Origin: Helicobacteraceae bacterium
GTDB lineage: Bacteria; Campylobacterota; Campylobacteria; Campylobacterales; Sulfurimonadaceae
Assembly (NCBI GenBank): GCA_947498025.1
Contig: CANMJR010000005.1
Coordinates: 1 to 64,000, forward strand
Length of the DNA: 64,000 bases
Direction of reading: 5' to 3'
Shown here: one piece after another, positions 1-64,000 of the stretch
How the letters are laid out: the number at the start of each line of letters is the position of its first letter
Numbering within the stretch: the stretch's first letter is position 1
Position numbers and translations under genes: made by a program
The notes under the pieces: generated by a model
What the model was told of the DNA's origin: nothing
The model's database searches: none
Seen by the model: the letters and a program-made list of their open reading frames with translations, nothing else

Positions 1-1
1 A

Positions 2-100
2 TCGGATGGAATGTACATGGCTTGCCTCGGTGTTGAATTGGCGCGTATTTTAGCACTAAAAATCTTAAGGAGGCGTTCTTTTCGTTTCTCATCTTTTTAG
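2..100 (+). CDS. 3' end of an unidentified gene (partial)
   Basis: An open frame enters from the left edge and runs 32 codons to a TAG. The visible tail contains D-G-M-Y-M-A-C-L-G-V-E-L-A and ends in a basic, Arg/Ser/Phe-rich stretch. That composition suggests the true C-terminus of a gene beginning outside the window. I do not recognise the family. The next gene starts about 65 bases later on the same strand, so the two may be co-transcribed. Confidence 0.45.
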   Translation, partial: SDGMYMACLGVELARILALKILRRRSFRFSSF

Positions 101-164
101 AAATGCTACTCAATTGCTACGCAATATCTGTACAATGGCGCCATTAAAATTGAGGGGGTTAATC

Positions 165-1370
165 TTGAACAAAAATGTAGTAATTATCGGTGGCGGATAT
201 GGCGGACTCAGAGCAGTAGAATTTTTGGCAAAGCACCATGATATTAACATAACCCTTGTTGACAAAAACCCCTATCACTACCTTCAAACGGAGGCATATG
301 GCTACATTGCAGGCAGATTCGACATTCATGATGTTGCGATAGATTTGCAGAAGTGGTGTTTAGGATTTAAGCGAAAAGTTCTTTTTATAAACAAAAGAGC
401 AGACTCAATAGACTTTGATAATCAATTGGTTCTTGTGGAAGAAAAAACACTCCATTATGATTATTTGGTCATTGCCACAGGTGCGCAAACAAACTTTTTT
501 TCATTTATTGAGGGGCTCAAAGAGAATAGCCATGGAGTCAAAAATCTCCAAAGAGCGCATGATTTCAGACAGGAGTTTGAAGACATTATCTATAAACAGC
601 TTCAGAGCGCGGAGCATGCTGATAAGCAAGAAATAAATCTAGCCATAGGCGGAGCAGGATTGAGCGGAGTTGAAGTGGCGGCAGAGATGGCAAATGTTAT
701 TCAAACATACAGTAAAACCATTGGCGACAGAGCGAGAGCTATAAAAATTTATCTCATTGATGCGGGTGAAACAATTTTACCGGGGATGAGTTCGTACATT
801 ATCTTAAATACTCAAAAAAGATTGGAAAAATTGGGCGTTAAAATTTTGACAAGTGCGTTTATCAGTAATGTTGACAACTCCTATATCTATTTTAAAGATG
901 GAAAAAAATTACACTACCACTTTATGATTTTTACCGGTGGAATAAAAGCCGGAAATCTCAACAATGCCCTCGAGTGTGACAAAAACAGAATCGGTCAATT
1001 TATTGCCGATGAAGAGTTAAATATCAAGGGCAAAAAAAATGTATTTGCCATAGGCGATTGTGTTGAGATACGAGACAGCGAGGGCAATATGCTCCCCCCG
1101 ACAGCTCAAATCGCAGAAAAAAGTGCGGAGTATGTTGCCGAGTGCATCCGAAAAAGAATAGATTTAAAGCAGACCGAGCCTTTTGATGCGAAAGTAAGCG
1201 GCATGTTTATAGCACTTGGCGGAAAATATGCCGTTGGAGAGATGTTTAAGTACATAAAAGTCAAAGGATACACGGCATATCTTCTCAAAAAAGCGATTAC
1301 ACATGCCTACTATCTAGGGCTTCATTTGAGAATCAATACGGGGTATAAAAATAGAAATATACCACGCTAA
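165..1370 (+). CDS. NDH-2-like NAD(P)/FAD-dependent oxidoreductase
   Basis: Flavoprotein of the pyridine nucleotide-disulphide oxidoreductase superfamily, closest in layout to type II NADH:quinone dehydrogenases (about 400 residues, no redox-active Cys pair seen). The N-terminal FAD dinucleotide motif G-G-G-Y-G-G lies at residues 9-14. A second Rossmann motif (G-G-A-G-L-S-G-V-E) lies near 162-170, and the FAD-ribityl motif I-G-D-C has its Asp at 298. A basic C-terminal tail could lie on the membrane. The TTG at 165 is chosen because it is preceded by GAGGGGGT and puts the FAD motif at the expected distance from the N-terminus; an in-frame start at 114 would add 17 poorly fitting residues. The family passes electrons from NAD(P)H to quinone at the inner membrane face. 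Sulfide:quinone reductase is less likely because the catalytic cysteines are not apparent. Confidence 0.8.
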   Translation: MNKNVVIIGGGYGGLRAVEFLAKHHDINITLVDKNPYHYLQTEAYGYIAGRFDIHDVAIDLQKWCLGFKRKVLFINKRADSIDFDNQLVLVEEKTLHYDYLVIATGAQTNFFSFIEGLKENSHGVKNLQRAHDFRQEFEDIIYKQLQSAEHADKQEINLAIGGAGLSGVEVAAEMANVIQTYSKTIGDRARAIKIYLIDAGETILPGMSSYIILNTQKRLEKLGVKILTSAFISNVDNSYIYFKDGKKLHYHFMIFTGGIKAGNLNNALECDKNRIGQFIADEELNIKGKKNVFAIGDCVEIRDSEGNMLPPTAQIAEKSAEYVAECIRKRIDLKQTEPFDAKVSGMFIALGGKYAVGEMFKYIKVKGYTAYLLKKAITHAYYLGLHLRINTGYKNRNIPR

Positions 1371-1810
1371 ACCTCGCTGTTTTTAATTTGATTACTCAGG
1401 TCGGTTATATGACCATGGTCATCATGGTGAACAGTAACATATTGGCTATCTGCACACTCTTGCAATTCTTTGACATTTACATGAAAATAGTTTGCATAAT
1501 CACTCGACTTATAGATTAAATGCTCACTTTGGGATTTATGTCTGTTGAGCCGTGACAATATAAATAATACTATGGGTGTTGCAGTTAAAATTATGATAGC
1601 ATTCCCAAATGTTACACTGTGAATATTGTCATAAATCCAATCTGACATTTCATTTGCCGGTACTTCTAATGTAATAATTCTATAGAATACATGCAGTAAA
1701 GGTTTCCATAAATAGATAAAACCTATCCAAAGTAAAATGGTTACTACATCCCAAACCACTCGTTTAGAGAAAGGTAACTCATGGCGTTTGTTGATAATTA
1801 AGTTTTTCAT
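1367..1810 (-). CDS. pgaD: PgaD-like PNAG synthase membrane subunit
   Basis: Small inner-membrane protein of about 147 residues with two hydrophobic segments (about 23-45 and 70-90) and a polar cytoplasmic tail. Position (last gene of pgaBCD), size and topology match PgaD, the partner of the PgaC glycosyltransferase, which in E. coli forms the c-di-GMP-binding synthase with PgaC. ATG at 1810 is preferred over ATG at 1816 because the AGGG of the preceding gene's end then sits about 9 bases upstream. The gene directly abuts pgaC and its stop overlaps the 3' end of the opposing oxidoreductase gene by 4 bases, so the two transcripts converge. Confidence 0.75.
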   Translation of the reverse strand: MKNLIINKRHELPFSKRVVWDVVTILLWIGFIYLWKPLLHVFYRIITLEVPANEMSDWIYDNIHSVTFGNAIIILTATPIVLFILSRLNRHKSQSEHLIYKSSDYANYFHVNVKELQECADSQYVTVHHDDHGHITDLSNQIKNSEV

Positions 1811-1816
1811 ATCCAT

Positions 1817-3112
1817 CTACCCTTTTTGATTCAACTCTTGATGTACACCTCGGTCCGGACTAACCCATCTAGCTCGAGTTTTTTTATTAAATAGAACCTT
1901 TGGAACAGCTGTTACAGCTGTAAGCAGATTAATTACCCAGTATGCAAACGGATACCAAATCATCCAAAAATAATTTTTTCCTAAACCCTCGTCATAATGA
2001 CCATCTAACCATTTGCTTATCGCGAACTGTATCAAACATGCACCAATAAGAATAACACTGCTTTGGTCTGGTAAAATGGGTGAATCTGTGGGCATTAAAT
2101 ATAAAATAGGCAGAAATAAACTAATTAACCAGACCAAAACTACTAGTACCATGCTATATGCCCAAAGCATGCTTAATATTTGTTCAACCATAAGCCCCCA
2201 AAGATGCGTTTGTTTGTGCATAAATAAAACTTTAAAATTTTTAAGCAAGACTTGAAAACCGCCCATAGCCCAGCGTAAGCGTTGTTTCCATAGTCCACTC
2301 AAGGTTTCCGGCATTAAAATCCATACCAAAGATCGAGGTTCAAAGCGTACATCCCAACCGTTGCGTTGTAATTTCCATGTAATATCAATATCCTCGGTCA
2401 GCATATCCGGACTCCAATAGCCTACATCATGGACGGCAGCTTTTCTGAAGCCCGTAATCACGCCTGATACTGTAAATATTCGTCCAAAACTACGCTGTGC
2501 ACGCTTAATCATCCCTACAATTGAAGAAAACTCGCCAACCTGGATTTTACCCAATAAACTTGTGCGGTTGCGTATTCTTGGATTGCCTGTTACAGCGGCA
2601 ACTTCCGGATAACGAATAAAATGCTTCACCATCCAATGAACACAATATTCATCAATTAAGGCATCTCCGTCTATGCACACCAAATACTCATATTTAGCTA
2701 ACAGTGCACCTGCTTGGAGTCCTAAGGCTTTTCCCTGATTTTCCGCTAAATTAACAACTTTTAACTTTGGATTATCTTTTGCTAAACTTAGCAATATCTC
2801 TAAAGTATCATCCTTGCTGCCATCGTTTATAGCGATGACTTCAAATTCAGGATATTTTACATTGAGTGCATAAGTAATTGTCTCGACTGCATTTTGACCC
2901 TCGTTGTAGCAAGGAATTAAAATACTCACACCGGACCAGCTTTCATTGTCTCTCAGCGGTGGAATAATCTGTTTAGCGTATGGTTTTTCATTTTTAAAAT
3001 AAAAAAATATTGCCCCTACTATCCACAAACTTGACATAAAGAGCGGATAATAAAATACATAACCTAACACTGTGTGCCATATTAATTGCAAAAATATAGG
3101 CAAAGTCATCAA
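1817..3112 (-). CDS. pgaC: PgaC, poly-beta-1,6-N-acetylglucosamine synthase glycosyltransferase
   Basis: Processive family-2 glycosyltransferase (431 residues) that polymerises UDP-GlcNAc into PNAG across the inner membrane. Visible are N-terminal membrane segments (about 10-40), a GT2 core with S-I-L-I-P-C-Y-N-E near 65, D-G-S and D-G-D metal/UDP motifs, T-E-D-I-D (general-base Asp), and the processivity box Q-R-L-R-W at 277-281, then C-terminal membrane helices (about 315-400). The length is close to E. coli PgaC. It is the middle gene of a three-gene minus-strand operon with pgaB upstream and pgaD immediately downstream. By family knowledge the complex is activated by c-di-GMP, which fits the many c-di-GMP genes in this window. 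Confidence 0.92.
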   Translation of the reverse strand: MMTLPIFLQLIWHTVLGYVFYYPLFMSSLWIVGAIFFYFKNEKPYAKQIIPPLRDNESWSGVSILIPCYNEGQNAVETITYALNVKYPEFEVIAINDGSKDDTLEILLSLAKDNPKLKVVNLAENQGKALGLQAGALLAKYEYLVCIDGDALIDEYCVHWMVKHFIRYPEVAAVTGNPRIRNRTSLLGKIQVGEFSSIVGMIKRAQRSFGRIFTVSGVITGFRKAAVHDVGYWSPDMLTEDIDITWKLQRNGWDVRFEPRSLVWILMPETLSGLWKQRLRWAMGGFQVLLKNFKVLFMHKQTHLWGLMVEQILSMLWAYSMVLVVLVWLISLFLPILYLMPTDSPILPDQSSVILIGACLIQFAISKWLDGHYDEGLGKNYFWMIWYPFAYWVINLLTAVTAVPKVLFNKKTRARWVSPDRGVHQELNQKG

Positions 3113-3139
3113 AAATCCTTCTTACTTATTCGCATGGCA

Positions 3140-5191
3140 TTACTTTGCGTTAATAGTATGCATACGCATCGGTTTTTGTGAAAACACTCGTTTCATCGTA
3201 TCGGCATCAGGGTTGTTTTTAAATAAATCGTCAGGATAATACGCCACATGATGTACACCTAAATCATATAAGTGTTTTATTGTATCTTCCATTTCTTTAG
3301 AGGGAAGCGGCTCATTATTTTTTCTCCAATTTACCGATTGCAACTCAATTACAGTGCGTTCTAACCCACACTGCTCCTCTTTTACACGCTTAACAATGTC
3401 ATCGTAAAACTGCACAGGGTCGCTAGCTTCTTCCATATACGGCATTGTCATAATTGCGGTGTAGTCATAATATTTTATCGATTGAGCGAGATTTTGTGCA
3501 TACCACTCCTCGGCATTCTTATTTAAAGCAACTTGTGCATAGAGATTGCGTGCTGTCTTGAGCCCCGGATGTTGATTTCTTGCAACCTGAGCCAATTCCA
3601 TTGCGAACTCATCTAAATATTGGGTTTTAAGTTTAGTCCACTCTAAATATTGTTTTCTATCGGCTCTGATTTCATTAACAGTTGGCGATAATCCCCATTT
3701 TTTATGCTGTTGACGTGCAAATTCACTATCATCTTCAAAATCTGAGAGAGTTATATCGTCATGAAACAATATACCGTCAAAATGGGATGATTTAGCCAAA
3801 TCTTCATAAATTTCTTTAATCACTTTTTTTGATTTATCAGAAAACGGAGATAACCTTATATAACTCATGTTGAGATGTGTCGGATCAACTTGCAGTGTCA
3901 CTACCATATCTTTGACCGCTTCATGGTTTTGCGGCAGTTGCCAAGCTAACATGGGCATCCAAGCATAAATGCGTTTAACCGGCGTGCATTTGGCAATCTG
4001 CCAAGCTACCCGATTAAATAAATCTGCACGCATCGGCAAATTTCTATTTGGAAAATAGACATAATCCGCTGAACCATTGGCATCAGGGTCAGCAAAGGCC
4101 TGCACATAAACCGTGTTGACTCCTAACTTGTTGAGACGCTCAAGTAAAATACCTATATTTTTTTCTGTCTGTACCGGATCTGGATCATATAAGTAATCTA
4201 AATCAATATGTGCTGCTTTTGTCGTGCGGGCGTCATCTGTCCAATTGGCATTTCGCAGCCACATGTCTGTCTCTAAATCTTTAAGTGTCATTTTTTGTTC
4301 AACCAGTATGCGTCGCATGCCCCATAGAGGCGCAGTGCGTGTATTGCTGCCATCGTCTAATGTTAATCCTAAAGGCATGCCCAACTGCTCTGCAATTTTA
4401 CGTACCTCTTTATTATAATGCCCATAGGGCCAAACCATCACGCGAGGCTTTTGCCCTGTGTATTGCTTTAAAAAAGCACTGTTTTTTGCTAAATCATTTC
4501 GTATGCGTTGCTGATAACTTTTTTCATCTTCATAAACATTCTTATCTTTCAACCATTTGCGAGTTGTTATTGCCGGCTGCATACTGCCTTGAGGATTGCC
4601 TTCTATCCCTCCGTGAAGAGTATAACTGTGGCTGGCAATTTCTACAAGACCACTCTTTACCATCTCTTTAATCTCTTCTTGGCTCAAGAACTTACTGCGT
4701 GCAATTGTATGTTTATCAAAATCTACTTTATCTTTAGACTCTAGCCAACTACCGACTAATGCAATTACAACAGGAATTTTATATTTTTTTAGAATAGGAA
4801 AGGCATTCGCATATACTGATTGGTAGCCATCATCAAAAGTAATTAAAACTGCTTTGTTTGGCAACGGTTTTTTATTTTTTCGGTGCTTTAAAATATCATC
4901 TATGCCAACAAAGTGATAACCGTTACTCATCAACCAATGTATCTGTTCATCAAAATCCGATGGAGTAACCGCATAGCTTGAATCGAGAGTTTCACTTTTA
5001 TTTGCGATTTCATGGTAGCTTAAAACCGTAAACTCATTGACATTTTGATCTCTGCTACACGCATTAGGCAACTCATTTGCCATAACATAACTACTTGTCA
5101 TACCTATTAATATCAAAATTAATTTTAATATTGGTTTGAATATAGTATTCCTATCTTTCATTGTTGTCAGAAGAAGAGTTAAAATTTGCAT
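3140..5191 (-). CDS. pgaB: PgaB, PNAG N-deacetylase with C-terminal glycoside hydrolase-like domain
   Basis: Two-domain periplasmic enzyme of 683 residues, about the length of E. coli PgaB. Residues about 12-39 form a basic-hydrophobic signal sequence. No lipobox is seen, unlike the E. coli lipoprotein. The polysaccharide deacetylase (CE4) domain shows S-Y-H-E near 58, T-F-D-D-G-Y at 118-123 and a later A-S-H-S. The C-terminal half begins at H-I-D-L-D-Y-L-Y-D-P-D-P and matches the PgaB-specific hydrolase-like domain that binds and cleaves partly deacetylated PNAG. ATG 5191 has a GGA about 7 bases upstream; the alternative in-frame ATG at 5161 has no ribosome site. It is the first gene of pgaBCD, and no porin gene pgaA precedes it. 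Confidence 0.9.
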   Translation of the reverse strand: MQILTLLLTTMKDRNTIFKPILKLILILIGMTSSYVMANELPNACSRDQNVNEFTVLSYHEIANKSETLDSSYAVTPSDFDEQIHWLMSNGYHFVGIDDILKHRKNKKPLPNKAVLITFDDGYQSVYANAFPILKKYKIPVVIALVGSWLESKDKVDFDKHTIARSKFLSQEEIKEMVKSGLVEIASHSYTLHGGIEGNPQGSMQPAITTRKWLKDKNVYEDEKSYQQRIRNDLAKNSAFLKQYTGQKPRVMVWPYGHYNKEVRKIAEQLGMPLGLTLDDGSNTRTAPLWGMRRILVEQKMTLKDLETDMWLRNANWTDDARTTKAAHIDLDYLYDPDPVQTEKNIGILLERLNKLGVNTVYVQAFADPDANGSADYVYFPNRNLPMRADLFNRVAWQIAKCTPVKRIYAWMPMLAWQLPQNHEAVKDMVVTLQVDPTHLNMSYIRLSPFSDKSKKVIKEIYEDLAKSSHFDGILFHDDITLSDFEDDSEFARQQHKKWGLSPTVNEIRADRKQYLEWTKLKTQYLDEFAMELAQVARNQHPGLKTARNLYAQVALNKNAEEWYAQNLAQSIKYYDYTAIMTMPYMEEASDPVQFYDDIVKRVKEEQCGLERTVIELQSVNWRKNNEPLPSKEMEDTIKHLYDLGVHHVAYYPDDLFKNNPDADTMKRVFSQKPMRMHTINAK

Positions 5192-5300
5192 TCATTTTTC
5201 CATTTAAGTGAGAGTATTTTAGATTCCGTGCGAGCATCGGAAAATCGCAAAATTGTATCATAAATCTCTCTAATCCGGTTACACTTTTTAGGACATATAT

Positions 5301-5325
5301 AAAGATACAATACAACAGTATCTTT
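5301..5325. promoter_or_regulatory. 8-bp inverted repeat between pgaB and the Sel1 gene
   Basis: AAAGATAC and GTATCTTT are perfect complements separated by 9 bases, inside the 260-base divergent intergenic region. It could be an operator for either gene, or a hairpin; a short A-run follows on the plus strand, which is not a terminator arrangement for either neighbour. Function is inferred from position only. Confidence 0.35.
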
Positions 5326-5454
5326 AAAAAAATATACTTATTCATTAGGGTATGTTTTAGATAAAAAACTCTCAAATTTTTGCAATTAAAAGCGGTTATA
5401 TATAGTTCTAAGTTATAATATTAGGGAGTTAAATTTGAAAGAGAAGGAATGAAA

Positions 5455-6090
5455 ATGAAGAGATTAGTTTTTTTGTTGGGGTTTGGTTTGATATTGGGTG
5501 TGAATCTGTATGCTGATTTGGTAGCGGACGGGTATGCAGAGTACAAAAAAAATAATTATGCAGAAGCTATTACATTATGGGGTAAATCGTGTGATAGTGG
5601 CAATATAGATGGATGTTATAATCTGGCGTTTATGTATGAAAATGGAAAGGGTATGATGCATAATGAAGTCAAAGCGAGTGAGCTTTATACTACTGCTTGT
5701 GATGCCGGAGATGCTAGAGCATGCTCTAATTTAGGGGTTATATATGAAAATGGAAAAGGGAGTGTAAAACAAGATTTTATCAAATCTAGCCAGCTCTATG
5801 CGAAGTCCTGCAATGCCGGAAATATTAATGGGTGTTACAATTTAGGAGTTTCGTACCATAGAGGGCGTGGAGCGGTAAAAGATTACCAGATGGCAAGTGT
5901 GCTTTACGACTACACTTGTAAAAAAGGACAGGTTGAGGGGTGTTATTATCTAGCAGAAATGTACAGAAACGGTAAAGGCATAGGGGAGAATAAGAGTGAA
6001 GCAAAAAGATTATATGGAAAAGTTTGCAACATGGGAAGCAGCAGCGGATGCAGCAAATTTAGAAGATTAAGTGATGAGGGTGTACAATAA
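5455..6090 (+). CDS. Secreted cysteine-rich Sel1-like repeat protein (Hcp family)
   Basis: Exported protein of 211 residues. A signal peptide of about 20 residues ends near L-Y-A-D. It is followed by about five Sel1-like (SLR) helix-turn-helix units of about 36 residues, each carrying a C-x7-C pair (for example C-D-S-G-N-I-D-G-C) and an E-N-G-K-G or similar turn. Regular C-x7-C pairs are the mark of Helicobacter cysteine-rich proteins, where each pair forms a disulphide in the periplasm or outside the cell. ATG 5455 is preferred over ATG 5449 because AAGGA ends directly before 5449 but lies 6 bases before 5455. A TATAAT at 5414-5419 could be the -10 element. The binding partner is unknown. 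Confidence 0.8.
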   Translation: MKRLVFLLGFGLILGVNLYADLVADGYAEYKKNNYAEAITLWGKSCDSGNIDGCYNLAFMYENGKGMMHNEVKASELYTTACDAGDARACSNLGVIYENGKGSVKQDFIKSSQLYAKSCNAGNINGCYNLGVSYHRGRGAVKDYQMASVLYDYTCKKGQVEGCYYLAEMYRNGKGIGENKSEAKRLYGKVCNMGSSSGCSKFRRLSDEGVQ

Positions 6091-6142
6091 AAAACAATGT
6101 CTGCTTTGAAGAGACACTTCCATTATAATCAAGGAAACAGGG

Positions 6143-8422
6143 ATGAAATTAAATAAGATTAAAAACTTATTAGTATCAAAAGAGATTGAAGAGCTTAGAC
6201 TAAAGCATTTTATCTATGCTACTCTCTTTTTATGGAGTGTTATAGTTCTCTTTGTTTTTGTCCTCGGTACTTGGCAAGAGAATAAGCAGATAAAAAGCAT
6301 AGCAGAAAATATTGCCAGAGCCAACTTTTTGAAAGACCAGGCCTTTCGCGCGTGGGCATCTTCTCACGGGGGTGTTTACGTGCCTGCAACTGAGCGTACT
6401 CCCTCAAACCCGAAATTGTCCCACATACCCGACAGAGATATTACAAAACCCGACGGTACAAAGCTTACCTTGATGAATCCAGCCTACATAGTGCGTCAAA
6501 TGTCGGATGAGTATAGTGGCTTATATGGCATAAGAAGCAAGATAACAAGTTTAAAATACCTCTACGAGGGGAACAAACCGGATGAGTGGGAAATAAAAGC
6601 TTTACAAGCGTTTGAACAGGGTAAAGAAGAGGCTTATGAATATACAGAGATAGATAGAGAGCCATATTTACGTCTGATGCGTCCCATGTATGTACAAGAG
6701 AGCTGTTTAAAATGTCATGCATTTCAGGGTTATAAGATAGGTGATGTTCGCGGCGGAGTCGGTGTTGCGATGCCTTTAAAAGAGTTATATGCTGTTTCCG
6801 AAAAACATAGGGTGAGATTTGCATTTTTGTTTATTTTTGTTTGGCTCCTTGGTATTGTTGGAATAACAATCTTTACAATTAGGGAATTTACATATTTACA
6901 AAAGAATAAGATGGCACATGAAGAGCTGCTAAAGAGTGAAGCCGAATTTCGCGCTTTATACGACTACGCTCCGGATATGTATGTTTCAGTTTCCCCCAAG
7001 GATGCGACTATTCTGCTATGTAATGAGACGGTGCTTAAAAAAACAGGATACTCAAAAGAGGAACTTATCGGTTCTCCTATATTTAAGATGTATGATGATG
7101 ATTGTATGCAAGAGGTTCATAATACATTTGAAGAGTTTGTGAAAAGGGGTGTAATTTTTGATAGAGAGCTTATTTTAAAAAGAAAAGACGGAACCAAAAT
7201 TGATGTCTCTTTAAATGTTAATGCAGTTAGAGATAAAGATGAAAATATATTATATTCTATGTCTTCGTGGAGAGACATCACCGAACATAAACAGATGGAG
7301 AGCGAGATTAAATCTACTCAGGAGTATCTTCAAACCATCTTTGATGCTACTCCAAATCTTATGATAACCACAGATGGAATTGCTATAAAAAAAGGCAATG
7401 CTGCAATGCTTAAATTTACAGGATATGACTCGCTGGAAAGTTTTAAAAAAGAGCATGATTGTATATGTGGTCTTTTTGTGAAAAAAGAGGGGTATCTATG
7501 CTCTAAGATGGGCGAGATTAACTGGTTAGAGTATATTCTGGCAAATCAGAATAAAATACATAAAGCGTGTATGATGAAAGATGGCAATCCGCATCATTTT
7601 ATGGTCTTGGCACAGCTCCTTAATATAGATGCAAGTAGTTACACCTTAGTAATCTTTAATGATATAACCGAATTAGAAAGTGCCATGGATACACTTAAAG
7701 AAAAAGATGAAATTATGATATCACAATCTCGTCATGCCGCAATGGGCGAAATGATAAGTATGATAGCGCATCAGTGGAGACAGCCAATAAGTGCTATATC
7801 GATGGGTGCAAATAATATTCTGGCTGATATTGAGCTTGATATGATTGATGCAGAGAGTTTAAAAACCACCTCACTCACTATACTCAGTCAAACACAAGAA
7901 CTTTCAAAAACAATTGATGATTTTAGAAACTTCTTTAGACCGGTGAAAATGGCAGAAGAGGTACTTGTAGAGGATGTTTTTACAGAAGCATTCAGTGTAC
8001 TTGGAAAATCATTGGAAAATCATGACATAGAAGTGAAAAAAGAGTTTCATAGCTCAAATAAGATAGAGACCTATTCAAGAGAACTGATGCAGGTTTTTAT
8101 CAATATACTTAAAAATGCAAAAGAGGCCCTTGTTGAAAACAGAGCCCGGAAGAGAGAGATAAATATCTCCATAGAAGATGGTTTGGATATCGTAGTTATA
8201 AATATATGCAATAACGGCGGTACAATCCCAGAAAATATTATAGATAAAATTTTTAACCCATATTTTAGTACAAAAGATGAGAAAAATGGGACAGGTTTGG
8301 GTCTTTACATGAGCAAAACTATTGTAGAGAAACATTTACAAGGTACGCTGAGTGTCATCAATATTGCAGAGGGTGTCTGCTTTAAAATAAGTTTGCCAAA
8401 AATTTTGAATAGGACTGTTTAG
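6143..8422 (+). CDS. Sensor histidine kinase with heme-binding DUF3365 domain and PAS domains
   Basis: Membrane histidine kinase of 759 residues. A first membrane segment (about 25-45) is followed by a periplasmic DUF3365/Tll0287-type domain containing C188-x2-C191-H192, a c-type heme attachment site. A second membrane segment (about 225-250), two PAS-type regions (about 265-390 and 395-520), a HisKA box with H543 in A-H-Q-W-R-Q-P, and an HATPase with G-T-G-L-G-L-Y-M-S-K near the C-terminus follow. Heme in the input domain suggests sensing of redox state or a gas such as O2 or NO; this is inference from the family. No response regulator gene is adjacent. AAGGA precedes the ATG at normal spacing. 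Confidence 0.88.
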   Translation: MKLNKIKNLLVSKEIEELRLKHFIYATLFLWSVIVLFVFVLGTWQENKQIKSIAENIARANFLKDQAFRAWASSHGGVYVPATERTPSNPKLSHIPDRDITKPDGTKLTLMNPAYIVRQMSDEYSGLYGIRSKITSLKYLYEGNKPDEWEIKALQAFEQGKEEAYEYTEIDREPYLRLMRPMYVQESCLKCHAFQGYKIGDVRGGVGVAMPLKELYAVSEKHRVRFAFLFIFVWLLGIVGITIFTIREFTYLQKNKMAHEELLKSEAEFRALYDYAPDMYVSVSPKDATILLCNETVLKKTGYSKEELIGSPIFKMYDDDCMQEVHNTFEEFVKRGVIFDRELILKRKDGTKIDVSLNVNAVRDKDENILYSMSSWRDITEHKQMESEIKSTQEYLQTIFDATPNLMITTDGIAIKKGNAAMLKFTGYDSLESFKKEHDCICGLFVKKEGYLCSKMGEINWLEYILANQNKIHKACMMKDGNPHHFMVLAQLLNIDASSYTLVIFNDITELESAMDTLKEKDEIMISQSRHAAMGEMISMIAHQWRQPISAISMGANNILADIELDMIDAESLKTTSLTILSQTQELSKTIDDFRNFFRPVKMAEEVLVEDVFTEAFSVLGKSLENHDIEVKKEFHSSNKIETYSRELMQVFINILKNAKEALVENRARKREINISIEDGLDIVVINICNNGGTIPENIIDKIFNPYFSTKDEKNGTGLGLYMSKTIVEKHLQGTLSVINIAEGVCFKISLPKILNRTV

Positions 8423-8520
8423 TGATTTTATTCAATGACCTTGGGTTAGAAGTCTATTCTGTCAAGATATTTTATACATTAATATAGTAGAATTTAATCA
8501 CATTAATTTAAAGGATAACA

Positions 8521-9495
8521 ATGAAAAAGATTTTAATAATCTTTGTAGGTGCATTTTTAGCACTAGGAACGAGTGTTTGTTCAGCAAAAACTCCAAATGT
8601 TGCAGAAGCAAAGAAGGGTCAAAATATTCAAGTGTTTAGTGTTGACAACTCAAAGGATGCAATTAACGCGAAAAGTATTGAACAGGCTTTTAATGCGAGT
8701 GGTTTAGTTGTTGATGTAAATAACAACATGAACTCAATTTTTGAAAAAAGATATAATCATATTCATCACAAAAGTTATAACTTAGCAATATTTCATAGTG
8801 ATAAGTTGATTTTAAAACTGATTAAACAGTATCCAAATATAGGTTTGATTACCCCGCTATCCATGTCCATTTATTCAGATGATGCAAAAAAAACTATAAA
8901 TGTTTCTACACTCTCTTTGACTGGTATGGCTAGAATTACTCAAATTCCTGTAACAAATCCAGATTTAATTGAATATGCCAAATTGGTAGATGATGCACTT
9001 CATAAAGCATTGCCAAACGGTAGTTATCAGCCTTTAAGCCATTCTATTAAACCTTCAAATAAGCCCTTAACTACTGAGTTTACAACAGAGTTCACTCTTG
9101 AAAATGGTGCAACATATACAGATGCAAAACAAGCATTTGAAGAAGAATTTGAAGGTGAGTTAGGACCGGTCGGGTTTTTAATACCAAAATCTTATAAATT
9201 ACAAGAAGGTTTATTAAAAGAAAATAAACAAGAGGATTATGATTTCTACGATACATATTCTATAATAAGATTTAATGCAATATATCCTGTATCAAAGAAT
9301 CATCCGGATGCCGGTGCTTTTGCTCCTTTTTCATTAGTTATTTATAAGAAAAAAGGTGAAGATAGCGTGCATATTGGTTTTGCTTCAGTGAATAACTGGA
9401 TTAATGACCTTGATATTACCGACGAAGAGTCGATTAAAGCAGTGCATGAAACTCAAGGCATGATTGAAAATATTCTCAAAGAACTTGCTCAGTAA
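8521..9495 (+). CDS. Exported DUF302-like protein
   Basis: Protein of 324 residues with a clear signal peptide (K-K-I-L-I-I-F then a hydrophobic run, cleavage near A at 20-23). The first half resembles the DUF302 fold: a helix-rich start, a segment reading L-A-I-F-H-S-D-K, then alternating strands in a P-L-S-M-S-I-Y-S-D-D pattern and a helix (A-K-L-V-D-D-A-L). The second half (about 190-320) has no family I recognise. The gene has its own start signal (AAAGGA about 7 bases upstream) and stands alone. No function is claimed; a periplasmic location follows from the signal peptide. Confidence 0.6.
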   Translation: MKKILIIFVGAFLALGTSVCSAKTPNVAEAKKGQNIQVFSVDNSKDAINAKSIEQAFNASGLVVDVNNNMNSIFEKRYNHIHHKSYNLAIFHSDKLILKLIKQYPNIGLITPLSMSIYSDDAKKTINVSTLSLTGMARITQIPVTNPDLIEYAKLVDDALHKALPNGSYQPLSHSIKPSNKPLTTEFTTEFTLENGATYTDAKQAFEEEFEGELGPVGFLIPKSYKLQEGLLKENKQEDYDFYDTYSIIRFNAIYPVSKNHPDAGAFAPFSLVIYKKKGEDSVHIGFASVNNWINDLDITDEESIKAVHETQGMIENILKELAQ

Positions 9496-9516
9496 TAAGT
9501 TCCCTATCCATCTTCT

Positions 9517-9547
9517 CCGGCTCTTGCACCTGCGAGTGTAAAGCCGG
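9517..9547. repeat. Long stem-loop after the DUF302 gene (REP-like)
   Basis: CCGGCT pairs with AGCCGG, and inside it TTGCAC pairs with GTGTAA (one G-U) around a 6-base loop, with a single bulged C. No T-run follows on either strand, so a simple intrinsic terminator is unlikely. It is more GC-rich than its surroundings. It may be a REP-type element or an mRNA 3'-end protector. Confidence 0.5.
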
Positions 9548-9680
9548 CACATCCTTTGCCTAAAACCTTATTTTTGGAGACTCTTCTAGTTCACTTTTGT
9601 TTATTCGTGCATGATTTTATTAGATATAATTTGTATTGTTTATTGAAAGGTTGGAAATGGAACAATGAAAGCATTTTTTT

Positions 9681-9860
9681 ATGAAAGGGTACTATTTAGA
9701 TGCAATAATTAGTTCATTTTTAACTAAGTATAAAAACTATAAAAGATACAATACAAAAAATTATTTTTTAGACTTTCAGTAGATGAATAAAGCAAAGTAC
9801 ATAGCTGTTATTATAAATGGAAATGATTTTTTGGCTGAAATTAAGGAAAAAAAAGAGTAA
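9681..9860 (+). pseudogene. Short open frame split by one in-frame TAG (remnant or two tiny ORFs)
   Basis: ATG at 9681 opens a 33-codon frame ending in TAG at 9780-9782. ATG at 9783, directly after it and in the same frame, opens 25 more codons to TAA at 9858-9860. Read through, this would be a protein of about 59 residues rich in Lys, Tyr and Asn. No good ribosome site precedes either ATG. It lies in the 382-base gap between the DUF302 gene and corA; apart from this frame and the stem-loop at 9517 I see nothing else there. A decayed gene is as likely as a small operon. Confidence 0.25.
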
Positions 9861-9877
9861 AAAGTCAAGGAGCATTT

Positions 9878-10831
9878 ATGGTAAATGGTTTTATAAAAAA
9901 AGGTATAAAATTAGAGGTCATTGAAAATCTTTCTCTTTTAGAAAAAGAGACTGATACGACTAATATTATTTGGATTGATATGATTTCTCCCTCTATTGAA
10001 GAAGTGAAAACAGTTGAATCAATATTTAATATAAAATTCCCGACAAAGCAAGAGAGTGAGGAGATTGAGCTAAGCTCAAGGTACTGGGAAGAGGATAATA
10101 AAATAGAGATTAATAGTTATTTTCTTATTAATCATGATAACGCCGCACTTAACGAAACAGTTTCTTTTATATTGCAAGATAATCTTCTTATTTCAATAAG
10201 ATATAAAAAATTAGAAAGTTTCAACACCTTTACAAGAAAACTATTGAATTCACCAAAAGAGTTTAAAGATGGATACTCCATCTTCTGCGAAATTATAGAT
10301 ATTAGAATTGATGCGGATGCAGACACTATTGAAAATTTATCAAAAGAGATAGCAAAAATCAGAAAACATGTCTTTACTGATTATGCTAATGATGATGAAG
10401 AGATATTGGAAAAAATATCTTCATTTGAAGATCTGAATATTAAAATCAGAGAGAATTTAACAGATAAACAGAGAATTTTAAGTGCACTTCTAAAGTCTAA
10501 TAAACACGATGATGGTAAAAATATGATACCTATTATGATTAAAGATATAAAATCTTTAATCGAATATACCAATTTTAATTTTGAAAGATTAGATTATTTA
10601 CAAAATATATTTATTGGTGTTTTAAGTATCGAACAAAATAAAGTTATAAAAATGTTTACTATTGTAAATGTAGTATTTTTGCCACCAACCCTTATTGCAA
10701 GTATTTATGGTATGAACTTTGATATACTTCCTGAGCTTCACTGGGAGTATGGTTATCTTTTCTCAATAGGATTAATGATTCTATCTTCAATTACACCTAT
10801 TTGGATTTTTAAAAAGAAAGGTTGGATTTAG
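9878..10831 (+). CDS. corA: CorA-family magnesium/divalent cation transporter
   Basis: Protein of 317 residues, the usual CorA length. It has a large N-terminal cytoplasmic alpha/beta domain, a long charged helix region (about 130-235), and two C-terminal membrane helices. The signature G278-M279-N280 in I-Y-G-M-N-F closes the first pore helix, and the protein ends in the typical K-K-K-G-W. CorA forms a pentameric inner-membrane channel for Mg2+ (also Co2+ or Ni2+). AAGGAG lies 7 bases before the ATG. The gene is monocistronic and followed by a strong terminator. Confidence 0.9.
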   Translation: MVNGFIKKGIKLEVIENLSLLEKETDTTNIIWIDMISPSIEEVKTVESIFNIKFPTKQESEEIELSSRYWEEDNKIEINSYFLINHDNAALNETVSFILQDNLLISIRYKKLESFNTFTRKLLNSPKEFKDGYSIFCEIIDIRIDADADTIENLSKEIAKIRKHVFTDYANDDEEILEKISSFEDLNIKIRENLTDKQRILSALLKSNKHDDGKNMIPIMIKDIKSLIEYTNFNFERLDYLQNIFIGVLSIEQNKVIKMFTIVNVVFLPPTLIASIYGMNFDILPELHWEYGYLFSIGLMILSSITPIWIFKKKGWI

Positions 10832-10834
10832 TAG

Positions 10835-10870
10835 GTTTACTCTTATTTAAAATAAGAGTAAACTCTTTTT
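10835..10870 (+). terminator. Intrinsic terminator of corA
   Basis: GTTTACTCTTATTT and its exact complement AAATAAGAGTAAAC (14 bp each) are separated by one base and followed by TCTTTTT. It begins 4 bases after the corA stop. The palindrome is AT-rich but perfect. Confidence 0.85.
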
Positions 10871-10875
10871 GAAGA

Positions 10876-10900
10876 AGCCTTACAAATTTCTTGTAAGGCT
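10876..10900. terminator. 10-bp hairpin, possible 3' end for the minus-strand small ORF
   Basis: AGCCTTACAA and TTGTAAGGCT are perfect complements around ATTTC. Read on the minus strand it lies 13 bases after the stop of the 27-residue ORF at 10914-10997. There is no clean T-run after it, so termination is uncertain. Confidence 0.4.
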
Positions 10901-10913
10901 CGCAGGGTGTAAA

Positions 10914-10997
10914 TTAAACATGAAAATATCTACGGTTTTCTCCCCATTTTCTGCGTTTAAACAGATTTTTAAAAATTATGATAGTTTTATAAATCAT
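10914..10997 (-). CDS. Small basic protein of 27 residues, unknown
   Basis: A short minus-strand ORF with a near-ideal start: TAAGGAG lies 6 bases before the ATG at 10997. The product begins with a hydrophobic stretch (Y-K-T-I-I-I-F) and ends with a basic segment (K-R-R-K-W-G-E-N-R-R-Y-F-H-V). A hairpin follows its stop. I do not recognise it with certainty, but the ordered, W/R/Y-rich tail and strong ribosome site look like a real small protein rather than chance. It sits downstream of the nitrite/sulfite reductase, separated from it by the MITE-like element. Confidence 0.5.
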   Translation of the reverse strand: MIYKTIIIFKNLFKRRKWGENRRYFHV

Positions 10998-11019
10998 TGT
11001 GTAACTCCTTAATTATTCA

Positions 11020-11161
11020 CTGATGTTACGCACCTAAACGAACGCGTCCGTCTAGGTGGCAGGGACAAATGTCCCTACCACCCCCTAAAGCTACAAAAAA
11101 CTCTGTTTTTCGAGAATAATAAGGTTTTTACGCGCTTTTTCATAAAAGTGCGTAACGTCAG
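11020..11161 (-). mobile_element. MITE-like element, copy D (142 bp, basic form)
   Basis: Bounded by 14-base inverted termini: CTGATGTTACGCAC at 11020-11033 and GTGCGTAACGTCAG at 11148-11161, one mismatch. The 7-base direct repeat TTATTCA lies immediately outside both ends (11013-11019 and 11162-11168), as expected of a target-site duplication. Inside are further palindromes (ACCTAAACG...CGTCTAGGT; GGGACAAATGTCCC) and a hairpin near the right end (about 11128-11155). No coding capacity. Its reverse complement aligns almost end to end with the element at 13010-13230, minus two internal modules. This copy fills much of the 427-base gap after corA. Confidence 0.75.
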
Positions 11162-11258
11162 TTATTCATGTATAAACTTATTTGCATGTTTAAAGCAAAA
11201 TTAGTTCCAATTTTTGCAATAGAATAGTTTGTGTAAGTGCATTATATAAGTCAAGTTG

Positions 11259-12986
11259 CTACCTAAAAGCAACCCTCTTTATAGGCGGCTTGTAGTTCGG
11301 GTCTTTTCCCTCTACCGTCCATAACTTTTTACTCAAAGCACTCGTTGCTTTAAAAAAATTATCATCTATCATATCTAAAAATTCAAGCTGAGGAAAAAAG
11401 TTTTGAAGCAGCCCTTTTTCATCTTCAAATCTCTCCTGTTCACTCCTGTAAACACTCTCATTTGGCATAAGTTTGAGGTATTGATTTGTCTGAGTATTTG
11501 CTAAAAACCACATGCCAAGAAATTCCTCGGAATAAGTGTTAAGAACATGGTGAGAGAATTCCTCAAAATCTTTACATTCACTCTTCTCGAAAGTGGTAAT
11601 TACAAGTGTTAAAAGTGAATGAAGATGAACAAGAGGAACCATTGAAAAAAGCATTCTTCCAACAGAAGTACCATCTGAATGCTCCGCTCCTATAAATACT
11701 CTGGCACCGCCCTCAGTGGCTCCAAAGTTATTTGTTTTTAATCCAATCAGCCCTATATCTGTGTGATGGTGTCTTCCACACCCTTTGGCACACCCGGAAA
11801 AACCAACTTCAATACGATGTTTACTGATGAGTTCAAGAGGGAGATAAACCGTCTCATTTTTGATGCTCCAAAAAGAGTAGGGGCAAAGGTTGCCTGCACA
11901 TGCTAAGATTGTTGCACTCAGCTTCGGTGATTTAAAAGGCACATCTGCATTTTTTAGCCCTATTAGATATATGTTTTGGTCAACTCCTATGCGGATTTCT
12001 GCCTTATGTTCCATTGCGAAATTTGAAATTCTTTTTATCTCCTCCGCGCTTACCCTTGCAAAATCAGTTTGGTAACAAAAGGAGTAAGTTCCGTCTTTTA
12101 ATATTCCATTTTGAGAAAACTCTTTTTTTTCAAGGAGTAGTACGCCACGCTCTTTGAAAGGTCTTTGATACTCGGTTTCTATAAGTTTTTTCAGTACATC
12201 CATTCCGATACTCTCAATCAAATAGAAAAGGCGATTTTTTGAACGAGACAAGCGTGAACCGTGAATGAAAAATGTTTCAACAAAAGCTTTGAAAAAATCA
12301 AATACCTCCTCTTGTAGTAAAAAAATGTCTGCATCTTTCGCAACTTCTGTATTTTTACCACCCATATAAACATTAAAACCAACCATCCCGTCTTTTTGTG
12401 CGAGTGCAAAATAAATATCGTTGGCAAAAAAAGAGGAGACATTAGAACGGTTCCCTGAAATACCAATAGAGATTCTTCTCGGTAACATGCCGACATAACG
12501 AGGATTCTTCAGTATATACTCTTGCATCTTCATAATTATGGGATAGGTTTCTACTTCACAATATATGCCAATGCCATCATAAACATCTGTGACAATATTT
12601 CGTATATTATCGCCAAAGCTTTGCCATGTGGTTAAACCAAGTGTATTCATTTTTTTAAAAATTTGGGCTACATTGTCGGCTTCAAGTCCATGAAGTTGAA
12701 TCCCTGCTCGTGCGGTTAAAATGAGTTGAAGATTATATTTCATCGCCACATCGGACATGTACAGAAATTGCTCTGCACTTAACCTTCCCGCAGGGATACG
12801 AAGTCTCATAGTGAACTCATCTTCTAAAAAATCAGTTGTAAAGATGCCGAAATCTTGAAGATAGTATCTGTCCGATTCGGAGAGACTTTCAAAATTTAGT
12901 GTATCAAACTGTTCAAAATAGTCGTACGGTCTCTGGCGAAGCTTATATCGCTCTCGTTTGTTTAGTTGAACCTCTTCTTCATTCAT
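11259..12986 (-). CDS. Siroheme-[4Fe-4S] nitrite/sulfite reductase
   Basis: Protein of 575 residues with the two-repeat layout of ferredoxin-dependent nitrite and sulfite reductases, which carry out six-electron reduction of nitrite to ammonia or sulfite to sulfide in the cytoplasm. The cluster/siroheme ligands are C363, C368, C399 and C403. The second pair has normal C-x3-C spacing inside F-S-G-C-A-K-G-C-G-R. The first pair is C-x4-C (C-A-G-N-L-C) where the family normally has C-x5-C. Half-repeats are visible as L-R-I-P-A-G-R-L-S (about 43-51) and similar. The start ATG has GGAG 8 bases upstream. No siroheme or sulfate-assimilation gene is adjacent. Sequence alone does not decide between nitrite and sulfite. 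Confidence 0.8.
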   Translation of the reverse strand: MNEEEVQLNKRERYKLRQRPYDYFEQFDTLNFESLSESDRYYLQDFGIFTTDFLEDEFTMRLRIPAGRLSAEQFLYMSDVAMKYNLQLILTARAGIQLHGLEADNVAQIFKKMNTLGLTTWQSFGDNIRNIVTDVYDGIGIYCEVETYPIIMKMQEYILKNPRYVGMLPRRISIGISGNRSNVSSFFANDIYFALAQKDGMVGFNVYMGGKNTEVAKDADIFLLQEEVFDFFKAFVETFFIHGSRLSRSKNRLFYLIESIGMDVLKKLIETEYQRPFKERGVLLLEKKEFSQNGILKDGTYSFCYQTDFARVSAEEIKRISNFAMEHKAEIRIGVDQNIYLIGLKNADVPFKSPKLSATILACAGNLCPYSFWSIKNETVYLPLELISKHRIEVGFSGCAKGCGRHHHTDIGLIGLKTNNFGATEGGARVFIGAEHSDGTSVGRMLFSMVPLVHLHSLLTLVITTFEKSECKDFEEFSHHVLNTYSEEFLGMWFLANTQTNQYLKLMPNESVYRSEQERFEDEKGLLQNFFPQLEFLDMIDDNFFKATSALSKKLWTVEGKDPNYKPPIKRVAFR

Positions 12987-13009
12987 AAATAGTACTCCAA
13001 GTTTAAGAA

Positions 13010-13230
13010 CTGACTTTACGCATTTTCTATAAAAGTGCGTAAAACACCTTGTAATTTTCGAAAAACAAAGTTTTGCTAAAGAAACATTTTCGCTTTGCGA
13101 AAAGCGATTCTCTTGTTTTCGTAGCTTTAGGGGGTTGTAGGGACTTTAGTTCCTGCCACTAAAACGGACTTCTAAAGAAACATCGCTTCGCGAGCGATTC
13201 TCTTGTTTTGTTTGTTTTAGTGCGTAGCAA
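13010..13230 (+). mobile_element. MITE-like element, copy E (with two inserted hairpin modules)
   Basis: Starts CTGACTTTACGCA and ends GTGCGTAGCA, matching the ends of copy D in reverse orientation. The 8-base direct repeat TTTAAGAA flanks it exactly (13002-13009 and 13231-13238). Compared with copy D it carries two related extra modules, at 13075-13120 and 13170-13211, each built around a hairpin (for example ATCGCT-TCGCG-AGCGAT) between TAAAGAAAC and TTCTCTTGTTTT. It occupies much of the 515-base gap between the reductase and the glycogen operon. It lies in inverted orientation to copy D on the other side of the reductase gene. Confidence 0.75.
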
Positions 13231-13292
13231 TTTAAGAAGATAAATCTTACTGAAATGTGAAAAAATATACGATGACATGTATCAATTTTAGT

Positions 13293-13321
13293 TTGACAAC
13301 TAAGTAACTATTTGTTATTAT
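13293..13321 (+). promoter_or_regulatory. Sigma-70 type promoter of the alpha-glucan operon
   Basis: TTGACA (13293-13298), a 17-base spacer, then TATTAT (13316-13321). This near-consensus promoter is in the right place and direction for the 15-kb operon and predicts a leader of roughly 170 bases. A second -10-like TATAAT at 13457-13462 could give a shorter transcript. Confidence 0.6.
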
Positions 13322-13353
13322 GATATGGTGTAAGTATGTAATATAAAACAATA

Positions 13354-13368
13354 ACAAACGATGTTTGT
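13354..13368. promoter_or_regulatory. 6-3-6 palindrome in the glycogen operon leader (operator candidate)
   Basis: ACAAAC-GAT-GTTTGT, perfect arms, 33 bases after the -10 element. This position would suit a repressor site for the operon. No regulator gene is in the operon; assignment is by position only. Confidence 0.35.
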
Positions 13369-13501
13369 GTTGATTTTTGTTTTATGAATGTTTATCTGAT
13401 TTTGTAGCTTTTTTGTAATAAATTAAAAAAAACTGGGACAAAGTGGTGACATTTTATATAATATGTATATAATATTTACAAATAGCAATAGGGGTTTAAT
13501 A

Positions 13502-15139
13502 TTGAAATTGCATACTTATGAAATCGACTCAAAATATAAAACGAGTGTTGCTTACTTTTCTATGGAGTTTGGTATTCATCAGGGCTTGAAAATCTATTCC
13601 GGCGGACTTGGTTTCCTCTCAGGGTCTCATATGCGAAGTGCTTATGATCTGCATCAGAATATAGTCGGTATCGGGATATTATGGAGCTTCGGTTATTACG
13701 ATCAGGGGCGTCAGTCCGATGGCAGTTTGAAAGCTGAATTTATCAGAAAGCACCACTATTTTTTGCAAGACTTGAATATCAAAATAAAAGTTAAAATTCA
13801 CTCTGAAGATGTTTATATAAAAGCGTGGTTGTTGCCGCCTAATATTTTCGGTTCTGCTCCGCTTATTCTGCTCTCTACGGATATTGAAGAAAATAATTTT
13901 TTAGCTCGTACTATTACCCATAAACTTTATGATGCCAATGAAGAAACTCGTATTTCACAGGAGATTGTTCTAGGCATAGGCGGAGTAAAAGTTCTGGATG
14001 CACTGGGACACAAAGTAGATGTTTACCATATGAATGAGGGACATGCTTTGCCGTTGGTGTATGAACTTTATGCACAGTTGAGGGACATGCAAGAGGTGAA
14101 AAAGAGAGTTGTTTTTACAACACATACACCGGAAGATGCGGGCAATGAGAAACACAATATTGATTTGCTCTATAAATTCGGATTTTTTAGTGGCTTATCC
14201 ATGGAAGAGGTGCGTCAAATAACGATGGTGCGCGATGACAGTTTTGGGCTTACGATTGGTGCTTTAAGAGCTGTGAAAATATCAAATGCGGTTTCAAAAT
14301 TTCATGGCGAGGTAGCAAATCGCATGTGGAAAGATTGTGAAGGCAAATCAGAGATTATCTATATCACAAATGCGCAAAATCGCCGTTTTTGGACAGATAG
14401 GGTTATGTTGAATGCCTTTGATGCACATGAAGACTATGAATTAATCTCCAGAAAAAAACATCTAAAAAGAGTTTTGTTTGATGTTGTGGCTGATCAGACC
14501 GGACAGATGTTTGACCCAGAAGTACTTACTATTGTATGGGCTAGGCGCTTTGCAGAGTACAAACGACCTGGACTTTTAAAACAGGATTTTGAGAGATTTA
14601 AGAGCCTGATTACAAGAGTGGATTATCCGGTACAGGTTATTTGGGCGGGTAAGCCTTACCCTTTTGATACGAATGCAATTAATAGTTTTAATGAACTAAT
14701 TGATTTGAGTAGGCAGTTTAATAATATGGCCGTTTTGATTGGATATGAACTCGAACTCTCACGCATGATGAAGAAGGGAAGTGATGTTTGGCTCAACACA
14801 CCAAGGGTTTCAAGAGAGGCGAGCGGTACGAGCGGAATGAGTGCGAGTATGAATGGTTCTGTTCATCTCTCCACGAGTGACGGATGGCATCCTGAGTTTG
14901 CAAAAGATGGCATCAACTCTTTTACAATACCGCCCTCTGGCTCTCTTTCCATAGAGCAGCAGGATTATGAAGATAACAAGAGCTTAATGGATATTTTAGA
15001 AAATAAAATCATTCCGCTCTATTATGATGAACCTAAAAAGTGGATAAAAATAGTGAACAATGCCATGTCAGATGTTATTCCAGCCTTCGATTCCGGACGC
15101 ATGGTGCACGAATATTACACCAAAATGTATGATGTTTAG
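13502..15139 (+). CDS. GT35 alpha-glucan phosphorylase homologue lacking the PLP lysine
   Basis: Protein of 545 residues clearly related to short alpha-glucan phosphorylases (GT35). It has A-Y-F-S-M-E-F-G-I near residue 20, Y-S-G-G-L-G, M-N-E-G-H-A, H-T-P and W-A-R-R-F-A-E-Y-K-R. In active phosphorylases the motif S-G-T-S-G-M-K carries the lysine that binds pyridoxal phosphate; here it reads S-G-T-S-G-M-S, with Ser447 (codon AGT at 14840-14842) in its place. The rest of the motif is intact, so this is not a misalignment. Classical PLP-dependent phosphorolysis of glycogen is therefore doubtful. It may use another mechanism, be a regulatory pseudo-enzyme, or act as a glycosyltransferase. TTG 13502 is chosen because AGGGG lies 8 bases upstream. 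First gene of the operon. Confidence 0.85.
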   Translation: MKLHTYEIDSKYKTSVAYFSMEFGIHQGLKIYSGGLGFLSGSHMRSAYDLHQNIVGIGILWSFGYYDQGRQSDGSLKAEFIRKHHYFLQDLNIKIKVKIHSEDVYIKAWLLPPNIFGSAPLILLSTDIEENNFLARTITHKLYDANEETRISQEIVLGIGGVKVLDALGHKVDVYHMNEGHALPLVYELYAQLRDMQEVKKRVVFTTHTPEDAGNEKHNIDLLYKFGFFSGLSMEEVRQITMVRDDSFGLTIGALRAVKISNAVSKFHGEVANRMWKDCEGKSEIIYITNAQNRRFWTDRVMLNAFDAHEDYELISRKKHLKRVLFDVVADQTGQMFDPEVLTIVWARRFAEYKRPGLLKQDFERFKSLITRVDYPVQVIWAGKPYPFDTNAINSFNELIDLSRQFNNMAVLIGYELELSRMMKKGSDVWLNTPRVSREASGTSGMSASMNGSVHLSTSDGWHPEFAKDGINSFTIPPSGSLSIEQQDYEDNKSLMDILENKIIPLYYDEPKKWIKIVNNAMSDVIPAFDSGRMVHEYYTKMYDV

Positions 15140-15199
15140 ATGTCAAGGGATTGAATGCTATCGAGTTAAATTAATAAACAAATGAGGAGCGTATAGATA

Positions 15200-17707
15200 A
15201 TGAAAGCAGTAATATTAGCAGGTGGGTTTGGTACAAGAATTCAGCCCTTGACAAATTCTCGTCCAAAACCAATGTTGCCAATCATAAATAAGCCGATGAT
15301 GGAACATACTATGATGAAATTAAAGGATTTAGGGATAAGAGAATTTATAATACTCCTCTATTTTAAACCTGAAGTTATAACAGAGTATTTTGGGGATGGA
15401 AAGAAGTTTGGTATTAATATTTCATATATCGTGCCCAAAGATGACTTTGGTACAGCAGGGGCTGTAAAGCTTGCAGAAGAGGCAATTGGAAATGATAATT
15501 TTATAATAATCAGCGGTGACCTTGTAACAGATTTTAATTTTCAGAAGATTTTCCAGTGCCATACTGAGCGACACTCGAAGTTGACAATAACGCTGACATC
15601 CGTAAAAAATCCTCTCCAATTTGGTGTTGTAATTGCGGATGAAGATGGAAAAATAGAGAAATTTTTGGAAAAACCAAGCTGGGGTGAGGTTTTCAGTGAT
15701 ACGATAAATACAGGTATCTATATCTTAGAACCTGATATTTTGGAATATATTCCTAAAAATACAAATTATGATTTTGGAAAAGATTTGTTTCCTCTTTTAA
15801 TGAAAAAGGGTGTCTCTCTTAACGGTTGCAGCGCTTCCGGATATTGGAGAGATGTCGGTAATCCTGAGAGTTATAGAGAAGTGTATGATGATATTTTGAG
15901 CGGCAGAGTTGACTTTGATTTTGGCAATGATGAGAAAATTTTCCCCGATGGCATACTTTATGGCGGCAAAGAGTACGAAGAACTCAACGGTGTTGAAATA
16001 CTCGGAAAAGTGGTCTTAGGAAAAAATGTAACTATCGGAAAATGGGTAAAACTTCATAATGTGGTTATTGGCGACAATAGTGTAATCGGCGACTTCTGTA
16101 AAATAAGAAACACGGTAATATGGGACAATACAACGATAGGAAACGATGTGGCACTCGATAGCTGCGTTATATGTAACAATGCCATTATCGGAAATAACAC
16201 ACAAGCTAAAGCCGGTATGATTTTGGCGGAAGGGTGTGAAATAGGCATGTTAGTATCCATAGATAAAGATATTACAGTCTGGCCTAATAAAGTTATAGAT
16301 AGTGCATCCATCGTCACGAACAATGTAATATGGGGAAGCAAATATAAAAACTCTATCTTTGAAAACGGCAGTGTTTTTGGTATCAGTAATATTGAACTCT
16401 CATGTGAGATGACCACAAAATTGGCAGAAGCATTCGCTTCTCAGCTTCCGATTAACAGTAAAATTTATGTCTCAAGAGATTACCATAAAAGCTCAAGAAT
16501 GCTAAAACGCTCTTTTTTGGGCGGGATATTGGCATCCGGGGTAAATGTAATCGATATTCACTCCCTTCCATCCTCTGTTATGAGATACAACCTAGAGGCG
16601 AACAAAGATGTGGTAGCGGGAGTTCATTTTAGACAACACATGGGCGACCCTGCAAGTGTCAAGATTATATTCTTTAACGAAGATGGTTTGGAGATAAATT
16701 CCTCAATGGCAAAAAATGTTGAAAAGGCATTTTTTAAAGAGGAGTTCAGAAGGGTAAATTATGAGGATATCGGCGAAATTACAGAGACACACAACAATAA
16801 ATATGAGTGTTTATCTTATAAGGAAGCCATAAAGAGCAAAATTAATAAAAATATTTTCACTCAAAGAGAATTTCACATGGTTGTTGACCTCATGTCAGGC
16901 GGCAGTGCGGAAATATTTCCGAAAATATTAAATGACTTAAATATAAACAATATATTACTTAATGCTTATGCAGATGAAAAAAAGCTAAGTCACTTAGATA
17001 GCGTAAAAAAACACTCACAAAGTGAAGTCTCTGCGATTGTGAAAAGCTTAAATTCAGATGTTGGATTTATGATTTATCCAAATGGTGAAAGGTTGGCTGT
17101 TATTACCGACAAAGGTGAAACTTTAGAAAATGAGACGCTTCTTTTTGTAGTTCTCTCTTTGATGAACATGCACAAAGATGAAACCAAACTTAGAGTAATC
17201 CTTCCATCTTGGGCTCCTGATATTATGGACAGCAGTTTTGATAATCTTGAGATTGAGAGAGGAAAATATGTTGATTATAAAGCAACAAAATTAAAAGAGT
17301 ATGATTTAATCGCTACGACCAACGGAGAGTTTGCTTTTACTGAGTTTACTCTGCACCATGATGCTATGTTTTCATCTCTAAAGATTGCAGAAATGCTGAC
17401 GAAGTATGATGTGAAGCTCTCGGATATAGTAAAAGAGATAGAACCGTTTTACTACATGCATTCAAAGCTTCCATGCCCTCAGGCGCTCAAAGGTGTCATG
17501 ATGCGTAAATTTCTTGAAGCTGCCAAATATAAAGAGTCCTCATCTCTTGATGGTGTGAAAATTTGGAATGACAAACATGATTGGGTACTGATGATACCGG
17601 ACCAATATGATGATGCTCTCAACCTTTACACACAGGCAAAAAGTCAAAAAAGAGGGGAAGCTCTTTTGGAAAAATATAAAGCAAAAATAGAAAAATGGGC
17701 AGAATAA
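15200..17707 (+). CDS. NDP-sugar pyrophosphorylase fused to a degenerate phosphohexomutase
   Basis: Protein of 835 residues. Residues 1-235 are a sugar nucleotidyltransferase with the signature L-A-G-G-F-G-T-R and the K-P-M-L-P-I loop, making an NDP-sugar from a sugar-1-phosphate. About 250-370 is a left-handed beta-helix of hexapeptide repeats (V-V-I-G-D-N type). About 385-835 is laid out like phosphomannomutase/phosphoglucomutase. However, the phosphoserine loop (normally T-A-S-H-N-P) reads V-H-F-R-Q-H-M-G-D-P, the metal loop (D-G-D-G-D-R) reads Y-P-N-G-E-R, and the sugar loop is unlike G-E-x-S-G. The mutase half is probably inactive. Similar long fusions are annotated as mannose-1-phosphate guanylyltransferases in cyanobacteria and others; here the operon suggests a glucose-1-phosphate substrate (inference). 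GAGGAG precedes the ATG. Confidence 0.85.
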   Translation: MKAVILAGGFGTRIQPLTNSRPKPMLPIINKPMMEHTMMKLKDLGIREFIILLYFKPEVITEYFGDGKKFGINISYIVPKDDFGTAGAVKLAEEAIGNDNFIIISGDLVTDFNFQKIFQCHTERHSKLTITLTSVKNPLQFGVVIADEDGKIEKFLEKPSWGEVFSDTINTGIYILEPDILEYIPKNTNYDFGKDLFPLLMKKGVSLNGCSASGYWRDVGNPESYREVYDDILSGRVDFDFGNDEKIFPDGILYGGKEYEELNGVEILGKVVLGKNVTIGKWVKLHNVVIGDNSVIGDFCKIRNTVIWDNTTIGNDVALDSCVICNNAIIGNNTQAKAGMILAEGCEIGMLVSIDKDITVWPNKVIDSASIVTNNVIWGSKYKNSIFENGSVFGISNIELSCEMTTKLAEAFASQLPINSKIYVSRDYHKSSRMLKRSFLGGILASGVNVIDIHSLPSSVMRYNLEANKDVVAGVHFRQHMGDPASVKIIFFNEDGLEINSSMAKNVEKAFFKEEFRRVNYEDIGEITETHNNKYECLSYKEAIKSKINKNIFTQREFHMVVDLMSGGSAEIFPKILNDLNINNILLNAYADEKKLSHLDSVKKHSQSEVSAIVKSLNSDVGFMIYPNGERLAVITDKGETLENETLLFVVLSLMNMHKDETKLRVILPSWAPDIMDSSFDNLEIERGKYVDYKATKLKEYDLIATTNGEFAFTEFTLHHDAMFSSLKIAEMLTKYDVKLSDIVKEIEPFYYMHSKLPCPQALKGVMMRKFLEAAKYKESSSLDGVKIWNDKHDWVLMIPDQYDDALNLYTQAKSQKRGEALLEKYKAKIEKWAE

Positions 17708-17711
17708 TTCG

Positions 17712-19739
17712 ATGAGTAAAACAATGAAACTCTCCTTTTTATGGCACATGCACCAGCCTGATTACAGAGATGATGAGGGTGTTATGAAAATGCCGTGGGT
17801 TTTTTTGCATGCTATTAAAGATTATTACGATATGCCTTGGATACTCAGTACATTTCCAAATTTAAAGGCAACATTTAACCTCACTCCTTCGTTAATCGAG
17901 CAGTTAAAGCTTTATTCTGAACCTCTGAAGTATGACTATTTTTTGCAACTTTGGAGCAAACATCCATCGGAGCTCTCTTTTACACAAAAAGAGTGGGTGA
18001 TAAAAATCTGTAAATCCCCAAATTATGAGACTATGATTAAGCCGATGCCACGATACGGTGAACTCTATACTCTTGAAACATTCAGCGAAGAGAAGTTTTT
18101 GGATTTACAAATGCAGTTTATGTTGGCATGGTGTGGAAATTATCTTCGCCAAAACAGTGAAGTCGTAAAGAACATGTTGCAAAAAGGAGGTGGCTACTCG
18201 ATGCAAGATAAATCACTCCTGCTTGAGACCCTGACTGCTTTTGTAAGTGAGATTCTTCCGTTTTACAAATCTTTGTTACAAAAAGGGAGGATTGCAATTG
18301 CAACAACACCCTATTTTCACCCCATATTACCGCTTTTAATAGATATGGAGAATGTTCAAAAAGCAAATATCCATACCAAGCCTCCAAGCAATAAGTTCTC
18401 CTTTAAATCAGATGCAATCACACATGTAAAAAGAGCAATAGCCCTCTATAAAGAGACTTTTGATACAGACCCGATTGGTTTCTGGCCGGCTGAGGGAGCG
18501 GTTGATACTGAGAGTGTAAAGATTTATAAAGAAGAGGGAATAAAATGGATTGCAACAGATGAGACAATCCTTTTCAAGACATTAGAGGACAAATCAAGAG
18601 AAAACCTCTATAAACTCTACAGTTATGATGATGTTTGTATCGCCTTTCGTGACCACACCATAAGTGATTTATTTGGATTCGATTATAGATTTAAGCCATC
18701 AAGCGAAGCTGTTGAACACTTTATTAACACAATCGAACCGATAGCATGGAGTGATGAAGATAAGACACTCTTTATCATTTTAGACGGGGAGAATGCGTGG
18801 GAGTATTATCCGCAAAACGGCTATCCGTTTTTTATACAGCTCTATGAAAAACTCTCCAATCTTTCTTGGTGCCGGAGTGTTACCATGGACGAACTGTTGA
18901 GCGATAAAGCAGTTTCACTCAGCACGCTCGCTACGGGGAGTTGGATAGGGGGAGATTTTTCTACATGGAGTGGAAATGCAGAAAAAAATCGTGCTTGGGA
19001 GTTACTCTTTCAAACCCGCAGAGATGCAGACAATTACAGCCATGTGATAGATGAGAAGAGTGCAAAATTGATAGAAAATCACTTTTTGTCCGCTCAGTGC
19101 AGCGACTGGTTTTGGTGGTACGGCGATGACCACTTTACAGAATTCAGTATGGAATTTGACTCTCTTTTTAGAAAACATCTCATCAATATTTATAAACTTT
19201 TAAATATGCAGCCGCCGGCTGATTTGTTTGAGCCTATTAAAGAGCATAAGAGCACCGCTTCATTTATGGTGAAGCCTCAAGCACCGATATATCCGAAGAT
19301 TGATGGAAAATTGTCATCCTTTTTTGAGTGGATTGGCTGTGGTTTTATTGATGAAAGTCGTCTTTTTTCTACCATGGATAGGGCAAGAGGTCCAATTCAG
19401 ACAATACGATATGGGCATAACGAGAGTACGGTTTACATCTCATTTTATGGAGATATTGAGCAGCTTAAAGGTGAAAAAAGCACTTTGGAGCTTATTATTG
19501 AAGAGCTATCGGAATCAATCATTTTAGAGCTAAATAAAAATGAGCAACCTTTTGGTATCACTATTGGATTAGGAAGTAGTTTTGAAATTGCTATTCCAAA
19601 AACCGTCTTTGCCAAAATGCAAAAAGTTCATCTGCGGTTTGAGATTACGCAAGATAAAAAGATTATCCAAACTTTACCGGGGTTTGGGGCCTTAAAAGTA
19701 CAATTGAATGAAGATTACAGCTCGAGCTGGTTTGTTTAG
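17712..19739 (+). CDS. GH57 alpha-glucan-acting glycoside hydrolase/transferase (first)
   Basis: Protein of 675 residues opening with L-S-F-L-W-H-M-H-Q-P, the first conserved GH57 region. The likely nucleophile is Glu261 in W-P-A-E-G-A-V and the acid/base is Asp358 in L-D-G-E-N-A-W-E. The family includes alpha-amylases, amylopullulanases and related enzymes; this subgroup often sits beside glycogen genes in bacteria lacking GH13 debranching enzymes, so a debranching or trimming role is plausible but not shown. No signal peptide, so it is cytoplasmic. It begins 5 bases after the previous stop, suggesting translational coupling. Confidence 0.85.
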   Translation: MSKTMKLSFLWHMHQPDYRDDEGVMKMPWVFLHAIKDYYDMPWILSTFPNLKATFNLTPSLIEQLKLYSEPLKYDYFLQLWSKHPSELSFTQKEWVIKICKSPNYETMIKPMPRYGELYTLETFSEEKFLDLQMQFMLAWCGNYLRQNSEVVKNMLQKGGGYSMQDKSLLLETLTAFVSEILPFYKSLLQKGRIAIATTPYFHPILPLLIDMENVQKANIHTKPPSNKFSFKSDAITHVKRAIALYKETFDTDPIGFWPAEGAVDTESVKIYKEEGIKWIATDETILFKTLEDKSRENLYKLYSYDDVCIAFRDHTISDLFGFDYRFKPSSEAVEHFINTIEPIAWSDEDKTLFIILDGENAWEYYPQNGYPFFIQLYEKLSNLSWCRSVTMDELLSDKAVSLSTLATGSWIGGDFSTWSGNAEKNRAWELLFQTRRDADNYSHVIDEKSAKLIENHFLSAQCSDWFWWYGDDHFTEFSMEFDSLFRKHLINIYKLLNMQPPADLFEPIKEHKSTASFMVKPQAPIYPKIDGKLSSFFEWIGCGFIDESRLFSTMDRARGPIQTIRYGHNESTVYISFYGDIEQLKGEKSTLELIIEELSESIILELNKNEQPFGITIGLGSSFEIAIPKTVFAKMQKVHLRFEITQDKKIIQTLPGFGALKVQLNEDYSSSWFV

Positions 19740-19748
19740 GAAATGATT

Positions 19749-21800
19749 ATGGAAAATAAAACGACACTGTTATTCGGTATTCATATGCACCAACCTGTTG
19801 ATAATTTCAAAGAGGTAATTACACATGCTGTTGATGTCTGTTATGCACCCTTTTTTGAGGTTGTAAGTCGCTATAGCGAGTTTAAGTTTTCGGTTCATTG
19901 CAGCGGTTGGCTTATGCAGCAGATACAAAATGACCATCCAAAACTTTTTAAAACTATAGTAGAACTCTCACAAAAAGGGAGCATTGAGTTTTTTGGTGCC
20001 GGTTATTATGAGCCGATTCTGAGCGTTATCCCCTCGAGGGATCGCGTAGCACAGATAAATAAATTAAGCAAAGATATAGAAGATAAGTTTGACCAAAAAC
20101 CAAAAGGGCTTTGGCTGACTGAAAGAGTATGGGAATCTTCACTTATTCCGGACCTTAGTTCGGCAAATATTGAATATACGGTTATAGATGATTACCATTT
20201 TCAATCTGCAGGATTTGATGAGGAGATACTGGATGGTTATTACATCACAGAAGAGAGCGGAAAAAGTATCGGTATCTTTCCAATCAGCAAAAAGTTGCGT
20301 TATGCACTCCCTTTTGTAAGTGTTGAGAGCGCCATAGAAGTTATAAAATCCTATAAGCGGGAGAGCGATTCGGCAGCCATAATATTTGATGATGCAGAGA
20401 AGTTCGGCATGTGGCCTGGAACCTACAGCTGGGTCTATGAAAAGGGTTGGTTGGAGAAATTTATACAAGCCCTTCTCAAAGATGAGAATATCATTTGTGA
20501 ACATTACGGCGCATACATGCAAAAGCATAAACCAAGAGGAATTGCCTATCTGCCGAATGTCTCCTATTATGAGATGGGTGAGTGGAGCCTCAGAGCGGAT
20601 GATGCACTGAAACTTGAAGCCTTCAAAAGTGAGATGGGCGAAGAGCAGTATAACAAGAGTGGAGTGAAATTCTTAAAAGGCGGAATTTGGAAAAACTTTT
20701 TTGTCAAATATGAGGAGAGTAACCGCATCCATAAACGGATGTTGGAACTCTCAAATGTAAGAGAAGAAGTTAACGATAAAGAGTATGACGAGTATCTTTA
20801 TAAACTTCAAACAAACGATGCTCTCTGGCATGGAGTCTTCGGCGGACTCTATCTTCCAAACCTTCGCGATAACGCATACAGCTACTTAATCGCCTGCGAG
20901 ACTCTCCGGTATGGAGATAAAACTCTCATAATTACGGATGAGAGTGAAATGGACGGCTATACAAAAGTGAAAGCTGTTTCACCAAAATATATCTTTCGTT
21001 TTGACACTAAAGTAGGCGGGCAACTCGTTGAGTTTGACAGCAAACAAGAGTGCTTTAATTGGCAAAATACACTCACTAGACGAAAAGAAGCATACCATGA
21101 AAAAATACTCAACAAAGCATCTCAAACAGAAGATATAAAAAGTGAAAACGCTTCGGATGGAATTGATACAATTCACAACATTGCACACCGTGTGGATGAA
21201 GAGGTCACTGATGCTTTAGTTTATGACTGGTACTTGAAAAACTCATTTATAGACCATATCAGTGATAAATCAATATCACTTGATAGTTTTCGTCACTGTA
21301 CTTTTAGAGAGTACGGAGATTTTGTAAATCAACCGTTTACGCAAAAAATAGAGGCAGATACAATTGTATTTGAGAGAGAGGGTGGAATTTATCTCCCTCA
21401 AAAACATTCGGCATCTCTTAAAAAAAGTTATACACAGACGGCATCCGGATTTCAGTTTGCAATTGATTTTCAAACTGATTTTGACTATTTTTTTAACTAT
21501 GTTTTGGAGCTGAATTTTCATTTTGCCCAGTACGGCAAAGTCACAATTAACGGTGATAGCATCAGCATAGGCACTAAAAAAGAGAGAATAAAACTAATAG
21601 AGATTGAGGATGGATATTTGAGAAAAAAAATTACCGTAAGAGTTGATAGTCAGGTTGATATTTTATATTATCCACTCAAAAGTGTATCTCAAAGCGAGCA
21701 GGGGTATGAGTTAACAACGCAGTGTCTAAGTATTGCTCTGGTTCTTCCCTACTCAAAAAACTTTCTTTTAGAGGGTTCTTTAGAGGTGTCAGATGTCTGA
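19749..21800 (+). CDS. GH57 4-alpha-glucanotransferase/alpha-amylase with DUF1925/DUF1926-type C-terminal domains
   Basis: Protein of 683 residues. The N-terminal GH57 barrel begins F-G-I-H-M-H-Q-P. The nucleophile is probably Glu125 in W-L-T-E-R-V-W-E, and the acid/base lies in the D-D-A-E-K-F-G-M-W-P-G-T motif at 214 onward. Spacing agrees well with the archaeal 4-alpha-glucanotransferases of Pyrococcus/Thermococcus. The C-terminal half is beta-rich, as in those enzymes. Predicted to transfer or shorten maltodextrin chains during polyglucan turnover. ATG 19749 is preferred over ATG 19743 since AGGA lies 7 bases before it. It overlaps the next gene by 8 bases. Confidence 0.87.
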   Translation: MENKTTLLFGIHMHQPVDNFKEVITHAVDVCYAPFFEVVSRYSEFKFSVHCSGWLMQQIQNDHPKLFKTIVELSQKGSIEFFGAGYYEPILSVIPSRDRVAQINKLSKDIEDKFDQKPKGLWLTERVWESSLIPDLSSANIEYTVIDDYHFQSAGFDEEILDGYYITEESGKSIGIFPISKKLRYALPFVSVESAIEVIKSYKRESDSAAIIFDDAEKFGMWPGTYSWVYEKGWLEKFIQALLKDENIICEHYGAYMQKHKPRGIAYLPNVSYYEMGEWSLRADDALKLEAFKSEMGEEQYNKSGVKFLKGGIWKNFFVKYEESNRIHKRMLELSNVREEVNDKEYDEYLYKLQTNDALWHGVFGGLYLPNLRDNAYSYLIACETLRYGDKTLIITDESEMDGYTKVKAVSPKYIFRFDTKVGGQLVEFDSKQECFNWQNTLTRRKEAYHEKILNKASQTEDIKSENASDGIDTIHNIAHRVDEEVTDALVYDWYLKNSFIDHISDKSISLDSFRHCTFREYGDFVNQPFTQKIEADTIVFEREGGIYLPQKHSASLKKSYTQTASGFQFAIDFQTDFDYFFNYVLELNFHFAQYGKVTINGDSISIGTKKERIKLIEIEDGYLRKKITVRVDSQVDILYYPLKSVSQSEQGYELTTQCLSIALVLPYSKNFLLEGSLEVSDV

Positions 21801-22827
21801 AATCCGTTATAACAGATTAGAAGATAGTTATGTCATTATCGCTCCGGAGCGGCTTCATCGACCCGATTATATGGCATGGAGCAGGGGGGATGAAAACAGA
21901 CTCCCTTGCCCTTTTTGTGAGGGAAATGAAGCAGTAACACCGCCGGAAATTTATGCAATTCGTGATAATGGAAGTTTTGCGGATGAAAAGGGGTGGCATA
22001 CTCGGGTAATTCCAAATCTCTTTAAGGCAGTACAAATCGAAGCACCCTATATTTTAAAGCATGAGGGTGCAAATAAGGTTTGGGATGGGTTTGGTGCACA
22101 TGAGATTGTAGTTGATTCGCCAAAACATTTGATGAGCATGTCAGAATGGTCACAAACAACCTATTTTAACTGGCTTAAAACAATTCAGACAAGAGTGAGA
22201 GATTTAAGAAATGATTTGAGAATAGCACATATCTCGATTTTTAAAAATCATGGGGTTTCAGCAGGGGCATCTCAGTCCCATCCACATACGCAACTCATTG
22301 GACTTCCTATCATTCCAAAAAATATACAACGTAAATATGAGAGAATTTATAGCCATTATATGAACAGCGGACGCCTGCTTATCGACGATATAATAGAAGA
22401 AGAGAGAAAAGACGGCAGACGAATTGTCATAGAGAGTGATTCGTTTATTGCTTTTTGTCCCTTTGCCAGTGAACACCCTTTTGAGGTGATGGTTACAAGC
22501 AGCACACTTCCCTCCGAGATAGATAAAATTGAGAATTTAAAACTAGAAGAGCTGTCAAAACTTTTACATGAACTTTTTATGCGTCTGGAAGTGCAACTTG
22601 GAAATTTTGATTTTAACATCTCTATCTCTATCGCACCGATGCATAAGCCTTTTACAACAGATATAAATTTTAGCAATATAAATCCAACATGCAGATTCAG
22701 TATCCGCATAACACCTCGCATCTACAGACATGGAGGTTTTGAACTCTTAACCTCGACTATGATAAATCCGGTAGAACCGGAGCGATGCGCACAACTTTTA
22801 AGAGAATCTAAGGAGGGAATAGTATGA
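21793..22827 (+). CDS. galT: Galactose-1-phosphate uridylyltransferase-like enzyme
   Basis: Protein of 344 residues of the HIT-superfamily GalT family. Residues 40-45 hold C-P-F-C, half of the structural zinc site. The catalytic motif is S-H-P-H-T-Q, in which the second His forms the uridylyl intermediate; H-P-F-E and N-x-S-I follow. The family exchanges UDP between glucose-1-P and galactose-1-P, but relatives phosphorolyse UDP- or ADP-glucose. In a polyglucan operon a UDP/ADP-glucose phosphorylase role feeding glycogen synthase is at least as likely (inference). It overlaps the gene before by 8 bases and the gene after by 4. Confidence 0.82.
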   Translation: MSEIRYNRLEDSYVIIAPERLHRPDYMAWSRGDENRLPCPFCEGNEAVTPPEIYAIRDNGSFADEKGWHTRVIPNLFKAVQIEAPYILKHEGANKVWDGFGAHEIVVDSPKHLMSMSEWSQTTYFNWLKTIQTRVRDLRNDLRIAHISIFKNHGVSAGASQSHPHTQLIGLPIIPKNIQRKYERIYSHYMNSGRLLIDDIIEEERKDGRRIVIESDSFIAFCPFASEHPFEVMVTSSTLPSEIDKIENLKLEELSKLLHELFMRLEVQLGNFDFNISISIAPMHKPFTTDINFSNINPTCRFSIRITPRIYRHGGFELLTSTMINPVEPERCAQLLRESKEGIV

Positions 22828-24269
22828 GTAAAGTTAAAAAACAGGCAAAAGTTCTTTTTGTATCAAGCGAGGTGTACCCTTTTGCAAAGAGTGGCGGTTT
22901 GGCAGATGTTTCGTTTGGATTGCCGAAAGCGATGTCAGATTTGTTTGATATATCGATTATCATGCCTCTCTACGGCTCTATCGATAAAAAGCGATTTAAG
23001 ATACGACAAGTAGAACAATTTGATATTTATCTTGGTAAAAAAAAGTATGCAGTTGAACTTTTTACCACTTCGCATGAGGGTATAAAGTGCTACTTTATAG
23101 AGTCCAATATTTTGTCAAATAAAAAGAATCTTTATGGAACGCCGCAAAACGGATATAAGGACAACGACCTTCGTTTTGGGCTTTTTTGTAAGGCTGTTGT
23201 AGCTTTTGTCAAACAAAAAAACAGTTATGATTTGCTCCATCTCAATGATTGGCAGAGTGCCTTATGTGCGACTTTTGTCAAAGAAGATGAAGCTATCAGA
23301 GCAAAAACACTTTTTACGATACATAACCTCTCTTATCAAGGTATTTTTGAAAAATCAACGCTCGAAAAACTTGGAATTTCAGAGAACTATTTTCATATGG
23401 ATGCGTTAGAGTTTCATGGAAATATTAACTTTATGAAAGCGGGTATTGCCCATGCAGACGCTATTACAACGGTGAGTCCAAATTATGCCAACGAAATTAT
23501 TGCCCCAGAGTTCGGGTGCGGACTTGAGGGCTTTTTGCAAAAACATCAAAACAAGTTCACCGGTATCCTAAACGGGATTGATTTATCACATTTTTCGCCG
23601 AGTACCGATAAAGCACTTGTGCAAAACTACGATGCTAAAAGCTATGATAAAAAAGCAGAAAATAAAAAAGCCTTTCTCAAAGAGAGAGGTTTAGAAAATA
23701 GTGCGCTTCCTCTTTTTGTTTTTATAGGTCGTTTTACATGGCAAAAAGGTGTAGATTTACTTATTGATGCTTTAGGGCAACTGGATGATTTAAAGCTTAA
23801 CATCGCCGTTTTAGGGGAGGGTGAAGCTTCGTACCATAAGCAGATGAAAGCCGTCACTGCAAAAAGCAAAAATATCAATATAGAGTTTGGTTACGATGAG
23901 TCACTCTCACACAAAATGTATGCTTCTGCTGATTTTCTTCTTATGCCCTCACTCTTCGAGCCATGCGGGTTGAACCAGCTTATCTCCATGAGCTACGGGA
24001 CTCTTCCTATTGTGAGCAGTGTCGGCGGATTAAAAGACAGTGTGTATCCTATTGATGAATATGATTCAGCGCTCACGCATGGATTTGGACTGACTTTTGA
24101 AGCGAACGAACCGAATGCACTTATAAAAACTATACAATCGGCTCTGGAGTTATATGAGGATAAAAAGCGTTTAAAAGAGATAAATATTCATAATATGGGA
24201 TGTGATTTCTCTTGGAATGAGAGTGGCAAAATTTATGCTGCACTTTACAGCTCCCTTGTAGAGCGATGA
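22824..24269 (+). CDS. glgA: Glycogen synthase (GT5), first paralogue
   Basis: GT-B fold glycosyltransferase of 481 residues that extends alpha-1,4-glucan chains from ADP- or UDP-glucose. The N-terminal K-S-G-G-L-A-D-V loop (the K-x-G-G-L motif) binds the nucleotide sugar, H-N-L-S-Y-Q-G lies near residue 170, and the C-terminal S-L-F-E-P-C-G-L-N-Q motif holds the catalytic Glu region. Length is typical of bacterial GlgA. Start and stop overlap both neighbours by 4 bases, with a good GGAGG before the ATG. A second GlgA lies two genes downstream. Confidence 0.92.
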   Translation: MSKVKKQAKVLFVSSEVYPFAKSGGLADVSFGLPKAMSDLFDISIIMPLYGSIDKKRFKIRQVEQFDIYLGKKKYAVELFTTSHEGIKCYFIESNILSNKKNLYGTPQNGYKDNDLRFGLFCKAVVAFVKQKNSYDLLHLNDWQSALCATFVKEDEAIRAKTLFTIHNLSYQGIFEKSTLEKLGISENYFHMDALEFHGNINFMKAGIAHADAITTVSPNYANEIIAPEFGCGLEGFLQKHQNKFTGILNGIDLSHFSPSTDKALVQNYDAKSYDKKAENKKAFLKERGLENSALPLFVFIGRFTWQKGVDLLIDALGQLDDLKLNIAVLGEGEASYHKQMKAVTAKSKNINIEFGYDESLSHKMYASADFLLMPSLFEPCGLNQLISMSYGTLPIVSSVGGLKDSVYPIDEYDSALTHGFGLTFEANEPNALIKTIQSALELYEDKKRLKEINIHNMGCDFSWNESGKIYAALYSSLVER

Positions 24270-25105
24270 AACTTTTTATAGATATCGGCGGCACGCATCT
24301 GCGAAGTGAACTTCAGATGCCCGGCGGAGTAATAAGTGAAAATGTCTCCTCGCAGGAGTATGACCTTGTCTCCTTTATAGAAAAAAAACTGGAGTTGTAT
24401 CCTTTTATCACTTTTATCGGTATCTCCTACGCAGGGCAAATCTACAAAGGCGAGATTTTATCCGCCCCAAATATTGCACTCAAAGAGCCAAGGATTAAGG
24501 AGTATTTTGAATCAAGATACGATTTACGCCTAGAGATTGATAACGATTTAAACTGTGCCGCTATGGCAGAGTCGGCGTATTTTAAATCTGATTCACTCCT
24601 AGCTTTATATGTAGGTACCGGAATCGGCAGTGCTTTTATAGATAACGGTCGATTGGTTCGAGGCTCAAAAAATATGGCGTTTGAGATAGGGCATATTCCC
24701 TACAAGCAAACTCCTTTTGTTTGCGGATGCAAAAAAACAAACTGTCTTGAGCTTTACGCCTCGGCTTCGGGTTTAGAGAAGCGAATGAAACACTTTAACA
24801 TGCCGATACTCTCGTTTGCGGAGCTTGAAAATTCGCAAGATGAACAAAAAAGTGCTCTAGCTTTGGATTTTAAAGAAGCACTTTTGTTCGCAACCGCTAC
24901 GCTAATAACGCTCACAAATCCGAGAATTGTTGTTTTTGGAGGCGGAGTAATTGAACATAATCCGCAAATTTTAGAGTATCTGAAAAAAAATCTTGAGGGT
25001 CAAGCTTTTTCCGGTTCTCTGCATGGAGTGAGTCTTCACATCTCCTCTTTAGAAAACGGTGCAATGAGCGGAGCAAAACTTTTGGAGGAAAATAGTTATG
25101 AATAA
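24266..25105 (+). CDS. ROK-family sugar kinase (probable glucokinase)
   Basis: Protein of 279 residues. It begins D-I-G-G-T-H-L-R (phosphate-1 motif), has the catalytic Asp in I-D-N-D-L-N, the G-T-G-I-G-S adenosine loop, G-H-I-P, and the ROK zinc cysteines C-G-C-K-K-T-N-C. ROK kinases phosphorylate glucose, mannose, fructose or N-acetyl sugars; between two glycogen synthases, glucokinase is most likely, recovering free glucose released by the GH57 enzymes. A ROK repressor is excluded because no DNA-binding N-terminus is present. It overlaps glgA by 4 and the next gene by 8 bases. Confidence 0.85.
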   Translation: MKLFIDIGGTHLRSELQMPGGVISENVSSQEYDLVSFIEKKLELYPFITFIGISYAGQIYKGEILSAPNIALKEPRIKEYFESRYDLRLEIDNDLNCAAMAESAYFKSDSLLALYVGTGIGSAFIDNGRLVRGSKNMAFEIGHIPYKQTPFVCGCKKTNCLELYASASGLEKRMKHFNMPILSFAELENSQDEQKSALALDFKEALLFATATLITLTNPRIVVFGGGVIEHNPQILEYLKKNLEGQAFSGSLHGVSLHISSLENGAMSGAKLLEENSYE

Positions 25106-26564
25106 ACTTAAAATTTTTATAGTGGCGTCAGAGGTCGTCCCATTTGCAAAAACGGGCGGACTGGCGGATGTTGCAGGTGCACTGCCAAAAGCTTTGGCGG
25201 CACTCGGTCATGATGTGCGTGTTGTCATGCCACGCTATTATGTAGTTGATAAAAGCAAGTTTAAAGCACTTGATGGCGCTTTGGGCGTAGATATGGGGCG
25301 AGACGGAGAGGCTTGGGGTCTGGTTTTAGAGGGGGTGTTGCCAAACACCGAGATTCCGGTCTATTTTATTGAACACGAGGGGTACTTTGGTCGAAGCGGG
25401 CTTTATGATGCCGGAGACAACGGATATGAAGACAATCCCCAGAGATTCATATTTTTCTCAAAAGCTGCTCTGCAACTCTGTAAAAAACTTCACTTTGGGC
25501 CAGATATTATCCATGTAAATGATTGGCACACAGCCATTATCCCGCTGCTTTTAAATGTAATGCAAGATTCGTACTTTCAAAACACCGCTTCGATTCTGAC
25601 TATACATAATCTTCAACATCAAGGAAGATTTACTAAAGATGTGATGGAGATTTTAGGCATAGGCTGGGGAAATTTCAACACATATGAGCTGGAGGACTTT
25701 GACGGGGTAAACCTCTTAAAGGCGGGGATTGTCCATGCGGATGCCATTACAACGGTCAGCCCGAAATATTCGCAGGAGATTAGAGGTTTCGCCTATGACT
25801 GGGGGCTTAAAGATGTTTTAAATGCACATGCTTATAAACTCCATGGCATTTTAAATGGCGTGGATTATGAGGAGTGGAGTCCAAAGAGCGACCACTACAT
25901 AGCAAAAAAATATACGGCTAAAAGTTTATCAGGTAAAAAAGTTTGCAAAGCAGAGCTTCAAAAAATCTTTAATCTTCCGGTGCGAGCGGATGTTCCTCTT
26001 TTTGGTTTTGTGGGGCGACTGGCAGAGCAAAAGGGAGTAACACTCATAGCGAGCGAAATTTGGAATCTGCTTGAGATGGATATTCAAATCGTCTTGCTAG
26101 GTGCGGGGGAGAGATGGGCGGAAAGCTTTTTTAGCCATGTATCGGATGTTCAAAGAGAAAAGTTCGGCTGTTATATCGGGTACAGAAATGATTTAGCGCA
26201 CCAGATAGAGGCAGGATGTGACTTCTTTTTAATGCCATCCCTCTTTGAACCATGCGGATTAAACCAAATCTACTCACTCAGCTACGGAACTCTGCCGATT
26301 GTAAGAGCGACAGGCGGACTGGATGATACGATTGAAAACTTCAATCCACATGCCAACACCGGAACGGGATTTAAGTTTTATGATGCAACTCCGAAGGCGT
26401 TTTATAACACTGTTGTTTGGGCGGTGGACACTTGGTATAACAATAAAGATGCGATTAAAGCGTTAATTAAAAACGGCATGAAAAAGCATTTTGGCTGGGA
26501 TGATACTGCTAAAGTTTACGAGAGTGTGTATAATGAGGCACTGCAACAAAAGCGTCAAAAATAA
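25098..26564 (+). CDS. glgA: Glycogen synthase (GT5), second paralogue
   Basis: Protein of 488 residues with the same signatures as the first GlgA: K-T-G-G-L-A-D-V-A-G near residue 20, H-N-L-Q-H-Q-G, and S-L-F-E-P-C-G-L-N-Q. It reads as a more canonical GlgA (A-K-T-G-G-L-A-D-V-A-G-A-L-P) than the first. The two are clearly diverged, so this is not a recent tandem duplication. Paralogous synthases often split chain elongation from priming or differ in nucleotide-sugar preference (inference). GGAGG precedes its ATG, inside the end of the kinase gene. Confidence 0.92.
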   Translation: MNKLKIFIVASEVVPFAKTGGLADVAGALPKALAALGHDVRVVMPRYYVVDKSKFKALDGALGVDMGRDGEAWGLVLEGVLPNTEIPVYFIEHEGYFGRSGLYDAGDNGYEDNPQRFIFFSKAALQLCKKLHFGPDIIHVNDWHTAIIPLLLNVMQDSYFQNTASILTIHNLQHQGRFTKDVMEILGIGWGNFNTYELEDFDGVNLLKAGIVHADAITTVSPKYSQEIRGFAYDWGLKDVLNAHAYKLHGILNGVDYEEWSPKSDHYIAKKYTAKSLSGKKVCKAELQKIFNLPVRADVPLFGFVGRLAEQKGVTLIASEIWNLLEMDIQIVLLGAGERWAESFFSHVSDVQREKFGCYIGYRNDLAHQIEAGCDFFLMPSLFEPCGLNQIYSLSYGTLPIVRATGGLDDTIENFNPHANTGTGFKFYDATPKAFYNTVVWAVDTWYNNKDAIKALIKNGMKKHFGWDDTAKVYESVYNEALQQKRQK

Positions 26565-26575
26565 AGGCTTAATCC

Positions 26576-28510
26576 ATGAACTATGCAATACATTACGATG
26601 TGACACTTTTTAGCGGTTATGATATTCACCTTTTTTTAAATGGAAATCATGCAAAGCTTTATGATAAATTAGGTTCTCACTTTATGAATAGAGAGGGCAA
26701 AACGGGCGTTTACTTCAGCGTATGGGCGCCAAATGCCGGAAGTGTTTCGGTGCGTGGAGATTTTAACAACTATGTGTTAGATGCCCATCCGCTCAAAAAG
26801 AGAGAGGATGACTCCGGTATTTGGGAGTGTTTCATTGAAGATGTGGCGAACGGGGTGACTTACAAATATCACATCATCTCAAACTTTTATAACATTGTCC
26901 ATGAAAAGAGTGACCCCTTCTCCTTTTCCTCAGAGATAGCGCCAAAATCAGCTTCGCGTGTATGGGATATAGAGAATTATGAGTGGAGTGACAAAGAGTG
27001 GATGAGTGAGCGATACAAACATAACGCACATAACGCTCCGATAAATATCTATGAAGTTCATCTCGGTTCATGGAGAAGAAAAGCGGATGAGAATAACCGC
27101 TATTTGACCTACATGGAGGTGGCGGATGAGCTTGTGCCGTATTTGGTGCAGATGAACTACACCCATGTTGAATTTATGCCTTTGAGCGAATATCCTTATG
27201 ACGGCTCTTGGGGGTATCAGGTTGTGGGTTATTTCGCCGCAACCTCTCGTTTTGGAACACCGCAGGAGTTAATGTATCTCATAAATGCTCTGCATCAAAA
27301 CGGTATCGGTGTCATTATGGACTGGGTTCCATCACACTTTGCGGTGGACATGCATGGGCTCATCAACTTTGACGGAAGTGCTTTGTATGAACATGCAAAC
27401 CCAAAACAGGGATTTCACCCTGAGTGGGGAAGCATCATCTTTAACTATGGGCGAAACGAGGTCAGAGCATTTTTGATAAGCTCTGCCATGTTTTGGCTTG
27501 ATAAATACCATATCGATGGCATAAGAGTGGACGGTGTGGCTTCCATGCTTCATCTTGATTATGCAAGAGAAGAGGGCGAGTGGATTGCGAATCAACATGG
27601 CGGCAATGAAAATCTTGAAGCAGTCCAGTTTTTGCAGCAGCTTAACCACACAACTTACGGCACATTTCCCGATACCGTAATGATGGCGGAAGAGTCAACT
27701 GCCTGGCCGATGGTTACCCGCCCGACCGATGTCGGAGGTTTAGGTTTTGGTTTTAAGTGGAATATGGGATGGATGCACGACTCTCTAAAATATTTCAGTT
27801 ATGACCCGATTTATAGAGAGCACCACCATCAGCAACTCACATTTAGCATGTGGTACGCTTATGATGAGAATTTTTTGCTCCCCCTCAGCCATGATGAAGT
27901 TGTCCACATGAAAGGCTCCCTTATCAACAAAATGCCCGGAACACTCGAAGATAAATTCTCAAATTTAAGAGCTCTGTACGCTTACATGATAGCCCATCCC
28001 GGGAAAAAACTTCTTTTTATGGGTGGTGAAATCGCTCAATTTGCAGAGTGGAATTATGAGCAGAGTCTTGATTGGCACTTGTTAGAATATCCGCTTCATA
28101 AAAAACTAAACTACATGGTTTCTGACCTCAATGCCCTCTATAAAAAAGAGAAAGCCCTTCACATGCATGATGAAAAAAGAGATGGTTTTGAGTGGATAAA
28201 TGACGCGGATTATCAGCATAACTGCATAAGTTTTATCCGTAAAAGTGATGATGCAGACGAGACTATTTTGGTAGTGTGTAACTTCTCAAATCAAGAACTC
28301 AGCCATTACCGTGTAGGCGTTCCGGATATTGGACAATACAGAGAGATTTTTAACTCGCAATCGGGCTACTATGAAGGGTATAACATAGGAAACACAGGGG
28401 TTTTAAACTCGGAAGATATCTCAGTGGATACAAGAAGATACTCTATCTCCATAACCATGCCGCCGGTCGGCGTTCTCTATTTTAAAAGAGTAATTCAATT
28501 AGAAATATAA
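26576..28510 (+). CDS. glgB: 1,4-alpha-glucan branching enzyme
   Basis: GH13 enzyme of 644 residues that moves glucan segments to alpha-1,6 branch points. An N-terminal CBM48 beta-sandwich (about 25-130, V-Y-F-S-V-W-A-P-N-A) precedes the barrel. Catalytic Asp319 is in G-I-R-V-D-G-V-A and Glu372 in M-A-E-E-S-T; the transition-state pair is in P-L-S-H-D-E-V-V-H. The C-terminal beta domain ends the protein. It lacks the extra N-terminal module of E. coli GlgB. It is the last gene of the operon, starting 11 bases after glgA. No clear terminator separates it from the opposing flhB-like gene 13 bases on. Confidence 0.94.
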   Translation: MNYAIHYDVTLFSGYDIHLFLNGNHAKLYDKLGSHFMNREGKTGVYFSVWAPNAGSVSVRGDFNNYVLDAHPLKKREDDSGIWECFIEDVANGVTYKYHIISNFYNIVHEKSDPFSFSSEIAPKSASRVWDIENYEWSDKEWMSERYKHNAHNAPINIYEVHLGSWRRKADENNRYLTYMEVADELVPYLVQMNYTHVEFMPLSEYPYDGSWGYQVVGYFAATSRFGTPQELMYLINALHQNGIGVIMDWVPSHFAVDMHGLINFDGSALYEHANPKQGFHPEWGSIIFNYGRNEVRAFLISSAMFWLDKYHIDGIRVDGVASMLHLDYAREEGEWIANQHGGNENLEAVQFLQQLNHTTYGTFPDTVMMAEESTAWPMVTRPTDVGGLGFGFKWNMGWMHDSLKYFSYDPIYREHHHQQLTFSMWYAYDENFLLPLSHDEVVHMKGSLINKMPGTLEDKFSNLRALYAYMIAHPGKKLLFMGGEIAQFAEWNYEQSLDWHLLEYPLHKKLNYMVSDLNALYKKEKALHMHDEKRDGFEWINDADYQHNCISFIRKSDDADETILVVCNFSNQELSHYRVGVPDIGQYREIFNSQSGYYEGYNIGNTGVLNSEDISVDTRRYSISITMPPVGVLYFKRVIQLEI

Positions 28511-28523
28511 AATAGTTCGTAAT

Positions 28524-28775
28524 TTAGCTCTTTTTTGTCACCTTGTAGATAAAACTAAAAATTTCTGCAACGGCTTTATAGAGCGCTTCCGGCACTTCTT
28601 TGCCTAGTTCTACTTTTGAGAGAAGCTCTACGAGATCTTCATCCTTTCTTATCGGGAGGTTGTGAAGCTCTGCAATTTTTATGATGTTCTCAGCTGTTCT
28701 TCCTTCTCCCTTGGCTACTACTCTTGGAACATTTTCTTTCTCTTTGTCATATCTTAGAGCAGCGGCTTTTTTCAT
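28524..28775 (-). CDS. FlhB C-terminal domain-like protein (FlhX type)
   Basis: Protein of 83 residues corresponding to the cytoplasmic C-terminal part of FlhB/YscU export-switch proteins: A-A-A-L-R-Y-D-K-E-K at the start, V-V-A-K-G-E-G, then P-E-A-L-Y-K-A-V-A-E-I. The membrane domain and the N-P-T-H autocleavage site are absent. Such stand-alone FlhB-C proteins occur in flagellated bacteria and in some can substitute for the FlhB tail in substrate switching. Its start overlaps the stop of the upstream FliK-like gene by 4 bases, a meaningful pairing because FliK triggers the FlhB switch. Confidence 0.85.
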   Translation of the reverse strand: MKKAAALRYDKEKENVPRVVAKGEGRTAENIIKIAELHNLPIRKDEDLVELLSKVELGKEVPEALYKAVAEIFSFIYKVTKKS

Positions 28776-30037
28776 ACCTTTACCTCAAATCCCAAATCTA
28801 TAGGGTTGTAACTACTCTCATAGGGTGAGGCTACGCTTTTTTTAATTTCATCCAAAAGCCGTATCTCTCTAGGCGTGATTTGAGACTCTATGAGTGCGGA
28901 GCGAAGAGAGCCGATATTCTCTTTTATAATCTCTTTAAGTTCACTGCTGTTGGAGTATATTTGAATGTTTATCTGGTTTTTATCATAAAGTACCAATTTG
29001 AGTTTGAGCGCACCGTACTCTTTTAGTTTCAGATTAATATCGCAGTAAAATTTATCCTCTTTATCTTTTTTAAGATTTATAGTTCCCTCCTCAAGACCAT
29101 CCCAAGAGAAGGGCAGATAAAGCGATGAAGAGTTTGAGAGGTGGGAAACAAGCTGGTAATAATCTATTTGAAGAGAGAGTTTATCTATCTGTTTAAGAAG
29201 TTCGGCTTGATTTGGATGAGACGATTTACTAATCTCATCGCCTGCTTTGAGTAAAATCGACTTCAAATCTTGCGATAAAATCTCTTTTACACTCTCATGT
29301 GCTGCCAGTTTCTCAGGGTTGCTAAAGGGTGCTAATTTTTTTGCAAGAGATGCACTCTCTTTTGAAAAAATTGGGTCTGCCTTTTCTATTTTTTGATGCT
29401 CCTCAAGTTTTGAGAGAATGTTTGCAACACTTTTTGCTACTTGCTTGAGAGCGGTCGGGTCATCTTTTGAAGTTTGTAAAAGGGCGGCGTTTGAAGCCTC
29501 TTTGAGCGTCGGATTCTCTAAGAGTTCTTTGATTTTTTCACCGATAATTTTAACGGTAAAAATATCACTTTTTGCAAGAGTTTTATCAAGTTTACTCAAG
29601 AAGCTTTTTAACTCGACTTGAGGGTTTTGTACATTTTTTAGTTTTGATTCTAAAAAAATGCCGGAGTTTTCAATTTTTTGTTTTAAAACAGGCGGATTCA
29701 ACTCTTTGATGTTAATAAGAAAGTTCTTAAGTGTTGTTTCAATCGGAAGAGAATTTTTGTCGGATTTTAGAGTGCTTAATAAATCTTTTATAGTACTTGA
29801 AACATTGCCAAGCCCTTTGAGAGTAGGGTTGTTTTTTACAAGTTTCAAAAGTGTTTTATCGAATTGTGAAGAAGTTGCACTCTCTTTTAATAAAGAGTTT
29901 ATGATGGATTTTAAATCTCTATCTTTTGTAATAGTTTCAAGTTGTTGTGGAGTTGCTTCTTTTAAAACTACCGCCAAAGCCCTGTTTGTGCTGGGTGCAA
30001 TAATATCAAGCTGTTTACTGAGAGACAAATTAATCAT
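28772..30037 (-). CDS. FliK-like flagellar hook-length control protein
   Basis: Protein of about 421 residues. The N-terminal two thirds is a low-complexity Lys/Leu/Ser/Asn-rich ruler-like region. The C-terminal region (about 310-410) matches the Flg_hook domain: L-P-F-S-W-D-G-L, a strand-rich part (L-K-L-K-L-V-L-Y), and a helix before L-R-S-A-L. FliK measures hook length and switches export specificity through FlhB-C. ATG 30037 gives the most natural N-terminus (I-N-L-S-L-S-K-Q); ATG 30052 is possible and neither has a strong ribosome site. It may be a second, divergent FliK, as no other flagellar gene is nearby. Confidence 0.75.
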   Translation of the reverse strand: MINLSLSKQLDIIAPSTNRALAVVLKEATPQQLETITKDRDLKSIINSLLKESATSSQFDKTLLKLVKNNPTLKGLGNVSSTIKDLLSTLKSDKNSLPIETTLKNFLINIKELNPPVLKQKIENSGIFLESKLKNVQNPQVELKSFLSKLDKTLAKSDIFTVKIIGEKIKELLENPTLKEASNAALLQTSKDDPTALKQVAKSVANILSKLEEHQKIEKADPIFSKESASLAKKLAPFSNPEKLAAHESVKEILSQDLKSILLKAGDEISKSSHPNQAELLKQIDKLSLQIDYYQLVSHLSNSSSLYLPFSWDGLEEGTINLKKDKEDKFYCDINLKLKEYGALKLKLVLYDKNQINIQIYSNSSELKEIIKENIGSLRSALIESQITPREIRLLDEIKKSVASPYESSYNPIDLGFEVKV

Positions 30038-30132
30038 GACAAAGTATAGCATTTGTAGAACAAAAATAAAAATGGAGCTTTGAAAAATTGTATAATAAGA
30101 GATAAAAAAAATATGAAAGAGTTCTAAAAATT

Positions 30133-30654
30133 ATGAAAAAATATCTCATAACTTCAAGCGAATTTTGTGAAGAACAGCTTCAAACCTACATGCCGGAATA
30201 TGTTTTGTACAGGGATAAAACAACGCCTCACTATGAGACACAAGCAGAGCATTTTATGGAAGTTTGTTCAAAGTTTTTGGAGATAAAAAGTTTTATACAT
30301 CAGAATGTGAAACTTGCACATAAGCTCTCTGCAACGGGTGTTCATCTTACATCAATGCAGTTTGAAGAGATTTCTCTTGCCAAAGAGTTAGGACTTGAAG
30401 TTATTATCAGTACACATACCCATGCAGAGGTTTTAAAAGCCGAGAGTTTGGGTGCAGATGCCGTGACATACAGTCCGATTTTTGTTTCACCGGAGAAGGG
30501 TGAACCGAAGGGTGTTGAAGATTTGAGGGAGCTGCTAAAAAAATGCAAGATAAAAGTTTTTGCTCTTGGAGGAATCGTTGAAGCTTCACATGTTGAAGCT
30601 ATAAAAAAAACAAACGCTTATGGCTTTGCTTCTATTAGGTATTTTACAAATTGA
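30133..30654 (+). CDS. Thiamine phosphate synthase/TenI-like protein
   Basis: Short TIM-barrel protein (173 residues against about 210 for ThiE). Features shared with ThiE/TenI are G-V-H-L after about 70 residues, I-I-S-T-H-T, A-D-A-V-T-Y-S-P-I-F, and F-A-L-G-G-I in the phosphate-binding C-terminal part. The N-terminal region that supplies part of the pyrimidine site is short. It could be a small ThiE or a TenI-type thiazole tautomerase. No other thiamine gene adjoins it. Confidence 0.65.
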   Translation: MKKYLITSSEFCEEQLQTYMPEYVLYRDKTTPHYETQAEHFMEVCSKFLEIKSFIHQNVKLAHKLSATGVHLTSMQFEEISLAKELGLEVIISTHTHAEVLKAESLGADAVTYSPIFVSPEKGEPKGVEDLRELLKKCKIKVFALGGIVEASHVEAIKKTNAYGFASIRYFTN

Positions 30655-30757
30655 TAAAATAGAGTTCTTGCAAATCAAATAGTTTATTAAAATATTAAAG
30701 GTTATCACAGCTTGCGTGTGAAAGAATATTGAATCTATATAAGAGAGGATTTATACT

Positions 30758-32005
30758 ATGAATGTACTTGCCTCTCTGCTTCTTTTACTCTCCTCTCTTT
30801 TTGCTTTTGAAAATACCATGGGTAGTACTGGATATGGTCGTGTCCAAACATCCTTGCAGGATGAAAAAGAGAATGTATGTTTTAAAGCACCTGGAGCAGG
30901 TACAAAATATAGACTAGGCAATGAGTGTGAGACTTGGCTCGAACTTGCAGTATTTCAAGATGTGAAATTAGAGAATGGTATCATTATTCATAATCAGGTA
31001 CGACCCATTTTTACGGGAAAAAATGAGAAGAGTGTTGATTTATTGCGATGGGAAGAGGTTTATAGTGAAATCTCAAATATTTTTGACAACTCTGCTTCTC
31101 TTTGGGTCGGTCGCCGCTACTACAAACGCTATGACAGTTTTATCTCAGACTACTTCTTTTTTAACATGAGCGGTACCGGAACCGGTATCAATAACATTGA
31201 TTTAGGTGCAGTGAAACTCTCTTATAGTTACATGTTCGAAAATCTTGACCCAAGAATCGTAGATGGAGGGGATAAAGTTCTTTATCAAAGCCATGATGTG
31301 AGAATTGACAAAGAAGTTGAGCGCGGACTTTTTACACTCTTCTTAAATTATATGTATCTAAATGATAAAACATTCACGCAGACACAAAGAGTAGAGAGCG
31401 TCGATGGGTATGCTACGGGTTTTATCTATACCGACAAACAAATCACTCAAGAACTTTTTAATATGAAGGGTGAAAATATCTCCGGAATATTTTACGGAGA
31501 GGGTGCCGCCAAAGGTGCGGGGGCAAATTCGCCCTACCTTCAGGAGACACTTATAGATGCGATGCTTGCAAACAACAAAACAATTGAAAACTCCAAAACA
31601 GTCAGGTTGCTTAACTATAACGTTTTTGAAAACAGTACATTTGGAATTATGAGTAATATCGTCTATGAACAGCGCGATGATAGAGACTTTTCAGATATAA
31701 AACAGAACTGGTTTTCTGTAGGTGTGCGACCTTTATGGTTTATATCGCAGCATGTGAGATTTGTGCTTGAAGCGGGATATGATACTGTAGAGGAGATTAC
31801 AAAAGACAAAACATATGCACTTTCAAAAGCATCTACTGCTCTTGAATTTGCTATGGAAAAAGGAGTTTCACAGCGTCCGGTTCTGCGTTTTTACTATACC
31901 AAAGCGTCTTGGAGTGAGAGTGCAAAAGGCTTAGTTGGGACAGACTTTTATGCAGATAAAACATCGGGGGATAATCTCGGAGTTCAACTGGAATATTGGT
32001 GGTAG
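30758..32005 (+). CDS. Maltoporin-like (LamB-type) carbohydrate outer-membrane porin
   Basis: Protein of 415 residues with a signal peptide (about 1-18) and alternating aromatic beta strands. It ends in W, as outer-membrane barrels do. LamB-family marks are Y-G-R-V near the mature N-terminus, K-Y-R-L-G-N-E-C-E-T-W, and G-R-R-Y-Y-K-R-Y-D followed by a Gly-rich G-T-G-T-G-I stretch. It probably lets sugars or maltodextrins into the periplasm. It is followed at 33 bases by a periplasmic sugar-binding protein, supporting a carbohydrate role. Confidence 0.78.
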   Translation: MNVLASLLLLLSSLFAFENTMGSTGYGRVQTSLQDEKENVCFKAPGAGTKYRLGNECETWLELAVFQDVKLENGIIIHNQVRPIFTGKNEKSVDLLRWEEVYSEISNIFDNSASLWVGRRYYKRYDSFISDYFFFNMSGTGTGINNIDLGAVKLSYSYMFENLDPRIVDGGDKVLYQSHDVRIDKEVERGLFTLFLNYMYLNDKTFTQTQRVESVDGYATGFIYTDKQITQELFNMKGENISGIFYGEGAAKGAGANSPYLQETLIDAMLANNKTIENSKTVRLLNYNVFENSTFGIMSNIVYEQRDDRDFSDIKQNWFSVGVRPLWFISQHVRFVLEAGYDTVEEITKDKTYALSKASTALEFAMEKGVSQRPVLRFYYTKASWSESAKGLVGTDFYADKTSGDNLGVQLEYWW

Positions 32006-32038
32006 GCGTTTATGAAAACTTTATATAAAGGAAACAGA

Positions 32039-32953
32039 ATGAATCAATTGAAAAAAATAGTGACTTTTATTTTACTTTTTGTAGCAAGTACGCTGTTCGC
32101 CGCGGAACACAAAACAATAGCTTTTGCACAAGATACGATGGCAAATGATTTTAGAAAAGCACAAGTTTATGAGGTGCGGGATGCTGTTGCCAAATATCCG
32201 AATTTGAGTTTTATCTCTTCGGATGCAAATGGAAAAACAGCACTTCTTATAAAGCAGATAGATGAGTTTGTTAAGTCAAAAGTTGACCTTATTATTGTTG
32301 GGACAAATGACGCGGATGCGGTTGTGCCGGTCGTTGCAAAAGCGTATAAACAAAATATTCCGGTTATTATACTTGATAGAGGCGTGAGTGGGGATATGTA
32401 CACTACATTCATAAATTCTGATAACATTAAAATCGGTGAAATCGGAGCTAAATATATTGCCGAGCGTCTTGGTGGCAAAGGCGTAGTTTTACTCTTTGAA
32501 GGTTTACAAAAAGCAGATGTAACACAGCTTAGAACAAAGGGTTTTATGGATGAGATTGCTAAAAACCAAAACATCCAAGTTATCAAAAGAACAGGTAATT
32601 ACTTGCGTAAAGATGCAATCGTAGAGATGGAAAAACTGATACGAGAAGGCGTGCATATTGATGCTATATTTTCAGAGAGTGACAGCATGTTAAGTGGTGT
32701 TCGTTCAGCCATGAAACGCTACAAAATGGAACCTTCTTCCATTATAACTGTTGGGTGTGATTATACGAGTGAAGCAAAAGAGGCTATACTTAGCGGTGAG
32801 CAGAGCGGTTCAGTTTTGTTTCCTTTAGGTGGAAATAAATCTGTTGAGGTAGCCCTTGATATTTTTAATAATAAGAGTGTAGAAAAACATATTTTTATAC
32901 CTGTAGAGTTAGTCACAAAAAGTAATGCGCAAGCAGTAAGTCCGATTTTCTGA
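32039..32953 (+). CDS. Orphan periplasmic sugar-binding protein (RbsB-like)
   Basis: Protein of 304 residues with a signal peptide ending at F-A-A. It has the type 1 periplasmic-binding fold of ribose/galactose-binding proteins: I-A-F-A-Q-D-T, a D-L-I-I-V-G-T-N-D strand-turn, P-V-I-I-L-D-R-G, and V-G-C-D-Y-T-S near residue 240. ATG 32039 is chosen since AAAGGA lies 7 bases upstream and the signal peptide starts there; an upstream ATG at 32012 has neither. No ABC permease or ATPase gene follows. Instead a membrane GGDEF-EAL protein starts one base after its stop, so it probably presents a ligand to that receptor. Confidence 0.85.
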   Translation: MNQLKKIVTFILLFVASTLFAAEHKTIAFAQDTMANDFRKAQVYEVRDAVAKYPNLSFISSDANGKTALLIKQIDEFVKSKVDLIIVGTNDADAVVPVVAKAYKQNIPVIILDRGVSGDMYTTFINSDNIKIGEIGAKYIAERLGGKGVVLLFEGLQKADVTQLRTKGFMDEIAKNQNIQVIKRTGNYLRKDAIVEMEKLIREGVHIDAIFSESDSMLSGVRSAMKRYKMEPSSIITVGCDYTSEAKEAILSGEQSGSVLFPLGGNKSVEVALDIFNNKSVEKHIFIPVELVTKSNAQAVSPIF

Positions 32954-32954
32954 T

Positions 32955-35441
32955 ATGAGATATTTTTTCTACAATTTCAATCTTATTAATAAGCTCTCTT
33001 TTGTTTTTATCCTCAGTGTGATTGTATCAATCAGTTTTCTAGGTCTTTATTTTGATACTTTTTTACAGGATACATACTTTAAAAGCACTAAAAAACGAAT
33101 ATACCATGGTTATGAGAGAATTTTTTCTGATATTCAAAAGATTGAAAATGAATTAAAAAAAGGGATTGCATTTATACAAAGCGATGAAAATTTATTAGCT
33201 TCGATTGATTTGGTGAACAACTATCAGGATAAACAAAATTATAATGCTATTTTGCTTGATGAAGAAAAAAAGAGTATTGCAAAACAGCTTCTTGATAGGG
33301 TGAAACTTTCACTCAATGATGAGATTGCACTTTATGATAAAAACAGTGAATTAATAGCTTTTGTTGTAAAAGAAGAAAATGGTTATTTCCAATGTTTTAC
33401 CTCCTATGAAAATGGTGAAATGGTGAGATATATTAAACATGAGAATGAGCTTTTGTACAAAAAAAGTGAAACATTAAGATACCGGCATATGGATTTTAAA
33501 CATAAAGCATATTATAAAGAATCAGAAATTATCAACGAAAGTACAGTTACTTATCATTATTTAAACGAAGAAGTAGTTATTAAATCTCATCAAGGTATTT
33601 ATGGTAATGATAATAAATCAATTGCACATATAGAAATGTCGCATATACTTGGAAAAACATATTTAGCATCGCTTTCGAGTGATTTGGATATGAAGATTTT
33701 CATAACTAATAATGGGGAAGATGTTCGAGGCAATAACAATTTGCTCAATAAAGAGGAAATTGAAAATATAAATATAAAACAAACAGAAAAATTATATTTG
33801 GGTGCAGCAACTATTAAAACGCAAGAGAGGGATGTTTATTTTATAGTCTCCCTCGATAAAGCTACGCTGACTAAAACTTTGTATGAGAGTAGAACTAAAC
33901 TTGTAATCATTTTATTTGTGGTTGTTTTGTTAATGTTGCTTATATTTCGTTTTTTATTTACAAAAATTCTGGCAAAACCAATAGAAAAGTTAATGTTGCA
34001 AATCTCTAAAGTGGAGTATGGTGATTACTCAAAATCAGAGATAATATCTACCGGTGATGAGTTGCAGAGTATATCAAAAAATATAAATCAGCTTGCCACA
34101 GCGGTTCAAGAGAGAGAAAATGATTTGCAAAAATCAAGAGAACATCTTGAGTACACGGCATATCATGACGCACTCACCGATTTACCCAATAGCAGACTCT
34201 TTAGTGTAAAGTTAAGCCATGCACTTGAAGTTGCAAAAAGAAATCATAGTAGAGTTGCTGTTCTTTTTCTTGACCTTGACCAATTCAAACAAGTGAATGA
34301 CACTTTAGGACACAATGTAGGAGATGAATTACTTAAATCTGTTGCACAAAGATTGTCCAAAACTCTCAGAAGTGTAGATACTTTAGCAAGAATAGGGGGC
34401 GATGAGTTTAACATTTTGATAGAAAATGTACAAGAGATTGAAGATATTGAACTTATAGTTCAAAAATTGATAAATGATTTTCAAAGTAATTTTAAATTTG
34501 GAGAACATGAAATCTCTAGTACAGTAAGTATTGGTGTTGCCGTATATCCTGATGATGGGAAGGATAGTGTAATGCTGATAAAACATGCTGATTTAGCCAT
34601 GTATAAGGCAAAAGATATGGGGCGCAATAATTATAGCTTTTTTTCAAATTCTCTTTCAGAATATATTGAAGATAGAATAAAAAGAATAAATGCTCTCAAA
34701 TATGCAATATCTGTACAAGATGAGTTTTTCCTGCTTTATCAGCCAAAAATCTCAATGAAAACAAAAAAAATAGTAGCGGTTGAGGCACTTATTCGATGGA
34801 ATAGCGCCTCTCTTGGCTTTATAAGACCTGATGAATTTATAACTATTGCTGAGGAGACGGGACTTATTATTCCCATAGGAGATTGGGTTTTAAGACAAGC
34901 ATGCAGTGATTTTGTACTCTTACAAAAAGAGGGCTATCTGCTTGAGAAAATCAGTATCAATATGTCTGGAATACAGCTACAAAAATGCAATATGCTAGAA
35001 AGTTTGGAAGAAATTATAAGTGAGATAGGAATAAAAGCGAATCAAATAGAGATTGAAATCACAGAGAGTTACATTGCGACCAATGAGCAAAAAGCAGTGA
35101 ATACTTTGATGGAACTAAGAAATATTGGAATTGATTTGGCAATTGATGATTTTGGAACAGGCTACTCTTCTATGAGCTATTTACAAAAACTACCTGTTAC
35201 AAGACTCAAAATTGATAAATCTTTTGTGGATGATTTACCACATTCAGGCGAAAGTGTAGCCGTTGCAAAGGCAATTATAGCACTTGCAAAAACATTCAAC
35301 CTTTCTATCACGGCAGAGGGTGTAGAAAATGAAAATCAACTCAACTTTTTAGATGAGAATGGGTGTGATGAGATTCAAGGATACTACTACTCTAAACCTC
35401 TTACCTTAGATGCTTTAAGAGAGTTTTGTAGAGCCTCTTAA
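32955..35441 (+). CDS. Membrane-bound GGDEF-EAL c-di-GMP enzyme
   Basis: Protein of 828 residues: membrane helix (about 11-31), large periplasmic domain (about 32-310), second helix (about 315-335), HAMP-like linker, GGDEF domain (motif G-G-D-E-F at 481-485, with an R-x-x-D inhibition site just before it) and EAL domain (E-A-L at 610-612). EAL catalytic marks I-T-E-S, D-D-F-G-T-G-Y-S, K-I-D-K-S-F and A-E-G-V-E are all intact. Both synthesis and hydrolysis of c-di-GMP are possible; one activity usually dominates. It starts one base after the sugar-binding protein gene and has no ribosome site of its own, which suggests translational coupling. Confidence 0.92.
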   Translation: MRYFFYNFNLINKLSFVFILSVIVSISFLGLYFDTFLQDTYFKSTKKRIYHGYERIFSDIQKIENELKKGIAFIQSDENLLASIDLVNNYQDKQNYNAILLDEEKKSIAKQLLDRVKLSLNDEIALYDKNSELIAFVVKEENGYFQCFTSYENGEMVRYIKHENELLYKKSETLRYRHMDFKHKAYYKESEIINESTVTYHYLNEEVVIKSHQGIYGNDNKSIAHIEMSHILGKTYLASLSSDLDMKIFITNNGEDVRGNNNLLNKEEIENINIKQTEKLYLGAATIKTQERDVYFIVSLDKATLTKTLYESRTKLVIILFVVVLLMLLIFRFLFTKILAKPIEKLMLQISKVEYGDYSKSEIISTGDELQSISKNINQLATAVQERENDLQKSREHLEYTAYHDALTDLPNSRLFSVKLSHALEVAKRNHSRVAVLFLDLDQFKQVNDTLGHNVGDELLKSVAQRLSKTLRSVDTLARIGGDEFNILIENVQEIEDIELIVQKLINDFQSNFKFGEHEISSTVSIGVAVYPDDGKDSVMLIKHADLAMYKAKDMGRNNYSFFSNSLSEYIEDRIKRINALKYAISVQDEFFLLYQPKISMKTKKIVAVEALIRWNSASLGFIRPDEFITIAEETGLIIPIGDWVLRQACSDFVLLQKEGYLLEKISINMSGIQLQKCNMLESLEEIISEIGIKANQIEIEITESYIATNEQKAVNTLMELRNIGIDLAIDDFGTGYSSMSYLQKLPVTRLKIDKSFVDDLPHSGESVAVAKAIIALAKTFNLSITAEGVENENQLNFLDENGCDEIQGYYYSKPLTLDALREFCRAS

Positions 35442-35443
35442 TT

Positions 35444-36679
35444 CTATTTTAGCTCCCCCGCTAAAGCTCCGCTGGCAAATGACCATTGCAAGTTATAACC
35501 TCCGCATGGACCATCAAGGTTCATAACTTCTCCGCAAAAATATAAGCCGTTCACGATTTTGCTCTGCATGGTTTTTGGATTTATCTCTTTTAGATTGACT
35601 CCTCCGCGGGTTATCATCGCCATTTTAAAGCCGTCATGTCCCGTAACTGTGAGTGGTGTCCATGCAAGAAGTTGCACTAGTTTAGCTTTTTTTACACCCT
35701 CTATCTCTTTGTATTTGGCATGCAAACTTATATCACAGAGCAAACATAACTCAGCAGAGATGGCTTGTGGAAGCAGGGTGGCTACGAGTTCGACTATCTC
35801 AAGATACGGATTTTTTGCAGTTTCATTTTTTAAATGCGTTGAAATCTGCTCTTCGTTCATCCCTTTTGTGAGATTCAAAAGCAGTGGAACTTCACCATGT
35901 TTTTCTAATAACGGGGTGATTTCTCTTGCAAAGTCTAAAACCACCGGACCTCTTACTCCGTCATTTGTAAAAATTAAATCACCCGTAGCCCTAAGTTTTT
36001 TATGTTTTGGCAAATCAACTTTCATCTCAACTTTAGCGATGGTATCGGCACGGCAATTTTTCACAAAAGCTTCTTTTACCTTTAGGGGCATCATAGCCGG
36101 GTGAAGCTCAGTTATTTTGTGCCCAAGTTCTTTTGCTAAATGATAGCCATCCCCCTCAGCGCCTAAAGTCGGATAGCCTAAGCCACCGGTTGCTATTATG
36201 ACATTGGGTGCATGGAAGATTTGTATTTGTGTTTTTACGCCTCTTATTTGGTTGTTTTCCTGAACTATCTGCTCGACTTTTTGAGAGCATAGTGTCTCAA
36301 TTCCCACTCTCTGCATCTCGTTTTGAAGTGCTGAAATAATGGTTGATGCACTGTGTGAAGTGGGGAAAATTCTAAATCCGTCGGGTGCATGGGTCTCAAC
36401 GCCGATTTCTCTGAAAAACTCTACCAAAGCCTTGGAATCAAGCGTCGCAAGTGCATCTTGCATAAATCTGCCGTCGCGTCCGAAACGAGCCATAAACTCC
36501 TCATTTGAGAGCGTGTTTGTAAGGTTACAACGACCTCCTCCCGTTGCTTTGAGCTTTGAGGCGATTTGTGGCAATTTTTCTAAAAGAAGAACTCTCTTTC
36601 CGGCTCTGGCAGAAACTATCGCAGACATCATTCCGGCTGCACCGGAACCTATAACTATAAGGTCATACTCTCTACTCAA
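35444..36679 (-). CDS. HI0933/BaiN-like NAD(P)/FAD-dependent oxidoreductase
   Basis: Flavoprotein of 411 residues of the HI0933 family: FAD motif G-S-G-A-A-G near residue 12, L-L-E-K, the family hallmark T-G-G-G-R-C-N-L-T-N near 47-56, I-A-T-G-G mid-protein, and C-terminal F-C-G-E-V-M-N-L-D-G. BaiN members reduce unsaturated steroids in gut clostridia, but most bacterial members have no known substrate. It is convergent with the GGDEF-EAL gene, with a gap of 2 bases, and probably monocistronic. Confidence 0.88.
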   Translation of the reverse strand: MSREYDLIVIGSGAAGMMSAIVSARAGKRVLLLEKLPQIASKLKATGGGRCNLTNTLSNEEFMARFGRDGRFMQDALATLDSKALVEFFREIGVETHAPDGFRIFPTSHSASTIISALQNEMQRVGIETLCSQKVEQIVQENNQIRGVKTQIQIFHAPNVIIATGGLGYPTLGAEGDGYHLAKELGHKITELHPAMMPLKVKEAFVKNCRADTIAKVEMKVDLPKHKKLRATGDLIFTNDGVRGPVVLDFAREITPLLEKHGEVPLLLNLTKGMNEEQISTHLKNETAKNPYLEIVELVATLLPQAISAELCLLCDISLHAKYKEIEGVKKAKLVQLLAWTPLTVTGHDGFKMAMITRGGVNLKEINPKTMQSKIVNGLYFCGEVMNLDGPCGGYNLQWSFASGALAGELK

Positions 36680-36824
36680 ATTTACTCACTTTTTTTCTAA
36701 TTATAGTGTGAATCTTATAAAGGAAAGGATTCTGTGTTACATATAAAAATATAAAAAAAGTGACAATAGTATGAAAAAATCTAAGTCGATTTTAGATAGT
36801 ATTTAAAAAATAAGGATTTAGTGA

Positions 36825-36890
36825 ATGAAACAAATTGGTGAGAGTAAAATTTTTTTAAATAATATGAAGCTTCGTGTGTTGTGCGTTTGA
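36825..36890 (+). CDS. 21-residue leader ORF before the SpoIIE gene
   Basis: ATG 36825 has AAGGA 9 bases upstream and opens 21 codons ending in TGA at 36888-36890. That TGA overlaps an in-frame ATG of the next gene (TGATG). The tail K-L-R-V-L-C-V looks like the first strand of a receiver domain. It may be a leader peptide coupling translation, or the remnant of a lost response regulator. The start of the downstream gene is otherwise weakly marked, which favours coupling. Confidence 0.35.
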   Translation: MKQIGESKIFLNNMKLRVLCV

Positions 36891-36907
36891 TGGGTAGAGA
36901 TTTTGGT

Positions 36908-38584
36908 ATGGATACCTTTTTTTTAGATTTTTTGCACTCATTAACAATTTTGTGTGTTGAGAGTGATGCAGAGCTACATCCACTTTATAACGAAATTTTT
37001 GAGGATATTGTGGATAAAATTATTTTTGCTGGTGGGTGTGAAGATGGATATAAAAAGTTTATTGACAATAAGATTGATATTATTATAATTGCGTATGAGA
37101 TGCCTGTTTCAAACGGTTTAAACTTGGCAAAGAGAATCAGAAAAGAGAATCATGATATTCCGATTGCATTAGTTTCGCAAGTTCAAAGTGTAGAAATAGT
37201 TATGGATGCATTAAATACTAACATAAGCAGCTGCATAAAAAAACCAATTATAGATTATAAAATTTTGGAAGCAGTTATAAAAAATTCTAAAATTTTATTG
37301 GCAAATAAATATATAAAAGATGAAGAAGAGAAAAAAAATAAAGAGCTCAAAGAAAAAGAAGCATATATTACTTTTCAAGAGGATTCAGCATTTGCAAAAG
37401 AGTTGAGTATTCTTAGAAATGATTTTTATTATCAGATGAATTGTATTGATAAAAACAGTGTTTCATTGATAGATTTTTTATATAAACCGCTGGATGTCAT
37501 GAGCGGAGATGCCTATAGTGTACGAAAAATAGATGAAAAGAGAGAATTTTATTTAGTGGTAGATGGCATGGGAAAAGGTCTCTCCGCATCGCTGACCTCC
37601 ATGTTAATGACTTCTTATATCAATCACATTATAGACAAAATGAAAGCCAAAAACAGCTTTGATTTAGAGAAATTGATTTATAAATCTATAGAGTATATTA
37701 AACCGATTTTGTTAGAAGAAGAGGCTTTAGCGATTGATTTTATAGTTTTGGATAGTTCTAAAAACAGGATAGATTATGCAAAATTTGCAATGCCGGCTAT
37801 CTTAATGCTAAACGAGCAGAGTGAGGTAATAAAATTAAAGTCAAATAATGCACCCCTTCATAAATACCATGTAAGCTTTAAAATTTCATCTTACGACACC
37901 TCTGATATCTCAAAATTCCTTTTTTATAGCGATGGATTGATTGAAAATAGTACCAATATTCAAGAAAAATTGTATGCTAACTTTATAGAGGAAGATTTTA
38001 AAAACTCTTTTACAAGAGAAGATTTAAAAAATAAAATCTTTGAGAAAATAGATATTTTTGAAGATGATATTACTTTGATTTTTATTAATAAGTTAGATTT
38101 TTCTAAGAGTTTGATAGTGCAGAGGAGCTTTAACAGCTCACTTGAAGATGTAGATAGTGCAAATCAGTGGTATGCAGAAGTGTGGGAGAGTTTAATTGAT
38201 GATGAAAGTGTTGCTTATAATGCAGGAGTAGTCTTTACAGAGCTTTTTATGAACGCTTATGAGCATGGTAACTTAGGTCTTAGTAATATAACAAAACACA
38301 TGCTTATTGAAGAGGATAAATATTTTGACACATTGGCAGAGATGGAAAAATTGTCTATTAAGAAAGTCATTGTAAAGATTGATAAAATAGAAGATAATGC
38401 ATCAACCTATATTATTACTCAAATTACGGATGAGGGAAATGGTTTTGATACTCAAATATTGAGTGAAATATTTAGGAATTCAAAAAAATTTAATGGAAGA
38501 GGCGTTTTCGTATCAAGAAAAAATTCGCTCGGTATTTACTACAATTCTAATGGAAATTCGGTTTTATATCTGAATAAAATTTAG
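36908..38584 (+). CDS. Pseudo-receiver, SpoIIE-type phosphatase and RsbW-like ATPase protein
   Basis: Protein of 558 residues. Residues 7-125 form a receiver-like domain (L-T-I-L-C-V-E-S-D at the first strand, K-K-P near the end), but the phosphoacceptor Asp is Ala62 (A-Y-E-M-P where D-x-x-M-P is normal), so it should not be phosphorylated in the usual way. About 190-380 is a PP2C/SpoIIE phosphatase with V-D-G-M-G-K-G and Y-S-D-G-L metal motifs. The C-terminal 150 residues are an HATPase of the anti-sigma type (E-L-F-M-N-A-Y-E-H-G; D-E-G-N-G-F-D). This layout suggests partner switching. No STAS or sigma gene adjoins it. Start 36908 is chosen by receiver alignment; in-frame starts at 36881 (GTG) and 36890 (ATG) are possible. 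Confidence 0.82.
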   Translation: MDTFFLDFLHSLTILCVESDAELHPLYNEIFEDIVDKIIFAGGCEDGYKKFIDNKIDIIIIAYEMPVSNGLNLAKRIRKENHDIPIALVSQVQSVEIVMDALNTNISSCIKKPIIDYKILEAVIKNSKILLANKYIKDEEEKKNKELKEKEAYITFQEDSAFAKELSILRNDFYYQMNCIDKNSVSLIDFLYKPLDVMSGDAYSVRKIDEKREFYLVVDGMGKGLSASLTSMLMTSYINHIIDKMKAKNSFDLEKLIYKSIEYIKPILLEEEALAIDFIVLDSSKNRIDYAKFAMPAILMLNEQSEVIKLKSNNAPLHKYHVSFKISSYDTSDISKFLFYSDGLIENSTNIQEKLYANFIEEDFKNSFTREDLKNKIFEKIDIFEDDITLIFINKLDFSKSLIVQRSFNSSLEDVDSANQWYAEVWESLIDDESVAYNAGVVFTELFMNAYEHGNLGLSNITKHMLIEEDKYFDTLAEMEKLSIKKVIVKIDKIEDNASTYIITQITDEGNGFDTQILSEIFRNSKKFNGRGVFVSRKNSLGIYYNSNGNSVLYLNKI

Positions 38585-38585
38585 T

Positions 38586-38591
38586 TATAAT
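38586..38591 (+). promoter_or_regulatory. -10 element of the carbonic anhydrase gene
   Basis: TATAAT lies 30 bases before the ATG, just after the stop of the preceding gene. No good -35 hexamer is visible, which is usual for Campylobacterota promoters. Confidence 0.45.
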
Positions 38592-38621
38592 CGTCGCTTA
38601 AATTTAATATAAGGCTTATGT

Positions 38622-39380
38622 ATGAAATTAGGGAAAATAGTAGTTAGCGGCTTTGTATCAACTCTTTTAAGTGTCACACTTTTAGCAGAGGGGCATGGTA
38701 CGCATTGGGGTTATACAGGGCATGAGGGTGCAGAACATTGGGGTGATTTGGCTCCAGAGTATAGCATGTGTAAGTTGGGTAAATCTCAGTCGCCAATCAA
38801 CATAGATAAAAAAGTCCTTGCATGTACAAGTGATTCGCAGAAGATAAAATTTAATTACACGACAGCCTCAAAAGAGGTTGTAAATAACGGTCATACTATA
38901 CAAGTAAATATTGAAGATGGCAGCAGTATAAATGTTGACGGCATAGAGTTCGCGCTCAAGCAGGTTCACTTCCATACTCCAAGTGAAAATCAAATAGAAG
39001 GTCAAAGTTTTCCACTTGAAGCACACTTTGTACATGCATCCAAAAATGGCGAATTGGCAGTTGTTGCGTTGATGTTTGAAGGCGGAGCTGCAAATGAATT
39101 TATTAAAAAAACATGGGAAGTTATGCCAAAAGAGGCTGATAAAACAGCTTCTTTAGTAATTTCGGCAAAAGAGATGAATGAACTTTTACCGCAAAACAGA
39201 GATTACTACAGATTTAGCGGTTCTCTTACTACTCCGCCATGCAGCGAGGGTGTAAGATGGCTTGTTCTTAAAAAATATGCAACAATCTCTGCGGCTCAAG
39301 TTGAAGAGTTTTTACATGCAGTGCATCATGAAAATAACAGACCTATTCAGCCTATAAATGCAAGAAAGGTTATGAATTAA
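38622..39380 (+). CDS. Periplasmic alpha-carbonic anhydrase
   Basis: Protein of 252 residues with a signal peptide (about 1-22, ending L-L-A-E). It interconverts CO2 and bicarbonate. Family motifs are W-G-Y near the mature N-terminus, Q-S-P-I-N-I, the zinc histidines in Q-V-H-F-H-T-P-S-E with the third in E-A-H-F-V-H, and S-L-T-T-P-P-C-S-E-G. All key residues are present, so it should be active. In an autotroph it may supply inorganic carbon or buffer the periplasm (inference). It has its own -10 element and a shared terminator. Confidence 0.95.
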   Translation: MKLGKIVVSGFVSTLLSVTLLAEGHGTHWGYTGHEGAEHWGDLAPEYSMCKLGKSQSPINIDKKVLACTSDSQKIKFNYTTASKEVVNNGHTIQVNIEDGSSINVDGIEFALKQVHFHTPSENQIEGQSFPLEAHFVHASKNGELAVVALMFEGGAANEFIKKTWEVMPKEADKTASLVISAKEMNELLPQNRDYYRFSGSLTTPPCSEGVRWLVLKKYATISAAQVEEFLHAVHHENNRPIQPINARKVMN

Positions 39381-39384
39381 ATTA

Positions 39385-39418
39385 AATTAGACTTCTTGAG
39401 TTTGCAAGAAGTCTAATT
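39385..39418. terminator. Bidirectional terminator between carbonic anhydrase and yggS
   Basis: AATTAGACTTCTTG and CAAGAAGTCTAATT are perfect 14-base complements around a 6-base loop. A/T tracts at the ends let it serve both converging genes. It overlaps the first bases of the yggS stop codon. Confidence 0.8.
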
Positions 39419-40091
39419 ATTTGTTGAACATGACGGAACCGAGTCTTATCATGTTCGAGCCACACTCAATTGCCAGTTCAAAATCTCCGCTCATTCCCAT
39501 GGAGCAGATTGTTGCACCTTCGCACTGTTTGAAAATTTCAAAAGTTGTATCAAAACTCTTTTTGATTATCTCTCTATCCTCGGTGTGAGCACCGATACTC
39601 ATGACGCCTTTGAGGTTTATATTTGGACACTCTTTTTTGATTTGTGCATAAGCCTCACATGCCGACTCCGGCATAACTCCATGTTTGCTCTGCTCTTTTG
39701 CAGAGTTGATTTGAAGCAGAGCATCGAGAGTCATATCTCTGGCTTCTAACTTCTTTTGCAATTCGTGGGCTAACTCTAAAGAGTCAAGTGCATGAAAGAG
39801 AGCAGGGTGAATGTCGAGAAGATTATTGATTTTGTTCTTTTGCAAGTTACCTATAAAGTGCCACTCAAGCGGCAAATTTTCAAGCGCATTTGCTTTTTCT
39901 TTTAAATCTTGAACCTTGTTCTCTCCAAAAGCTCTTTGACCGATTTCGTAGAGCTTTTTTATTTCATCGGAGTTAGAATATTTGCTAACCGCTACGACTT
40001 TAACTATATGATGCGGACTCACTTTGAGTCTCGCACTCTCAACTCTTCTTATAACAGCATCTATATATATCTTGTACTCAGTCGTATTCAT
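39417..40091 (-). CDS. yggS: YggS/PLPBP-family pyridoxal phosphate homeostasis protein
   Basis: Protein of 224 residues with the alanine-racemase-like N-terminal fold and no catalytic C-terminal domain. The PLP lysine is in V-A-V-S-K-Y (about residue 33). Other marks are F-G-E-N-K-V-Q-D, W-H-F-I-G-N-L-Q-K-N-K, and S-M-G-M-S-G-D-F near the phosphate site. It binds and distributes PLP in the cytoplasm. AGGAT lies about 5 bases before the ATG. It follows the HD-GYP gene on the same strand at a distance of 26 bases. Confidence 0.93.
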   Translation of the reverse strand: MNTTEYKIYIDAVIRRVESARLKVSPHHIVKVVAVSKYSNSDEIKKLYEIGQRAFGENKVQDLKEKANALENLPLEWHFIGNLQKNKINNLLDIHPALFHALDSLELAHELQKKLEARDMTLDALLQINSAKEQSKHGVMPESACEAYAQIKKECPNINLKGVMSIGAHTEDREIIKKSFDTTFEIFKQCEGATICSMGMSGDFELAIECGSNMIRLGSVMFNK

Positions 40092-40117
40092 GGTTTATCC
40101 TATTTATATCGTTTTCT

Positions 40118-41638
40118 TTAATTAACTCTTATAACTTCTACTAGATCTTTATAGCTACTCATATTAACTTTATCTGAATCCAGATGTCTATATTCACAGT
40201 AGAGATTATTTGTTTTTAACATGTTTATATCATTTATGGTATCAATATCGATATCTTTATGAACAGTATTTAAAATAACAAAATCATCACCAAAGATACG
40301 AAAAATTTTAGAATTTATAAATTCTGATTGTAAATATGTGGCAAAGTCACTTAAAAAAACATCTCCTTCATTCCATCCATGTAGTTTATTGTAGGGTGTA
40401 AAGTTTTTTAGGAAAATAATATTTAAGCATACAAATTCATTTTCATTTTTACTTTTATGTAATACAAAATCAAGATAAACATGATTATAAAGATGTGTTA
40501 ATGAATCTTTAAAAAAATATGCAAAACGCTCATCATCTATATTAGAGATAGGTTCTTGATTTATCTGTTCATCAATATGAACTGATTTTAAAACACCGAT
40601 AGCTGCATCTACCACTTGCGAATCATAGAGAGTATTACTAAATTTATTCAGTTCTTCAAGCGCTTGAGGGATAGTTTTTCTTGCTTTATATATTCTGCTG
40701 GTTGTCATAGCATCAAATGAATCAGCAACCATCATTATGCGTGCAAATATTGGAATCTTATTACCCTTTAGGCTGCTTGGATACCCACTTCCGTCATACC
40801 TTTCATGATGAGCATATACAATATCAGCAATATCTTTATACATTGGAATGCGTGAAAGTATTTTAAATCCCGCAAGAGCGTGATCTTGAATTAATACATA
40901 TTCATCTTGTGTTAACTTTCCCGGTTTTAACAGTATTGAATCAGGAGTAATTATTTTTCCGATATCATGTAATATTCCTGCCTGATATATCAAATCGCAC
41001 TCTTCTTGGGAAAACCCCATAGCTTTTGCTATATCTCTTGAATATGTTGCGACCCTTTCACTATGCCCTCCCGTATATGTATCTCTATCCTCAATCATTT
41101 CCACCAATGAGCGTATTACATCTTTATGGTTTTCAAGCATGTCATTTTCTAGCTGCAGAACAGTTTGGGTTCTCTCATCAACCATCTCTTCAAGCTTTGT
41201 TTTATACATCTCATTTTCACGAAACGCTGTTAATTTATTAATAGATTGTTCTAGTACATTTAATATTTGAGTAAATTTAACCGGTTTAATTATATATCCG
41301 GTTACATTGAGCTCTATTGCCTGTGTTAAATAAGTAGAATCGGTATAAGCAGACACTACTATTATCTCTTGAACTTTACTCTTTTCTCTAATCTTGTGTA
41401 TAAATTCTATACCATCCATTTTTGGCATAAGAATATCTGTTATAACAATATCGTATGGCTTGTCAAGATATTTTTTTAATCCTTCTGCACCATCAGCGGC
41501 TGTGTCAACTTGATTGAATAGTTTACTTAAAAAACTAGATACTTTATCCCGTAATATTTGCTCATCTTCGACATACAATACAGAAAAATGAGAGGCCATT
41601 TTTTTTATATTTTCTGAAATCATTTTTGGCATTTCCAT
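40118..41638 (-). CDS. REC-HD-GYP response regulator with a degenerate GGDEF tail
   Basis: Protein of 506 residues. An intact receiver (V-L-Y-V-E-D-E; phosphoacceptor in T-D-I-L-M-P) is followed by a coiled linker and an HD-GYP phosphodiesterase domain with H-S-E-R-V-A, L-H-D-I-G-K and H-E-R-Y-D-G-S-G-Y-P, which should hydrolyse c-di-GMP. The last 140 residues look like a GGDEF fold (D-S-L-T-H-L-Y-N), but the signature reads F-G-D-D-F, so it is probably a non-catalytic or GTP-sensing domain. ATG 41638 has AGGAG 9 bases upstream; the longer TTG frame starts right at that site and is rejected. It follows the large kinase gene, its likely partner. Confidence 0.9.
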   Translation of the reverse strand: MEMPKMISENIKKMASHFSVLYVEDEQILRDKVSSFLSKLFNQVDTAADGAEGLKKYLDKPYDIVITDILMPKMDGIEFIHKIREKSKVQEIIVVSAYTDSTYLTQAIELNVTGYIIKPVKFTQILNVLEQSINKLTAFRENEMYKTKLEEMVDERTQTVLQLENDMLENHKDVIRSLVEMIEDRDTYTGGHSERVATYSRDIAKAMGFSQEECDLIYQAGILHDIGKIITPDSILLKPGKLTQDEYVLIQDHALAGFKILSRIPMYKDIADIVYAHHERYDGSGYPSSLKGNKIPIFARIMMVADSFDAMTTSRIYKARKTIPQALEELNKFSNTLYDSQVVDAAIGVLKSVHIDEQINQEPISNIDDERFAYFFKDSLTHLYNHVYLDFVLHKSKNENEFVCLNIIFLKNFTPYNKLHGWNEGDVFLSDFATYLQSEFINSKIFRIFGDDFVILNTVHKDIDIDTINDINMLKTNNLYCEYRHLDSDKVNMSSYKDLVEVIRVN

Positions 41639-41671
41639 GTTATACAACTCCTAAAATTTAATATACTTTTG

Positions 41672-44600
41672 TTAATTACTTTCGATAATAGGCAATCTAA
41701 CCTTGAAACAGGTGTCTCTATCTTCACTTGAAACTTCAATTTTACCTTTAAGATGTTCTTCAATAATCATCTTACTCATGTAAAGACCCAGACCTGTTCC
41801 TGTTTTTTCATCTTTAGTAGTAAAGTAAGGATCAAATATTTTTGCTAATATCTCTTTAGCGATACCGGCTCCATTATCACATATCTCAGTATTCACATAT
41901 TCCTCATCATCATATACTTTAACCGTAATCACAGCGTCTTCTATCTTATTAGCCACTAATGAATCTTTAGCATTGTTTATAATATTTACAAATACTTGCA
42001 TTAATTCTCTTGGATATGCTTTTACTTCCGTATCAGAGTCATAGGAAGCCTTAAATTCAATAGTATTATTTTTAAGACTGTCTTTTACAATTGCATGCGT
42101 CTCTTCTATGATATCTTTTAATTTAACAGTTGAAAGTACTTTATCAGGTTTGAAAAAGTTTCTAAAGTCATCTATTGTTTTAGATAGATGTTCTGTCTGA
42201 TTGATAATACTGATTGAGTACTCCTCAGCTTTATTAATATCAAACTCATTAAGAGCGATATCCAGAAGCATGTTATTTGCATCCATAGCTATTCCTGCTA
42301 TTGGTTGTCGCCATTGGTGCGCTATCATTCCTATCATCTCTCCCATAGCCGCTAAACGCGATTGTGAGATTAACATCGCATCTTTTTTCTTTAGTTCTGT
42401 GATATCCATGGCTGAAGAGATTATTGTTCGTTTTCCATCTATAATTCCTAAAGGAGCTGAGTAGAATACCCAAATAATTTTTTCACCATTTTTAGCAGTG
42501 ATTTCAAATTCACCTTCTTTTACTCTCTTTGTGATTTTATACAAACTATTTATATGTTTTTTTCCACTTTTATGACCGTTTAGCGCAACCTTTTTGGTCC
42601 ATTTAGAAATAGAGTCTATTTCATCATGCGTATAGCCTGTCAACTCTTCCCACACCTTATTTATCATTAAGATAGTACCATCCTCATTATGTATAGCCAT
42701 GGGTGTAGGTGCTTCATCAAATATTGTCTCTAACTCTTTTTTCTTATCTTCTAATAATTTAAGAGCAACACGCTTATCTGTTATATCTTCAATCATACAT
42801 AAATGACGTTTATGACTTCCATCATGTTCTCTAAGCGGAGAAATAGCCATGTTAATCCAGACAATCGATCCATCTGAATGGATGTAGCGCTTATTCATCT
42901 TATAGTCATTTATCTCTCCGGCATTTAATTGTGCCATATTATCCATGTCTTCTTGTATATCATCCGGATGAGTAATACTAAGCCAGTCAATACCTGGTAT
43001 TTCATCTATAGTTCTACCTATAATATCTGCATACGACTGATTTATTTTGTAAATATGTCCCGTGAACGAGTCAATAACGGCTATTCCGAGTGGAGACTGA
43101 TTAAATATAGCTTTGAAGCTTTCCTCACTTGCAAGAAGTGCATTCTCTGCTTGATTTTGTTTAGTTAAATCCACTGAATTACCCACAATTCCGAGTACTT
43201 TTCCTTCAGAATCAACCAATGGTGTTTTTACTGTTAAGAGGTAAACTCTGTCTCCGTTAGGATAAGTTACCCACTCAAAGTTTGATTCTGCTTTATTTTC
43301 TAAGAGTGTTTTTTTATCATGTTCACGGAAGAAGTCGGCTAGTCTTTTATCAACAATATCATAGTCACTTTTACCGATTATCTCATCTTTTGATTTGCCT
43401 ATGAATTTTTCAAAAGCCTCATTGCAAGTTAGATAAATACCGTTTAAGTCTTTTACAAAAAGTATATTTTCTACACTATTGATAATATTGCCGTACAGTT
43501 CTTTCAAATAAAGTACAGTTTCTAGTGCCTCTTTTTTTTCGGTAACATCAAATATAATTGAATAAAGTACTATATCTCCATCAAGTTCAATCGGACCGGA
43601 ATAAACTTCAACATCACGAATTTTTCCATTTGCCAGTTTATGCTTAAAATTGAAGGAATAACAGTGTCCCTCTTTTGCTAGTTGCATCTTATGCATAATT
43701 TCAGTAGGGGGCAGAATATTTATCTCACTGATTAACATATTTGTCATTTGCTCATAAGTGTATCCATAATATTCTAAAGCTGTTTGATTGCAATCGACTA
43801 TATGCCCATCTTTAAAATTTATAATGAGCTCAATTGCGTGACTACCGCTAAATAAGCTATGATAACGCTTTTCACTTTTTTTCAAATTATTTTCAATGTC
43901 AAGGTTGTAAAGTGCATAGGCAATATCACCTGCCACTTCATCGAGGAGTGCCAATTCATCACTATCTGCAATATATTTATTATTGATAGATAGCGTTAAA
44001 TAGCCGTAGATTATTTTATTATTTATTAACTTTATAGTAACAGCACTTTTACTATCGTACAAATCCATCAAAGGACATACTTGACAACTATCCTTTGTAC
44101 TTTCTATAGTAGAATATATTTCATCTGTTTGGGAAACTTTTTTTAAACAAAAAGGTAGCCAACCACTCTCTATTTTTTCTTTAAATAAAGTAGCATTTTC
44201 TGATGTATCTGTATTAATAAAGTAATCGATTTTCTTGTCTTTATCCAAAAGAAGTATCCATGCATTTCCATATACATGTTTTGATGTTAGAATATTACAG
44301 CTCTCTTTTAGTAACTTTTGTTTATCTTTTTCTCTTACAATAAGCTGGTTGATATCTCGTATGACAGATAAAACACTCTGAAGGTGCTCATTTTTATAGA
44401 TAAATTTTGCAATTCTATGAATGACATAGAATCCAACAGATGTAAATATGAGCAAAAACAATATGCTTATTGAAAAACTAATGATTTTTAACTTTTCAAA
44501 GCTGGATTCAGATTTATTTTTAAAATCTATTGCCTTATTTTGTGCATATTCATAAAGATGTGATGCGGACGCTTCCAGATTTTTAACATGATGAGCTCCT

Positions 44601-45058
44601 TTTCCTTGCGTTATGTCTATAGCTTTTCTAGTTTGATTGGCTTCCATAAGTGCAATTACTTCATCGCGTATCGGTTTCCAAGACTCAAACATTTGTTTAG
44701 TGTTTTTTTGAAGGGTTAATCCTTCTTCTCCTAATATGTTTTTTTCTATAGCATCCAAGTTTTCATAAACACGTTGTTCATGTTTATTCACTTCTTTAAT
44801 AAGTTCTATAATTTCTTTTTGCGAGAGTGATAAAACAATATCTTTCATATCTCTATGTATTTTATATACATCAACATTTATAGTAAGTGCTGCATTCGTT
44901 ACTTTTAGAGGATGCTCAAATATATCAGTAGTGGTGGTGCTCATTTCTTGCATAGTAAAATATTCAAAAGACTTAGCACCTGCACTAAGTATTCCGATGA
45001 GTATAAATACCAATATAAGTAAATTAATCTCTTTTTTACTTTTTATTTCTTGTTTCAT
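41672..45058 (-). CDS. Large PAS/GAF sensor histidine kinase
   Basis: Protein of 1128 residues: membrane helix (about 12-32), periplasmic four-helix-bundle-like domain (about 40-190), second helix (about 195-218), a GAF-like region (about 235-390), then four PAS segments (about 395-515, 520-640, 645-770, 775-890). HisKA follows with His914 in A-H-Q-W-R-Q-P, and an HATPase with G-T-G-L-G-L-Y-M-S-K. It has no receiver of its own. It lies between a REC-HD-GYP gene and a REC-PilZ gene on the same strand, both plausible targets. AGGAG precedes the ATG. The kinase core closely resembles that of the DUF3365 kinase at 6.1-8.4 kb. Confidence 0.92.
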   Translation of the reverse strand: MKQEIKSKKEINLLILVFILIGILSAGAKSFEYFTMQEMSTTTTDIFEHPLKVTNAALTINVDVYKIHRDMKDIVLSLSQKEIIELIKEVNKHEQRVYENLDAIEKNILGEEGLTLQKNTKQMFESWKPIRDEVIALMEANQTRKAIDITQGKGAHHVKNLEASASHLYEYAQNKAIDFKNKSESSFEKLKIISFSISILFLLIFTSVGFYVIHRIAKFIYKNEHLQSVLSVIRDINQLIVREKDKQKLLKESCNILTSKHVYGNAWILLLDKDKKIDYFINTDTSENATLFKEKIESGWLPFCLKKVSQTDEIYSTIESTKDSCQVCPLMDLYDSKSAVTIKLINNKIIYGYLTLSINNKYIADSDELALLDEVAGDIAYALYNLDIENNLKKSEKRYHSLFSGSHAIELIINFKDGHIVDCNQTALEYYGYTYEQMTNMLISEINILPPTEIMHKMQLAKEGHCYSFNFKHKLANGKIRDVEVYSGPIELDGDIVLYSIIFDVTEKKEALETVLYLKELYGNIINSVENILFVKDLNGIYLTCNEAFEKFIGKSKDEIIGKSDYDIVDKRLADFFREHDKKTLLENKAESNFEWVTYPNGDRVYLLTVKTPLVDSEGKVLGIVGNSVDLTKQNQAENALLASEESFKAIFNQSPLGIAVIDSFTGHIYKINQSYADIIGRTIDEIPGIDWLSITHPDDIQEDMDNMAQLNAGEINDYKMNKRYIHSDGSIVWINMAISPLREHDGSHKRHLCMIEDITDKRVALKLLEDKKKELETIFDEAPTPMAIHNEDGTILMINKVWEELTGYTHDEIDSISKWTKKVALNGHKSGKKHINSLYKITKRVKEGEFEITAKNGEKIIWVFYSAPLGIIDGKRTIISSAMDITELKKKDAMLISQSRLAAMGEMIGMIAHQWRQPIAGIAMDANNMLLDIALNEFDINKAEEYSISIINQTEHLSKTIDDFRNFFKPDKVLSTVKLKDIIEETHAIVKDSLKNNTIEFKASYDSDTEVKAYPRELMQVFVNIINNAKDSLVANKIEDAVITVKVYDDEEYVNTEICDNGAGIAKEILAKIFDPYFTTKDEKTGTGLGLYMSKMIIEEHLKGKIEVSSEDRDTCFKVRLPIIESN

Positions 45059-45144
45059 AACGAACTCCTTTTATTATATCTCATCAGAATTGATTGACGC
45101 TCAAAAATCTATCTTCATGCTTTTCATCATCAAAAAGTCTTAAA

Positions 45145-46662
45145 TTATTCTTCATACTGTAGTCCTTTAAATTCTCGAATAAGTTTCATTTGTCTTTTAG
45201 CTATATAATCTACAAGAATTTTATTTATGCGGGCATCTGCATTCAACACTAAAACAAGTTCAAAATTATTTTTTAATTCTATTATTCGAAAAACTACTGC
45301 ATCTACATGAACTATTATAGGTTTTTTATCTTCATTTAATACCATGTTTATTGTCACCATATCTTTTACTTTAAGACCTGCCGGCAGAAAATTAAGTGAT
45401 AATTTGATTGCATCAATAGAAAGATTCATGATATGCATCTCTGTATCAAACCTATGTTCATTATAAAAAAGTGTGATTTTATTGTTTGAATCAGGAGTTA
45501 GCGTGACATGTCGTCGCATAGTTGGAGTGCTTTTTATCATTTTACAGTGCGCAATTTCTACACTCTGATGTTGAAAATCAATTAGTTTAATATCATTTGA
45601 TTCTATATCAAAAGGGAATAATTCAGATGTTAATATAACTCTTTTTTCAAATGCTATTGCTTTTTGCTGTAGATAAACTGTTTTCAAAACTATTTTTTCT
45701 TTTGAAACAGCTGTAACTGTAGCACTATGCGTAACACTCAACCCCTCATAATAATTATGTATTTTTATTTCTGCTTGGTTGTCCTTAGCGGCTTTTAAAA
45801 GATTTAAAACACTATTCTCATCTTTGAAAGCTTTATCATGGTCTAGCGATTTTTTATCAAATAGTCCCAAGAGATTAAGTTCTGTAATATCATTTAATGA
45901 GAGAAGATAAAAATTTTCTTTCTCCTGTATAGAAGTGAGTTTTAAGAGTAAATGATGAGGATTATCACTTTTATCAATCATCTTTACATTATAAAGTCTC
46001 CCTTGATTGTTTTTTAGCTCTTGCAGATAGTGAATGTCATCATGTTCATACAAAAAAGTATCATGAGCAAGCAAAAGAGAACCAAAATTTTTAAACTTCT
46101 CTCTAAATTCATTTAAATCATTGAATCCGAAAAAATTTAAAGAGTAGTCATTTACTAGAACAACACCTTCATCGTTAATCATAAAAAGTAAATTTTCTTG
46201 ATTATTGAATATATGATACAAGTAATCATTAAATATATTTTTATTTTTTTCATCTACAATATCTTGTGCAACTTTAGAAAGTATATTTGTAAGCGCATCA
46301 ATTGTTATAGGTTTTTTTAGATAACTTACTACCCCGATATCTATCGTTTTTAAAAGATACTCTTTATCATCGTATGCAGTTGTTATAATGATTTTTACAT
46401 TTTTATCTATTTTTCTTATGGCATTAGCCATCTCTAAACCATCAACGTCAGGCATTTGTATATCTGTAATAATAATATCGGGATGATATTTTTTAAAAAG
46501 CTCCAACCCCTCACTTCCATTTTTTGCTTGATATACTTTATCAAAAAGCTTTTTAAAAAAATGACCGCCTTTTTCTAATAGGTTAGTATTGTCCTCTACA
46601 TGGAGTAGAACAAGCCCCTTTAATAACTGTTTCAATTTTTCTATGTTATCTCTATAATCCAT
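45145..46662 (-). CDS. Response regulator with PAS-like and PilZ-like domains
   Basis: Protein of 505 residues. The receiver (1-120) has L-H-V-E-D-N, phosphoacceptor T-D-I-Q-M-P, and K-K-P. A PAS-like segment covers about 145-270. The C-terminal part (about 375-500) resembles PilZ: a basic M-R-R-H at the start and N-L-S-I-D-A where PilZ domains have D/N-x-S-x-x-G. The final Gly is missing, so c-di-GMP binding is uncertain. It probably acts with the adjacent kinase. The -10 TATAAT ends only 7 bases before the ATG, so the mRNA may be leaderless. Confidence 0.78.
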   Translation of the reverse strand: MDYRDNIEKLKQLLKGLVLLHVEDNTNLLEKGGHFFKKLFDKVYQAKNGSEGLELFKKYHPDIIITDIQMPDVDGLEMANAIRKIDKNVKIIITTAYDDKEYLLKTIDIGVVSYLKKPITIDALTNILSKVAQDIVDEKNKNIFNDYLYHIFNNQENLLFMINDEGVVLVNDYSLNFFGFNDLNEFREKFKNFGSLLLAHDTFLYEHDDIHYLQELKNNQGRLYNVKMIDKSDNPHHLLLKLTSIQEKENFYLLSLNDITELNLLGLFDKKSLDHDKAFKDENSVLNLLKAAKDNQAEIKIHNYYEGLSVTHSATVTAVSKEKIVLKTVYLQQKAIAFEKRVILTSELFPFDIESNDIKLIDFQHQSVEIAHCKMIKSTPTMRRHVTLTPDSNNKITLFYNEHRFDTEMHIMNLSIDAIKLSLNFLPAGLKVKDMVTINMVLNEDKKPIIVHVDAVVFRIIELKNNFELVLVLNADARINKILVDYIAKRQMKLIREFKGLQYEE

Positions 46663-46669
46663 AACAAAA

Positions 46670-46697
46670 ATTATACTGTAAAATTAGAGTTTGTAAA
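46670..46697 (-). promoter_or_regulatory. Promoter giving a possibly leaderless mRNA
   Basis: On the minus strand, TTTACA, a 16-base spacer and TATAAT are followed by 7 bases and then the ATG of the REC-PilZ gene. No ribosome site fits between. Transcription would start at or next to the A of the ATG. Confidence 0.5.
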
Positions 46698-46768
46698 ATA
46701 AACTGTGTAAAACCTTCCCTATCTAGGTTTGAAATGAACCTTTAGATTTTGTTTTTCTTATAGTTCAA

Positions 46769-47821
46769 TTATCCGATTAGTCTATTTATATCGTTATAAA
46801 GCCCAAGACCCATAAGTGAAAAAAGCAGAACCCATCCGGCGATTGTGAGCTTGATGATGACCGCTTCACTCGGTGTGCGTCTTGAGATGAATTCATAAAG
46901 ATTGAACATTATATGTCCGCCATCAAGGGCGGGAATAGGGAGCAGATTTAAAACGCCCAAATTTACGGAGATGAGGGCCGCAAAAAAGAGAACACTCATC
47001 CAACCGGCGTCTGTTGCGTCGGAAGTAAGTTTTACTATGCTTATAACTCCACCAAGTTCATTGGCAGGAACATCGCCTGTGATTAGCTTTTGAAGACCTG
47101 TAAAGATAAGCGTAGATGCAAAAACAGTCTGCTCGGTTGCGTAGGCAAATGTTTCGCCGATACCTAGCTCAAGTTTATGAGAAACTCCTGCACTTCCTAT
47201 TCCAATCATCTTTTTTTGAACCACTTCATTGTACAAATTCGTGCTTTGGCTCAATTTTGGAGTAAGTGTCAAAAACTGCATGTAGCCGTCCCTAACAATT
47301 TGAATATTTAAAGAGTCTCCAGATTTTTCTATAATTTCCGCCATCTCTTTCCATGTAGAAATCTCCATGCCGTTGATAGATTTGACAGTGTCGTTTGTTT
47401 GGAGTCCGGCAACCTGTGCCGGTGAACCATCAACAACTTTGCCAATGACAGGTGAAAGTACATTCGGACCTCCAAGAGCAATTATAAAGTACAAAACAAA
47501 GGCTAAGATAAAGTTTGCAAGAGGACCGGCAAAGAGAATAAAGATTTTTTGCAAAGGTGTTTTGACATTGTAGCTATCGGCATCCAAGCTTATTTTTGTC
47601 GGGTCTGCGTCGTCTTGACCTTTCATTTTTACATAGCCGCCAAGGGGAATAGCAGAGATGCTCCACTGGGTTCCCCATTTATGAAACGAGAAGAGTTTTT
47701 TCCCAAAACCTATGCTAAATACTTCAACAAAAACACCCACGAATCTTGCCGCAAAATAGTGACCTAACTCATGAAAAAAGATGAGTGCCGAGAGAACTAA
47801 AAGGGAGACTAACCAACTCAT
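46769..47821 (-). CDS. rseP: RseP site-2 intramembrane metalloprotease
   Basis: Polytopic inner-membrane zinc protease of 350 residues. The zinc motif H17-E-L-G-H21 lies in the first membrane helix and the third ligand region N-L-L-P-I-P-A-L-D-G-G-H near the C-terminus. One PDZ domain lies between (about 115-200). E. coli RseP has two PDZ domains; one is usual in this phylum. It cleaves anti-sigma factors and remnant signal peptides within the membrane. Its start overlaps the pgsA stop by 4 bases. Confidence 0.94.
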   Translation of the reverse strand: MSWLVSLLVLSALIFFHELGHYFAARFVGVFVEVFSIGFGKKLFSFHKWGTQWSISAIPLGGYVKMKGQDDADPTKISLDADSYNVKTPLQKIFILFAGPLANFILAFVLYFIIALGGPNVLSPVIGKVVDGSPAQVAGLQTNDTVKSINGMEISTWKEMAEIIEKSGDSLNIQIVRDGYMQFLTLTPKLSQSTNLYNEVVQKKMIGIGSAGVSHKLELGIGETFAYATEQTVFASTLIFTGLQKLITGDVPANELGGVISIVKLTSDATDAGWMSVLFFAALISVNLGVLNLLPIPALDGGHIMFNLYEFISRRTPSEAVIIKLTIAGWVLLFSLMGLGLYNDINRLIG

Positions 47822-48372
47822 ATGTTTTTACCTCTTAAAAGTGCAGCTCGAAAGCCATAAAGATACTCTAAACCTGAATAAACCGTGAGTGCAACTGCAA
47901 ACCAAAGAAGCTCCCTTCCAAAATTCCAATGCATAAGTAAAAAACCGATGGCAATCATCTGTGCAACTGTTTTTATTTTTCCTGCCCATGAAGCTTTTAC
48001 ACTGATGCCCTCAGTGACTGCAATAGTGCGTATCCCGGTTATGAAAAGCTCACGGACTATGATGATATAGATAGCCCATGCAGAAGCTTCACCAATCATC
48101 ATAAGCCCTAAAAATGCGGCAAGTGTGAGCATTTTGTCGGCGAGAGGGTCTAAGATAGCTCCAAGCAGTGTGGATTGATTCCACTCTCTTGCGATGTAGC
48201 CGTCAAAAAAATCAGTTGCGGAGGCGAGTACAAAAAGTAAAGATGCAATATAGTAGGTCCAGCTTACATGGTAGCCGTTATCTGTAAAAAGCTGAGGGTT
48301 GAGGATTATCCAAAACATAATCGGTGCTAAAAGTATGCGAAGAGATGCTAAGGCATTTGGAAGATTTAACAA
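47818..48372 (-). CDS. pgsA: CDP-diacylglycerol-glycerol-3-phosphate 3-phosphatidyltransferase
   Basis: Membrane enzyme of 184 residues making phosphatidylglycerophosphate. The CDP-alcohol phosphotransferase motif D-G-x2-A-R-x8-G-x3-D-x3-D is complete (D-G-Y-I-A-R ... G-A-I-L-D-P-L-A-D), beginning near residue 56. N-P-L/N-x-L-T-type family opening reads L-P-N-A-L-A-S-L-R. Several hydrophobic helices follow. It is the first gene of the pgsA-rseP pair. Confidence 0.94.
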   Translation of the reverse strand: MLNLPNALASLRILLAPIMFWIILNPQLFTDNGYHVSWTYYIASLLFVLASATDFFDGYIAREWNQSTLLGAILDPLADKMLTLAAFLGLMMIGEASAWAIYIIIVRELFITGIRTIAVTEGISVKASWAGKIKTVAQMIAIGFLLMHWNFGRELLWFAVALTVYSGLEYLYGFRAALLRGKNI

Positions 48373-48451
48373 ATGTATCCTTGTTGTTGAAATGGCGTGA
48401 TTTTAGCCTCTTATTACTTATTTATACTTTATAGTTTTTTTTTTACATTAA

Positions 48452-48493
48452 TTGACGCATATCAAGTTAAATTTCAGATTGACAATATACAAT
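48452..48493 (+). promoter_or_regulatory. FNR/CRP-type site and -10 element of the cytochrome c gene
   Basis: TTGAC-GCAT-ATCAA at 48452-48465 matches the FNR consensus TTGAT-N4-ATCAA at 9 of 10 positions. A -10-like TACAAT at 48488-48493 would start transcription near 48500, placing the site centre about 41.5 bases upstream, the classic class II activator position. Confidence 0.55.
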
Positions 48494-48520
48494 TAGCAAT
48501 CAAAAATTTGGAGATATAAT

Positions 48521-48802
48521 ATGAGAAAAATCGTTACTTTAGTTGCAGTTTTAGGTTTAAGTACATTGGCTATGGCTGATGCGTTCACGAAGTGTGCTGG
48601 TTGTCATGGTGCTGCCGGCGAAAAAGCGGCACTTGGGAAGAGTAAAGTAATTAGTGAAATGAGCAAGGCAGATGTTGCTGCTGCACTCAAAGGCTACAAA
48701 GATGGAAGTTACGGCGGAGCGATGAAAGGTTTAATGGTTGCTCAGGTTAAAGATTTAACAGATGCTGATGTAGCTGAAATAGCTGCTAAAATCGGTAAAT
48801 AG
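48521..48802 (+). CDS. Periplasmic class I cytochrome c (c553-like)
   Basis: Protein of 93 residues: signal peptide (1-19, cleavage A-M-A/D), heme attachment C25-A-G-C28-H29, and a downstream Met (K-G-L-M) as likely sixth ligand. Size and spacing match the small c553-type cytochromes of Campylobacterota, which carry electrons from the bc1 complex or sulfur-oxidising enzymes to terminal oxidases or nitrate/nitrous oxide reductases. GGAG lies 7 bases before the ATG. It is monocistronic with its own promoter and terminator. Confidence 0.92.
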   Translation: MRKIVTLVAVLGLSTLAMADAFTKCAGCHGAAGEKAALGKSKVISEMSKADVAAALKGYKDGSYGGAMKGLMVAQVKDLTDADVAEIAAKIGK

Positions 48803-48812
48803 TCCCTCTTCT

Positions 48813-48843
48813 TTTTCCCAAAGTTATTCTTTGGGAAAATTTC
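48813..48843. terminator. Terminator of the cytochrome c gene
   Basis: TTTTCCCAAAG and CTTTGGGAAAA are perfect 11-base complements around TTATT, followed by TTTCT on the plus strand. It begins 10 bases after the stop codon. Confidence 0.85.
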
Positions 48844-48883
48844 TCTCAATTTTTAAATACTTCAATCATAAAAAGAATCAAAA

Positions 48884-49519
48884 ATGACACACTTCTGTCC
48901 ACTCTGCAGTAATCTCGCAAACAGTTACGCCGAGTATAAAACTACCCACTATCTTCATTGTCCAAATTGTCATGCTGTTTTTATGGATGAGAAGGATAGA
49001 CCGGATAATAAAGCGGAGAAATCACGCTATGAACTTCATCAAAATGATCTCGAAGATAAAAATTATCAAAAATTTGTCTCACCAATTACTTCAGCAATTT
49101 TAACAGAGTTTACAAAAAAGTCAAAGGGGCTTGATTTTGGTGCCGGCAAAGAACCTATAATCTCTAAAGTGCTCCAAGACAGCGGTTTTAATGTTTTTCA
49201 ATATGACCCCTATTTTCATAATGACGAGAAGTTATTGCAAGTGGAGTATGATTATATTGCCTGTTGTGAAGTGATAGAGCATTTTTATAATCCACACAAA
49301 GAGTTTTTACTTCTTAAAAAGCTGTTAAAGCCAAATGCAAAACTCTACTGCATGACAGATCTCTATGATGAAAATAGAGATTTTGCTTCTTGGTACTATA
49401 AAAATGACGCAACCCATGTCTTCTTTTATCATAAAAAAACATTTGATTGGATTAGAGAAGAGTTTAATTTTTTAGAAGTTGTTGTTAATGGCAGGTTGAT
49501 TACTTTTACTGAAAAGTAG
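48884..49519 (+). CDS. Zinc-ribbon class I SAM methyltransferase
   Basis: Protein of 211 residues. An N-terminal zinc ribbon C-P-L-C ... C-P-N-C (residues 5-29) precedes a Rossmann methyltransferase domain with L-D-F-G-A-G-K-E as the SAM loop (about residue 87), an acidic D-P-Y at the second strand, and C-E-V-I-E-H at motif IV. Similar small proteins occur widely in proteobacteria with unknown substrates. The 3' end overlaps the end of the opposing fabL-like gene by 14 bases. Confidence 0.78.
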   Translation: MTHFCPLCSNLANSYAEYKTTHYLHCPNCHAVFMDEKDRPDNKAEKSRYELHQNDLEDKNYQKFVSPITSAILTEFTKKSKGLDFGAGKEPIISKVLQDSGFNVFQYDPYFHNDEKLLQVEYDYIACCEVIEHFYNPHKEFLLLKKLLKPNAKLYCMTDLYDENRDFASWYYKNDATHVFFYHKKTFDWIREEFNFLEVVVNGRLITFTEK

Positions 49520-50273
49520 TTCCGCCATCAATCACTATAGTTTGACCTGTGAGCCAAGAAGATTCATTGCCGCATAAAAAGAGACATGCACCTGTTAAGT
49601 CCGTAGCTTCACCCATTCTTGAAAGTGGAGAGCGTCTTACAACTTCGTTTTTTACCTCTTCATAGTTTGGAAATGCTTTGAGTGCATCTGTGTCTATTGG
49701 ACCGCCGCTTACCGCATTTACACGGATGTTTTTTTCACCAAGCTCGGCTGCAGCGTAGCGAACCATCGCCTCAACGGCTGCTTTGTTTGTTCCATGCCCT
49801 GCGTAGTTTGGAGTGTAAACTAGGTTTCCGGTTGAACTCATGCTGATGATACTCCCTCCGCCAACTTTTTCCATTCTTTTTGCAGCTTCTTGAGCACCTA
49901 CAACAAAGGCATCCACGGTTGCAGTGTAGATGTTGTTAAGACCTTTTGGTTTGAGTCTCATAAATGGACCGAATCCGCCAACAACGGCTCTTCCGGAGAT
50001 AATAGCGTTGGATATAAAATAATCAAGTCTCTCAAAATCTTCATCAAAAAGTTTATAAACATCTTGATACATTAAAGGTTCTAAAATATCCAGTTTATAG
50101 GCTCTGCACTTTACACCATATTGAGCTTCAACATCCGCAATAATCTCATTTGCAGTATCAGCGTTTGAAGCGTAAGTAAACGCTACATTACAACCTTTTT
50201 GTGCAAAAGCGTAAACGATAGCCTTACCGATTCCCCGAGTTCCGCCACTTACAAATAGAGTTTTTTCTTGCAT
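49506..50273 (-). CDS. FabL-like enoyl-[acyl-carrier-protein] reductase (SDR)
   Basis: Short-chain dehydrogenase of 255 residues. It has the G-G-T-R-G-I-G cofactor loop at the N-terminus, a catalytic Tyr-Lys pair spaced Y-x6-K (Y-A-G-H-G-T-N-K) as in enoyl-ACP reductases FabI and FabL rather than the Y-x3-K of ordinary SDRs, S-M-S-S-T-G before it, and G-G-P-I-D-T-D after. It should reduce trans-2-enoyl-ACP in fatty-acid synthesis. ATG 50273 is chosen because AAAGGA lies 7 bases upstream and it starts one base after the dapA stop; an upstream ATG at 50294 lies within dapA. Confidence 0.82.
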   Translation of the reverse strand: MQEKTLFVSGGTRGIGKAIVYAFAQKGCNVAFTYASNADTANEIIADVEAQYGVKCRAYKLDILEPLMYQDVYKLFDEDFERLDYFISNAIISGRAVVGGFGPFMRLKPKGLNNIYTATVDAFVVGAQEAAKRMEKVGGGSIISMSSTGNLVYTPNYAGHGTNKAAVEAMVRYAAAELGEKNIRVNAVSGGPIDTDALKAFPNYEEVKNEVVRRSPLSRMGEATDLTGACLFLCGNESSWLTGQTIVIDGGTTFQ

Positions 50274-50274
50274 G

Positions 50275-51168
50275 TTATAGTCCTTTGATTTCATAATTTT
50301 TCATAATTAGTTCCAGCTTTTTCATGTTTTCCACGCTTGGATGCACGAGTGGAAGTCTGTACTCTAGAGTTTCGATGAGTCCTGCGATATACATGGCAGC
50401 TTTTATCATCACCGGATTGGATTCAAGAAAAAGAACTTTATTGATAGGAAAGAGCATATCGTTTAGGGATTTTGCACCTGCAAAATTACCGCACAAAGCT
50501 TCTCTTACTAATTGGCTTTTTAAATCAGGGAGTAAGTTTGAAGTAACGGAAGTTATTCCGGCACCGCCATTCGCTAATATCGGGAAGTCAATCGCATCAT
50601 CGCCCGAAAATACTTTTAACTCAGGTCTGCGTGAGAGCAGTTCTATGGTTCTCTCTAAACTTCCCGTTGCCTCTTTGATACCGTAGATATTTTCAACATC
50701 ATCAAAGAGTCTTATTACCGTATCTGCACTTATGTCAACAACTGTTCTACCCGGAACATTATAGAGCATAAATGGGAGTTCCGGCACACAAGAGGCGATT
50801 GCTTTGTAGTGTTGGTAAAGTCCCTCTTGGGAAGGTTTGTTGTAGTAGGGTGCAACTGAAAATATCGCATCCACACCACATTTTTGAGCAGTTTTTGCAG
50901 CTTCTATCGCTTCTGCGGTTGAGTTGCTTCCTGCACCTGCTAGAACTTTGGTATTCGACCCTCTGCACACTTCAACAGCTATCTCCATGCATCTTCTGTC
51001 TTCATCATAAGTCAGAGTGGCACTCTCACCCGTTGTTCCAACAGGACAAACTGCATTAATGCCGTTTTTTATCTGCCTTGTTATGAGGCTTGCATATGCA
51101 CTTTCGTCTAATTTCCCATTTTTAAAAGGAGTAATAAGTGCCGTTGTTGAACCTGTTACAATCTCCAT
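50275..51168 (-). CDS. dapA: 4-hydroxy-tetrahydrodipicolinate synthase
   Basis: TIM-barrel enzyme of 297 residues condensing pyruvate and aspartate semialdehyde in lysine/diaminopimelate synthesis. It shows G-T-T-G-E-S-A-T-L near residue 44, Y-N-V-P-G-R-T with the active-site Tyr near 134, and the Schiff-base Lys in G-I-K-E-A-T-G near 162. Length is standard. It starts one base after the M16 peptidase stop, within a pyrD-M16-dapA-fabL series on one strand. Confidence 0.95.
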   Translation of the reverse strand: MEIVTGSTTALITPFKNGKLDESAYASLITRQIKNGINAVCPVGTTGESATLTYDEDRRCMEIAVEVCRGSNTKVLAGAGSNSTAEAIEAAKTAQKCGVDAIFSVAPYYNKPSQEGLYQHYKAIASCVPELPFMLYNVPGRTVVDISADTVIRLFDDVENIYGIKEATGSLERTIELLSRRPELKVFSGDDAIDFPILANGGAGITSVTSNLLPDLKSQLVREALCGNFAGAKSLNDMLFPINKVLFLESNPVMIKAAMYIAGLIETLEYRLPLVHPSVENMKKLELIMKNYEIKGL

Positions 51169-52467
51169 TTAGTTACCTTTTTTTAATATAAGAGTTGTTG
51201 ATTTGTCAAAGTTGAAGTATTTATTTGCCACTTCTTTTACTTTTTGAGCTGTAATTTTATTGATATTTTCTTCATAATTCAGAAGTGGAGTCAAATCGCC
51301 TCGTACAAAGTAGCTTCCGAAAAGTTCAGATACCGAAGTTGAACTCTCCAGCGAATAGATAAAATCAGATTTTGTATTGATTTTTACTTTCTCAAGTTCA
51401 GCATCCGTTACTTCTGTAGTTTTCATAAGTTCTATCTGAGCGATAAGCTCTTTTTCGACATCTTCAGCTTTTACACCTTGGTTACATGTTGCTAAAAATA
51501 TAAAGAGACTCGGATCGATAGCCTCCATATTGTAGGCATAAACAGAGTTTACAAGCTGTTTTTTGTCTATTAACTCTTTGTAAAGTCTTGAGCTTTTTCC
51601 AGAGTATAAAATTTCAGAAATCATGCTCAGAGTCGGCTGGTCTGCATTTTTGAAATTTGGAATATGAAAAGTGATAGCCAACATTTCAACTTCACTATCT
51701 TTGTGAATCATAACTCTTTTGGCGCCGTCCTGTTCAGGTTCTACAAATTTAACCTCAGGAATTTTCGCCTTATTTATTATGCCGCCAAACTCTTTCTCGG
51801 CTTTTTTAAATACCTCTTTTGGATTCACATCACCGGTAACCATTAAAATAGCATTGGCAGGTTGGTAGTAGGTTTTATGAAAATCTTTTATATCTTTTAT
51901 TGTCCATGTGCGAATGTCGTTCATAAAGCCTATCGGTGTCCAGTGGTATGGATGGTAAGTGTAGGCGTTGTTAAACATTTTAAAGTAAAGGTAGCCGAGA
52001 GGAGAGTTGTCTGTTCGCCATTTTCTCTCCTCTGTTACAACATCTCTCTCCGGCTGAAACTCTTTATCTTTGAGGTTAAGATTTTGCATAAGTTCTGCGA
52101 AAAGATTTAAAGATTTACCAAGGTTTTGGCTGCTTGATTTTATGAAGTAGTGAGTGTAGTCAAAGCTTGTCGAGGCGTTATTGACTCCGCCGACACTCTT
52201 CACCTCTTTGTCAAACTCGCCGGCTTGAAGGTTTTTTGTGGATTTAAAGTTCATGTGCTCTAGCATGTGGGCTATTCCGGTTTTGCCCATAACTTCATTT
52301 CTGCTTCCAACTTTGTAAAAGATATCCGTGCTGATTACATTTGTATTGTTGCCAAGAGGGATTACAACGATTTGCAATCCGTTTTCAAGGGTCTTTGTTT
52401 CGTATTTTGGTAGTGATGATGCCATTAAGGTTCCTAAAATAAGTGTTATGCCGAGTAGAAATTTCAT
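51169..52467 (-). CDS. M16-family zinc peptidase (pitrilysin type), exported
   Basis: Protein of 432 residues with a signal peptide (about 1-18). The inverted zinc motif H-x-x-E-H is H-M-L-E-H in I-A-H-M-L-E-H-M-N, with the distal Glu in E-E-R-K-W near 70-80 residues later. R/Y motifs of the C-terminal half (S-R-L-Y-K-E-L) are present. These periplasmic peptidases degrade peptides or process exported proteins. ATG 52467 starts at the signal peptide and follows the pyrD stop by one base; a longer frame into pyrD is rejected. Confidence 0.9.
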   Translation of the reverse strand: MKFLLGITLILGTLMASSLPKYETKTLENGLQIVVIPLGNNTNVISTDIFYKVGSRNEVMGKTGIAHMLEHMNFKSTKNLQAGEFDKEVKSVGGVNNASTSFDYTHYFIKSSSQNLGKSLNLFAELMQNLNLKDKEFQPERDVVTEERKWRTDNSPLGYLYFKMFNNAYTYHPYHWTPIGFMNDIRTWTIKDIKDFHKTYYQPANAILMVTGDVNPKEVFKKAEKEFGGIINKAKIPEVKFVEPEQDGAKRVMIHKDSEVEMLAITFHIPNFKNADQPTLSMISEILYSGKSSRLYKELIDKKQLVNSVYAYNMEAIDPSLFIFLATCNQGVKAEDVEKELIAQIELMKTTEVTDAELEKVKINTKSDFIYSLESSTSVSELFGSYFVRGDLTPLLNYEENINKITAQKVKEVANKYFNFDKSTTLILKKGN

Positions 52468-52468
52468 A

Positions 52469-53527
52469 TTATTTTCTACCCGCACCGATTGCCTGAGTGA
52501 TATTTGTATATCCATCCGCTTTTAAGAGTTCAATCAACCCTAAATTTATATCTCGAATCATATCAGGACCGCCAAATATAAGCCCGCTGTAAATTTGAAC
52601 AAGCGAAGCACCGGCTTTTATACGTCTGTAAGCTTCTGAAGCAGAGTCGATTCCGCCTACGGAGATAAGAATCGTTTTGCCGTAAAGCTCTGCCGCAATT
52701 GCGTCAAAAATCTCAAAACTCTTCTCTTTTAAAACAGCACCGCTGAGTCCGCCGATATCTTTGGGCTCTTTTACAAGCGAGTAATCAATAGTAGTATTTG
52801 TTGCAATAATACCGTCCGCACCTTTTGCAACAGCCATTTTTGTAAGTGCAACGGCATCCTCTTTGCTCATGTCAGGGGCAATTTTGAGTAAAATCGGCTT
52901 CTTTGTTATGGCTTTTGCCTCCGCGAAGAGTCTAGTAATAAACTCCTCATTTTGTAAATCTCTCAAACCAGGAGTGTTGGGCGAAGAGATGTTGATAACC
53001 AGATAATCACCCAAAGAGTGGAGGGCTTTTATAAGTGTTGTGTAGTCGTTTATAGCTTCGCTCTCAGGTGTGAGTTTATTTTTGCCGATATTTACGCCGA
53101 TTGGCGTTGTAAAAGGGTATATTTTTTTAAGTTTTTGTTGTGCTTTGAGTAAGCCCTCATTGTTAAAACCCATTGCATTTTGAAGAGTCTCCTCCTCTAC
53201 ATGCCGAAACATTCTCGGTTTTGGATTTCCATCTTGGGGTTTTGGCGTCACTGTTCCAATCTCTGTGAAACCAAATCCTAGAATCTGTACTCCTCGTATC
53301 ATCGTAGCGTTTTTGTCAAATCCTGCACCTAAGCCGATAGGATTGAAAAATGTACAGCCAAAAAGTTCTTGAGTTAAAATTTCATCGGCAATGAAGTGAG
53401 ATTTTAAAAATGGGTTAAAAACCATCGGGCAGTAGTTTGGAACTCTTAGGAGACATTCGGCAAGATTATGGGCAGATTCGGGTTGCAGCTTAAAAAGCCA
53501 AGGTTTTATGCTTTGATAATTTATCAT
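52469..53527 (-). CDS. pyrD: Dihydroorotate dehydrogenase (quinone), class 2
   Basis: Flavoprotein of about 352 residues oxidising dihydroorotate to orotate with quinone, in pyrimidine synthesis. It has the N-terminal membrane-associated helix extension of class 2 enzymes, G-L-G-A-G-F-D-K-N (about 70), N-A-M-G-F-N-N-E-G, V-N-I-S-S-P-N-T-P-G-L-R with the catalytic Ser, and G-G-I near the C-terminus. ATG 53527 is preferred; a GTG at 53536 would leave almost no ribosome site. Confidence 0.94.
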   Translation of the reverse strand: MINYQSIKPWLFKLQPESAHNLAECLLRVPNYCPMVFNPFLKSHFIADEILTQELFGCTFFNPIGLGAGFDKNATMIRGVQILGFGFTEIGTVTPKPQDGNPKPRMFRHVEEETLQNAMGFNNEGLLKAQQKLKKIYPFTTPIGVNIGKNKLTPESEAINDYTTLIKALHSLGDYLVINISSPNTPGLRDLQNEEFITRLFAEAKAITKKPILLKIAPDMSKEDAVALTKMAVAKGADGIIATNTTIDYSLVKEPKDIGGLSGAVLKEKSFEIFDAIAAELYGKTILISVGGIDSASEAYRRIKAGASLVQIYSGLIFGGPDMIRDINLGLIELLKADGYTNITQAIGAGRK

Positions 53528-53608
53528 ATATTCCACTTTTTAAAAATTTGGGAATTATACTAAATTAAAGGTAAAATTTTAGCCCAATAAAAACTAGGGA
53601 GTTTAAGA

Positions 53609-54175
53609 ATGAAAAGCATAAAAGTATTAGTGCCGTTGGCATGTGGATTTGAAGAGATAGAAGCGGTGAATATTATTGATGTTCTACGAAGGGCAGAGAT
53701 TGAAGTTTTGGTTGCCTCTTTGGATAAAAACAGATTGGTCAAAGGTGCTAACGGCATAAGGGTTGAGACAGATTATGAAATAAAAGATGTAATCGTTGAT
53801 GCTTTGGATATGATAATTTTGCCGGGCGGTCATGGCGGTTCACATATTTTAAGCGAGGATGAAACCGTTCAAAATATTCTCAAAGAGATGGACGCAAAAG
53901 GTAAAAATATCGGAGCGATTTGTGCGGCACCGCTTGCACTTCACAGAGCCGGAGTTTTAAAACACAATTATACATGTTATCCATCGTACGAGAAAGAGAT
54001 AAGAGAAGAGGGCTACATAGGCGATAAATCTATGGTTGTTGTTGATGCAAATATTACGACATCAAGAGGACCTGCAACAGCCATCTGTTTTGCTCTGCAA
54101 ATCGTTAAAAAACTTCGAGGTGAAGAGAGTTATTTGAGATTGAAAAGAGGGCTTCTGGCTGATTTTTGCGAGTAA
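53609..54175 (+). CDS. DJ-1/PfpI family protein
   Basis: Protein of 188 residues of the DJ-1/ThiJ class: G-F-E-E-I-E-A (Glu that polarises the cysteine), L-P-G-G-H-G-G, and the nucleophile elbow G-A-I-C-A-A-P with Cys near 106. Members act as glyoxalases/deglycases or redox chaperones. It has its own GGGAG ribosome site and stands alone between divergent pyrD and the signalling operon. Confidence 0.9.
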   Translation: MKSIKVLVPLACGFEEIEAVNIIDVLRRAEIEVLVASLDKNRLVKGANGIRVETDYEIKDVIVDALDMIILPGGHGGSHILSEDETVQNILKEMDAKGKNIGAICAAPLALHRAGVLKHNYTCYPSYEKEIREEGYIGDKSMVVVDANITTSRGPATAICFALQIVKKLRGEESYLRLKRGLLADFCE

Positions 54176-54282
54176 TTTTAGTTGAATTTTTAAGAAAGAT
54201 ATGTTATTGTTAGACCTAGAGCATATTTGTGGGTTTTTAATCCAAAATTGTGGCAATCCTCCCTATTAAATTGGAAAATATT

Positions 54283-56424
54283 ATGAAAAAAATTATTTTA
54301 TCGGCAACCGCACTCTTTGTTATTTTATTGAGTGCACTGTTTATGTTCGTAAAAAGTTCAGATACTCAAAAAGCGCACGATGTCACTCTAAAAAAAGAGA
54401 GTGACATCATTGAGTTAAAATTTGGACATCACATGCCAAAAGAGAGTGTTTTAGATAGAGCAGCTCTGCGATATGCCAATGAAGTTGAGAAAAAAACAAA
54501 CGGAAAAGTTAAAATCACCGTATCTCCGAATCAGGAACTTGGAGATTCTCAGCAGATGATGGAACTCTCAAGACTTGGAGAAATTGATATTATTGCTACT
54601 CCGACAGCTAAACTCAGTGTGGCAGTTCCCTCGATGCAGTATGCGGATTTGCCATTTTTATTTCCAACGAGAGAAGATGCTTATGCACTGCTTGATGGCA
54701 AAGTGGGCGATTTGTTGTTAAAAGATTTGAATGATATTGACTTTTTGGGAGTTGCTTTTTGGGACGCCGGTTTTAAAAATTTCACTGCAAACAGACCACT
54801 CCTGAAAATAGAAGATTTTAAAAATTTAAAAATGAGAGTTATGAAGAGTCGCATTATCATGGAACAGTTTTATGCTCTAGGCGCTAAGCCTATAACTATT
54901 GATTTTCATGCAACCAAACAAGCTCTAGAAGAGGGCGCAGTAGATGGTCAAGAGACTCCTTTAAACGGAACGGTCGGTATGGAGTTTTACAAAGTGCAAA
55001 GTGATATTACTCTAAGTGAGCATGGATATTTAGCGTATGTTATAACTTTGAGTAAAAAAAGTATCTCAAAACTTCCCCTTGAAATCCAAACTATTTTAGT
55101 CCAAACAGCAAAAGAGATAACGCCATGGGAAAGAGAAGAGTCACTTATAGAAGAAAAAAATCTATTTGAAGTTATCAAAAAATCCGGCATAAATATTCAT
55201 ACGATAGTTCCCGAGGAAAGAGAAAGGTTTGTAAAAGCTACATCGCATATTATGAAAGAGTACGAAAACATTATAGGCTCTCACATTATCTCTCAAACAG
55301 AGGAGTATTTATACAAAAAATACAATAAAGAAAATATCATCGCAATAGGGGTAGATGCAGACCTCTCTATGGGCGCGAAAGGCTCAGGGCTTGCGATAAA
55401 AAGAGGGGTAGAACTGGCAGCAGATGCCATCAACAAAGAGGGCGGACTCCTTGGTAAAAAAGTGGTTGTTGTAGCAAAAGATCATCTAGGTATCTCAACA
55501 CAAGCAAACGAAAATATAAAAGAGTTTATATCCGATAAAAATATTATAGCTGTAATCGGCGGTAAACATAGTGCTATTATCTCCTCTTACATGAAAGAGA
55601 TTCAGGAAAATAAGTTACTCTACTTCTCACCATGGGCGGCGGCTCCAACCGTTACAGAAAATGGATATGAAGAGAACTATGTTTTCAGGGTATCTCTCAA
55701 TGACAGACATGCTGCAAAATTTTTGGCACAAGAGGCACTCAAAAAGAGTTCAAATCCGGCAATAGTGCTAGAAAACTCTCTCTGGGGTAAAGAGGCTTTA
55801 GAAAATATTAATCTCTATTTAGAATCCAAGGGTTTGCCAAAGCAGGATGGAATCATAATAAACAGGGGTGAAGAGCATTTTGATAAAGTTTTTAATAAAA
55901 TAAATAGCGAAAAATATGACTCGATTATTATGGTGCTCAATTCACAAGAATCTTCAAAATTTGTTGCCTACATGGGAGCCAATAATTTTCATACCCCTAT
56001 AATTTCTCACTGGGGCATGGTTGGAGATTCGTTTTTTGAGACAAATAAAAATTATCTCAAAGATATTGATTTAAGATTTATTCAAACTTTTTCTTTAGTA
56101 AACAACAACAAAAAAGAGGCAAAAGATTTAGCAAATGAGTATATGAAAACTTACTCCAAATTATCAAATGAAGAGATAAACGCTATAACGGGCGTTGCTC
56201 AAGCTTATGATTCTGTGATGCTTTTGGCACAAGCAATAAAAACATGTAATAGTTTTGATTCAAAAACAGTGAAAGATGCTTTAGAAAATAGTGATAGTTA
56301 TGAGGGCGTGTTGAAAAGATATAAAAAACCATTCAATAGAATAAATCATGATGCCCTCACCATAGAAGATTTTTTTATGGCAAAATTTGATGCACATGGT
56401 AGTATTGTACCCATGAGAGACTGA
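54283..56424 (+). CDS. Fusion of TRAP DctP-type and ABC LivK-type periplasmic binding proteins
   Basis: Exported protein of 713 residues. After a signal sequence/anchor (about 1-23), residues about 35-330 form a DctP/TRAP substrate-binding domain (F-G-H-H-M-P at the start, E-L-S-R-L-G-E-I-D, M-R-V-M-K-S, V-D-G-Q-E-T-P). From about 350 a second, unrelated type 1 binding fold begins (I-A-I-G-V-D-A-D, A-I-N-K-E-G-G-L-L-G) and runs to the end, as in branched-chain amino acid binding proteins. No transporter genes follow; the next gene, 2 bases on, is a hybrid kinase. The likely role is a two-ligand periplasmic sensor subunit. ATG 54283 has GGAAA about 7 bases upstream and begins the signal peptide. 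Confidence 0.88.
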   Translation: MKKIILSATALFVILLSALFMFVKSSDTQKAHDVTLKKESDIIELKFGHHMPKESVLDRAALRYANEVEKKTNGKVKITVSPNQELGDSQQMMELSRLGEIDIIATPTAKLSVAVPSMQYADLPFLFPTREDAYALLDGKVGDLLLKDLNDIDFLGVAFWDAGFKNFTANRPLLKIEDFKNLKMRVMKSRIIMEQFYALGAKPITIDFHATKQALEEGAVDGQETPLNGTVGMEFYKVQSDITLSEHGYLAYVITLSKKSISKLPLEIQTILVQTAKEITPWEREESLIEEKNLFEVIKKSGINIHTIVPEERERFVKATSHIMKEYENIIGSHIISQTEEYLYKKYNKENIIAIGVDADLSMGAKGSGLAIKRGVELAADAINKEGGLLGKKVVVVAKDHLGISTQANENIKEFISDKNIIAVIGGKHSAIISSYMKEIQENKLLYFSPWAAAPTVTENGYEENYVFRVSLNDRHAAKFLAQEALKKSSNPAIVLENSLWGKEALENINLYLESKGLPKQDGIIINRGEEHFDKVFNKINSEKYDSIIMVLNSQESSKFVAYMGANNFHTPIISHWGMVGDSFFETNKNYLKDIDLRFIQTFSLVNNNKKEAKDLANEYMKTYSKLSNEEINAITGVAQAYDSVMLLAQAIKTCNSFDSKTVKDALENSDSYEGVLKRYKKPFNRINHDALTIEDFFMAKFDAHGSIVPMRD

Positions 56425-56426
56425 AA

Positions 56427-59400
56427 ATGTATTCTAACGGTAAGTTTACAAAAAGCATTAAAAATAAGATTGTCCTTCGGGTAACTGCTCTAATCGCAGT
56501 AATTTTAACGCTTTCAATTGCTTTTATAGTATATTTAAGCATTACTGGTCTGCAAGGAAAAGCAAGTTTAGATTTAAAAAATAAATCTGAAAATTTAGCA
56601 CATGATGTAGAACTAAGGCTAGAGTATCTGCAAGAGAGTACAGAACGTTTGGCACATAATGAGCTGCTAATAAATGCGTTTATTGATGAGAAAGATAGAG
56701 AGAGGTACCTGCTTCCGCTTATCAATAATTTTAAAAATGGTAAATATCTTGGAAGCTTTAGCATTGTTGATTTTGATGGAAGAGTTATCTTTCAAACGGA
56801 CAGAAGTACACCTACATTTAAGCAATCAAATGAGTTGCGACTCTCTTTGAGTTTATCAAAAATAGTAGCGTACTTTAATAAACAAGAGAGTGAAGTTGTA
56901 TTTATTGTACCTATAAAATATTATGCAACAACACAGGGTGCAATAGTGGTAACTTATAATATGAAAAAAATCATTGAAATATATAATAAAAACGAAGATT
57001 TTATCTACACGAAGTTCTTTAAAAATTCATTCGAATACTATAGTGAAAATTATAATAATAGTAAAAGTTATTATAAATATAAACTATTAGACAATAAAAG
57101 TTATGAGCTTTTACATGCGTTTGATATGACGATAGAAATGGGAGTGCTAGATAGTGTTTACCTAGAACCTGTAAAAAAACAGATACTGCTCTTAACACTT
57201 TTTGGAGTTTTAATTTTAGCAATCGGCATGTGGATATCTTACTACCTTGCCACAACAATAACAAATCCAATCCTAGCACTTTATAATAGGGTAAATAAAG
57301 GGCTATCACAAGATATAAATGGCGAGTATGAGCCTTTGGGCAGTGATGATGAGCTAGAAATACTAGGATATGCTTTTTATGCAAAAGAGAAAGAGCTAGA
57401 AGAGTTCAATGAAAGCTTAAATATAAAAGTAGAAGAAGCTACGAAAGAACTGCTAGAACAAAGAAACTTCAACCGCTCTTTGGTGGAGAGTGCAAACTCT
57501 ATTATTGCGGTAATTGACAAAGACGGAGTGATGATAGATATAAATCCCTACGCAGAGCAATTTACAGGTTATACCAAAAAAGAGATAGCATCGGAGCCTT
57601 TTTTTTGGACTCGGTTTTTACCATTAGAGATTCAGGATAAAATTTTAAAGATGCTAGAGAGTGCTAAAAAAGGTGAAATTGTCAAACAATTTCAAAACTC
57701 TTGGGTATCAAAGAGTGGTGAAATAAGAATTTTTGAGTGGTCAAACGCACTCATAAAAGATGAAAGCGGTAATTTGAAATACATTACCACGATAGGTATA
57801 GATATTACGGATATGATAAATTATCAAAAAGAGCTAGAAATTGCAAAAGAAGAAGCCGAAAAAGCCAACAAATCAAAATCAGAGTTCCTGGCAAATATGT
57901 CCCATGAGATACGAACACCTCTTAACGGGGTTCTGGGTTTAACTGATTTGGTCTTAAAAACAAACCTTGATGATAAACAAAGAGATTATCTCGAAAAAGC
58001 AAAAACCTCTTCTAAAGCGCTGTTACATGTAATAAACGATGTACTGGATTACTCAAAAATAGAGGCAGGAAAACTTGATTTAGAGCATAAGGCATTTGAC
58101 CTTGATAGCGTCATGAATAATATAAAAGATTTGTTTGAATACCAAGCAAATAAGAAGGGATTATCGCTCAATATATCCGGTAATCACAAACTAACCCTTG
58201 TCGGCGATTCACTTCGTCTGACTCAGATACTTACAAATATAGTAGGCAATGCAATCAAATTCACAGAAAAAGGCTCTATTGATATAAACGTTGAGTCTAT
58301 GCATGAGAATGAACATCATAAAAAATTAAAGTTCTCTATAAAAGATAGCGGTATGGGAATGAATAAAGCGCAGCAAGAGAATCTCTTCAAAGAGTTCACT
58401 CAGGCAGACAGTTCTATAACACGCAAATACGGAGGAACAGGACTTGGTCTTTCTATATCCAAACACCTTGTTCAAATGATGAGCGGTGAAATCTGGGCTG
58501 AAAGCAAAGAAGGAGAAGGGAGTACATTTATCTTCAGTGCCACTTTTAAAAACAGTGATGAAAAAAAAGAGGATAAGTTAATGGTGAAACCGGAGACTCC
58601 AAAATCAAATGCTGATTCAATTCAAGGTGCACGGATATTGTTAGTAGAGGATAATAAAATAAATCAGACGGTTGCCTTGGGAATGTTAGAAAATTTGAAT
58701 CTGCATGTTGAAGTAGCCAATAACGGCAGAGAAGCAGTTGAGATGATAGAAGCCGGTAACAAGTACGACATTATTTTAATGGATCTTCAGATGCCGATTA
58801 TGGACGGATTTGAGGCTAGCAAATTAATCAAAAAAATAGATAAAGATATTCCAATCGTAGCACTCAGTGCCGCTGTCATGCAAGAAGACTTAGTCAAAGC
58901 AAGTGAGGCAGAGATGTCCGCACATTTAGCAAAACCCATAAATGAAGAGGAGTTGATTCGTACTTTACTTCAATTTATAAAACCAAAAGAGTCTAACAAG
59001 GAGTCTTTAAATGAAGAAGTAGTAAAAGAACTCCCTTTCGATAATTCCACAATAGAGTTTTACGGAGTAGATTTAGAAGATTTTAAACATAGAATCGGAG
59101 ATAAACCAAAAATGGTTAAAAAGATACTTTTAAACTTTTGTGAGGAGTACGCAGATGCTGAACAAAAATTTGATATATCTAAAATAGAGACAGAGGAATT
59201 TGAGAGAGCCATACATTCGCTCAAAGGGGTAAGCGGAAATATCTCTCTCAACGAGATATACAAACTCTCAAAAGAGATATATGAGATGCAAGATTTGCAA
59301 ATAAAAAAAGAGCTGACACAAAAACTTATTGAACTGATTAAAGAGACAGTCAAAAACTTAAAAATTCAATTGGATGCGGTGGATAGTAAAGTTTTCGTGA

Positions 59401-59624
59401 AAGAGTACAATAAAGTGGAGGTTCTGAAATATTTGCAAGAGATTCAAGACGATATAAAACACTTCAGAGCTATAACGGGAAATAGGGTAGCTCAACTAGA
59501 AGAGATGTTATCGGGGCGTGCGCAGATAGAGATAATCAAAGAGCTCAGTTCGTATCTCCAAGGCTATAAATACAAAGAAGCGGATAAAATACTTAACGAT
59601 ATTTATAAGTTATTGGTGAATTAA
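56427..59624 (+). CDS. Hybrid sensor histidine kinase with PAS, REC and HPt domains
   Basis: Protein of 1065 residues: membrane helix (about 17-40), periplasmic domain (about 41-250), second helix (about 252-272), HAMP-like linker, PAS (about 345-465), HisKA with His493 in M-S-H-E-I-R-T-P, HATPase (G-T-G-L-G-L-S-I-S-K), a receiver with phosphoacceptor Asp786 (M-D-L-Q-M-P), and an HPt domain with His930 in H-S-L-K-G. A complete His-Asp-His relay is thus present, the last Asp being supplied by the next gene. A C-terminal helical region follows the HPt. Start is 2 bases after the binding-protein stop. Confidence 0.93.
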   Translation: MYSNGKFTKSIKNKIVLRVTALIAVILTLSIAFIVYLSITGLQGKASLDLKNKSENLAHDVELRLEYLQESTERLAHNELLINAFIDEKDRERYLLPLINNFKNGKYLGSFSIVDFDGRVIFQTDRSTPTFKQSNELRLSLSLSKIVAYFNKQESEVVFIVPIKYYATTQGAIVVTYNMKKIIEIYNKNEDFIYTKFFKNSFEYYSENYNNSKSYYKYKLLDNKSYELLHAFDMTIEMGVLDSVYLEPVKKQILLLTLFGVLILAIGMWISYYLATTITNPILALYNRVNKGLSQDINGEYEPLGSDDELEILGYAFYAKEKELEEFNESLNIKVEEATKELLEQRNFNRSLVESANSIIAVIDKDGVMIDINPYAEQFTGYTKKEIASEPFFWTRFLPLEIQDKILKMLESAKKGEIVKQFQNSWVSKSGEIRIFEWSNALIKDESGNLKYITTIGIDITDMINYQKELEIAKEEAEKANKSKSEFLANMSHEIRTPLNGVLGLTDLVLKTNLDDKQRDYLEKAKTSSKALLHVINDVLDYSKIEAGKLDLEHKAFDLDSVMNNIKDLFEYQANKKGLSLNISGNHKLTLVGDSLRLTQILTNIVGNAIKFTEKGSIDINVESMHENEHHKKLKFSIKDSGMGMNKAQQENLFKEFTQADSSITRKYGGTGLGLSISKHLVQMMSGEIWAESKEGEGSTFIFSATFKNSDEKKEDKLMVKPETPKSNADSIQGARILLVEDNKINQTVALGMLENLNLHVEVANNGREAVEMIEAGNKYDIILMDLQMPIMDGFEASKLIKKIDKDIPIVALSAAVMQEDLVKASEAEMSAHLAKPINEEELIRTLLQFIKPKESNKESLNEEVVKELPFDNSTIEFYGVDLEDFKHRIGDKPKMVKKILLNFCEEYADAEQKFDISKIETEEFERAIHSLKGVSGNISLNEIYKLSKEIYEMQDLQIKKELTQKLIELIKETVKNLKIQLDAVDSKVFVKEYNKVEVLKYLQEIQDDIKHFRAITGNRVAQLEEMLSGRAQIEIIKELSSYLQGYKYKEADKILNDIYKLLVN

Positions 59625-59625
59625 G

Positions 59626-61659
59626 ATGAATAAACAAACCGTTTTAATAGTAGATGATGAGAGTACGAATATATCTGTTTTGGTAGAGATACTCGGCGAG
59701 GAGTATAACCTTTTGGTTGCCACAGACGGTGCGACGGCATTGGAGATTGCAAATTCACAGAGTGTAGATATTATTTTACTCGATATTGTGATGCCTCTCA
59801 TGGATGGTTATGCAGTAGCACATCGACTCAAAGAGAGTAAAAAAACAGCTGAGATACCTTTCATATTTTTAACGGCAAAGAGTGACCCTCAAAGCATTGT
59901 CAAAGGTTTTAAAGCGGGAGCTGTTGATTATATCTCTAAGCCTTTTGCAAAAGAGGAACTTTTGGCGAGAGTTCACAATCATCTCCAATTTCATACGCTC
60001 AACAGTGAATTATTGCAAAATAAAAACTTTTTACAATCTGTTTTGGACTACTCAATGCATGCTATTATTGCTACAGATTTAAATGGAATCATTACACTCT
60101 TTAACCGAGCTGCAGAAAATATGCTTGGATATAGTTCAGATGAGCTGGTAGGTAAAGAATCAGCAGCTATTCTTCATGATATGAACGAAGTGCAATTAAG
60201 AGTAGATGACCTTTCAAAAGAGTTGAATAAAAAGGTTGAAGTGGGACTTGAGTTATTTAATAAAACGCAAGAGTGGAAATATGTAACAAAAAATAAAAAG
60301 ATAATTATTGTAAATATTGCAGTGAGTGAACAAAGGGATGGTGCCGGAAATATAACAGGTTATATTGGCATAGCAGAAGATATTACCCAGAAAAAAAGAG
60401 ATGAAAAAAAGATAGCACAATATGTAAATATTATGGATAAAAATATCATCTCCTCTTCAACAGATTTGGATGGGACTATTGTGGATGTTTCAGAAGCATT
60501 TTGCAAACTAACCGGCTATGAAAGAGATGAGTTTATCGGAAAAAACCACAATATTTTACGCCATGTGGATATTGCAGACAGTAATTATAAAATTATGTGG
60601 GATACGATTATCAGCGGACAAATATGGCATGGCGAAGTTAAAAATGTAAAAAAAGACGGTTCTCTCTACTGGGCGGATGCAACGATATTTCCACTTCTGA
60701 GTGATGATGATATTAAGATTGGATACATAGCGATTAGGCAAGATATTACAGACAAAAAAACGAAAGAGGCACAACAGCTAGAGATTCAAAAGAGCGAAGA
60801 AAAGATGAAAAAACTTTTTGACCACCAAAGAAATATTATCGTCATATCCGATGGCAAAAAGTTAAAAATGGCGAATAAGGCTATGTATGACTTTTTTGGG
60901 ATTGAGAAAGTCGAGGAGTTTACCAGATTTTATTCAGATATATGTGATAAGTTTATGGATATGGACAACTATTTTAGTTTAGCAAAAGTTCCGCAAGGTG
61001 AAAATTGGATAGGAGTTTTAGAGCCGCTGTTTGGCGATGCAAGAGTGGTTGCCATGCATGATTTAGAGAATATTCCACATGCCTTTAGTGTCTCTGTCGG
61101 TCAATTTGATGCAGATGACTTTATTGTTTCTTTTACGGACATCAGTTCCACCATGATAGAAAAAATTAATTTAAGCAACCAAGTGACACATGATAAACTC
61201 ACAGGTGCTTTTAATAGAGAGTTTTTAGATAAAAATCTGCCCCATATAGTGAATAAAATAGCCGATTCACGCCATTTAGGTTTGGCAATTTTGGATATAG
61301 ATTTTTTCAAAAATGTAAATGACACCTATGGTCATATTAAGGGAGATACCGTTTTAAAAGAGTTAACCAAATTAGTCACTTCATCTATACGAAATGAGGA
61401 TTTTTTCATTCGATGGGGCGGTGAAGAGTTTATTATTTTGATAGAGAGTGAATCCATAGAATCTTTAAAAAGAGCATTAGAACATATAAGACAGAGAGTC
61501 GCACACCACTCTTTTAGTGATGTTGGAGCGCTCACATGCAGTTTTGGGGCAACGCTTCACAGAGTCGGCGAAGATATTGACACCATCATACAAAGAGCAG
61601 ATAAAGCACTCTACAGAGCAAAAGAGAGTGGAAGGAATCAGGTTCAGATAGAGGAGTAG
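59626..61659 (+). CDS. REC-PAS-GGDEF response regulator (diguanylate cyclase)
   Basis: Protein of 677 residues. The receiver (about 4-120; V-D-D-E and phosphoacceptor L-D-I-V-M-P) is followed by PAS regions at about 135-265 and 275-385 and a weaker one to 510, then a GGDEF domain with active-site G-G-E-E-F at 598-602 and an R-N-E-D inhibition site before it. It should make c-di-GMP when phosphorylated by the upstream hybrid kinase's HPt domain. It starts one base after that gene. It is the output of the three-gene operon. Confidence 0.93.
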   Translation: MNKQTVLIVDDESTNISVLVEILGEEYNLLVATDGATALEIANSQSVDIILLDIVMPLMDGYAVAHRLKESKKTAEIPFIFLTAKSDPQSIVKGFKAGAVDYISKPFAKEELLARVHNHLQFHTLNSELLQNKNFLQSVLDYSMHAIIATDLNGIITLFNRAAENMLGYSSDELVGKESAAILHDMNEVQLRVDDLSKELNKKVEVGLELFNKTQEWKYVTKNKKIIIVNIAVSEQRDGAGNITGYIGIAEDITQKKRDEKKIAQYVNIMDKNIISSSTDLDGTIVDVSEAFCKLTGYERDEFIGKNHNILRHVDIADSNYKIMWDTIISGQIWHGEVKNVKKDGSLYWADATIFPLLSDDDIKIGYIAIRQDITDKKTKEAQQLEIQKSEEKMKKLFDHQRNIIVISDGKKLKMANKAMYDFFGIEKVEEFTRFYSDICDKFMDMDNYFSLAKVPQGENWIGVLEPLFGDARVVAMHDLENIPHAFSVSVGQFDADDFIVSFTDISSTMIEKINLSNQVTHDKLTGAFNREFLDKNLPHIVNKIADSRHLGLAILDIDFFKNVNDTYGHIKGDTVLKELTKLVTSSIRNEDFFIRWGGEEFIILIESESIESLKRALEHIRQRVAHHSFSDVGALTCSFGATLHRVGEDIDTIIQRADKALYRAKESGRNQVQIEE

Positions 61660-61671
61660 GGAGAATATACA

Positions 61672-61752
61672 GCTGCCGCTAAAACCGGACTTCTAAAGAA
61701 ACATCGCTTCGCGAGCGATTCTCTTGTTTTGTCCGTTTTAGTGCATAACATC
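61672..61752 (+). mobile_element. MITE-like element, copy B (partial)
   Basis: Matches the right part of copy E: CTGCC, CTAAAAC, CGGAC, then the hairpin module (61691-61732), then GTCCGTTTTAG and the terminal GTGCATAACATCA. The left half is missing. CTAAAAC..GGAC and GTCC..GTTTTAG pair, enclosing the ATCGCT/AGCGAT hairpin, so the whole can fold into one long stem. It lies between the converging cyclase and DHH genes and may serve as a terminator there. Confidence 0.7.
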
Positions 61753-61760
61753 AAATAGTA

Positions 61761-62687
61761 TTAACCGTCGTTTGTAATCGTCTCAATAAGCTCTTTTAAA
61801 ACTTTTTCAGCTTTGTCGTTGTCTATTTGACAAGTCCCCGCAGCATTGTGTCCGCCGCCGCCGTATTTGAGCATTAACTCGCCGATGTTTGTTTTTGAAC
61901 TTCTGTTAACAATAGATTTCCCCGTTGCAAACACCGTGTTCTGATTTTTGAATCCCCAAAGAACATGTATGGAGATGTTTGTTTGAGGGTTGAGTGCATA
62001 AATCATAAAACGGTTACCCGGATAGATAATCTCCTCGTTTCTTAAATCAAGAACTATAAGATTGTCATAAACAGTTGAACATCTCTCAAGCTGTGCTTTA
62101 AAATCATCTTTATATTTGTTGAAAAGTTCAACTCTCTCAACCACATTCGGAAGCTGCATAATCTCATCAATAGTGTGGTTGATGCAGTAATCGATAAGAT
62201 TCATCATAAGTTGATAGTTTGATACGCTAAACTCTCTAAATCGTCCAAGACCCGTTCTTGAATCCATAAGAAAACTCAGCAGCTCCCAACCCTTTGGATT
62301 TAAAATATCATCCACAGTAAATTGAGCAGCATCCGCTTTGTCAACGGCTATCATCATATCTTCTCTAATCTCAGGAAGTTTCTCTGCACCGCCGTAGTAG
62401 TCATAAACAACTCTTGCAGCACTCGGAGCGTCCGGAATAATAATGTAATTATCCGCTTCCCCATTTCTGATTGATTCACTCTCATGGTGGTCAAAAACTA
62501 GGTGCGCATGTGCAACATAAGGAAGATTCGTAATTATGTCATTAGAAGTTATTTCTATAGTTCCATCCTGCATATCTTTTGGGTGAACAAATGTAATCTC
62601 ATCTATTAAGTTAAGTTGCTTTAAAATAACCGCACACACTAAGCCGTCCATATCACTTCGAGTTACAAGTCTAAATTTTTTTGTCAT
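61761..62687 (-). CDS. DHH/DHHA1-family phosphoesterase
   Basis: Protein of 308 residues. The N-terminal DHH domain has T-R-S-D-M-D-G-L-V near residue 10 and the family triad in L-V-F-D-H-H-E. The C-terminal DHHA1 domain ends with G-G-G-G-H-N-A-A-G. Relatives include NrnA oligoribonucleases, c-di-AMP phosphodiesterases and exopolyphosphatases; the D-M-D-G variant and length resemble exopolyphosphatase-like proteins of Campylobacterota, but the substrate is not decided by sequence. Confidence 0.85.
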   Translation of the reverse strand: MTKKFRLVTRSDMDGLVCAVILKQLNLIDEITFVHPKDMQDGTIEITSNDIITNLPYVAHAHLVFDHHESESIRNGEADNYIIIPDAPSAARVVYDYYGGAEKLPEIREDMMIAVDKADAAQFTVDDILNPKGWELLSFLMDSRTGLGRFREFSVSNYQLMMNLIDYCINHTIDEIMQLPNVVERVELFNKYKDDFKAQLERCSTVYDNLIVLDLRNEEIIYPGNRFMIYALNPQTNISIHVLWGFKNQNTVFATGKSIVNRSSKTNIGELMLKYGGGGHNAAGTCQIDNDKAEKVLKELIETITNDG

Positions 62688-62752
62688 TTTTATTTCCTAA
62701 CCTAATTTTTATTATTCTATCTCAATCTAATTTAAATATAAAACTAAGCCTT

Positions 62753-64000
62753 TTAAAACTTAGCTCCATAGAAGCAAACATTTTCCATAATTACATCACT
62801 TACATAGACTATGGTGCATTCTATCGTTGTTTTATGCTCAATAGGTGTTGAAAGAGTTAATGTTACTTTATCGCCTCTATTTTTTCTAACTTTATTATCG
62901 ACAAAATAAAAGGATACTCCGGTATCTGAAATATCAAATACAAAAGAGTGTCCATTATCCTTGTCTGTCGCTAAAATAGGTGGTGTTAGTACAGTTCTTT
63001 TACTTGTTCTATTGTCTAAAACAACTTCAAACCCATCCGCCAAAGTTTTTAGTTCTGCACTCTTATGGGAGATGATCTCCATAATATGTTTTGTTGACTC
63101 TGCATTTATAAGTAATAACTTACTCGATTTTTCTACATCATTTAAATTTTGATCAACATCTTTAAGCATTTTAGACTCATCTAAAAATTCACGATTAAAG
63201 TTATGCAGCGAAGATGAGATTAAATCAAAACTGATTTTTATTTCATCAAAACTTTTATTTAAACTGTGTGAATTGTCTATTAAAGATAAAACGCTCTCTT
63301 TAGAGGATTTCCCGCTTTGCACAACCGTGTCTATCTGATTTTCAATATGAACTAGCGTCGCCGACATGTCAATTGCATTTTGACGAGAAACTTCGGCAAG
63401 CTCTCTAATTTTATCTGCCACAACAGAAAAACTTCTGCCATGCTCACCCGCTCTTGCCGCTTCTATGGCAGCATTGAGAGAAATTAGATTCGTTTCATCT
63501 GCTATGCCTGTGATAACTTCAAGCATTGTTGAAACTTCTTTTGACAACACTCTTAAGCCATTAATCGTATTGGATGTCTGATCCATAGATTCGGTTGCAT
63601 TTCTTCCTTTTTGAACATTGCTTGCTACATCTAATTGACTTTTTTCTATCAACTCTTTTGAACTGTTTGAACGGTTTATTAGTCCGTCAAGGGAGACTCG
63701 CATGAGTTCATTTTCGTTTAAGACATTTGACAGTGTCTCTTTAGAATTGCCGATATATTTATATTGTTGTTGCACATAACCGTTGGTTTGGTCTATTTTG
63801 ACATAGCTGTAGCTCGACTGAAATGCCATGTTTTTACTTGCATCTACAACATTTGAGATAACGGGTTTGAGGGTGTCAACCATAGCTTTGAGGTGTCTAA
63901 AAAGTCTGTCAACCTCGTTTTTACTGCTGCCTTGCGCTAAAGGCTCACCTGCAATGATATCATCTATTATAAAGTTCCCTTTTTCTACCCTAAATATAAG
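62753..64000 (-). CDS. Methyl-accepting chemotaxis-type protein with C-terminal PilZ-like domain (partial)
   Basis: The frame stays open to the right edge, so the N-terminus is missing; 415 residues are visible. A signalling helical hairpin with the MCP tip (I-A-D-E-T-N-L-I-S-L-N-A-A-I-E-A-A-R) and flanking coiled coils is followed by about 95 residues resembling PilZ (K-R-T-V-L at the start, D-I-S-D-T-G-V-S matching the D-x-S-x-x-G box). It could link c-di-GMP to chemotaxis signalling. The visible upstream part reads like a linker (F-I-I-D-D-I-I-A) rather than a membrane segment. Confidence 0.85.
   Translation of the reverse strand, partial: LIFRVEKGNFIIDDIIAGEPLAQGSSKNEVDRLFRHLKAMVDTLKPVISNVVDASKNMAFQSSYSYVKIDQTNGYVQQQYKYIGNSKETLSNVLNENELMRVSLDGLINRSNSSKELIEKSQLDVASNVQKGRNATESMDQTSNTINGLRVLSKEVSTMLEVITGIADETNLISLNAAIEAARAGEHGRSFSVVADKIRELAEVSRQNAIDMSATLVHIENQIDTVVQSGKSSKESVLSLIDNSHSLNKSFDEIKISFDLISSSLHNFNREFLDESKMLKDVDQNLNDVEKSSKLLLINAESTKHIMEIISHKSAELKTLADGFEVVLDNRTSKRTVLTPPILATDKDNGHSFVFDISDTGVSFYFVDNKVRKNRGDKVTLTLSTPIEHKTTIECTIVYVSDVIMENVCFYGAKF

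Follow-up and report, generated by a model that had tools for sequence, protein, structure and literature searches.

A short homologue of the GT35 alpha-glucan phosphorylases, encoded in the window (the whole 64,000-nucleotide stretch of DNA analysed), has serine in place of the lysine that binds pyridoxal phosphate (PLP), and belongs to a conserved clade in Campylobacterota and Bacteroidota from which this lysine is absent. Cells carrying such proteins probably handle glycogen by chemistry new to the GT35 family, and the window protein, judging by sequence, is quite possibly an alpha-1,4-glucan phosphorylase that needs no covalent attachment of PLP. Reviews describe GT35 as uniquely PLP-requiring and as composed exclusively of phosphorylases (PMC4336185, PMC8950772); a conserved natural lysine-less subfamily is at odds with a PLP requirement throughout the sequence family, and in it the gain or loss of PLP by a GT-B transferase could be studied in a natural system. 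No description of a lysine-less GT35 clade was found in the openly licensed literature, and an earlier account elsewhere is possible. Since the genes are currently annotated glgP, 'alpha-glucan family phosphorylase', a putative reaction may have entered the metabolic models built for Sulfurimonas-type autotrophs and many Bacteroidota.

Serine at the cofactor-lysine position

The gene and its active-site features are arranged as follows, with residue numbers referring to the window protein.

13502–15139, forward strand: short GT35/TIGR02094 homologue of the lysine-less clade (545 aa; TIGR02094, PF00343, Ser/Thr/Ala clade)
13601–13612, forward strand: GGLG glycine-rich loop (G34–G37), retained and at least 95% conserved in members with and without the lysine
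14390–14392, forward strand: Trp297, invariant in 92/92 sequences
14543–14563, forward strand: phosphate-binding motif R348-R349-x4-K354 (RX4K), retained, with R349 and K354 invariant in 92/92
14741–14749, forward strand: G414-Y415-E416, clade-specific Gly and Glu around a conserved Tyr (alignment counts)
14816–14818, forward strand: Glu439, the conserved Glu of E-A-S-G-T, retained and invariant in 92/92
14840–14842, forward strand: AGT codon of Ser447, at the PLP-lysine position (codon reading and alignment to 9l6i)

The 545-residue translation contains WLNTPRVSREASGTSGMSASMNGSVHLSTSDGW, and its motif reads R-E-A-S-G-T-S-G-M-S-A-S-M-N-G. In the alignment with 9l6i, a solved PLP phosphorylase from Segatella copri, Ser447 stands opposite the lysine of EASGTSGEKAEMNG; translation and alignment thus bear out the original prediction that serine (AGT) replaces the PLP lysine. 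The window protein matches TIGR02094 with 458 bits (cut-off 191.7) and PF00343 with 50 bits, which places it in GT35, and scores 33 bits against the GlgA model TIGR02095 (cut-off 328), which leaves it outside the GT5 glycogen synthases. It lacks the Schiff-base lysine expected of a PLP-dependent alpha-glucan phosphorylase (EC 2.4.1.1) and has the other catalytic residues of such an enzyme (glycine loop, R/K site, EASGT Glu, Trp/Tyr). Translation more probably starts from the TTG at 13502, as most close orthologues begin at a homologous MKLH...; an alternative in-frame ATG lies upstream at 13463.

The prediction that the remaining active-site motifs are intact also stands. Among 92 aligned sequences (70 from the clade and 22 with the lysine), R349, K354, E439, G442, T443, H176, H208, N290 and W297 are invariant and Y415 is present in 91. 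The RX4K motif of the window protein reads R349-F-A-E-Y-K354, and Trp297 is by alignment the putative equivalent of the PLP-contacting Trp of muscle phosphorylase. The residues flanking Y415 differ between the groups: position 414 is Gly in 66/70 clade members and Asn or Asp in 21/22 lysine-bearing members, and position 416 is Glu in 70/70 of the clade and never in the others.

Sequencing error or gene decay has a negligible chance and is ruled out by the AGT codon in three independent assemblies (L008, L009 and L010), dN/dS values of 0.031–0.036 between the window gene and these orthologues (computed over the first 474 codons), an intact frame and clade-wide conservation. The host genome (2.93 Mb, 99.8% complete) hides no canonical phosphorylase by PF00343 and TIGR02094, which match only the window gene and one paralogue (C2:86854–88446) located between gap and pgk and 64% identical to the window protein. 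The absence of another phosphorylase from the window was thus correctly noted, and the search of the genome for a second, canonical one that had been proposed yields only this paralogue, which likewise lacks the lysine (GTSGMSAAMNG). A substitute lysine near the motif was also considered and rejected, the nearest one downstream (K469) being variable among members. Lys424, a further candidate, is invariant in the lysine-less clade, and lysine-bearing members have a hydrophobic residue or Thr at this position.

Phylogeny and sequence of the lysine-less clade

Homologues were gathered from the window's family, its phylum (Campylobacterota), Bacteroidota and two Bacteroidota plasmids. Among 125 distinct homologues with a readable position, 25 have the lysine; in the other 100 the residue is Thr (69), Ser (30) or Ala (1). 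Lysine occurs in 0/100 clade members and in 25/25 sequences outside the clade, so the serine of the window protein is not a chance change. The question of whether orthologues share the loss of the lysine is answered for all 100 clade members, and the change, originally presented as a trait of one protein, is subfamily-wide: the clade rule is Thr or Ser with one Ala, accompanied by about 45 further clade-specific substitutions. The sole Ala member (L183, G656:C1) reads GTSGMAASMNG, indicating that a hydroxyl is not strictly required. TIGR02094 was matched by 33/33 clade members.

Lysine-less members are monophyletic in a tree built with the lysine column masked (SH-aLRT 100; stem length 1.45 changes per column). 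Closest to them among lysine-bearing sequences is a 575-residue Bacteroidota protein (L098), although the exact join is unsure because both branches are long. A single loss of lysine is the simplest reading of the sequences, as all other branches sampled, like the classical phosphorylases, have the residue. Of the roughly 45 other positions at which the clade is uniform and lysine-bearing members differ from it, many fall within conserved C-terminal-domain motifs; the set includes V345-W346 (G-F in lysine-bearing members), P385-Y386 (A-H), G414 (N/D), E416, F466 (G/A) and S42 (D).

Clade members are about 550 residues long, and lysine-bearing ones range from 569 to 878, mostly about 700. Two short lysine-bearing GT35 proteins (L106 and L107; 614 and 569 aa) are encoded on one Bacteroidota contig (G355:C64:19236–20918 and 40832–42511), so short length alone does not imply loss of the lysine. 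Lysine-less GT35 genes (reading GMT at the motif) are also found on the Bacteroidota plasmids NZ_CP021236.1 (L196, Pontibacter) and NZ_CP030856.1 (L195, Runella); in Pontibacter a gene for a type II glyceraldehyde-3-phosphate dehydrogenase lies two genes upstream.

Genomic context and co-occurrence with glycogen synthases

Domain matches of the downstream genes confirm that the window gene is the first of a polyglucan operon, which continues as follows.

15200–17707, forward strand: nucleotidyltransferase fused to a phosphoglucomutase/phosphomannomutase-like domain, the next gene (PF00483, PF02878, PF02879)
17712–19739, forward strand: GH57 enzyme (PF03065)
19743–21800, forward strand: GH57 alpha-amylase/4-alpha-glucanotransferase (PF03065, PF09094, PF09095)
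21793–22827, forward strand: GalT-family nucleotidyltransferase (PF01087)
22824–24269, forward strand: first glycogen synthase GlgA (GT5; TIGR02095, 523 bits)
24266–25105, forward strand: ROK sugar kinase (PF00480)
25098–26564, forward strand: second glycogen synthase GlgA (GT5; TIGR02095, 530 bits)
26576–28510, forward strand: GH13 branching enzyme-like protein (PF02922, PF00128, PF02806; the name GlgB is inferred from domain order)

No canonical GlgC is seen in this operon. In the phosphohexomutase-like part of the fusion at 15200–17707, Pfam matches domains I and II only.

Relatives have arrangements of the form gap-pgi-GT35-pgk-pfk-NTP/PGM-GH57-GH57-galT-glgA, and in four of them (L158, L160–L162) a lysine-bearing GT35 gene is present instead, just upstream of the same operon. 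Among 200 genomes of the window's family, GT35 of either type occurs in 95, GlgA in 97 and both in 88 (Fisher p = 5e-37), and most genomes with only one of the two are incomplete. Outside this family the lysine-less protein is the sole GT35 in 69/79 carrier genomes checked. Campylobacterota carriers of other families all have GlgA (36/36); the lysine-less protein is their only GT35 in 26/36 and is joined by a lysine-type GT35 in 10/36. In three genomes of one such family (f8; G612, G626 and G633, L179–L181) both types are encoded in one glycogen operon. This coexistence implies that the two are not fully redundant and have divided roles.

No other GT35 is present in any of the 43 Bacteroidota carriers, 36 of which were read at the lysine position and the remainder assigned on an identity of 51% or more. 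A full GT5 is found in 27 of them, a divergent GT5 in 1, GT3 in 10, and neither in full in 5. Genomes with a lysine-less GT35 thus almost always encode a glycogen synthase as well, of family GT5 or GT3, and because some Bacteroidota carriers use GT3 rather than GT5, the constant partner has the look of a breakdown enzyme. A half-length GlgA homologue covering the N-terminal half of the model (frames of about 270–316 aa) occurs in ten Bacteroidota genomes (G203, G256, G283, G318, G353, G393, G397, G401, G574 and G590), most of which also have GT3, the exceptions being G283, G318 and G401.

Fold and candidate reactions

An AlphaFold2 model computed with the clade alignment (pLDDT 86, pTM 0.88) has as its best solved-structure match the S. 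copri glycogen phosphorylase 9l6i (Z 30.8, 526 residues, 30% identity), followed by E. coli glycogen synthase with ADP, 3cop (Z 29.4, 440 residues, 16% identity). The predicted structure confirms a GT-B fold, and the structure matches do not discriminate the donor. The S. copri enzyme belongs to the TIGR02094 'alpha-glucan family phosphorylase' branch, which includes the maltodextrin phosphorylase of Thermococcales. With this branch the window protein shares the fold, the GGLG loop, R-R-x4-K and E-A-S-G-T; the clade differs from it in having Ser, Thr or Ala at the lysine position, in its length (about 550 residues compared with roughly 700–850) without an N-terminal extension, and at the approximately 45 clade-specific positions. 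With GT5 GlgA (3cop) the window protein has in common the GT-B fold, the presumed absence of PLP, an R...K phosphate site and an equivalent of E439, and G414-Y415-E416 resembles the G-Y-D of GlgA, although identity is only about 16% and the TIGR02095 score the 33 bits given above. In GlgA this Tyr stacks on adenine, and by alignment the G-Y of the window protein would correspond to the putative base-binding loop. GlgA-profile scores are also slightly raised (clade mean 19.6 bits compared with 6.0 for lysine-bearing members), and together with the G-Y-E loop this is no more than a hint of a nucleotide site; profile-profile comparison, made with one GlgA sequence only, gave an uninformative probability below 1%.

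Phosphorolysis without covalent PLP remains the reading we favour. Inorganic phosphate would bind at R349-x4-K354, and the bound phosphate would protonate the glycosidic oxygen and attack C1 from the same face (a front-side, SNi-like route), as in the retaining GT4 trehalose phosphorylase. The glucose 1-phosphate released would pass through phosphoglucomutase, phosphoglucose isomerase and phosphofructokinase, genes for which lie in the same operons in relatives. Water, a second phosphate or bulkier side chains might fill the site vacated by PLP. The GT4 enzyme of Schizophyllum commune presumably functions without PLP. It is a retaining GT-B phosphorylase with the RX4K motif (PMC12018205), a front-side mechanism with phosphate as proton donor has been described for GT4 and GT35 (PMC8950772), and among phosphorylases only GT35 needs PLP (PMC4336185). 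The likeness is one of working and not of membership, since the GT4 enzyme is of another family, acts on a disaccharide and is compared here by its published description. A role in breakdown is suggested by this precedent, the retained RX4K and Glu, the glycolytic operons and the occurrence of the protein as sole GT35 in company with a glycogen synthase of either family. Against phosphorolysis stand the essential acid/base role of the PLP phosphate in characterised GT35 enzymes (PMC4336185, PMC11046441), the lysine-type GT35 in 10/36 other Campylobacterota carriers, the clade-specific G-Y-E with its GlgA-profile shift, and the five Bacteroidota carriers lacking a full GT5 or GT3.

The main rival reading, which we regard as rather unlikely, is that the protein is a glucosyltransferase using ADP- or UDP-glucose. 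The nucleoside monophosphate part of the donor would occupy the vacated PLP site, and the enzyme would elongate glucan or, in reverse, release NDP-glucose; a PLP phosphorylase would thereby have gone back to the kind of donor ancestral to GT-B enzymes. A 2024 review (PMC11046441) proposes that, in a proto-GT35 enzyme acting on NDP-sugars, PLP took over from a nucleoside monophosphate. The clade would then have undone in nature the step by which glycogen phosphorylase is proposed to have arisen, and GT35 would not be purely phosphorylases. The predicted model fits 3cop nearly as well as 9l6i, G-Y-E convergence and the profile shift point the same way, a lysine-type GT35 coexists in some operons, the adjoining gene encodes a sugar nucleotidyltransferase, and five Bacteroidota carriers have no recognised full GT5 or GT3 synthase. 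Such an enzyme would, however, be redundant with GlgA in 36/36 other-family Campylobacterota and in most Bacteroidota carriers, most carriers would be left with no glucan phosphorylase, and the nucleotidyltransferase gene also sits beside lysine-type GT35.

A phosphorylase holding a phosphate-bearing cofactor non-covalently (PLP, PMP or a nucleotide, with no Schiff base) is improbable. In classical phosphorylase the chemistry is done by the PLP phosphate and not by the aldimine (PMC11046441), as phosphate-analogue work on pyridoxal-reconstituted enzyme, cited in PMC12018205, also indicates. R348, R349, K354, T443, Y415 and W297 are kept, and a pyridoxamine 5'-phosphate oxidase family gene adjoins the Runella plasmid copy, although it is a neighbour in that one case only. 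Against this reading, many other changes cluster in conserved C-terminal-domain motifs (W346, P385-Y386, G414, E416, F466) and suggest that the pocket has been remodelled.

The original prediction had offered three readings: glycogen breakdown by a different route, a reaction independent of PLP, and a role in regulation. The fixed cross-phylum loss, the essentially invariant active site, dN/dS near 0.03 and the usual absence of a canonical GT35 favour the PLP-independent reaction and make a purely regulatory role less likely. We give slight credence to a pseudoenzyme that binds glycogen or acts as a regulator: the essential cofactor-binding residue is gone and some 45 further positions have changed. 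Yet E439, R349, K354, H176, H208, N290 and the GGLG loop are virtually unchanged in both phyla, where a loss of catalysis should have let some of them drift, and most carriers have no other GT35.
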